Program-made: the position numbers and the translations under genes | IMG/VR virus record: IMGVR_UViG_3300025127_005055 | Coordinates: 1-27,998 of that record | Reading direction: 5' to 3' (one strand) | From: a virus | Length of the DNA stretch: 27,998 bases | Part shown: positions 1 through 27,998 of the stretch, in pieces | How the letters are laid out: the number at the start of each line of letters is the position of its first letter | How positions within the stretch are numbered: the stretch's first letter is position 1 | The notes under the pieces: model-generated | What the model saw: the letters and a program-made list of their open reading frames with translations, nothing else | Database searches by the model: none | What the model was told of the DNA's origin: nothing

Positions 1-349
1 GTTCCATGATATCTTTTTGTCGCCAATGCTCGAAGTCTATATCTACATCTGGTAAGTCATCACGCAGTGGGTTTAAGAAACGTGCAACAGGTATGTTCCA
101 TTTTACAGGATCTACATCTGTTATTCCTAACAAGTAACACACAAGAGATGATCCTGCTGATCCTCTTGTCATGTGTTTTACATCTTGTGTTATGTCTATG
201 ATATCGCAAATTTTTAAGAAGTATTCTGTGAATCTTTGTTTTAATATTAATTCAAATTCTTCTGCGAGTCTTTGTTGGTACACTTCACCGTTGGGCATTT
301 GCCTTTTAAAACGTTCAGTGAGCCTTTGTATATTTTCTAAATCTTTCAT
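1..349 (-). CDS. DNA polymerase III alpha (DnaE)-like protein, N-terminal part, runs off the left edge
   Basis: The open frame starts at ATG 349 and is still open at base 1, giving 116 complete codons. A possible SD (AGAGG) precedes the start. The translation resembles the palm region of bacterial replicative polymerase DnaE: an 'EYFLKICDII' segment (about residues 42-51), a glycine/serine motif RGSAGSSLVCYLLGITDVDP (62-81), RFLNPLRDDL (90-99) and the catalytic aspartate motif PDVDIDF (100-106), in the order seen in DnaE. The PHP exonuclease domain that precedes this in cellular DnaE is absent, since only about 60 residues lie before the RGSAG motif. The family call is firm for this segment; polymerase activity is unproven because the rest lies outside the window. 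A second DnaE-like gene lies at 6355-6921. Confidence 0.75.
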   Translation of the reverse strand, partial: MKDLENIQRLTERFKRQMPNGEVYQQRLAEEFELILKQRFTEYFLKICDIIDITQDVKHMTRGSAGSSLVCYLLGITDVDPVKWNIPVARFLNPLRDDLPDVDIDFEHWRQKDIME

Positions 350-373
350 TGTTTGCCTCTTTGCCTAAAACAA

Positions 374-381
374 TATTTATG
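374..381 (-). promoter_or_regulatory. possible late-type promoter element CATAAATA
   Basis: CATAAATA on the minus strand lies 24 bases before the ATG of the left-edge DnaE-like gene. It resembles the T4 late promoter core TATAAATA. The spacing leaves a short leader containing an AGAGG ribosome-binding site. It lacks the CC that precedes the other three minus-strand copies, so this is a weaker call. Confidence 0.3.
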
Positions 382-399
382 TTTAGAAACTTATTGGAT

Positions 400-1245
400 T
401 TATGATTTTGGTAAAATGGTCAAGCCGTAATATGCCATGAAAGGTGCAAGGAATGTGCCATCACCTAGTTCTTCAGAACTCCACTGAATACTAGTTAAAC
501 AATTAAAAACTTTTTGTCTTTCTAGACCTGAAGGATAATATAAATCATTTATTTTTGAAATACTGTCTACACTATAATCTTTTAACACACCCGGAACTAA
601 AGATATCACAGGCACTCCTTCTCTTAATGCTTCTGTTACAGCCATGGTGTGTAAACTAATAACGCAATATATGTTGTCCAAAGAATCACAAAAACCTCGT
701 GAACCTCTAGATTTCTTGTTTCCTTTTTTTCTTATTTTTATAGGTCTATTAGTGTATTTCTTAACTTCAGTTTCAACTTCGGCTATCCATTCGTCAACAG
801 ACTTTTTAATTCCATAAAAGTCTAATCCATTTTGACTAGGAGCAACAATGTACACTTGCTCACCTTTTTGCCATTTTTTGATTGGCATATTAAATTTATT
901 GAACCGTGCATTATCATATCCTTGTTTGATTTTAGTCACTTGATTTTCATTAAAGCAAACCCGCCAAAACTTTGGCTTCCACCAATTACAATAACCTTTT
1001 TCAACGTTAATATAATCTATTCCTTTGGCTTCTAATTTTTGATGTATCCTTGGATCTTCATGTCCACCAACCCCGCCAAGTATGACCAAATCATCTTTTG
1101 TAATATCAGCATCTGCACTTACAACCATAGGCAAATAAAATTTACGTGAAATATTTTTTGCAATCCATGTTGAAGTTTCAGTTGACGTTCCTGTATCTAA
1201 ATCTTTTGGAACAACTACTCTTGAATATGTTTTATTCATTTTCAT
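400..1245 (-). CDS. glycosyltransferase-like protein (GT-B/capsule-type family), isolated copy
   Basis: A protein of about 281 aa. Its C-terminal half shares a pattern with the genes at 16088, 15141 and 13482: a beta strand (VYIVAPSQ), a 'W..E...EVKKYTNRPIKIR' helix-strand, then a strand-loop 'YCVISLHTMAVTEALREGVPVI' region and a late W..EEL..G motif. This is like the nucleotide-binding half of GT-B or capsule-polysaccharide transferases, and the closest relative in the window is the 16088 gene. The start is placed at ATG 1245 (ATG 1239 is also possible; 1248 would be TTG). The gene overlaps the end of gp41 by 14 bases, so it is probably co-translated with the helicase, far from the main glycan block. 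The sugar and the acceptor are unknown. Confidence 0.5.
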   Translation of the reverse strand: MKMNKTYSRVVVPKDLDTGTSTETSTWIAKNISRKFYLPMVVSADADITKDDLVILGGVGGHEDPRIHQKLEAKGIDYINVEKGYCNWWKPKFWRVCFNENQVTKIKQGYDNARFNKFNMPIKKWQKGEQVYIVAPSQNGLDFYGIKKSVDEWIAEVETEVKKYTNRPIKIRKKGNKKSRGSRGFCDSLDNIYCVISLHTMAVTEALREGVPVISLVPGVLKDYSVDSISKINDLYYPSGLERQKVFNCLTSIQWSSEELGDGTFLAPFMAYYGLTILPKS

Positions 1246-2677
1246 CAAGGTTCTTTAAGAAGTCCCTTAATTTAGTCTGATCTGTGTTGTCAGTGTTCAC
1301 TCTGCCTACTGTGTCACCTTTTCTTGGATCTGGTGGAGTAATTTCTTTTGGAGCAGATGCGTCTTCAGTGATTGTGGAAGTTTGTTTTAATGAATTATAG
1401 ATTGTACTTTTACGTTTGTCAAACTCTTGATATTCTGCATCATCGCCTAAGTCTCTAATACGCAAACTGTCCACATCAAATTCTAAATCAATTTTCATAC
1501 CAACACCGCTAGAACTTCTTGTTTTCATTAATTGTATTTGATATCTACCACGTTCTCTCATTGCTCTACTTGTGAATATACCAAACACGTTGTCAGCAGT
1601 TTGTATTTTACTTAAACCACCTGCTATGTGCGAATGATCAAACTCTATTTCTTCTACTGCACCTCTGTTTAACTGTGATGCTGTTACAAATATTACATTT
1701 AATTCCATAGCCAAGTTTCTTAATTCTTCTGAAACAAATTTATCTTTAACAAATAAATCACTTGGACTTACTTTTTTGTTCATGGGCATCATCAAATCTA
1801 AATAATCAACTAGTACAACATCTAGTTTTGTTCCTGTTTTAATTTCATATTCTTTAATATAACTTCTCAAATCATTTGTAGTTTTACCACTTGGCATATA
1901 TTTTATTTGGAACTTACCTGATTTTTTACCAAGTAATTTAACTTTCATTTCTACGCCATCTAAGTCTTTAAATATTTCTTTTGTTGGAACATCTGTCAAC
2001 ATCGAATCCACCCTCATACTTACAAGTGGTTCGCTCAATTCAAAAGTAATGTATGCAACGTTCATGCCATTCAACACCCAGTTACAACCTAAGTTTGCAA
2101 GAAACAAAGACTTACCTGCACCTGATCCTCCTGCAAAAATATTCAGTTCACCTTTGTTAAATCCACCAAACAATCTTTTATCTAGTGTTGCCCAACCTGT
2201 GCTGACTTGACCATTTTGATTTTTCAATCCCATTAGTCTTGCTTTAGGATCTGCAAAGTAATCTGTTCCTATATCTTTGTGTAATCCAATCTGCACTGCC
2301 TTTTTAACCAAATCTTCAACCGGACCATATTCACCTTTTTCAAGCATATCAGCAGATTTCAATATTGCTCTTTCTAAACTTTTATGTCTAACAAAAGTTT
2401 CAAAGTCATTTAGTAACCAGTCGAAATGTTCTTCTGTAAGTTGTTCAGTTTGTTTCAGATCAACACTACAAGATTTATTAACAATGTCATATGTTGGCAA
2501 CTGATTATAATCAGTTACATATTTGTTTATGAACTGTGCTGTGTCTTGAAGTTTTCTGTCAAACAATGAATGATCAAATATAGATTGGCAACGCACGAAT
2601 GTTTCTGCGTTTTGCAACATCATTTCTAGATACAACTTTTGTATGTCATATCCATAATCTTTATTCTGTTTTGCCAT
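1232..2677 (-). CDS. gp41: replicative DNA helicase gp41 (DnaB-like)
   Basis: 481 aa, close to T4 gp41 (475 aa). It forms the hexameric 5'-3' helicase that unwinds the fork and works with primase gp61. The C-terminal RecA-like ATPase domain has Walker A GGSGAGKS (residues 183-190), Walker B VVLVDYLDLM (287-296), and a SQLNRG motif (334-339) typical of DnaB-type helicases. The N-terminal 150 residues form the helical collar domain. The start is set at ATG 2677 (MAKQNKDYG) rather than the longer TTG-initiated frame at 2734: a consensus promoter (TTGACA-17-TATAAT) sits just upstream, and the -10 ends 7 bases before this ATG. The gene overlaps the carbamoyltransferase stop by 17 bases. Confidence 0.93.
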   Translation of the reverse strand: MAKQNKDYGYDIQKLYLEMMLQNAETFVRCQSIFDHSLFDRKLQDTAQFINKYVTDYNQLPTYDIVNKSCSVDLKQTEQLTEEHFDWLLNDFETFVRHKSLERAILKSADMLEKGEYGPVEDLVKKAVQIGLHKDIGTDYFADPKARLMGLKNQNGQVSTGWATLDKRLFGGFNKGELNIFAGGSGAGKSLFLANLGCNWVLNGMNVAYITFELSEPLVSMRVDSMLTDVPTKEIFKDLDGVEMKVKLLGKKSGKFQIKYMPSGKTTNDLRSYIKEYEIKTGTKLDVVLVDYLDLMMPMNKKVSPSDLFVKDKFVSEELRNLAMELNVIFVTASQLNRGAVEEIEFDHSHIAGGLSKIQTADNVFGIFTSRAMRERGRYQIQLMKTRSSSGVGMKIDLEFDVDSLRIRDLGDDAEYQEFDKRKSTIYNSLKQTSTITEDASAPKEITPPDPRKGDTVGRVNTDNTDQTKLRDFLKNLDENE

Positions 2678-3671
2678 GTTCCTTATTATACCACATTTCG
2701 TTTGAATTGTCAATGTGCTTATGATATTTGGCAAGTACAGCGCCTATGCAACTGCCAGGATCTCCAGGATTTTTTGGAACCCATATGTCATCCCAAACAG
2801 ATTCTAATTTGCCTACTGCTGTCTTATTCAATGCACAACCACCTACCAAAATTATGTTTGATGTTTTAATGTTCATTTGTATCCATGAACTTGCACACAT
2901 TAACACTTGTTCAAAAATGTGTTGAGTAGTTGCGGCAATGTCTGCCAAATCTTGTTCTGTGTTTAATTCTGGTCTCCACCAATTGCAACCTCTGTGAAAA
3001 TTTATTCTTGTTTTAAAAGGCATTCTTGTTTCAACTAATTCTTCCATAAACATTCTGTAATATTTTCTCCAATAACCTTTTTTAGCAAGTTGTTCAAATT
3101 TATGCTCTTCTGCATTTGCTTTGAGACCAACTCTCTGAGTCATTGCTGAATAAAATAAACCAATGCTATGTGGGTAATTTTGTGTGTATTTCTTTTCTAG
3201 TTTGTTACCATGTCCATGCCATATTGTAAACGTTTCAAACTCTCCTATACTATCTAAAACTACAACTGCGGCATCTTTATATGGGGAAGTGTAATATCCA
3301 TATGCGGCATGACTCTCATGATGATCAACATATTCTATTGGCACATGATGAATGCCTGCTTTACCTAAAAACTTTTTAATATTGTTTTCTTTCCAATTCC
3401 AACCTTGACCCGCTATCAGTTGACGCATAGTTTTTTTGAAAGGTTTTTCATAAAAATATATCTTAGCAGGGAAGGCCCATTTAGGATTTGCTCTTACTTC
3501 TGCCATCAGTTTAGGACAAAGTGTAGGATCTCCAGGTATACCGCTGAAGTCCTTAGACATTCCTGCCCATTTTAATTTTAAATGATAGTGATCTGTTAGT
3601 CCTGCTACTCTCCATTCCATCACGGCAAGACTGGCATCGTGATTATTTCCTGTTACTCCCCAAACTATCAT
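2661..3671 (-). CDS. NodU/CmcH-type carbamoyltransferase, Kae1-like domain only
   Basis: 336 aa. It has the N-terminal (Kae1-like) domain motifs of the NodU/CmcH/TobZ O-carbamoyltransferases in order: GVTGNNHDASLAV (residues 5-17), metal-site HHESHAA (117-123), VLDSIGE (138-144), IGLFYSAMTQRVG (about 170-182), EEHKFEQLAKKG (188-199), GGCALN near residue 278, and WVPKNPGDPGSCIGAVL near 300-316. Family members are usually about 550-600 aa because a YrdC-like C-terminal domain makes carbamoyl-adenylate; here the protein stops right after the GAxL motif. Known activities are carbamoylation of sugars or antibiotics, and of 5-hydroxymethylcytosine by some phage members. The substrate here is not known. 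ATG 3671 has a good SD (TAGGAG). Confidence 0.85.
   Translation of the reverse strand: MIVWGVTGNNHDASLAVMEWRVAGLTDHYHLKLKWAGMSKDFSGIPGDPTLCPKLMAEVRANPKWAFPAKIYFYEKPFKKTMRQLIAGQGWNWKENNIKKFLGKAGIHHVPIEYVDHHESHAAYGYYTSPYKDAAVVVLDSIGEFETFTIWHGHGNKLEKKYTQNYPHSIGLFYSAMTQRVGLKANAEEHKFEQLAKKGYWRKYYRMFMEELVETRMPFKTRINFHRGCNWWRPELNTEQDLADIAATTQHIFEQVLMCASSWIQMNIKTSNIILVGGCALNKTAVGKLESVWDDIWVPKNPGDPGSCIGAVLAKYHKHIDNSNEMWYNKEHGKTE
2685..2713 (-). promoter_or_regulatory. sigma70-type promoter for gp41
   Basis: The minus strand reads TTGACA (2713-2708), a 17-base spacer, then TATAAT (2690-2685), a perfect consensus match. It lies inside the 3' end of the carbamoyltransferase gene. The expected transcription start, about 7 bases after the -10, falls within 0-2 bases of the gp41 ATG at 2677. 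This predicts a leaderless transcript. Confidence 0.8.
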
Positions 3672-3678
3672 GTTTCTC

Positions 3679-3813
3679 CTATTTGTATATAAACGGGTCT
3701 CTCTTTTGTAATTCTCTTATTTTTTTCTTGTATTTGATATAATTTACAAGTTTTCTAATAGGAGAGGTTACAAAATAGTAAACCTTTTTTAATAATTCTT
3801 TTACGCGAACCAT
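3679..3813 (-). CDS. small basic protein, 44 aa, unknown function
   Basis: ATG 3813 opens a 44-codon frame ending in TAG at 3681-3679. An SD (GAGG) lies upstream within the primase gene. The product begins MVRVKELLKKVYYF, is rich in Lys, Tyr and Ile, and ends KRDPFIYK. It overlaps the last 13 bases of the primase gene in another frame and ends 7 bases before the carbamoyltransferase ATG, so it fills the only gap in this operon. Lysine-rich amphipathic helices flanking VTSPIRK suggest membrane or nucleic-acid contact, but no family is recognised. Confidence rests on the SD, the fit between neighbours and the protein-like composition. Confidence 0.6.
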   Translation of the reverse strand: MVRVKELLKKVYYFVTSPIRKLVNYIKYKKKIRELQKRDPFIYK

Positions 3814-4805
3814 TTTTTCATCCTCAGTTTAATTTTAAGTTGTGACTCTTCAGCATTCTTCACTATTGTGTATAAAGTGTATAGTCTACCATATTTACGC
3901 ACGGCATCATTAACATCTTTTACATCTTGGCTCCACTCAGGCATACTTACACTCCAACCTGCCTCAATACTGTCATGTACTAATTTTTGACCTGCTTCAT
4001 CTCTGTCAGGAACAACTATTACGTGTTTGCCTAAACTGTTCAACAATGCTGTTTGTTGTTCTTTCACTTCACTGCCTAGCAGTGCAACACCATCAATAGC
4101 AATAGCATCAATTGGCCCTTCAACAGCAACCACATATTTTCTATCATCATTTTGTTCATCAATGTTAAACACATACCCTGGTTGTTGTTCGGACAGATAC
4201 TTAACTTTGCTTTCAACTGTTTTTCTTGCTGTGTATCCTACAATTTTTTCTCTATAATAGAAAGGAATAATTAATCTATCTTTAAAGCCTACTTCTGGAC
4301 TCCAATAAAATTCATAATCATTTAGAGTCATTTTTCTTTCCATGATATATTCCAGCACCTTAAACAAGTTAGGATCCATACCACTCGGTTCTAATTCTTT
4401 GTATGTTGCCCATTCATGTATAGGCTTAGACTTTGCTGGAAGTTCTTTTGTTTCAAACTTAGGTAAACTTATAATTGATTTGTATCCAACTGTATCAGTT
4501 TTTGTTTGCAGTGCCTGAAGTGCCAATTTTGTAATTACATCATCTGGAACATTTAGCCATCGCATAAACTTTTTCATTTTGTAAGAAATGTTTCTGCCTA
4601 TACGCCAACTTGTTTTGAATCCACAGTTGAAACAATGATAACTTACACCTTCTTCTGCATTTGCAATCAATCCACCTCTTTGTCTTGTGTCAGGAGTTGT
4701 ACCATTATGCTCACAACATGGAGCATTAAAAGCCAACCAACCACTTGGCGTTTGTTTCCGTTTTGCAGGCAAGTAAATTTGTAATGCATCAAAGACAATA
4801 TTCAT
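3801..4805 (-). CDS. gp61: DNA primase gp61
   Basis: 334 aa, close to T4 gp61 (342 aa). It makes the short RNA primers for lagging-strand synthesis in complex with gp41 helicase. An N-terminal zinc-binding region has C30/C31-x-H33 and C58-x2-C61 (HCFNCGF). The catalytic TOPRIM region has VVAVEGPIDAIAIDG (about 225-239; acidic E229) and VVPDRDEAG (264-272). The ATG at 4805 lies 6 bases after the -10 of a strong promoter, so the message may be leaderless. Helicase gp41 follows two genes downstream, so primosome genes are grouped. Confidence 0.92.
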   Translation of the reverse strand: MNIVFDALQIYLPAKRKQTPSGWLAFNAPCCEHNGTTPDTRQRGGLIANAEEGVSYHCFNCGFKTSWRIGRNISYKMKKFMRWLNVPDDVITKLALQALQTKTDTVGYKSIISLPKFETKELPAKSKPIHEWATYKELEPSGMDPNLFKVLEYIMERKMTLNDYEFYWSPEVGFKDRLIIPFYYREKIVGYTARKTVESKVKYLSEQQPGYVFNIDEQNDDRKYVVAVEGPIDAIAIDGVALLGSEVKEQQTALLNSLGKHVIVVPDRDEAGQKLVHDSIEAGWSVSMPEWSQDVKDVNDAVRKYGRLYTLYTIVKNAEESQLKIKLRMKKWFA

Positions 4806-4811
4806 GCATTA

Positions 4812-4840
4812 ATAATATAACCTTTTGGTTAAAAAGTCAA
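4812..4840 (-). promoter_or_regulatory. sigma70-type promoter for primase gp61
   Basis: TTGACT (4840-4835), 17 bases, TATTAT (4817-4812), then TAATGC and the ATG at 4805. The spacer contains a perfect inverted repeat TAACC-AAAA-GGTTA (4831-4818), a possible operator. The first 18 bases, TTGACTTTTTAACCAAAA, are repeated exactly in the promoter at 13465-13493. Confidence 0.78.
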
Positions 4841-5647
4841 TTAATTTCGAACTAAAACTTTGGTAATTTTATTTTGAAACACATTATCCACCTGGATAGT
4901 GCTAGTGTGTTTGATTCTTAAGTTGCTGTACACACCATTGAAGTTTACGTATTTTAGTGTGTCAGAACTTGTTGCTGTGAAAGTATCTATGTCCACCCAA
5001 AATGTAGATACAGTTGGACTGTTTTCTAAAGTACCTTGTATTACTATGTCACCTTCTGCACCGTCCAAATAATATGCAACAGTGTGAAGTGCCGAATTAC
5101 CATTTATGGCTGGTTGAGCAGGAATATTTTCTGAATAGAATATATCAGATGCTCCTTGGTCCTGTGTAAATGTCGTGACTGATGTAGAATCTAAAGGACC
5201 TGGAAATTCATCTTTTGATACAAAAATAGTTCCTTTTGCATCAAAGTTTGTGCCTGAATGTAAAATAGTTTTGGAGTTATCGCTTGTTTTGTGTAAAAAT
5301 ACTGAATAAGAAAGATACTGTGATGGAATATTTAAAAGGTCATTTTCACTAATTGTAATTGTAAAGTGACCAACTTTGCTTGGAGTTGATGTTTCAAGTA
5401 TAGTGCCATCTCTTTCAACTATTAATCTATTGTTTTCATCATACAATTTAAATTTAGGTGTGTAAGTATTCAGTATGCTAACAGGCTTTTGATCCGCATT
5501 AAGCACATTAAATTGAATAGATGTGTCTATTCCACGATATACATTGACATTTCTTTGATACACAGTTCTATACTCCGTTACTTCGCCAGCCAGATTCGCT
5601 GTCAGGCTTACACTGTTATTTAATAAATATTTTGGCACAAGTTGCAT
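4841..5647 (-). CDS. probable virion protein, beta-rich (baseplate/fibre-type)
   Basis: 268 aa from ATG 5647 (MQLVPKYLLNNSVSL). The longer frame upstream, to 5770, is not used because it would overlap the divergent plus-strand gene. The first 140 residues (VYRGIDTSIQFNVLNADQKPV, then TPKFKLYDENNRL) look like the immunoglobulin-like N-terminal domain of phage baseplate/host-attachment proteins (BppU-like). The C-terminal 80 residues (VAYYLDGAEGDIVIQGTLE, then W..DIDTF) form a second beta sandwich common in marine phage structural proteins. A late-type AATAAATA element 20 bases before the start agrees with a structural role. The exact position in the virion is not determined. Confidence 0.55.
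   Translation of the reverse strand: MQLVPKYLLNNSVSLTANLAGEVTEYRTVYQRNVNVYRGIDTSIQFNVLNADQKPVSILNTYTPKFKLYDENNRLIVERDGTILETSTPSKVGHFTITISENDLLNIPSQYLSYSVFLHKTSDNSKTILHSGTNFDAKGTIFVSKDEFPGPLDSTSVTTFTQDQGASDIFYSENIPAQPAINGNSALHTVAYYLDGAEGDIVIQGTLENSPTVSTFWVDIDTFTATSSDTLKYVNFNGVYSNLRIKHTSTIQVDNVFQNKITKVLVRN
5622..5629 (+). promoter_or_regulatory. possible late promoter element for the plus-strand gene
   Basis: AATAAATA on the plus strand lies 55 bases before the ATG at 5685. By eye it is the only plus-strand ATAAATA in the window, and it lies upstream of the only plus-strand gene. It sits inside the 5' end of the divergent virion gene. Confidence 0.35.
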
Positions 5648-5667
5648 AATCTTTAATAATTTTAATG

Positions 5668-5677
5668 TATTTATTGG
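5668..5677 (-). promoter_or_regulatory. late-type promoter CCAATAAATA for the virion protein
   Basis: CCAATAAATA on the minus strand ends 20 bases before ATG 5647. The core matches the T4-like late element (N/T)ATAAATA read by the phage sigma gp55. The same 10-mer occurs at 18656-18665 and 24194-24203, each directly upstream of a gene start. Confidence 0.6.
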
Positions 5678-5684
5678 TTTAAGA

Positions 5685-6050
5685 ATGCTGTTAGACGACA
5701 TAGAAAAGAACTTTCCATTTATATCCGTAGTAGAGTACGGAGGACAGGAGTATGTGGGGGTGATAAACAATCAAGACAATGCAATTACCAGTATGTACAT
5801 ATACACAGACATACATTCTAAACTAAAAGAAGCATTTCTTGAACTGGGTGGCACATGGTGGCATGAGTCCAACAGAATGATTCCAATTGGCATATTTTTG
5901 AGACAGGAAATGGAAAAATTTAAAAATGTGTTAATGATAATGAATACAAAAGATGTATCAGTCAAACTAGGTCCAGTGACTAGTCTTGCCAATTTAGCGA
6001 TGAAACGCAGTAAACGTAAGTCCGTTCAATTGGTACGTAAGCCTAAATAA
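5685..6050 (+). CDS. conserved-type hypothetical protein, the only plus-strand gene
   Basis: 121 aa from ATG 5685. The sequence has well-formed protein character: VVEYGGQEYVGVI, a GGTWWHESNRMIPIGIFL segment, NTKDVSVKLGPVTSLANLA and a very basic tail (MKRSKRKSVQLVRKPK). It resembles a hypothetical protein I associate with T4-like marine phages, but no function is known to me. It is transcribed divergently from the virion gene (37 bases between start codons), and its TAA directly abuts the stop of the DUF2061 gene on the other strand with no spacer. No strong SD precedes the start. The basic tail suggests RNA or DNA contact (inference). Confidence 0.75.
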   Translation: MLLDDIEKNFPFISVVEYGGQEYVGVINNQDNAITSMYIYTDIHSKLKEAFLELGGTWWHESNRMIPIGIFLRQEMEKFKNVLMIMNTKDVSVKLGPVTSLANLAMKRSKRKSVQLVRKPK

Positions 6051-6365
6051 TTAATCAAATAGTAGTTTTGATAGACGTTTATTACCTTTTTTATCAAGGT
6101 AATTTTTTACTCTCTTAACTTTCCAATCTTCATAAGGAAAAACATATGTTGGGTGATCAGTCTTGTCTTTACCCCATCTAATTTTATTCCAAACTCTTTC
6201 GTGTCCGTAATACAAAAACATTTTTGTGATTACTTCTATACCTGCTATGGCACCTGCCATGCTTACTGTTCCTGTTATTAGCCATGAAATAAGAAAGGTA
6301 TCACTTGTTGCTAGGATACGCCATGATAATGTTTTTGCTAAACTTCTTCTTGCTTTACTTTTCAT
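6051..6365 (-). CDS. DUF2061 family membrane protein
   Basis: 104 aa, matching the DUF2061 pattern: R.LAKTLSWRI.ATSDT (residues 7-23), a hydrophobic span FLISWLITGTVSMAGAIAG (24-42), then EVITKMFLYYGHERVWNKIRWG (44-65). One or two membrane-embedded helices and a basic C-terminal tail are predicted. The function of the family is not established. It is the last gene of the 13458 operon and starts inside the last codons of the DnaE-like gene (11-base overlap). Confidence 0.8.
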   Translation of the reverse strand: MKSKARRSLAKTLSWRILATSDTFLISWLITGTVSMAGAIAGIEVITKMFLYYGHERVWNKIRWGKDKTDHPTYVFPYEDWKVKRVKNYLDKKGNKRLSKLLFD

Positions 6366-6921
6366 TTTTTAATTGCTCACAAATCAAATTCATATGAACA
6401 ACTACGGCAACAGCATAAGATGTTGCGTGGGACTTTTTAAAAAAATATTTGTCATCAGATGGTTTTACCCAAACTTCTTGCATAATTTTATTCCAAGTTT
6501 CATTTAACAAATACCTTTTGCTAGGTCTGATGATTGCCAACACTGCCGCTAGTTGTTCAATGCTTTTTGGTTTTAACTTTTTTAATATTTCTGAATGACC
6601 ATTTAAATGAAACACTTTGTCACTGAAGTCTTTGGCTTCTAGTAACTCCCACATTGGTTGTTTGTTCATTAATTGTTTTAGATGATCATCATCTTTAATG
6701 TCTTTGTATATGCTTACGTTCAAGCAATCTATTTTAAAATAATTTCTATCTTCAGCAGTTTCATAATCTATTGTTGCCATGTTTGTTGCTGGATCATGTG
6801 GAACCTCTGTAAAGTAAACACCTGTATTGTGTTTCTTATCTGTATCTAATTTTGCTATCCTATGTTTTAATTTGTCTAACAAAATTGTTCTATCTGCGAA
6901 GTCTATATCTACATCAGGCAT
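6355..6921 (-). CDS. miniature DNA polymerase III alpha (DnaE)-like protein
   Basis: 188 aa that collapse the DnaE catalytic core. The protein opens directly at the aspartate motif MPDVDIDF (residues 1-8; D3, D5, D7). It then has HNTGVYFTEVP (31-41; compare the DnaE HAGGVVIA strand), YFKIDCLN (61-68; D65 matches the third catalytic Asp in KFDFLG), PMWELL..KDFSDKVFHLN (89-107), LKPKSIEQLAAVLAIIRP (116-133) and FKKSHATSYAVAV (161-173; compare FNKSHAAAYA). About 150 residues between the Asp motif and the HAGG strand, most of the fingers, and the PHP, tau-binding and OB domains are missing. The start is fixed by the upstream rpiB gene (8-base overlap). All three catalytic aspartates are kept, but processive polymerisation seems unlikely. 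Confidence 0.72.
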   Translation of the reverse strand: MPDVDIDFADRTILLDKLKHRIAKLDTDKKHNTGVYFTEVPHDPATNMATIDYETAEDRNYFKIDCLNVSIYKDIKDDDHLKQLMNKQPMWELLEAKDFSDKVFHLNGHSEILKKLKPKSIEQLAAVLAIIRPSKRYLLNETWNKIMQEVWVKPSDDKYFFKKSHATSYAVAVVVHMNLICEQLKNEK

Positions 6922-7357
6922 CTAATTTTTTAACCCTTCTTGTGTGTCTACCTTTCAAAAATTTAGTTTCAAAAAATGCTTCTATCATATATTTTGCTGT
7001 GTCAAAATCTGTGTAGTCTGCACCAATACATAATACATTCATATCGTTGTGTTGTCTAGCCTGTTCCACATCAAATACATCAAAACACACTACTGCTCTT
7101 GCTCCTTTAAATCTATTTGCCTGTATTGCCATACCAAAACCACTACCACAAAACAAAATAACCCTATCATCTTTTTCTAAGAACCTGCAGGCTTTTTTGG
7201 CTATGTCGTTATAATCTGTTCTTTTATTTTCATAAATGCCTACATCATGAAATGTAACAATATCTCCCATGCACTCATCTATTGGACAAATCCATTTAGA
7301 GACTTGATCCTTTAGTTCCATGCCTCTGTGGTCAGCGCCTATTGTTAAATCTATCAT
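6914..7357 (-). CDS. rpiB: ribose-5-phosphate isomerase B
   Basis: 147 aa, the normal RpiB/LacAB length. It interconverts ribose 5-phosphate and ribulose 5-phosphate, a step that feeds ribose into nucleotide synthesis. Visible motifs: GADHRG (residues 7-12; active D9/H10), DYNDIA (48-53), LFCGSGFGM (68-76; catalytic-type C70), a long RAVVCFDVFDVEQARQHNDMN helix (87-107; H103), GRHTRRV (136-142; phosphate-binding Arg). The active-site residues all appear intact. It overlaps the 2OG oxygenase gene by 4 bases (ATGA) and sits in a replication operon, so a likely role is supplying pentose for phage dNTPs, an auxiliary metabolic gene. Confusion with LacA/LacB is possible but less likely. Confidence 0.87.
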   Translation of the reverse strand: MIDLTIGADHRGMELKDQVSKWICPIDECMGDIVTFHDVGIYENKRTDYNDIAKKACRFLEKDDRVILFCGSGFGMAIQANRFKGARAVVCFDVFDVEQARQHNDMNVLCIGADYTDFDTAKYMIEAFFETKFLKGRHTRRVKKLDA

Positions 7358-8007
7358 AATTTTAATTTACTGTGGCCTCCACCAACTTCACCTTCAACCC
7401 AAGTGTTGAATGACAGTGTATATCTTATATCATTTGGACTAGCATTAATTTCAACACTGTGATTAAGAAAACTAGGAAATAACATCAAGTCCCATTTCTT
7501 TGGACAAACTGCCATTCTTGTTTGATGATACAAATAACTTCTTTTGTTTGTGAAATCAAATTGTTCTTTGTGATCTAGTCTTACAGTATCAGTAAAAATA
7601 TTTGTATGATTTTTATCTTTGTGAAATACAATATTTGATGTGTCTTTACAATCTGTTAAAAACAAAACACCGGAGATCAAACTATTGCTGTGATAATGTT
7701 CCTGTATGTATTGATTTTGTTCGTATTTGTTACACCAACTTGTTGTTAAGACAAATTTATGCTTTTCATGTACATCTAAATAACCGTGCATGAATTCACT
7801 TACTTGATTTAAAATTTCAGTTTTTAAAGGCAATAAATTATCTTTATCTAGCACATAATCATCTTTTGATATGTAAGATACTTTGTGTGAACGTAATTCA
7901 TAATCTAATTTTTCTTTTATAAATTTTTCACTTTCCTCATAGGGTTTAATTTGTGTTTGACATAGTGGTATACCAAACAAAGGTACAACGTTATTTTCTT
8001 TTATCAT
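7354..8007 (-). CDS. 2OG-Fe(II) oxygenase (PF13759-type)
   Basis: 217 aa. The core pattern is that of the putative 2-oxoglutarate/Fe(II) oxygenases common in marine phages: WCNKYEQNQYIQEHYHSNSL (residues 91-110) with H104/H106 for iron, SGVLFL (112-117), a WDLMLFPSFLNHSVEIN segment (172-188) with distal iron ligand H183, and R195 in RYTLSFN for 2OG. The enzyme would hydroxylate a protein, nucleotide or small molecule using 2-oxoglutarate and O2; the substrate is unknown. It overlaps neighbours by 4 bases on both sides. A role in DNA-base or virion modification is possible but not shown. Confidence 0.8.
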   Translation of the reverse strand: MIKENNVVPLFGIPLCQTQIKPYEESEKFIKEKLDYELRSHKVSYISKDDYVLDKDNLLPLKTEILNQVSEFMHGYLDVHEKHKFVLTTSWCNKYEQNQYIQEHYHSNSLISGVLFLTDCKDTSNIVFHKDKNHTNIFTDTVRLDHKEQFDFTNKRSYLYHQTRMAVCPKKWDLMLFPSFLNHSVEINASPNDIRYTLSFNTWVEGEVGGGHSKLKL

Positions 8008-8687
8008 ATTCTTGCCTCTTTTGTTATTTCTTTTACCATTTCAATATCTGCTGGCAGTCTTTTAAATCTTAATGCCCAATGATTAGGATCCATGATAGGA
8101 TACACAATTTGTAGTTGTTCATTGTTAAATCTCTTCATCATTTCTTTTCCGCTTTTACAATTTAATATTAACCAAGGACTTATTTTGCCGTCTTTGATAT
8201 CCATTACTGCTCTATTTAAACTTGCATAACGAAAGTAATCACTCCAAGGTGCTTCTTTTTCATCTCCCCAATCCATCATAGTTTTAATTGACCTTTCCAT
8301 TGCAGTTTCAACCTTTTCACGTAAGATTAAATCTATTGCATATTTTTGATACAATTCTTCTCTACACCAGTGGTCTAATTTAACTCCGCTTGTTACAACG
8401 TAATCAATGTACTTGCTAGGATACAACGGCTTAACATTGCTGATAAAACTTCCAAACTTTACAAATGCTGTGTAATATGGACTTTTGCAAAACTCTTCAT
8501 ATGTTTTAGTTTTGGACGCTTTTTGACACAGTTCATAAAATCTTACAAAAGTCTGATAACCTAATTGTACTCTGCGTTCATCTTTTTGTAAGAATCTTCT
8601 TTTTTGTTCGCACATATGTACTGCTAGTGTTTTCTCTTTAGTAAATTTTGCATTACAATATTGACAAGTGTATAATTTTTCTATCAT
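8004..8687 (-). CDS. zinc-finger protein, conserved T4-like phage type
   Basis: 227 aa. A C2HC zinc finger is at the N-terminus: C8-x2-C11-x12-H24-x-C26, followed by a basic helix KRRFLQKDERRVQLGY (29-44). The remainder is helical with conserved-looking segments EEFCKSPYYTAFVKFGSF and GKISPWLILNC. I associate this layout with a hypothetical protein of T4-like cyanophages and pelagiphages, but no role is known to me. Its place next to a clamp-loader-like gene and downstream of uvsW in one operon suggests a nucleic-acid-binding accessory factor (inference). Confidence 0.65.
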   Translation of the reverse strand: MIEKLYTCQYCNAKFTKEKTLAVHMCEQKRRFLQKDERRVQLGYQTFVRFYELCQKASKTKTYEEFCKSPYYTAFVKFGSFISNVKPLYPSKYIDYVVTSGVKLDHWCREELYQKYAIDLILREKVETAMERSIKTMMDWGDEKEAPWSDYFRYASLNRAVMDIKDGKISPWLILNCKSGKEMMKRFNNEQLQIVYPIMDPNHWALRFKRLPADIEMVKEITKEARI

Positions 8688-9163
8688 AGTTGCTTTTTTA
8701 TTTGCTCAGGTGTCATGCCAAAGTCCTTTGCTAACTGTTTAATTTCTTTTGGGTCATTTATAGTAACAAGTAATTTTATTTCATCTGATTTCATTGTAGG
8801 ATATAGTTTTTCTAAAAATTTTGTTGTTTTCGCATTTCCGCCAGACTCTTTAAATTTGTATCCTATCCATTCATGATACCTAATATTTTTCTTAGAACTT
8901 GCAGTCATGCAAAGTAGATACCATAAAAGTTTTTTATGCTTTGTTAGTGTAAAGAAGTTCTTATTATAATATTGATTTGTTTTAAGTATTTGTAGTTCTT
9001 TGTCCTGTCTACTACCTTTTACAGCACTTGCATATCTATTCAACAAATAGAAACTAACTTGCTTTCTCTCATCGTCAGATAAATCTTCCCAAACATTCTT
9101 TGCGTTCATGTCAATTGCCGCAAGTATATCTTTTAAAGGTAATTTGTTAATCTTCGTAGCCAT
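8684..9163 (-). CDS. gp62: probable clamp loader small subunit gp62-like
   Basis: 159 aa (T4 gp62 is 187 aa). The organisation fits gp62 of marine T4-like phages: an N-terminal PLKDILAAI helix, an FYLLNRYAS segment near residues 38-46, N66/Y69 near the 'NKNFF' region, a helical middle, and a C-terminal MTPEQIKKQL helix. gp62 would pair with gp44 to load the gp45 clamp; gp44 and gp45 are not in this window. Identity is low and the call rests on pattern, so an unrelated helical protein remains possible. It overlaps the upstream gene by 17 bases and the downstream gene by 4. Confidence 0.45.
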   Translation of the reverse strand: MATKINKLPLKDILAAIDMNAKNVWEDLSDDERKQVSFYLLNRYASAVKGSRQDKELQILKTNQYYNKNFFTLTKHKKLLWYLLCMTASSKKNIRYHEWIGYKFKESGGNAKTTKFLEKLYPTMKSDEIKLLVTINDPKEIKQLAKDFGMTPEQIKKQL

Positions 9164-9407
9164 ATAATTCTAATAACATTGTATACTTTTCCCATGCTTT
9201 TTGCAAGCCTTTATGTTCCAAACACATGGCAACAGCACGTTCAGTAACAAAGAATTGTCTATTTTGACATTCTTCTTCTATTGTTGCTTTGTTACTTTTG
9301 GAAATTAATACCTTTGGACCTTTGCCACCGATTGGTTCTCCATAAACGGTTTCACCACCATCGGGAGATGTAAAAATCATTTGTTCTTCTTTTTTCTTCT
9401 TTGGCAT
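9147..9407 (-). CDS. small hypothetical protein, 86 aa
   Basis: It begins with a lysine cluster (MPKKKKEEQ), followed by FTSPDGGETVYGEPIGGKG and a C-terminal helical part LEHKGLQKAWEKYTMLLELYGYED. The start lies right at the stop of the upstream 168-aa gene (1-base TAATG overlap) and the end overlaps the gp62-like gene by 17 bases, so it is translationally coupled. No family assignment. The SPDGGETVY motif looks like short proteins in T4-like marine phage replication regions. A small replication or transcription accessory factor is conceivable, but nothing in the sequence proves it. Confidence 0.7.
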   Translation of the reverse strand: MPKKKKEEQMIFTSPDGGETVYGEPIGGKGPKVLISKSNKATIEEECQNRQFFVTERAVAMCLEHKGLQKAWEKYTMLLELYGYED

Positions 9408-9913
9408 TACAACAACTGCGTGTATTCAATACTTTCACACTGTCTTGATATATCTTTAACAAAGAAAGCACAAGATGGTTGTTTTCCATTTGTTAAAGGC
9501 GTACTAATCAATTGATTATTTTTCATTTTAGGAAAGTACCATTTCACTTCATTATAAAAATTTACTACATTTACCTCTTCAAAGTCTGCTTTGAAACTGC
9601 TTAATGGATTAAAAATAAATGCTGAAAATCCTCTATCTGCTATGCTGGTTAAAGGCACAACTTCAACTGTATTGCTGTCTTCTTTATCTCCAACTGCTAT
9701 GCTCCAATCCAATGGCATTGTTATCTCTTTGCCTCCGATGTCTAGCACTATTGCTGGTGCACTGAAAGATTCAATATAGATTAAAGGTATAAAGAAAAAG
9801 TCTGGCTCTTTAGGATTGCTGTTGTCTAAAACAGAAAAAGCCATATCTTCCGACACTGTTTCAGGCAACTTGTCTAAATTGTAGGACAAATTGTCCACTG
9901 TTAATATTCTCAT
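9407..9913 (-). CDS. conserved-type hypothetical protein, 168 aa
   Basis: The protein is beta-rich with distinctive segments FFFIPLIYIESFSAPAIVL (residues 39-57), ITMPLDWSIAVGD, PLTSIADRGFSAFIFNPLSS and VKWYFPKM (123-130). I recall a similar hypothetical protein in T4-like cyanophages, but no known function. It overlaps the nitrilase-like gene by 4 bases (ATGA) and the 86-aa gene by 1 base, in a replication operon. No signal peptide, zinc site or transmembrane segment is obvious. Confidence 0.7.
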   Translation of the reverse strand: MRILTVDNLSYNLDKLPETVSEDMAFSVLDNSNPKEPDFFFIPLIYIESFSAPAIVLDIGGKEITMPLDWSIAVGDKEDSNTVEVVPLTSIADRGFSAFIFNPLSSFKADFEEVNVVNFYNEVKWYFPKMKNNQLISTPLTNGKQPSCAFFVKDISRQCESIEYTQLL

Positions 9914-10728
9914 TTTTGTTCTCCAGATCCTATTTTGTTTGTATTGGTATCATACCAAAAATACTGTGTGCCTTGTTTGGGTGCCTGATATAAAGTTTCG
10001 AAAGGTAAAAATACTCCTGATGGCATCGATGCTCCTTTTTTGTTATCTCTGCCGTCTGTACTCCATGGATTGTCTACTGTAATTAATGGAACGTTTGAAG
10101 CATATGACATCATCTTAACACAAGAAAGATGCCAATCATCATGTGCTTGTTGTATGTAAGGAAGTAAATCTTTGTCAGCATTACTGGCGTGGAGTATGGC
10201 TTGTACACCTTTATCTGAATATGCTCTTACAAGATTTTCTGAGCCATCCCAATAGTTGCCAACAAGATCATTACAGATCATTGCACCAACTTTAAATTTT
10301 TCATTTTTTGTTGTAAGTTCCACTACAACTCCTGGCTCGCCTGGCTGACAATCAGTATCATAGTGTACAATATATCTTTTACAAATAGTTCCAATGTGTT
10401 CACCTTGTTGGTTGATAAAACGTAATTGATTTGTTTTCTTACCAAACACAAAATTATGTCTTACATCTTTTTCGTCTAACCATAATGTTCCTAAGATTAA
10501 TCCTAAATTATTTTTACTGCAATATTCTTGTAATTTTTTCACTGCATCTTCGGTATCTTGACAAGTGTTTACTGTAAAACTTGGAGCATCATATCCACTT
10601 ACTGATGCTTCGGGAGTCATAAGATAATCTACACCATTTGCTACTGCCCAATCGCAGGCTTTTACAATAGTTTCATAATTAATTTTTGCATCCATTGTTA
10701 CTGGGATTTGTGCTACACCTATTTTCAT
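9910..10728 (-). CDS. carbon-nitrogen hydrolase (nitrilase superfamily)
   Basis: 272 aa, a normal nitrilase-superfamily length. The catalytic Glu-Lys-Cys triad is present: E40 in TPEASVSGY (38-46), K117 in CKRYIVHYD (116-124) and C152 in AMICNDLVG (149-157). Such enzymes hydrolyse non-peptide C-N bonds (nitriles, amides, N-carbamoyl compounds) or supply glutaminase activity to NAD synthetase. No synthetase domain is fused here. The substrate cannot be read from the sequence. It lies 1 base after uvsW and overlaps the next gene by 4 bases, so it is expressed with replication genes. Scavenging of nitrogen from host amides or NAD-related metabolism are both possible. Confidence 0.85.
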   Translation of the reverse strand: MKIGVAQIPVTMDAKINYETIVKACDWAVANGVDYLMTPEASVSGYDAPSFTVNTCQDTEDAVKKLQEYCSKNNLGLILGTLWLDEKDVRHNFVFGKKTNQLRFINQQGEHIGTICKRYIVHYDTDCQPGEPGVVVELTTKNEKFKVGAMICNDLVGNYWDGSENLVRAYSDKGVQAILHASNADKDLLPYIQQAHDDWHLSCVKMMSYASNVPLITVDNPWSTDGRDNKKGASMPSGVFLPFETLYQAPKQGTQYFWYDTNTNKIGSGEQK

Positions 10729-10729
10729 A

Positions 10730-12184
10730 TTAGTTCCAATCTACCTTTTCTAATGTAAAAGGATAGTTTGCTTCTTTGTAAAATTTCTTTCTATGTGTTA
10801 AATGTCTTTTTGCAAATTTGCAAGTTGATGTTATGTCCCAAATTTGCACAAAGTCTTTGTCTTTTGCTTTACGTATTCCACGTCCTATTGACTGAATTAC
10901 TCTTACGAAAGACTTGCCTGGCTCTATTAATACCAAATTAAATATCCTTGGAATATTAATACCTACAGATGCTACACCATAAGTTGCAATTATCACTTTG
11001 TTATCGGCACTGCTGATTTCATCATACTGTTCTTTTCTTTCTTCTAATTTTGTTTCACCTTGTATGAACACACTGCCGTCGATTAATTTTTGCAGTTCTG
11101 TACCTGCTGTTAGTCTATCAATTAAAACAAGTGTGTTGCCTGAGGCTTTAATTTTTTCAATAAGTTTTGCTATGTATTCTAAACGTTTTTGATTTGTTGT
11201 GAGATATTTTAATTCTTCTTGATAGTTCTTATACACTGGAGTATCGATCATTTGCACAACATTTACATGACATTTAGATAACACTCCTTTATCTTGTAAT
11301 TCTTTTGCACTAATTTGATTAACAACAGGACCTATACTTGCGAGTATGCTTTGAAATTCAAATTGTTCTTTAGGTACTGTGCCTGTTAATCCCCATCTAA
11401 CTGGAGCATTTTTCAAATGATGTGTCAGTAATTTTTTCAAAACATCTGCTTTTGCTTGATGAACTTCATCAACAATAATTGCTTTGACACCATCTAAAAA
11501 TTCTGTAAGTGTAAGTACCGAGTCTCCTGATTTTGCTCTTTTATCTAAAATATTAAGACTTTGCCATGTACAAATAGTGTGTGTTCTATTCAACTCTTTC
11601 CTATCACCAAAGTAAACACCCACGTCTAATCCAACAGTTTTATAATCTTCTTCTGTTTGTGTTACAAGAGACTTGTTAGGAACTATTACAACTGTTCTTC
11701 CTATACTTTCACATAAACTTGATAAACAAGCAGTGATAATTGTTTTACCAGCACCAGTGGCGACCTCTTGTAAACTTTGCGGTGTGCGTAAAAAATTATT
11801 CACAACTTCAACTTGATAGTCTCTTAATTCAATTGATTGACCTTCGCATTGATGTCCCTTGGGCCATTTTTTATCAGCAAAGTAGTCTTTGTCTATCAAA
11901 CTAAAATTTAAATCTGTTTGTTGTCTTTTGTCATCAATAGAATCTACTTCAATGCCTTCTTCATGAATTATTTGTAAAATTTTGTCTAAATGATTTACAT
12001 AACCATTACCACCTAAACCAAAGAAACCAACTTTACCGTCCCATCTACCTAACTTATATTGAGGCAAATATCTAGCATATGGAACTTGCCATTTCATTTT
12101 GTTTGATATTTTTCTTCTTACATCAACAGGAAGTCCTTCAATTTTTACATTGACTTCATCGTTTATTATAATTTTACATCTCAT
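10730..12184 (-). CDS. uvsW: SF2 DNA helicase UvsW
   Basis: 484 aa, close to T4 UvsW (about 500 aa). It is a branch-migration/recombination helicase that also removes R-loops and helps switch replication from origin- to recombination-dependent mode. Motifs: N-terminal UvsW-type domain (1-110, with QYKLGRWDGKVGFF at 42-55), Q-like RDYQ (121-124), Walker A ATGAGKT (142-148), DEVH box (239-242), motif III GLTGT (265-269), motif V around TYGVASVGINI (401-411) and motif VI QSIGRGIRK (431-439). It starts within the stop of the 425-aa gene (4-base overlap), indicating translational coupling. Confidence 0.95.
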   Translation of the reverse strand: MRCKIIINDEVNVKIEGLPVDVRRKISNKMKWQVPYARYLPQYKLGRWDGKVGFFGLGGNGYVNHLDKILQIIHEEGIEVDSIDDKRQQTDLNFSLIDKDYFADKKWPKGHQCEGQSIELRDYQVEVVNNFLRTPQSLQEVATGAGKTIITACLSSLCESIGRTVVIVPNKSLVTQTEEDYKTVGLDVGVYFGDRKELNRTHTICTWQSLNILDKRAKSGDSVLTLTEFLDGVKAIIVDEVHQAKADVLKKLLTHHLKNAPVRWGLTGTVPKEQFEFQSILASIGPVVNQISAKELQDKGVLSKCHVNVVQMIDTPVYKNYQEELKYLTTNQKRLEYIAKLIEKIKASGNTLVLIDRLTAGTELQKLIDGSVFIQGETKLEERKEQYDEISSADNKVIIATYGVASVGINIPRIFNLVLIEPGKSFVRVIQSIGRGIRKAKDKDFVQIWDITSTCKFAKRHLTHRKKFYKEANYPFTLEKVDWN

Positions 12185-13458
12185 ATTGTTTCAGCAGTGT
12201 CATAAAAGTTTAAAAACATACTGGTTTGACCATTTATGTTAAAAACTAAATCAGACTCATATAAAAAAGTATCCACCTTTGTGTAATTCTTGGATCCATC
12301 GCAACATATTACTGATTCTGGACGCCAAGTAGATTGTACTAAAGGCTTTGGTATCTTTTTACTGTTAATATACACTATTTTTGTTGTGTTTGCAAGTGAA
12401 TTGTTGATGCCGTTATCTTTAACGTAGGTATTAAATTCAGCCCCCGTTCCTTTATTTGGTAATCTAACTAATACTGATATGTCTTTTGGGTCTATTAAAT
12501 TTTTAAATTGTGTATGAAACTGTTGTAATTGCTCTAATGCTCTTTTATCTTGCATACTAACTATCACTAATAAAGGATATCTTTGTAATTGATCAATACA
12601 CTCTGTCAGATGATTCAGTTGCCATTTTTTCAAATCAATATTAATCATAGGATATTTTCTATCTAAGATTTTTTTTGTAAGCACAGATAAATTAGATTTA
12701 CTTTTTTCAACCTCAAACGTATCGAAATGTTTTAATCCTAACTTTATTTTTCTATCATAGAATAAAAATAGATTGTCTGCATTAGGCTTTCCAAACTTCT
12801 CTAAATGATGTTTTGTTACTGCTTTGCTAGAATGTTTAATATCATAATTATAGATGCCTGGCACATAGTCATCAGGATTATTTAAAATATGTTCAACTTC
12901 ATCATAAATTTGCAACAGCACAGGATCTATATCTTTTATTCTTCCTTTGAATCGACCTACAAGTTTATGTATAATTCTTTCATCAAATGGTAAAAGATAT
13001 TTGTCTTTTATTCTCTGCGAATAGAATCTGCCAACTTTGTGTGGAAATAATTTTTTAATATCACTTACTAATTTGCTTAACATCAAGTTGAATGGAAATC
13101 TTATTACGATAATTTTTAATGGTGTAAATCCTGCCCAGATGCCGTCTTGATAATCACTGCCATCTTCTATTCTAATGTATTTTGTTCTGTCTAAATGTCT
13201 AATAGGTTTACGCAAAATGTTTGCACTGTTTTGTATATCTATATCTCTTAATTTAAATTGTGAAGCATACCTATTAACCAAGATACGTTTTACAACTTCG
13301 TATTGTTTGTCAGTCAACGCACTGCCTTTGAATACTTTCTTTGCGATATCTATTAAAATTTTCTTATCTCTTTCTAAAATTACAAACGGTTTTGATACCG
13401 GACCGCTCTGAAGTCCAGCCATTATCTCTAAACACTGCTCTATTGGATATGTTTGCAT
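12181..13458 (-). CDS. unknown 425-aa protein, first gene of the UvsW operon
   Basis: No family is recognised with confidence. Residues 30-65 (ERDKKILIDIAKKVFKG followed by LTDKQYEVVKRIL) look like a 'SLTDKQ' helix-loop found in several phage and plasmid DNA-binding proteins. Residues 100-130 (YQDGIWAGFTPLKIIVIRFPFN) and about 295-345 (RYPLLVIVSMQDKRALEQL, DISVLVRLPNKG) look like a parallel alpha/beta core. No Walker motif is seen in it. The stop overlaps the UvsW start by 4 bases and the gene starts at a strong leaderless-type promoter, so it is likely produced in step with UvsW and may be a partner in recombination. The function is otherwise open. Confidence 0.85.
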   Translation of the reverse strand: MQTYPIEQCLEIMAGLQSGPVSKPFVILERDKKILIDIAKKVFKGSALTDKQYEVVKRILVNRYASQFKLRDIDIQNSANILRKPIRHLDRTKYIRIEDGSDYQDGIWAGFTPLKIIVIRFPFNLMLSKLVSDIKKLFPHKVGRFYSQRIKDKYLLPFDERIIHKLVGRFKGRIKDIDPVLLQIYDEVEHILNNPDDYVPGIYNYDIKHSSKAVTKHHLEKFGKPNADNLFLFYDRKIKLGLKHFDTFEVEKSKSNLSVLTKKILDRKYPMINIDLKKWQLNHLTECIDQLQRYPLLVIVSMQDKRALEQLQQFHTQFKNLIDPKDISVLVRLPNKGTGAEFNTYVKDNGINNSLANTTKIVYINSKKIPKPLVQSTWRPESVICCDGSKNYTKVDTFLYESDLVFNINGQTSMFLNFYDTAETI

Positions 13459-13464
13459 ATCAAT

Positions 13465-13493
13465 AGTATAACGGATTTTGGTTAAAAAGTCAA
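13465..13493 (-). promoter_or_regulatory. sigma70-type promoter for the UvsW operon
   Basis: TTGACT (13493-13488), 17 bases, TATACT (13470-13465), then six bases and the ATG at 13458. The -35 lies in the last codons of the upstream glycosyltransferase gene. The first 18 bases are identical to the gp61 promoter, and the -10-to-ATG spacing is the same. A transcription start at the expected position would yield a leaderless mRNA. Confidence 0.8.
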
Positions 13494-14318
13494 TCTAGAA
13501 AAGGGCAATCCTTGGGCAATTTCATCAACTGTCCACTCTGTATTTGCATAATCATTCAACCATTGCTGTCTTTCCGGCATCAAAGGTTCATTTATTGTAC
13601 TGAAATCTTTATTTGCAACATCATAAGCAAGACTTTGTTCTCCTACAAATGCAGGTATACCATTTAATACAGCATGAATTCCAGGATTACTACTGTGACT
13701 AACTACTGCCCATGCGTTTGTAAAATTTAAATCGAAATCATCATATGTGTTTGCAATTTGTTTAGGTACTTCATAACTTACATTGTCAAGCACAGGTAAA
13801 TTCAACAAAGGACATCTAGGGTGGGGTCTTACTATTATTTTTCTATCAGTGTATTTTCTAATTTCTGTTACAGTGTGTCTAACATATTGATCCAGTGCAG
13901 GTTGGTCTTTCCATTGTTCACTTTTGTCATGTTGTAAACAAATTAAAATATGTTCTCCGTCTTGTCTCCACGGTTTTAAATTAATTGCAAATTGTTTTGC
14001 ACGTAAATCATTATTATCTTTTGTTCCGAAATCTGCTTTTCTATTAATGCCATTTAATGCAACTTTCCATGTGTTGTTTCTTTTTATACCACCAACTTCA
14101 ATAACTAAAACATTTTTATTTTGTTTTCTAAAGTGTTCCCAAATGTCTTTGTTGCGAGCCATTCTACCATGCCATAGTAACGACCATATTACTGGCACAT
14201 CACAATCCATATTGTTTTCGTCGACTGTGTGTCCTAAAGTTTTTAATCCTTTTGATACGGCTTCCCATATAGGAGGACTTACTAAAGCACTGTTTTTTGT
14301 AAACAAACTAAATTTCAT
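13482..14318 (-). CDS. glycosyltransferase-like protein (GT-B/capsule-type family)
   Basis: 278 aa. The N-terminal half includes VIWSLLWHGRMARN and VIEVGGIKRNNTWKV. The C-terminal half has ILICLQHDKSEQW (about 123-135), TVTEIRKYTDRKIIVRPHPRC, AWAVVSHSSNPGIHAVLNGIP and a final W..DEIAQG. The HPR and serine-rich donor-site-like motifs resemble capsular polysaccharide/Kdo-type GT-B transferases. Related copies lie at 15141, 16088 and 400. It is the last gene of the glycan block and overlaps the upstream GT-A gene by 11 bases. The donor sugar is unknown. Confidence 0.6.
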   Translation of the reverse strand: MKFSLFTKNSALVSPPIWEAVSKGLKTLGHTVDENNMDCDVPVIWSLLWHGRMARNKDIWEHFRKQNKNVLVIEVGGIKRNNTWKVALNGINRKADFGTKDNNDLRAKQFAINLKPWRQDGEHILICLQHDKSEQWKDQPALDQYVRHTVTEIRKYTDRKIIVRPHPRCPLLNLPVLDNVSYEVPKQIANTYDDFDLNFTNAWAVVSHSSNPGIHAVLNGIPAFVGEQSLAYDVANKDFSTINEPLMPERQQWLNDYANTEWTVDEIAQGLPFSRLTF

Positions 14319-15144
14319 TCCAATATTTTTCTGTGCGTTGTTGCATTAAATCTTTTCTAGCACTTTTACGTTGTGTCTTTCTTGATCCTTTCATATGATC
14401 AAAATATTTTCCCAATTCTGAATTTATTAAAGGATGACCGCCACCGCCTGTCTTTGCAGTTTTATTATAGATATTTTTAGAATAATCATGATATGCTGTG
14501 TCTAATTTTGCAAGTTTTTTTAAAATATATCCAAACACAAAACTATCATGCCATTCATCTAGAGTAAAAATGCCTTTGTCAGCGTCTTCGTACATAAGTT
14601 CAAACTGTTGCATAAATTTTTTACAAGTATCATTTGTTCTATTCAATCCGTAAAATCCGCACTCGGGCCAAGTTTGTGTACCACGTCCTCTACCTACAAA
14701 CGTTATCCATGTATCATCTGGCAGTAAATCTTCAAATTGTTTGTAAGATATAGGACTGTGTACAAATGTATCTGCGTCGATCCATACTACCCATTTAGAC
14801 TCAGCAGTCTTATAAGTTTCAAACACAGCATAAGTTTTATTTGCAAATCTTATTGCGTCCCATTTAAATTCTTTATGGTGGTCTCTTGGTCGCTTTTCTG
14901 GGAAAGGACATTTACCATTTGCTTTAGGTACATTCTGCCATTTGTTTTTAAACTCTACTAACTGTTTAAGATTTGTTTGAGGTACTATTGTAATTTGTGT
15001 TGGATCAGGATTGACAGGCTCGCAGTTTTCTGCATACACAATAAGTTTTACTTGTTTGTCTACATTCGTAGCGAAACTTTCAAGAAATCTTTGTCCATAC
15101 AAATCTAAACCTTCTTTGTGAAATGTTGTGACTGCTGTTATCAT
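14308..15144 (-). CDS. GT-A fold glycosyltransferase
   Basis: 278 aa from ATG 15144 (MITAVTTFHKEG). The upstream extension to 15171 would need a TTG start and is not preferred. The DxD metal/nucleotide-sugar motif is IDADTF (D123, D125). Further features are KWDAIRFANKTYAV (94-107), ECGFYGLNR, EWHDSFVFG and the C-terminal GGGGHPLINSELGKYFDHMKG segment. The pattern matches putative glycosyltransferases of T4-like marine phages. The ATG sits within the TGA of the upstream gene (4-base overlap). The acceptor is unknown. Confidence 0.72.
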   Translation of the reverse strand: MITAVTTFHKEGLDLYGQRFLESFATNVDKQVKLIVYAENCEPVNPDPTQITIVPQTNLKQLVEFKNKWQNVPKANGKCPFPEKRPRDHHKEFKWDAIRFANKTYAVFETYKTAESKWVVWIDADTFVHSPISYKQFEDLLPDDTWITFVGRGRGTQTWPECGFYGLNRTNDTCKKFMQQFELMYEDADKGIFTLDEWHDSFVFGYILKKLAKLDTAYHDYSKNIYNKTAKTGGGGHPLINSELGKYFDHMKGSRKTQRKSARKDLMQQRTEKYWNEI

Positions 15145-16091
15145 TTTACATATTTCCTCATATGTTTCCAAGCCAAACCTTGTTTTACTTCATCTAAGGT
15201 CCAATGTGTTTGGGCAATTCTTCTTATCCAAAGTTCTCTATCATATGCTTGAGGATTATCTAGTTCCTCAAATTTTTTCATACATACATCTTTTGCTTGG
15301 GCACGTTCAGGGTCAGTAACGAGTGTAGGAATCCCTTCGATTACACTCGCCACTGTTGGACTGCTGTTATGCCCAATCACTGCATGAGCATGAACCAGTT
15401 CAGTTTTTAAATCTTTAGCACCGCTTATTTCGACATTTGAAAAATCTTTATTGCCTGTGTTTATCCAATTACGTAGTGTGGCAATATGAGCACCTGTATT
15501 TTTATCACCTGGATGAAATCTTACTCTAATTAATTTTTTTGGCAAAACTTTTCTTATAGATTGCACAACCATTAATAACCAGTCTAATACTTTGGTGCCT
15601 CGCATACTCCAGCCTCCGTCTCTTTGACAACATATTAGAACGTATGCTCCTCCTCCTAATCTCCATGGTTGCAAATCTATTTTAAGATTTTTCTTTATTT
15701 CTTCCCAACGCATTGGATCTGGATTATCCCAGCAATATTCTGCTGTGTTAGGAAATATTCCATCATATCCATAACGTAAATAATTCTTTGATTGTGTTGG
15801 ATCTGCAAATAAAAATAAACTACTGTCAACAATTACGGTCCTTTTTCCTTTTTGTTGCTGTCTATCATACACTGCCTTACGTAAAATTAAATGTCTATGT
15901 TTTTGTGAATCTTGATGTGTAAAGCCTTGAATAACAGCCACGTCGGCATCTACAATAGACCAAGTATTAAGCACCAGTCCTTTATCACCAACTGCATTTA
16001 CACCTTCAATAAAGTTTTTGATTATTAAAGGCTTTTGTGGCTTTTTGTTTCCAGGAGGAATACATTTCATATATGATACAACTTTTATCAT
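15141..16091 (-). CDS. glycosyltransferase-like protein (GT-B/capsule-type family)
   Basis: 316 aa from ATG 16091 (MIKVVSYMKC); the longer frame to 16121 needs TTG and overlaps its neighbour more. It shares with the 13482 gene the strings LKIDLQPWRLGG / INLKPWRQDG, VLICCQRDG / ILICLQHDK, RVRFHPG / IVRPHPR, AVIGHNSSPTVASVIEGIP / AVVSHSSNPGIHAVLNGIP and HWTLDEVKQG / EWTVDEIAQG, so the two are clear paralogues. These are GT-B-like donor-domain motifs. It overlaps the upstream paralogue by 4 bases (ATGA). The sugar substrate is unknown. Confidence 0.62.
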   Translation of the reverse strand: MIKVVSYMKCIPPGNKKPQKPLIIKNFIEGVNAVGDKGLVLNTWSIVDADVAVIQGFTHQDSQKHRHLILRKAVYDRQQQKGKRTVIVDSSLFLFADPTQSKNYLRYGYDGIFPNTAEYCWDNPDPMRWEEIKKNLKIDLQPWRLGGGAYVLICCQRDGGWSMRGTKVLDWLLMVVQSIRKVLPKKLIRVRFHPGDKNTGAHIATLRNWINTGNKDFSNVEISGAKDLKTELVHAHAVIGHNSSPTVASVIEGIPTLVTDPERAQAKDVCMKKFEELDNPQAYDRELWIRRIAQTHWTLDEVKQGLAWKHMRKYVK

Positions 16092-16885
16092 GTCAATCCG
16101 TACCTCTGCATTATTCTCCAAGCCTCACCTGTTCCTAATTCTTTCCAATGATATTGACAATATGCCAACCAATGTTGCCATTTTTTGACTTGCATAGGGT
16201 CAGCATATAGTGGTGATTCTATTTTACTTAAATCTTTTAATGTCACACTGTCAGCGGCTGTCTTTTGTGTTGTAAATGCAGGAACTCCTACACAAACACT
16301 TTCTATTGCCGCTATACTTTGATATGTAACAACTGCATAAATTTTTTCTCTGATTAGATACCAAGGTACAGATCCTTGTCCAACTCTCGAATGACGTTTT
16401 CCTTTGTCTCTAATTATAATTTCTTTGTCTGTATGTTTTTTCAGTTCAGCAACAGTTTCTTTTACCCATTCGTCTCTGTCTATGTTATAAAATTTACAAG
16501 GTTTTTCACTTGGTGTAACTAATAAAATTTTTCCGCTATGGTCCTTTCGCCATTCTACAAAGTCTAGTTCTTGGCTTTGTTGTGCTATTCTCTTCCAACG
16601 ATCATCTGGACAATCAAAAATATTTGTATGTTGCACATCATTTTTAACTATTCTATGCCAATGTTTCTTTTTTATTAAATTACCTACGTATCCTGTATCG
16701 ATGTAATAGAATGGTCTTTTATTTCCAATAGACTCATAAATTACTTTTCTTTTTGCTAAACTTCTAAAACTTATTGGATTTGTTACTGGAGTTTTTAAAA
16801 TTTCTTCGTAAGGAAGATATTCGGCACCTATACCTTGTACCCACGCTTTAAGAATCGGATCGTCTTTGTCCCAATAATAGTGCAT
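16088..16885 (-). CDS. glycosyltransferase-like protein (GT-B/capsule-type family)
   Basis: 265 aa. The C-terminal half holds ILLVTPSEKPCKFYNI, W.KETVAELKKHTDKEIIIRDKG, YAVVTYQSIAAIESVCVGVPAF and a closing HWKELGTGEAW. It is most like the isolated gene at 400-1245 (PSQNGLDFYGI, EVKKYTNRPIKIRKKG, SLHTMAVTEALREGVPVI) and more distantly like 15141 and 13482. It starts 1 base after the stop of the 16887 gene. No signal peptide is seen. Probably a sugar or polyol-phosphate transferase of GT-B type; the substrate is unknown. Confidence 0.58.
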   Translation of the reverse strand: MHYYWDKDDPILKAWVQGIGAEYLPYEEILKTPVTNPISFRSLAKRKVIYESIGNKRPFYYIDTGYVGNLIKKKHWHRIVKNDVQHTNIFDCPDDRWKRIAQQSQELDFVEWRKDHSGKILLVTPSEKPCKFYNIDRDEWVKETVAELKKHTDKEIIIRDKGKRHSRVGQGSVPWYLIREKIYAVVTYQSIAAIESVCVGVPAFTTQKTAADSVTLKDLSKIESPLYADPMQVKKWQHWLAYCQYHWKELGTGEAWRIMQRYGLT

Positions 16886-16886
16886 A

Positions 16887-17567
16887 TCATTTTTGCATCA
16901 TTTCGGCAAGATATTTTTTCCATACATCGCCATATTCACAATTTCTATAATTTTTAAACCAAGGACCTCCTTCGGTATAATGAATTGCACTTGGTTGTCC
17001 ATCTTCTGGTTCTTTGTACCAACCCACTAACCAGTTCCACTCATGTGATAATTTGCCTATCTCTTCATCTTTTAACCAACTGAATCTATGGAAATATTTT
17101 CCATCATAGTTTGGATTGTTAACTAAATCTACTGATAATTTTTCATTTGAAGGATGACCGCAATTATATAAAACCATAGAACTCCAATTCTTTCTTGGAT
17201 ACTGTGTTTGTTTTTGTCCGTCCATTTTTATTCCTGGCTTAGGAGTATAATCATGTTGCACACACATCACAGCATATTTGTCATCTGCTTGATCAAAAAG
17301 TTCTTTTACATCTTTTAAAAACACAATATCAGAATCACAAAATAATGCCCACCCTTCATAATTTGCAAGTGCTGGAACTAAAAATCTAGTAAACGTGAAT
17401 TCTGTTGAAGCAAGTTTATCTTCACCTCTCCAATACCATTTGTCTTGACGTAGTGTGTTTTGATTTAAAGGAATAACTTCTGCTGAGTCACTGTGAGAAT
17501 AAATTGAATGTTCACACACTTGATAGGCAATGTCTTCTCTTGTATCGTATCCTACATAAATTTTCAT
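16887..17567 (-). CDS. GT-A/GT8-like glycosyltransferase
   Basis: 226 aa. MKIYVGYDTREDIAYQVCEHS opens the nucleotide-sugar binding fold. The catalytic-type DSD motif is FCDSDIVF (D78, D80), preceded by TEFTFTRFLVP (55-65). Later KNWSSMVLYNCGHP and IHYTEGGPWFKNY (acceptor/His metal site) match GT8-related phage and bacterial transferases. It overlaps the cupin gene by 4 bases. It would transfer a hexose to a glycan; specificity is unknown. Confidence 0.78.
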   Translation of the reverse strand: MKIYVGYDTREDIAYQVCEHSIYSHSDSAEVIPLNQNTLRQDKWYWRGEDKLASTEFTFTRFLVPALANYEGWALFCDSDIVFLKDVKELFDQADDKYAVMCVQHDYTPKPGIKMDGQKQTQYPRKNWSSMVLYNCGHPSNEKLSVDLVNNPNYDGKYFHRFSWLKDEEIGKLSHEWNWLVGWYKEPEDGQPSAIHYTEGGPWFKNYRNCEYGDVWKKYLAEMMQK

Positions 17568-17914
17568 GACTTTGTGCCTACTGTTCTTCTTTCTATGTCA
17601 TCATGATTAAATTCTGCCCAATATAGTTCGAAAGCAATGCCATCTTCTAATCCTTCAAACTGGTGAAACTTTCCTGGTTTAACAGTTGTGTAATCGCCTG
17701 CATTAAGAATTGTTTCATCTACAAGACCTTGTTGGTCAGCGTCTTGCCACACTCTTACAATCATTTTGCCTGACTCAACAAAGAAGCCATTCCATTTGTA
17801 TTTGTGTTTGTGTTCTGAACATTTGAATCCTGCTTTGAATTCAATACGATGAAATTCTAATACACCGTTAGCATGGATTAATTCTGTCTTGCCCCAAATT
17901 TTTCCTGCTTTCAT
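17564..17914 (-). CDS. cupin-domain protein
   Basis: 116 aa, a single cupin barrel. Cupin motif 1 is C32-SEHKHKYKWNGFFVESG (metal ligands H35, H37 and possibly E47), and motif 2 is PGKFHQFEG (H84). Single-domain cupins in glycan clusters are often sugar isomerases or epimerases acting on nucleotide sugars, or small metal-dependent sensors. The gene is wedged between an epimerase/dehydratase (1-base TAATG overlap) and a glycosyltransferase (4-base overlap), supporting a nucleotide-sugar role, but the reaction is not proven. Confidence 0.75.
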   Translation of the reverse strand: MKAGKIWGKTELIHANGVLEFHRIEFKAGFKCSEHKHKYKWNGFFVESGKMIVRVWQDADQQGLVDETILNAGDYTTVKPGKFHQFEGLEDGIAFELYWAEFNHDDIERRTVGTKS

Positions 17915-18633
17915 TACAGTTTATTTTCATATCCTTGTTTCGCTAAAAACTCTTTAACGGATATGGTAGGTTTCCAACCTAGTTCTTTCATTTTTGTTAT
18001 ATCTGCTTTTGTATCAGGTCTTTCACCAGGCATACCTTCTCTTACTGGTAAGTTAGGTGCAATATCTTTTACACTTACACTTTCACCTGTTCCAATATCG
18101 ATTGGTCCTTTGAAGTCACTTGCCATCAATACAATCATTGCTTCTACAACGTCATTAACGTGTACAAAGTCTCTTGTGTGGGGTGTCACATATTCTAATT
18201 GATTTGATAACAGTTTGTCGAAGAACATATTCAATCTTGGTGTTTCAGAGTAAACAGTGTGAAATCTCATTGCTACCACGTTAGGATGTGGAATGTATTC
18301 TATTACGTGTTTAGAAGCGGCATAAGGATTTCTCCATGGATCGTATTGTGAACTTGAACTAGCAAACATCACTCTTGTGTTTTGATAATGTGCAAGTATT
18401 CTTTTTGTGCCTTCTACATTGTTGTCCCAATATTTTTTAGGATCATTCATAGATTCTCTCACACCACCTATGCCTGCAAGATGTATTACTAAATCTACTT
18501 CTGGTAAATCTGCTGTAAGAATATTGGCTTCTGCTTTTGTGTCAATGCCAACTACTTCATGTTTCTCTGTTTGTAATCGTTTTACTAAGGCTGAACCGAT
18601 AAAACCTTTATCACCTGTGACTAATATTTTCAT
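17914..18633 (-). CDS. NAD-dependent epimerase/dehydratase (extended SDR)
   Basis: 239 aa from ATG 18633 (MKILVTGDKG). A longer frame to 18765 exists but runs into the upstream gene, and this ATG has an AAGGA ribosome-binding site. The Rossmann motif is GDKGFIG (7-13), the SDR catalytic pair YAASK (Y104, K108), and S92-S95 precede it. The protein is shorter than typical GalE/RmlB-type enzymes (310-340 aa), so part of the substrate-binding domain is reduced. It would modify a nucleotide sugar for the neighbouring transferases. A late-type promoter element lies just upstream. Confidence 0.83.
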   Translation of the reverse strand: MKILVTGDKGFIGSALVKRLQTEKHEVVGIDTKAEANILTADLPEVDLVIHLAGIGGVRESMNDPKKYWDNNVEGTKRILAHYQNTRVMFASSSSQYDPWRNPYAASKHVIEYIPHPNVVAMRFHTVYSETPRLNMFFDKLLSNQLEYVTPHTRDFVHVNDVVEAMIVLMASDFKGPIDIGTGESVSVKDIAPNLPVREGMPGERPDTKADITKMKELGWKPTISVKEFLAKQGYENKL

Positions 18634-18655
18634 ATAGGATTCCTTTGTTTCAAAA

Positions 18656-18665
18656 TATTTATTGG
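18656..18665 (-). promoter_or_regulatory. late-type promoter CCAATAAATA for the distal glycan genes
   Basis: CCAATAAATA on the minus strand ends 22 bases before ATG 18633, in the 37-base gap after the 18671 gene. This is the only such gap inside the glycan block. The predicted leader carries AAGGA. The same 10-mer occurs at 5668-5677 and 24194-24203. Confidence 0.58.
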
Positions 18666-18670
18666 GCGAA

Positions 18671-19339
18671 TTATTTTGATGTTGTAGATTTGATACCCTG
18701 TGTTTTGGTAAAATATGGTTTATAAACATACAACCATTCACACAATTGACGACACATAATGGCATCGTTGGGCCACCATCCTATTCTATCTTGTTTTTCA
18801 ATTATGTCTTTAGCCGCCCAAGGTGTAATCACATAGGCGCTATGTCCTGGTAAACCTTGTGGAATATTTTCAGGTGCCACCCAAGGCACTTTATTAAAAC
18901 CATCAACTAGATTATTATGATAATCTTTTGATTTGAACGTGGCGCCTCTTGGATCATTTATACTGTATGCTCCTACTAGTATGGCAGAAGTTTCCTGTGC
19001 TGTAAATTTTTTTGTGAATAAAGCATCATGTTCTAATATCATAATAGGTTCGTTCATAGACGCACACATTTGCCATAATCTAAAATGACTTTGTGCCGCG
19101 GCTATCCGTTTATGATTGTCATAAGTTTTGTACGGTTTTAGAAATAAATTTGTTTTTGGGCAAGTAATTTTTTTACCTGTGGGCCAAGTCCACGCAACAG
19201 GGAAAATTGTTTCAGGAGTTGTGGCATCAAAAAGTGTTGCCTCAATCTCGCTTTCTGTGTCTTGAATACTTTGCAAACAACGTTCGGCATATGACAAACT
19301 CCAAACATCTTTCATCAATGTTATTATAAATGCTTTCAT
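18671..19339 (-). CDS. GT25-family glycosyltransferase
   Basis: 222 aa. The GT25 (LPS galactosyltransferase-type) signature is clear: AAAQSHFRLWQMC (residues 80-92) followed by EPIMILEHDALF (97-108) with acidic E103-H-D105, then HSAYVITPWAAKDIIE and a WPNDAIMC segment. In bacteria such enzymes add sugars to lipopolysaccharide cores. It is one of three GT25 genes here (also 22041 and 23457). It overlaps the methyltransferase gene by 4 bases. No signal peptide, so cytoplasmic. Confidence 0.8.
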   Translation of the reverse strand: MKAFIITLMKDVWSLSYAERCLQSIQDTESEIEATLFDATTPETIFPVAWTWPTGKKITCPKTNLFLKPYKTYDNHKRIAAAQSHFRLWQMCASMNEPIMILEHDALFTKKFTAQETSAILVGAYSINDPRGATFKSKDYHNNLVDGFNKVPWVAPENIPQGLPGHSAYVITPWAAKDIIEKQDRIGWWPNDAIMCRQLCEWLYVYKPYFTKTQGIKSTTSK

Positions 19340-19926
19340 TTTACGACTTTTAAGATATAACTATCTTGCTTTTTCTTTGAACGCCAATCGTGATGTGTAA
19401 CTTTGTATTTTCCAACTGATTCAAGTAATTTATTCCATTTTTTAGATGTAAAATCATTTGAATGACTTTTAATCCAAGGATGACTCATGTTAACTTTGTC
19501 TAAGTTCCATACATCTTCAATATAGTAAGTGTCTGTAAACTCTATTAAATTATCAAAAGTTTTTTGTTGTCCTTCTGGAGTATGCAGTCCGTCATCTATA
19601 ATAAAATCAAACTTCTGTCCTAATGCTTTGAAATGTTTGTTACATTCTGGGGCAGTACTATCTAGTTTAGCATAACTTACTCTAGAATTTTTTAGCATAG
19701 GTAAATCTTCTGGTGCAACTCTACCAAATGTATCGATAGTATATATTGTAGCATTAGGAAAATATTCTAACCATACATTGATACTTTCACCTCTAAATGT
19801 TCCTACTTCTAATATATTAATAGGTTCATTACGCATCGGTTCAAAGTCTGCTTCGTACAAGTCGCTGTAACTATGCCAAATTTTTTCGCACCCATACTTG
19901 CGAAATAATTGCTCCATTACACTCAT
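19336..19926 (-). CDS. class I SAM-dependent methyltransferase
   Basis: 196 aa. SAM-binding motif I is NILEVGTFRGES (about 37-47), with IYTIDTFGR as the post-I acidic strand and FDFIIDDGLHTPEGQQ as motif IV. The pattern is like macrocin-O-methyltransferase or cephalosporin-hydroxylase-related enzymes found in glycan clusters. It would methylate a sugar or glycan end. It is in tandem with a second methyltransferase gene (4-base overlap). The target atom is unknown. Confidence 0.77.
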   Translation of the reverse strand: MSVMEQLFRKYGCEKIWHSYSDLYEADFEPMRNEPINILEVGTFRGESINVWLEYFPNATIYTIDTFGRVAPEDLPMLKNSRVSYAKLDSTAPECNKHFKALGQKFDFIIDDGLHTPEGQQKTFDNLIEFTDTYYIEDVWNLDKVNMSHPWIKSHSNDFTSKKWNKLLESVGKYKVTHHDWRSKKKQDSYILKVVK

Positions 19927-20495
19927 AACTGTACCTCAAATTGATCGTCGTGGAAGTTGTTTAGTTTGTGTCCTGTGTTTTTAATAAATTGATTTACAGC
20001 ATCTTGTACACCAGGTTTTTTCGGTCCATAGTCGTCACCAAATAGTTTTCCGCCCGGTTTAATCATACCAACTGCCTTTGTTAAGTCGTGTAGACAGCCT
20101 TCATATCCATGACTAGCATCTACATATATCCAATCTAGTTTTTGATCAAATGTGTTAAACCATTGTTCTGTTGACATTCGATGTATTGTAACAGGCTTGC
20201 CGGTAAATTTCTTTTTAACACCTTCGTATATCTTGTCGTAATATCTTTGAAAGCCTTCTGTAGTTGCTTCTCCTGTCAGTTTTGAATAGCGTTCTAGGTA
20301 TGCTTGGTAGCCACCAAATTCATTTGATCCTTTAAATACTTCAGGCGCCCAAGCATCAACTAAATGAATGTGTTTAGCACGGTTTAAAAATTTTAAAGCA
20401 CTATCTCCTTGCCATACTCCTAACTCTGCACCAATACTACCTGCTGGAATACGTTTCCATGTTTCATCTGTCCCTGGGTTTTTTCCAAACATCAT
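19923..20495 (-). CDS. class I SAM-dependent methyltransferase (Methyltransf_24 type)
   Basis: 190 aa. Motif I is IGAELGVWQGDSALKFL (21-37), the acidic strand is HIHLVDAWAP, motif IV is LDWIYVDASHGYEGCLHDL, and PGGKLFGDDYG follows, which together match the Methyltransf_24 family. Probably a sugar or small-molecule O-methyltransferase acting with the neighbouring transferases. It starts at MMFGKN and overlaps the 20492 gene by 4 bases. Confidence 0.78.
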   Translation of the reverse strand: MMFGKNPGTDETWKRIPAGSIGAELGVWQGDSALKFLNRAKHIHLVDAWAPEVFKGSNEFGGYQAYLERYSKLTGEATTEGFQRYYDKIYEGVKKKFTGKPVTIHRMSTEQWFNTFDQKLDWIYVDASHGYEGCLHDLTKAVGMIKPGGKLFGDDYGPKKPGVQDAVNQFIKNTGHKLNNFHDDQFEVQL

Positions 20496-21268
20496 AAAAT
20501 TTCTTCCTTTAAATTTATTTTCATTCCGTTATTATAACCGCGACGTAAATGATGACTCCATTTACTTGGATCTCTCGTAGTATATATGTGTATTTTCTCA
20601 GGATTAAAATAAAGTTGTGACATATGTAAAAAACCACTATCAACGCCAACATGAAATTTTGCTTTTGACATTGCAAAAGCGATATGTGCCAAACTGTTTT
20701 TTAATAATGGATTTGACGATTCTCCGCCTACAATAATTTTTTCATAATTTTTGTATTTTGCTAGAATTTGTTGTCTGTTTTTCTGTTTCATCATTCTATT
20801 CTTAGAAGTAGAATCAAATTGCACCGTAATAAAATTATTGTTTGGCAAATTTAAATCCTGTTGCACTTTTGCTGATAAATTGGGAAATAATTTCAAATAC
20901 CTAGAACAATGAATTCCTTTTTTAGGTTCAAATTTTTGAGGGAAATCATCATAAATTTGCTCTTCTGCATTTTTATATCCTAAATTTTTAACAAATTCTA
21001 AAAATGATTCATTGTCTTTAGGTTCGTGATCTAAATGTTTTTCAATAAAAATTTTTCCCTCTGGAAACAGTGAAATAATTTCAGGCCAACTGTCTGGCTT
21101 ATGTCTATTCCATTGATATTTTGTCAAATGCAGTGTAACAGGTGTATTTTCCATTACACTATAATTGTGACAGAGCATAATGTGATGTATTCTGTCGCCC
21201 AAACCAGGTGCTCCATAAAAGAAGTTTTTTTTGATAGTGCTGAATGCTCTCATTACTAAATGTTTCAT
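20492..21268 (-). CDS. GT-B glycosyltransferase, GT9/heptosyltransferase-like
   Basis: 258 aa. The first domain has YGAPGLGDRIHH (18-29), like the G-G-D substrate loop of GT9-type transferases. The second domain ends with FHVGVDSGFLHMSQL (205-219), which resembles the donor-site 'vg.DSG..H.A' motif of heptosyltransferases. It is shorter than ADP-heptose transferases (about 320-350 aa), so specificity is uncertain. It overlaps both neighbours by 4 bases. The product would be a surface or virion glycan. Confidence 0.6.
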   Translation of the reverse strand: MKHLVMRAFSTIKKNFFYGAPGLGDRIHHIMLCHNYSVMENTPVTLHLTKYQWNRHKPDSWPEIISLFPEGKIFIEKHLDHEPKDNESFLEFVKNLGYKNAEEQIYDDFPQKFEPKKGIHCSRYLKLFPNLSAKVQQDLNLPNNNFITVQFDSTSKNRMMKQKNRQQILAKYKNYEKIIVGGESSNPLLKNSLAHIAFAMSKAKFHVGVDSGFLHMSQLYFNPEKIHIYTTRDPSKWSHHLRRGYNNGMKINLKEEIL

Positions 21269-22044
21269 ATTTTTTTCAATATTTCTTCTATGTTTTCACC
21301 ACGTTGTGGTAATTTATCACGTAAAAAGAAGTGAACAAAGTAACTTTCTTTCTGTTTATGTTTTTCAACTGCGGTGTATAACGCATTCCAACGCCAGTCC
21401 ATATTTTTAACTTTCATTTGTTCTTTTTTCACCCACCAGTTCAACAACATCTGATCTGTACTCCATTTATAAAAACCAACTCCATCCACAAAATTCTTAA
21501 ATTCAGGTCTTAAAATAAATTCTTTTGGTGTTTGACCTTTAAGATATTTTGAAAATGATTTATTCATTACCATCAATCCCATGTTATAAAATTCAGCACC
21601 TAAATGGTTCCATTTCCAGTCAACGTCTTTTAAATTTGTAAAAGCACTTCTTGAATATTTTGTAATTTTGTTTTTATATTTGTGATTTAATGGTAATTCC
21701 CTTTCAGCAACACCACCAAAATCGTATTCCAATGGTAAATCTAAGAAAATGTCGGGAGCGGTGGATTTAATATAGATGTCACTGTCAACTATTGCTATCT
21801 GGTCATATCTGTCGAAGTATTCAAAGGCATTTTCTTTTTCATAAATTGGCATATATCCTAATCTTTCAACTGCTTCTTTACTTCTACCTGTTCTTTCCAT
21901 ATCAGGTCGTATTTTTAATTTGGGTTCAGTGAGAACAATGTGATCTATACCGTATTTTTTGCAATATTCTGCTACACTATTGATACAAGTTGTATAAAGT
22001 TTGCTAGGTTTACCCACACTTACTTGAAATATTAACCTTTTCAT
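21265..22044 (-). CDS. GT-A fold nucleotide-sugar transferase
   Basis: 259 aa. The fold opens with RLIFQVSVGKPSKLY. The DxD motif is IAIVDSDIYIK (D87, D89). LGAEFYNMGLMVMNK (about 148-162) and YKWSTDQMLLNWW are typical of GT8-like/nucleotide-diphospho-sugar transferases. The block IEEILKKI closes the protein. It overlaps the GT25 gene by 4 bases. The sugar and acceptor are unknown. Confidence 0.73.
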   Translation of the reverse strand: MKRLIFQVSVGKPSKLYTTCINSVAEYCKKYGIDHIVLTEPKLKIRPDMERTGRSKEAVERLGYMPIYEKENAFEYFDRYDQIAIVDSDIYIKSTAPDIFLDLPLEYDFGGVAERELPLNHKYKNKITKYSRSAFTNLKDVDWKWNHLGAEFYNMGLMVMNKSFSKYLKGQTPKEFILRPEFKNFVDGVGFYKWSTDQMLLNWWVKKEQMKVKNMDWRWNALYTAVEKHKQKESYFVHFFLRDKLPQRGENIEEILKKI

Positions 22045-22622
22045 TTATAATCCTTTGTAAAACTGAAATCTTTCTTAGAAAATGTAACTTTATTATCTAG
22101 GTCAAAGTCTACATTACAAATACCATTGTTCAAACACCAATCTGCCGGCATTGCTCCATGTTTGTCTATCCAACTAACAATTTTTCTTGCTCCTGCTGGT
22201 GTGATACAGTAGGCTCTTGCACCTTCCCACCATTGTCCAACATTCATAGGCTTTGCTGGACGAAATCCTTCGAACTTTATTACATCTTTAAATTTTTTAT
22301 CTATTGAAAACTGTTTTTTAAACAAAACATCATGTTCAAAAATACAAATATTGTTTTTTTGTGCAGAACATTGTTTCCATAAATGATATTGACTCAAAAA
22401 ACAACCTTGTGTTCCTGGTCTAGACAATAATCGAACACATTTTTTACTTCCTTGATAAATTTTTACACCAAAGTCGTCAAGACTTTGTTTAGTTCCATCT
22501 ATACCTTCATGCAGTTGAAGATTCCAGCCTAATGCTGTACCTGATACTAATGCTTCATTGGCCCATTGCACGGAATATTCATGATTTTTAACGTAAATGA
22601 TGTATCCTTTAGGATTTTCCAT
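22041..22622 (-). CDS. GT25-family glycosyltransferase
   Basis: 193 aa, a compact GT25 member: GCFLSQYHLWKQC (73-85), NICIFEHDVLF (91-101) with E96-H-D98, then AYCITPAGARKIVSWID and GAMPADWCLNNG. It is shorter than cellular GT25 enzymes (about 250 aa) and starts inside the end of the upstream gene (14-base overlap). A close paralogue lies at 23457. Likely adds a sugar to a lipooligosaccharide-like glycan. Confidence 0.77.
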   Translation of the reverse strand: MENPKGYIIYVKNHEYSVQWANEALVSGTALGWNLQLHEGIDGTKQSLDDFGVKIYQGSKKCVRLLSRPGTQGCFLSQYHLWKQCSAQKNNICIFEHDVLFKKQFSIDKKFKDVIKFEGFRPAKPMNVGQWWEGARAYCITPAGARKIVSWIDKHGAMPADWCLNNGICNVDFDLDNKVTFSKKDFSFTKDYK

Positions 22623-23457
22623 AATTTTTGTTCCGTTCTTTATGATACTTCAATTTTTCTTTGTCTGTAAACCAAGTATACTTCAAATTTTTGTACCTAT
22701 GTCCATATTTCTTTTTTCCTTTTGCTGTACTAAACACTTCTCCGCCTGATTTTAGTCCCCAACTGTTCCAGTGATAAGGAATTGACTCAAAATTTCTTGT
22801 ATCTAAAATATCTTTCAAGACGTGTTGATCAATAAACCAATATATAGGTTTTTTGAATGCGTCTATCATTTTATTTGCAAGTTCAGTTTTAAATTCACTG
22901 CCTGCTGAACCTATTCCTGGAGAAATACAACTAGCAATGTAAACGGATGGGTCTTTTGGCTTCCTCATAGCACAAGGTTGTCTTGTAATTCTTTTAAAAT
23001 CGTGTATGGCAAATGTATTACGACAAATTCCGTCTGCATCTATTTGTAGCACGTGTTGATAGTGATCAAAAAGTTTATTCATCAGCATAAATCTTGCACT
23101 TGACAGATAAATTTTTCTTTTTAAATCATTATCGTTTTTTGTTTGGCAAATTTCAGGTCCTCTAGCAAATACAGGATGTTTTTTGTTCAATTCAAACTGA
23201 TCATAAAAATCTTTCGGATGTCTTTCAAATGTATATGTAATACTTGGATTTTTTATTAAATGTTTCATTGAATGTTCTTGACCTTCTTCATAAATCATGT
23301 GTACGTGAATATGACTTTGTTTGCCATTGTAATATAATGTGCTTCTTGCTAGATATTGCCCGTGCTCTGCCCAGTATTGTGGGTCACAACTATAATAAAT
23401 TATGCATTGTTTGTTTTCAGGCTTGTCACCTTGAATTATTTGTTTGTCGAAAATCAT
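22609..23457 (-). CDS. GT-A fold glycosyltransferase
   Basis: 282 aa. The visible motif is VLQIDADGICRN (137-148; D140, D142), a DxD metal site, preceded by RKIYLSSARFMLMNKLFDHY and followed by SAGSEFKTELANKMID and FIDQHVLKDIL. This is a GT-A/nucleotide-diphospho-sugar transferase pattern. The C-terminus is very basic (KEKLKYHKERNKNYGKS). The start codon overlaps the stop of the GT25 gene by 1 base (TAATG). The substrate is unknown. Confidence 0.68.
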   Translation of the reverse strand: MIFDKQIIQGDKPENKQCIIYYSCDPQYWAEHGQYLARSTLYYNGKQSHIHVHMIYEEGQEHSMKHLIKNPSITYTFERHPKDFYDQFELNKKHPVFARGPEICQTKNDNDLKRKIYLSSARFMLMNKLFDHYQHVLQIDADGICRNTFAIHDFKRITRQPCAMRKPKDPSVYIASCISPGIGSAGSEFKTELANKMIDAFKKPIYWFIDQHVLKDILDTRNFESIPYHWNSWGLKSGGEVFSTAKGKKKYGHRYKNLKYTWFTDKEKLKYHKERNKNYGKS

Positions 23458-24185
23458 TAGTAATATTTTAATTGGTCTTTTTTATATTTTTTTGGTCTAC
23501 AAAAACTATTTGCACTTCTTCCTTTCCTATTGATCCAGTATTTTTCATTTATTCTAAAATAACTTGTGTCTGTGTATTTTAAATTTACAGCAACCGAATT
23601 TAGTGCAACATCTGGACTTAATGCACCCTTGGCCCAAACATAATCAATCATTTTATTTGCACCAACTGGTGTAATTATGTAACTATGACTGCCTTTAATA
23701 CTTGTCTTATTAAGTAATTCTGTACCAGACAAATCAGGAATCCTATCACAGTGATTATGTATTCCTTCTCCTCGATTACTTAAACAATGTGCGTTATAAT
23801 CTTGAACAATTCTACTGTATCTGTCAAGATGTAATACATCTTCAAATTTGTTTAAAAAATATTCTGGGATATCACGCAGTTGCACTGCATCGTGTTCTAG
23901 TATCAAAAAAGGTTCATTTTGTTCTCTACATAATTTCCATAACCTTAAATGAGACAGTAAACATCCAATCAATCCTGGATTTAATGTTTTAAATTTTTGC
24001 CCAATCTTAAATTGCTTCAATTCATGTTCTTTCCAATGTGTTTCTACATCTTCTCCATAACTTGCTGGAAATTTTTGCCCTTGTTCACCAAATTTACCTA
24101 GTGATTCTAAAGTATCTTGTGCTATTGCTTCGCTGAATGGTTCGCCCATCATGGTTATGACGTATGTTGGAATTTTTAAAGACAT
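23457..24185 (-). CDS. GT25-family glycosyltransferase, first gene of the glycan block
   Basis: 242 aa from ATG 24185 (MSLKIPTYVITMMG). The longer frame to 24251 overlaps the upstream gene and lacks support. The GT25 signature GCLLSHLRLWKLC (74-86), EPFLILEHDAV (91-101; E97, D99), HSYIITPVGANKMID and GALSPDVALNS are all present. A late-type promoter element lies only 8 bases before the start, so the mRNA leader would be about 3 bases. Probably acts in building a surface glycan. Confidence 0.78.
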   Translation of the reverse strand: MSLKIPTYVITMMGEPFSEAIAQDTLESLGKFGEQGQKFPASYGEDVETHWKEHELKQFKIGQKFKTLNPGLIGCLLSHLRLWKLCREQNEPFLILEHDAVQLRDIPEYFLNKFEDVLHLDRYSRIVQDYNAHCLSNRGEGIHNHCDRIPDLSGTELLNKTSIKGSHSYIITPVGANKMIDYVWAKGALSPDVALNSVAVNLKYTDTSYFRINEKYWINRKGRSANSFCRPKKYKKDQLKYY

Positions 24186-24193
24186 ATTTTGAA

Positions 24194-24203
24194 TATTTAT
24201 TGG
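24194..24203 (-). promoter_or_regulatory. late-type promoter CCAATAAATA for the glycan block
   Basis: CCAATAAATA on the minus strand ends 8 bases before ATG 24185, in the 37-base gap after the 152-aa gene. With T4 late spacing (start 6 bases past the element) the leader would be about 3 bases. It is the third exact copy of this 10-mer. Confidence 0.58.
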
Positions 24204-24222
24204 AATGTATTTTTGGTGTGCT

Positions 24223-24681
24223 TTATATAGAAGCGTCTTCCATTCCAGCAACTCTCAGTTTGACAATGTTTGTGATTTGCCATTGTTTTTGGTCTAGTCC
24301 TTTTGTAATTCCTAGCCATTTATTTCTTAACAATGCAAATTCATTAATTATTTTTTCATAATCAACTACATCATCTTCACCGTCGACATATTTTTCAACA
24401 TCTCTGCTGGATAGTGCTCTTTGATAATTTTCTAAATATTTTTTGAAATGTTTTGAACGTAATCTACGTAATTCTATGTTCATGTACTGCAATATTGCTT
24501 CAATTTCTTGCAGTTGGTTGAATCTTTGTTCTACTATACCGGGCATATTTGCTGATGCTTTCTCAACATTGCCTTTTATTTTTATTTCGTAACGTGCTTG
24601 TTCTAACTCGTCTTCATAATGTTTGATGGCATCAGGAATAGCACTGATGTCTTTGGCTATTTTTTGATACCATCCTGACAT
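24223..24681 (-). CDS. conserved-type hypothetical protein downstream of uvsX, 152 aa
   Basis: An all-helical protein: MSGWYQKIAKDI, IKHYEDELEQARYEIKIKG, a long helix RFNQLQEIEAILQYMNIEL (residues 52-70), RRLRSKHFKKYLENYQRAL (72-90), SSRDVEKYVDGEDDVVDYE and WLGITKGLDQKQWQI. The helical, mixed-charge middle could form a coiled coil. I recall a similar unnamed protein next to uvsX in T4-like marine phages. It occupies the place where a mediator might be expected but does not look like UvsY. It overlaps the upstream gene by 1 base. Confidence 0.72.
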   Translation of the reverse strand: MSGWYQKIAKDISAIPDAIKHYEDELEQARYEIKIKGNVEKASANMPGIVEQRFNQLQEIEAILQYMNIELRRLRSKHFKKYLENYQRALSSRDVEKYVDGEDDVVDYEKIINEFALLRNKWLGITKGLDQKQWQITNIVKLRVAGMEDASI

Positions 24682-24902
24682 TAATAGTCCTCTTCTTCCG
24701 AGTCTTCGATTTCTAAACAGTATGTAATTGCTTTGTCTAAATCATCGTCGGCGCCTAGAGCATCTTTTAAATCATCATCTTCTGCTCCATGATCCACCAG
24801 TAAGTCTACAAATTTTTCTGCAATAACATCCATTGGTTGTTTTCTATCTATGTACTCTTTAAAAAATGTCCATAGTTCAACAACTTGACTTCCAGATAAC
24901 AT
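24681..24902 (-). CDS. small acidic hypothetical protein downstream of uvsX, 73 aa
   Basis: A helical start (MLSGSQVVELWTFFKEYIDR) is followed by FVDLLVDHGAEDDDLKDALGADDDL and an EIEDSEEEDY tail. The strong acidity could mimic DNA or bind a basic partner (inference). It starts 1 base after the uvsX stop and its stop overlaps the next start, so it is co-translated with uvsX. No family function is known to me. Confidence 0.7.
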   Translation of the reverse strand: MLSGSQVVELWTFFKEYIDRKQPMDVIAEKFVDLLVDHGAEDDDLKDALGADDDLDKAITYCLEIEDSEEEDY

Positions 24903-24903
24903 C

Positions 24904-25959
24904 TTACTCCTCTTCTTTTACAGTTTCTTTGTCTTCTTCAGGTACTAAATTACTGAAATCTTTCATTATATTATCTAACAGTTCTCCACCTGATTCCCAA
25001 ACTCTTCTATATTCTTTGACTTCAGTTCCTTTTGAGTCAACATATTTAAGTCTGTTACCGTCTTTCGTTAAGATGCCTTTTTTCTCAAACAAGTCTACAA
25101 GTCCACTGTAAGGGTTCATTCCTGTTTCATATGGAATTTTAACTTGTACTCCTTCAAAAGGTTTAGCATATCTTGTTTTCATAACTTTACAAGCCGCTCT
25201 TATACCTTTTACATCAGTTGTCTTATTACCTTCTTCATCTTCTTTTAATTTTAATTTACGCATTGCAACCACAATTGAACTTGCATAGATAAATCCTTGT
25301 CCGCCTGATATCTTATCATCTGGATCGAACATATCTTGTGATGCATATGTGTGGTTTGTTGCAACAAGTCCTACGTTATGACTACCAAACATATTGACTG
25401 TATTTCTAACAAGTGCCGTAAGTGCCTTAGGTTTTCTACCCATGTCACCTTTCATGTCACCTTTTGTAAATTGATCAACATCTGTTGGAGTTAATAACAT
25501 ACCTAAAGAATCAATAACAAATAATACTTTTGGTCTTTCTTCTTCTGGCATAGCCTTATAGTCTTGCATGAAAGTTGATACTGTTTTAGCAACATCATCT
25601 ATCATCGACATATTAAGTTTTAATAATTTTTTCTCATCTGTGTCAACATCTAATGCTGTTAACCATTGTTCGTCTAATGCGTTTTCTGAATCGATTAGTA
25701 CAACAAATATACCTTGATCCTGTGCGGCTTTTACAATGTTTCCTGCACAAATATAAGATTTACCAGAACCAGACTCACCTGCAAACACAGTTACTTTGCC
25801 TAGTGGTATACCTTTGTTGAAATCTCCACTTACTAGATAGTTAAGTGCATAATTTCCTGTTGAAATCCAATCAGTTGGATCATGAAATCCAGCACTCATA
25901 CCTGTAATGGATTTTGTTAAACTTTTTCTAAATTTGCTTACGTCAAATGCCTTTACCAT
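24904..25959 (-). CDS. uvsX: RecA-like recombinase UvsX
   Basis: 351 aa (T4 UvsX 391). It forms filaments on single-stranded DNA and drives strand exchange for recombination-dependent replication. Walker A is GESGSGKS (61-68), Walker B LFVIDSL (147-153), with E/D-rich VVLIDSENALDE (87-98) and the ATNHTYASQD motif (about 206-215). The acidic C-terminal tail (PEEDKETVKEEE) is typical. A weak SD (AAAGGG) precedes ATG 25959. It follows gp32 with a 52-base gap containing a strong hairpin. Confidence 0.95.
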   Translation of the reverse strand: MVKAFDVSKFRKSLTKSITGMSAGFHDPTDWISTGNYALNYLVSGDFNKGIPLGKVTVFAGESGSGKSYICAGNIVKAAQDQGIFVVLIDSENALDEQWLTALDVDTDEKKLLKLNMSMIDDVAKTVSTFMQDYKAMPEEERPKVLFVIDSLGMLLTPTDVDQFTKGDMKGDMGRKPKALTALVRNTVNMFGSHNVGLVATNHTYASQDMFDPDDKISGGQGFIYASSIVVAMRKLKLKEDEEGNKTTDVKGIRAACKVMKTRYAKPFEGVQVKIPYETGMNPYSGLVDLFEKKGILTKDGNRLKYVDSKGTEVKEYRRVWESGGELLDNIMKDFSNLVPEEDKETVKEEE

Positions 25960-25979
25960 AATATTTTCCCTTTAAGTTA

Positions 25980-26001
25980 TGTGGGGAGTTGCCTCCCCAC
26001 A
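25980..26001 (-). other. 9-bp RNA hairpin with GCAA tetraloop between gp32 and uvsX
   Basis: The minus strand reads GTGGGGAG-GCAA-CTCCCCAC with one more T-A pair outside. It is very GC-rich in an AT-rich genome and lies 11 bases after the gp32 stop codon. No U-tract follows, so it is not a standard intrinsic terminator. A GNRA-capped hairpin could stabilise the gp32 message end or set the gp32:uvsX ratio by processing. Confidence 0.75.
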
Positions 26002-26011
26002 GTATACTTCT

Positions 26012-26977
26012 TTATTTTTGTTGTCTCGCTCTTATCATTGCCAAGATGTCCTCTGCTTTACTACCTGATTTATTATCATCTGTAGCAGGCTTTGGTGCTT
26101 CTTGAGTTTTAGTTTCAGCAACTGGTTCCGCTTTTACCGCCGGAGCAGGTGTTTCTGCTTTTGGAGTAACTGGATCTCCTGTTCTTGAACTAGCACCTGC
26201 CGGTCTAAAGTATTGACCAAACTTTTCTTGATCATATGCTTCACCGTCAACTGATGCCTCAAACATCTCTTTCATTACCTTAACTTCTACTTCAGAAGGT
26301 TTTTTAGGAAGGAAACCATTTAAGTCGAATAGACCATTGGATTCAATCGCTTTATTTTCTTCTTCAGTTAAAGGTCTTGATTTTCTTGACCATGTTGATG
26401 TTGAATAATCAGCATAACCACCTTTTGATGTTTTGATTATTCTGAAGTCAACACCGTTTGTTGAGTCTGTTGGAAGATCTTCCATATCTGGATCCATTAA
26501 TGCTCCTTTAATTATTTGGAATATTTGTGGACCAATTATAAATCTTCTAATTGGATTCTCTGGAGTGTTTTCTTCGTTTAGTGGATCATCTTTCACAAAA
26601 CCTTGGAAGATATAACTTCTTTTCTTCCAATATTTTCTTCCCATGTCCTCTAACTTAGGATCCTTAAACCAACCTCTTACTTCAGAAAGTATTGGACAAG
26701 TTTCACCATACATTTCCATACATGGTACTTGTACTGTTGTTGGTCTTGAATCAGTATCACCTTTTACTCCTGCGAAAGGAAGTTTGATCATCAATCTCTC
26801 TTTCCAGAAAAAAGTGTTTTCTTTATCGCCATCTGGCAAGAAACGAACAGTTGCCTGTTCTCCTTCTTTTAGATTCCAAAATGGGTAAATGGCGTTGTCT
26901 CCGCCGGTTCTTGAAGAGCCACCTGACTTTGTTTCTTGTTCTTTCAGTTTTGCTCTTATCTCTGCTAATGTTGCCAT
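26012..26977 (-). CDS. gp32: single-stranded DNA-binding protein gp32
   Basis: 321 aa (T4 gp32 301). It coats single-stranded DNA at forks and in recombination. The N-terminus ATLAEIRAKLKEQE is the cooperative basic region, and WNLKEGEQATVRFLPDGD (35-52) is the typical start of the OB core. The core has only two cysteines, C86 and C94 (VPCMEMYGETCPIL); the T4 zinc site CPVC is reduced to CPIL. The C-terminal 80 residues are Ala/Pro/Glu-rich and end in basic RARQQK rather than the acidic tail of T4. The ATG has a strong SD (AGGAGG, 9 bases upstream) and two promoters further upstream. Confidence 0.9.
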   Translation of the reverse strand: MATLAEIRAKLKEQETKSGGSSRTGGDNAIYPFWNLKEGEQATVRFLPDGDKENTFFWKERLMIKLPFAGVKGDTDSRPTTVQVPCMEMYGETCPILSEVRGWFKDPKLEDMGRKYWKKRSYIFQGFVKDDPLNEENTPENPIRRFIIGPQIFQIIKGALMDPDMEDLPTDSTNGVDFRIIKTSKGGYADYSTSTWSRKSRPLTEEENKAIESNGLFDLNGFLPKKPSEVEVKVMKEMFEASVDGEAYDQEKFGQYFRPAGASSRTGDPVTPKAETPAPAVKAEPVAETKTQEAPKPATDDNKSGSKAEDILAMIRARQQK

Positions 26978-26996
26978 AATGTTTAGCCTCCTATAT

Positions 26997-27022
26997 TGCC
27001 TGTTATTATTATGTGCCTGTTA
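26997..27022 (-). repeat. 9-base direct repeat in the gp32 leader
   Basis: TAACAGGCA occurs twice on the minus strand (27022-27014 and 27005-26997), 17 bases apart, in the leader just upstream of the AGGAGG site of gp32. The region is A-rich and poorly structured. T4 gp32 represses its own translation by binding its leader, so this could serve as the autoregulatory site (inference). Confidence 0.5.
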
Positions 27023-27030
27023 ATGTTATT

Positions 27031-27059
27031 AGTATAGCACAAGACAAACATATTGTCAA
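27031..27059 (-). promoter_or_regulatory. sigma70-type promoter P2 for gp32
   Basis: TTGACA (27059-27054), 17 bases, TATACT (27036-27031). The expected start near 27024 gives a leader of about 47 bases with the repeat and the SD. It overlaps promoter P1 by one base. Confidence 0.8.
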
Positions 27060-27087
27060 ATATATACTAATATTACTATTTAGTCAA
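27059..27087 (-). promoter_or_regulatory. sigma70-type promoter P1 for gp32, overlapping P2
   Basis: TTGACT (27087-27082), 17 bases, TATATT (27064-27059). The last T of this -10 is also the first T of the P2 -35. Only one polymerase could occupy the pair at a time. Confidence 0.65.
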
Positions 27088-27106
27088 TCGGAAATGGTAA
27101 AGTTTA

Positions 27107-27998
27107 TTACTGGACGCCTGCCAATTTCTTAATTCTGCTCATTTTAGGATCTTTGTCAGACATCAATCTGGCAATGGCTTCTTGTGCTGTTTTGATTTGA
27201 GCGTCGCCGAATTTCTTTTCTACTGCTGTGATAACTGCTGTCTCACCTTTTGGAAATTGGTTGTTTGTGTAGTCATAGAAACTTTTTACAAACTCTTCTA
27301 CTTCTGTAGATTTATCTGCAACAACATCATTTGATGTGTTGTCTTCTGTTTCACCTTGGTCTCTTGCTAATTTGTATGCGTGTTGAGCCTTTTCATCATC
27401 ACTGTGATCAACTTTGCCTTTTCTTAATGCATCAAAATTTTTGTGCAAGTATTCCATTGCCGCTTTTGCATCACCAAATTTTTTAACTGAATCACCGTCT
27501 TTGTTAAGCACATCAAACACTGTCTTACCATCGTCACCTTTGTACATTGACACATAAGGTTTGATGTCTTCAAATGTTATTGCTTCATCTTCTTTAGGCT
27601 CATTATCCATGTCACCTGTATCTAATCTTGTTGCAACTTGTGGATCTCTTTTCATTACATAATCCATTATCATTGGACGTAAACAAGCATCGCTGTTTTC
27701 TTTACTTGCATTTCTTATAGAGTCGTTAAATTCTTCATCATCTATTATACCTGCTAGACTTTCAATTCCGTTTGTGCCGTTAACACCTACTGGAAAATGT
27801 TTTGTCATTAATGCATTTAATTTTTTAATTGCTTGATCTTTTTCTTCAGGATCATTTGAAAATAATTCATTATCTTCAGCAACAATAGATTCCATTGCAT
27901 CTTCGAATTCATTGAATGAATCTGCTGTGTTTAAAGTTTCTATCATTCCGCCTAAAACTTTTTCTACTGCATCTCTTGGTGCATCTGTATGAATTACA
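27107..27998 (-). CDS. acidic phage protein, C-terminal part, possibly virion-associated
   Basis: The frame is open to the right edge: in-frame codons for VIHTDAPRDAVEKVLGG precede the first visible ATG at 27946, so the true start lies outside the window. The visible part is 296 aa, Asp/Glu- and Lys-rich: NTADSFNEFEDAMESIV, YVSMYKGDDGKTVFDVLNKD, DAKAAMEYLHKNFDALRKG, and a C-terminal PKMSRIKKLAGVQ. Short basic 'RI..LAG' tails occur at the end of virion-associated proteins of marine T4-like phages (weak support). It precedes gp32. A scaffold-like or internal head protein is possible, but the function is not established. Confidence 0.6.
   Translation of the reverse strand, partial: VIHTDAPRDAVEKVLGGMIETLNTADSFNEFEDAMESIVAEDNELFSNDPEEKDQAIKKLNALMTKHFPVGVNGTNGIESLAGIIDDEEFNDSIRNASKENSDACLRPMIMDYVMKRDPQVATRLDTGDMDNEPKEDEAITFEDIKPYVSMYKGDDGKTVFDVLNKDGDSVKKFGDAKAAMEYLHKNFDALRKGKVDHSDDEKAQHAYKLARDQGETEDNTSNDVVADKSTEVEEFVKSFYDYTNNQFPKGETAVITAVEKKFGDAQIKTAQEAIARLMSDKDPKMSRIKKLAGVQ

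Follow-up and report, generated by a model that had tools for sequence, protein, structure and literature searches.

Within a wide group of large T4-like phages, three genes coding for a gp41-like replicative helicase, a gp61-like DNA primase and a 425-residue protein carry promoters placed so close to their ATG codons that the best explanation, to which we would assign a probability of roughly 0.85 from sequence comparisons, is that host RNA polymerase starts transcription at or near the AUG and so yields leaderless mRNAs translated by 70S initiation. The window, meaning here the whole of the 27,998-base virus record analysed (GC content 33.5%), bears nearly all of its coding on the minus strand, with most genes arranged in a tight one-strand series. 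Family searches identified gp41-like helicase, gp61-like primase, UvsX-like, gp32-like and UvsW-like helicase genes, the name UvsW being our interpretation of a helicase family match. The stretch between the replication genes and uvsX (13482-24251, minus strand) appeared by eye to be a run of glycosyltransferase-, methyltransferase- and sugar-modifying-enzyme-like genes, and the protein coded at 13482-14318 was without a match in the family search.

Table 1. Coordinates of the genes, promoters and translation signals considered in the window
Feature	Positions	Strand	Basis or remark
gp41-like replicative helicase, 481 aa	1232..2677	-	family searches
Carbamoyltransferase-like gene; 3' end bears the gp41 promoter and overlaps gp41	2661..3671	-	family searches, codon comparison
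gp61-like DNA primase, 334 aa; ATG 4805	3801..4805	-	family search, orthologue comparison
425-aa protein, family unassigned, upstream of UvsW-like helicase; ATG 13458	12181..13458	-	family searches, orthologues
gp41 promoter TTGACA (2713-2708)-17-TATAAT (2690-2685)	2685..2713	-	12/12 consensus plus extended -10 TG (TGG)
gp41 AAGGAAC and ATG 2677	2675..2684	-	predicted transcript start 2679-2677, leader 0-2 nt
gp61 promoter TTGACT (4840-4835)-17-TATTAT (4817-4812), then TAATGC, ATG 4805	4812..4840	-	10/12
425-aa gene promoter TTGACT (13493-13488)-17-TATACT (13470-13465), then ATTGAT, ATG 13458	13465..13493	-	10/12
gp32 promoter TTGACA-17-TATACT, leadered contrast case	27031..27059	-	sequence scan
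gp32 Shine-Dalgarno AGGAGG, 9 bases before ATG 26977	26987..26992	-	sequence

Compared with the sigma-70 pattern of TTGACA and TATAAT, the gp41 promoter agreed at all 12 positions and those of gp61 and the 425-aa gene at 10 each, with spacers of 17 bases throughout, thereby bearing out the original prediction of near-consensus boxes at all three genes; the gaps of 7, 6 and 6 bases that it gave between the respective -10 boxes and ATGs proved exact to the base. The gp41 transcript start in Table 1 was placed from the usual distance between a -10 box and +1. The accompanying claim that no ribosome-binding site would be present held for gp61 and the 425-aa gene, neither of which has one between the -10 box and the ATG; at gp41 the window and its group retain AAGGA in that interval, upstream of the predicted transcript start. 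In bacteria, leaderless genes have been recognised in published work by a TA-like box some 12 bp ahead of the start codon (PMC3160421), and in all three genes the first T of the -10 box lies 12-13 bp before the start; a TA-led spacing of 11-13 bp was recorded for nearly all primase and 425-aa orthologues and for 25 of the 37 promoter-bearing gp41 relatives. Predicted folding at the 5' ends of the three starts was not unusually weak (-0.7 to -2.5 against a mean of -2.5 kcal/mol).

The -35 box of the 425-aa gene is formed within the last codons and stop of the gene upstream (TTG ACT TTT TAA), and its promoter has in common with that of gp61 the 18-mer TTGACTTTTTAACCAAAA (13476-13493 and 4823-4840, respectively), for which a shared regulator or DNA shape may be raised as possible reasons. 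Unrelated viral contigs also contain this core, there followed mostly by leaders of 23-32 bases that often include AAAGGAG, and these promoters constitute a natural contrast; in named phages, searches with the 18-base core returned only chance-level matches.

A raw promoter scan of the window gave 71 sites against 68 ± 8 in shuffled sequence, so that agreement with the consensus proves nothing by itself, and position and conservation were tested instead. The distance from promoter to ATG was accordingly determined for promoters of at least 10/12 across a set of 12 related contigs and genomes, among them relatives of 357 kb and 262 kb and PA5oct: 28 lay at 6 bases, 15 at 7 and a total of four at 8-11, followed by a broad hump at 22-35. 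The 43 promoters at 6-7 bases, which represent fewer than 43 independent events since the contigs are related, compare with 2.2 ± 1.9 (maximum 16) for 283 permuted motifs, and the peak was present in every relative examined. No such peak was seen in the control phages P-SSM2 (2 of 278 genes), RaK2 (1/494) and T4 (0/72 in the first 50 kb). The ATG-adjacent position of these promoters is not a product of chance. In the 357-kb relative, near-consensus promoters were also noted 6 bases before the ATG of minus-strand starts at 268412 and 270950, genes which by eye are UV-endonuclease-like and oxygenase-like.

With the primase, about 38 distinct upstream sequences were compared, and nearly all have a promoter at a distance of 5-7 bases from the ATG; relatives at only 41-45% protein identity retain that gap within unrelated flanks, the -35 box then being mostly TTGATT or TTGATC. 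In the window, gp61 lacks a usable Shine-Dalgarno site, and its reading frame is closed by a stop two codons upstream of the ATG, which excludes a longer form. The primases of PA5oct and Paride are preceded by TTGACA-17-TATAAT-GTGCGC-GTG and would require a leaderless GTG start, a feature that counts against the leaderless reading; that of SCTP-2 shows TTGACA-16-TAGCAT-6-ATG, provided that the start is shifted upstream to regain the conserved N-terminus. On the primase tree the leaderless state requires at least three changes, the placement of PA5oct and SCTP-2 being uncertain on account of their long branches. The primase starts of PA5oct (L299:471-1499), SCTP-2 (L302:547-1485) and Paride (L372:337-1257) look misannotated: in the latter two the annotated start lies downstream of the predicted leaderless start, and in PA5oct it immediately follows the -10 box and precedes the predicted transcript start. 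These three cases fit gene finders missing such starts, and suggest that the start codons of leaderless-type genes get misannotated.

Orthologues of the 425-aa protein, a family found in all 16 related records searched and adjoining the UvsW-like helicase in the window, keep the promoter gap at 6-7 bases down to about 34% identity. The window protein gave no Pfam or PHROG match and its orthologues weak matches only, while tblastn found no homologue in named phages. A structure model was confident (pLDDT 87), and returned only weak helicase-like matches in the PDB, the best BFVD matches being uncharacterised viral proteins.

Among 73 distinct gp41 relatives, the promoter lies at 5-7 bases in 25 and at 22-39 bases in 12, with none between, and 36 have no promoter by the same test; 11 of the 12 leadered relatives have a Shine-Dalgarno-like site. 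Within the window group the gp41 promoter falls within the stretch of the carbamoyltransferase gene that codes for the C-terminal H-I-D...W-Y-N, and could thus have been a mere by-product of that protein motif. In 29 distinct carbamoyltransferase genes, however, the promoter-making codons are fixed as GAC (29/29, against a usage of 30%), AAT (29/29) and TAT (27/29), together with ATT or CTT (29/29), neighbouring codons vary synonymously, and in other gp41 relatives the TATAAT lies at or past the stop codon of the upstream gene. The by-product explanation was therefore rejected, and selection is taken to act on the promoter. A second perfect TTGACA-17-TATAAT (12/12) inside the 3' end of gp41 (1422-1394, minus strand) decays in close relatives; being unconserved, it was rejected as a promoter, is probably a coding coincidence, and serves as a negative control.

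By way of contrast, gp32 had been predicted to possess a leader of about 47 bases with AGGAGG, and the positions in Table 1 agree, the leader length itself being a predicted value. In the two largest relatives, G010 (357 kb) and G011, Shine-Dalgarno sites accompany 35 of 39 and 19 of 25 leadered promoters, respectively, as against 3/10 and 0/4 leaderless ones; in the small contigs, the window included, the cases are too few for such counts to separate the classes. The proposed division of the genes into leaderless and leadered classes thus receives strong support from comparative sequence evidence, with the caveat at gp41 of its AAGGA and its overlap with the upstream gene. That these would be early genes, read by unmodified host polymerase as soon as infection begins, is suggested by promoter type and gene function only, and the tuning of translation during takeover raised in the original prediction would be a further possibility.

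In the mechanism envisaged, host sigma-70 RNA polymerase would bind the near-consensus promoters, and the 6-7 base discriminator would set the start of transcription at the A of the ATG or no more than two bases from it. The resulting mRNAs would have neither a 5' leader nor a Shine-Dalgarno sequence, and their 5'-terminal AUG would be recognised by an intact 70S ribosome with initiator tRNA, a mode of initiation established for other leaderless mRNAs (PMC9031893). Translation of this kind resists kasugamycin (PMC5230787). The arrangement would be ancient and maintained by selection at the genes for the primase, the helicase and the 425-aa protein across a wide range of large T4-like phages. 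Other genes of the same genomes have leaders of 22-35 bases with Shine-Dalgarno sites. Counting against this reading is the rarity of leaderless mRNAs among bacteria of the E. coli type (PMC9031893).

An alternative that takes leaderless mRNA as given, and differs only on what it is for, holds that these starts act as a dimmer, keeping the primase and others low, rather than as a takeover device. In enterobacteria, leaderless messages are often translated less strongly than those with a Shine-Dalgarno site, and gp32, a protein required in large amounts, has a leader with AGGAGG in this genome; yet the replicative helicase is also among the leaderless genes, and the strength of leaderless translation varies with the host, leaving this purpose a possible, if doubtful, one.

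A second alternative, which we consider unlikely, is that the promoters at the ATGs are real but that most of the protein comes from longer read-through transcripts, through coupling or weak ribosome-binding sites, the leaderless RNA being minor or poorly translated. The one-strand, tightly spaced gene order is in its favour, as is the situation at gp41, whose ATG (2677) is reached before the stop of the upstream gene (2661) and is preceded at two bases by AAGGA; because of these two features gp41 may also be translated from read-through mRNA, with AAGGA assisting. That explanation nevertheless predicts that the spacing should drift, whereas gp41 relatives are empty at 8-21 bases, and gp61, with its upstream stop and lacking a usable Shine-Dalgarno site, keeps the leaderless spacing over great distances.

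It is very improbable that the annotated ATGs are wrong and that translation truly starts further downstream behind a normal leader, as might be proposed from a second in-frame ATG present at codon 13 of the 425-aa gene in most relatives. M1 and E7 do not vary across 14 orthologues and C9, L10 and E11 hardly do, the orthologue L233 has no Met13, and the primase orthologues align from their first residue, with the metal-binding PCCEH motif at about residue 29. As no ATG, GTG or TTG precedes the start of the 425-aa gene before its upstream stop, and gp61 likewise has its upstream in-frame stop, wrong starts are unlikely for both. Chance or protein-coding coincidence in AT-rich DNA, with which the shuffled counts and the unconserved perfect match inside gp41 would agree, is most improbable in view of the position-specific excess at 6-7 bases, the spacer of 17 bases and gap of 5-7 bases kept by divergent relatives, and the freezing of the promoter-bearing codons.

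The cI gene of lambda is expressed from a sigma-70 promoter as a leaderless mRNA with AUG at its 5' end. The genes described here share with it a phage origin, the promoter type and, by prediction, the 5'-terminal AUG, but cI codes for the repressor of a temperate phage, whereas the present genes serve the replisome in T4-like phages and are conserved throughout a broad group. Lambda is named as the first leaderless case in PMC3160421. In bacteria, the -10-adjacent leaderless genes of Actinobacteria and Deinococcus-Thermus (TANNNT; PMC3160421, PMC12340547) likewise lack a Shine-Dalgarno sequence and have a -10 box that begins 12-13 bases ahead of the start, and the arrangement in the window resembles that of the Deinococcus genes (PMC12340547); unlike them, the phage genes have a strong -35 box, a spacer of mostly 17 bases, and a setting in AT-rich genomes of lytic phages, where Shine-Dalgarno leaders are otherwise the rule. 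T4, T4-like jumbo phages and cyanophages (Munch, GAP32, RaK2, 121Q, P-SSM2, ACG-2014f) have homologous primases and helicases, and several of the six named have a TATAAT box upstream of the primase, but their primase leaders are about 20-35 bases long, mostly with Shine-Dalgarno-like sites. For the jumbo phage AR9 the mapped 5' UTRs are 26-491 nt, none being leaderless, although the same paper describes phage transcripts as often leaderless (PMC5312081); AR9 is comparable as a large phage, one with mapped 5' ends.

Leaderless phage mRNAs were already known in principle; what appears to be new is that they are so deeply conserved at replisome genes in large T4-like phages. The open-licence literature, consulted mostly as titles and abstracts, yielded no description of such conservation of leaderless replication genes in T4-like phages. 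The group consists mostly of uncultured marine and freshwater viruses of bacteria in which the spacing has been kept though the surrounding sequence has changed, and thus represents deeply conserved predicted leaderless expression of essential replication genes in lytic phages. Only tentatively can it be suggested that leaderless expression of the primase, the helicase and the third protein is a selected strategy of lytic T4-like phages, securing 70S synthesis when ordinary initiation is limiting, as may be so during host takeover or in starved or dormant cells; Paride, reported to multiply in dormant P. aeruginosa (PMC10761892), shares this arrangement at its primase and is on that account linked to this suggestion. 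Natural variants in which the same gene and promoter occur with or without a leader, together with the cultured phages PA5oct, Paride and SCTP-2, make the question of why these genes would be leaderless a directly testable one.

Follow-up and report, generated by a model that had tools for sequence, protein, structure and literature searches.

The 188-residue protein P0001, encoded in the 27,998-nucleotide stretch of viral DNA analyzed here (henceforth the window), is probably the C-terminal subunit (C-half) of a split minimal Pol III alpha-like polymerase, an auxiliary two-subunit enzyme that would work with a distantly encoded N-terminal half (N-half) beside a family B polymerase (PolB). We put the probability of this reading at roughly 78%. 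It draws on homology, predicted fold, catalytic conservation, the position of the cut and co-occurrence of the halves, from which we infer the complex, its activity and its role. Split minimal Pol III as a kind is already published, having been described beside PolB in group 2.2 jumbo phages (Iyer et al. 2021; PMC7824862). New here is a marine lineage of this kind, in which the run of genes that holds the C-half also encodes a second C-family polymerase, devoid of PHP.

A reduced C-family polymerase gene in a T4-like replication cluster

The open reading frame (6921-6355, on the minus strand, which the earlier note left unstated; 188 codons plus stop) begins with MPDVDIDF and contains the motifs PDVDIDF (D3, D5, D7), KIDCLN (K63, D65), the helix motif LKP..IEQLAAVLAIIRP (including R132) and FKKSHATSYA (K163, H165). 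From these motifs, an earlier note on this DNA had recognized a C-family (DnaE-like) fragment starting at PDVDIDF, which is borne out by a match of residues 3-183 to phrog_11778 ('DNA polymerase', 197 positions; E = 3e-59) and by a C-family profile. The profile scan, which covered all window ORFs and reversed controls, matched two window ORFs: one at the left edge (E = 6e-66) and P0001, in which the motifs occur in order (E = 3.5e-4). The next best score belongs to a reversed control (E = 1.9). The match to Pfam DNA_pol3_finger is weak (E = 9e-4, under the curated cut-off) and that to phrog_405 only distant (4.5e-07). A PDB sequence search with P0001 alone as query gave nothing at E ≤ 1, so that profile and fold methods were needed. 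When the C-half alignment was compared with the single E. coli DnaE sequence using hhalign, sensible placement was confined to a central stretch from about H31 to R132; the end motifs were misplaced, probably because of the large deletions.

P0001 shares the palm and fingers fold, the catalytic residues and the motif order of bacterial DnaE and PolC, but consists only of the second part of the palm and a reduced fingers region, in 188 as against about 1160 residues. The earlier note was right that the PHP domain, the greater part of the fingers and all that follows them are skipped, the thumb, clamp-binding and OB parts being absent; in addition, the GS motif and the first palm half in which it lies are missing. 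The spacing between D7 and H31 is 24 residues, compared with 106 in E. coli, so that some 80 residues are missing; the corresponding region of E. coli DnaE is the thumb. Within the fingers, R132 and H165 are separated by 33 residues instead of 121. The GRGS loop, also missing, is found in a separate protein family, the N-half.

The genes surrounding P0001 include UvsW, primase, gp41, UvsX and gp32 matches, in agreement with the T4-like replication cluster reported in the earlier note. The features are as follows.

1..349, minus strand: first 116 residues of a PHP-less single-chain DnaE (P0002), cut off at the left end of the window (translation; C-family profile, E = 6e-66)
1232..2734, minus strand: gp41-like replicative helicase, start codon uncertain (phrog_19, 8e-72)
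3801..4805, minus strand: DNA primase (phrog_47, 1e-38)
4841..5770, minus strand: structural-like protein, conserved neighbour, start codon uncertain (phrog_14467, 8e-12)
5685..6050, plus strand: 121-residue ORF convergent to the C-half gene (phrog_11637; same place in the jumbo relatives examined)
6355..6921, minus strand: probable C-terminal subunit of a split minimal C-family polymerase (P0001; phrog_11778, 3e-59; AF2 fold match to DnaE/PolC; invariant catalytic residues in 150 relatives)
8004..8687, minus strand: 227-residue conserved neighbour (phrog_11058; present in relatives)
8684..9163, minus strand: 159-residue conserved neighbour (phrog_11758; present in relatives)
9407..9913, minus strand: 168-residue conserved neighbour (phrog_11279; present in relatives)
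10730..12184, minus strand: UvsW-like helicase, conserved neighbour (phrog_16, 7e-81; synteny)
24904..25959, minus strand: UvsX-like recombinase (phrog_97, 3e-70)
26012..26977, minus strand: gp32-like single-strand DNA binding protein (phrog_1192, 5e-68)

The order UvsW, small proteins, C-half, a convergent ORF of about 120 residues, structural-like protein, primase and gp41 is conserved in relatives, the phrog_11637 ORF being a reversed gene kept inside the replication cluster. Amid these conserved genes, the window carries insertions encoding a carbamoyltransferase, a DUF2061 protein, a ribose-5-phosphate isomerase-like protein (rpiB) and a 2OG-Fe(II) oxygenase (2661-3671, 6051-6365 and 6914-8007). 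Between UvsW and UvsY/UvsX lies a long run of genes (13482-24251) resembling sugar- and methyltransferases, of which an NAD epimerase (17914-18765) is the only member confirmed by Pfam.

Using tblastn, full-length homologues of P0001 were found in 63 phage records, including the jumbo phages PA5oct/Paride, Atu_ph07, RaK2, 121Q, GAP32, XacN1, SCTP-2 and Phosso, and homologues of full length also occur in 459 IMG/VR stretches. The same compact form, a search for which the earlier note had suggested, exists in both marine contigs and jumbo phages, the C-half of the marine lineage being about 32-51% identical to the proteins of cultured phages. In a search for cellular versions among 84,980 species, C-half genes were detected in only 11 MAG contigs (L357-L367), labelled as unrelated bacteria and one archaeon and most likely representing phage contigs binned with their hosts.

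Across 150 distinct C-halves, D3, D5, D7, H31, K63, D65, R132, H165 and Y169 are invariant where present, confirming that the catalytic aspartates (D3, D5 and D65) are all kept, and in every one of these sequences at most 40 open residues precede the PDVDIDF motif. The dN/dS of P0001 relative to close relatives is 0.008-0.10, a range that covers the comparisons with at least 20 changes seen. A length of 188 residues, set against about 1160 for DnaE, could suggest that a captured bacterial dnaE is now decaying, as the word 'remnant' in the earlier note implied. This explanation is refuted by the strength of purifying selection, by the single conserved genomic place of the gene and by a cut that is identical in all relatives (150 C-halves and 85 N-halves). 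Replication inhibitors are known from phages, and a small protein that has lost its thumb and clamp-binding parts might have no catalytic activity and serve instead as a decoy or regulator, either binding the fork or poisoning host Pol III. We consider this very unlikely, as a decoy would have no need of the catalytic aspartates and nucleotide-contacting residues that are invariant in 150 sequences, and the C-half gene lies within the core replication cluster. The fork-binding regulator proposed in the earlier note finds no support and fits badly with the invariant catalytic residues.

A separate N-half and its fit to solved polymerases

When the complete genomes of Paride, Phosso, Atu_ph07, GAP32 and RaK2 were searched with the DnaE NTPase domain, a separate second fragment was found in all five. 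It spans just the stretch before PDxDxDF, and the protein ends in ...LDxxEFLx. In 85 N-halves, the C-terminal ends all fall within 6 residues of one point, immediately before the cut, and GRGS is invariant. No fused N+C mini form was present among the 150 C-halves and 85 N-halves. Where looked at, N-half genes are located near a GroES-like gene and a gp44-type clamp loader gene. P0001 is probably not the stand-alone miniature that the earlier note had described, but one half of a two-gene enzyme whose GRGS-containing palm half is a different protein. It shares the cut, the motifs and a full-length match with the published split minimal Pol III (PHROG 11778 for the C part, 11127 for the N part; PMC7824862), and its relatives keep the same company, that is PolB and T4-like replication genes.

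Structures were predicted as single chains, for each half separately. The AlphaFold (AF2) model of P0001 (pLDDT 92.6, pTM 0.79) aligns over 185 residues with 3e0d_A at a Z score of 10.0. All 14 rows at Z 6.4-10.0 of the fold search are DnaE or PolC, followed by a next score of 3.3, so that the comparison with DnaE structures advocated in the earlier note yielded good matches to Pol III alpha and PolC only. Likewise, the model of a representative N-half (L108:1017-1526; pLDDT 92.5, pTM 0.76) matches DnaE/PolC at Z 7.7-12.4, the next score being 2.9, with its first 70 or so residues outside the structural match. The two models tile on solved DnaE/PolC entries with a gap of about 6 residues. The N-half and C-half match, respectively, residues 278-393 and 400-784 of E. 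coli 2hnh, 307-413 and 419-811 of M. tuberculosis 5lew, 294-455 and 461-838 of T. aquaticus 4iqj_C, and 823-964 and 970-1301 of PolC 9qrn_A.

Co-occurrence with PolB and with a second C-family polymerase

Among the matches listed, the N-half is also present for 59 of 60 phage records with a C-half; PP728206 (109 kb, probably partial) contains a C-half and is absent from the N-half matches listed. All five cultured genomes (Paride, Phosso, Atu_ph07, GAP32 and RaK2) encode a gp43-type PolB along with both halves. Sharanji (OR545507), a phage of E. coli K-12 MG1655, likewise encodes the N-half and the C-half. Of 19 long records, 11 contain both halves and PolB and eight contain one half only (G039, G040, G044, G045, G047, G050, G054 and G055). 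Three of these eight were examined (G040, G044 and G047) and look incomplete, because the entire neighbourhood of the missing half is absent. A 203-kb contig (G031) combines a window-type cluster, the C-half, a PHP-less DnaE (574-residue open frame) and PolB with an N-half located about 77 kb away. PolB thus accompanies the pair in 17 of 17 cases found (five cultured genomes, 11 long contigs and G031). Thirty marine contigs, 20-92 kb in length, yielded no PF00136-type PolB, a result that is uninformative because they are fragments. Neither the 28-kb window nor the 84-92 kb contigs of marine relatives contain the expected N-half neighbourhood. As the window is itself a fragment, the N-half and PolB of this phage would lie outside it. 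The gp43-type polymerase assumed in the earlier note is therefore present in relatives, while none is seen in the window. It belongs to another polymerase family and accompanies the split pair in the relatives' genomes, a combination that the earlier note had called unexpected but that is published for jumbo phages (PMC7824862).

The left-edge ORF can be completed from a sibling contig with the same gene order as the window, in which the whole gene (L002:14573-16204) encodes 543 residues with the GS motif, the aspartates and the fingers all within one chain. Its relatives show Pfam matches to the Pol III NTPase and finger domains only and have no PHP. The enzyme belongs near the phage DnaE-like polymerases of PHROG 405 and 11165, single-chain C-family members to which the 188-residue P0001 is only distantly related. 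In comparison with the split Pol III of jumbo phages, the marine lineage thus has this PHP-less polymerase in the same gene run, as well as extra cluster genes.

In marine contigs, the PHP-less DnaE gene lies a few kb from the C-half gene, and no N-half is seen in the window itself. The C-half might then be a nucleotidyltransferase or accessory protein that needs no partner or has a different one, for example the PHP-less DnaE of the phage or the alpha subunit of the host. We regard this as unlikely: the N-half holds the GRGS loop on which triphosphate binding depends, the two halves recur together across phages, mostly without a PHP-less DnaE, and their predicted structures tile. A regular association of the PHP-less DnaE with the split pair was also considered and rejected, since this polymerase was not found in the five cultured genomes or the 11 long two-half contigs. 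It was not found in marine contigs G003 and G009 either. Conversely, LR756508 (484 kb) carries PolB and a PHP-less DnaE with neither a C-half nor a separate N-half detected, indicating that the two C-family enzymes are separable.

Proposed function of the split pair

In the split-polymerase model that we favour, the C-half would pair non-covalently with an N-terminal subunit of about 170 residues, encoded elsewhere near a clamp-loader gene, and the two would rebuild a single pol-beta-type palm and active site. The N-half would contribute the triphosphate-binding GRGS loop. From the C-half would come the aspartates that bind metal, the K, R and H residues that surround the incoming nucleotide, and the reduced fingers region. 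Having lost the PHP, thumb, clamp-binding and OB parts, the pair would depend on the phage replisome for processivity; an enzyme that lacks both a thumb and a clamp site is expected, by itself, to hold DNA poorly. Most likely the pair serves as a low-processivity auxiliary polymerase alongside the main PolB, filling short gaps, bypassing lesions or copying one of the strands, and translesion or repair synthesis is possible. A DnaQ-like exonuclease is annotated beside UvsW, a few genes from the C-half, in RaK2 (L086:625-1446) and GAP32 (L085:723-1568) and is a possible proofreader for the split enzyme.

If active, the pair would imply that some 360 residues in two pieces suffice for the catalysis of a bacterial replicative polymerase and that C- and B-family enzymes can share a single replisome. 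It would also bear on the suggestion that such forms resemble Pol III ancestors (Iyer et al. 2021; PMC7824862). Phage CBB was earlier noted to have a truncated Pol III alpha of 172 residues, and Atu_ph07 to have a Pol III alpha subunit; the literature searched contained no functional test of split Pol III. Annotation is poor, with both halves labelled 'hypothetical protein' in many phage records.

More tentatively, and with somewhat less than even confidence, we propose that the marine lineage replicates with three polymerases of two unrelated families, namely a T4-type PolB, the split C-family pair and the PHP-less DnaE of about 550 residues, dividing strand or repair work among them. If so, the pair would rank among the smallest C-family polymerases known, and this marine branch with its third polymerase makes such a division of labour directly testable. 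In a related 45.6-kb contig (G032, the contig of L245), the PHP-less DnaE gene is located close beside a PolB gene (28133-30557).
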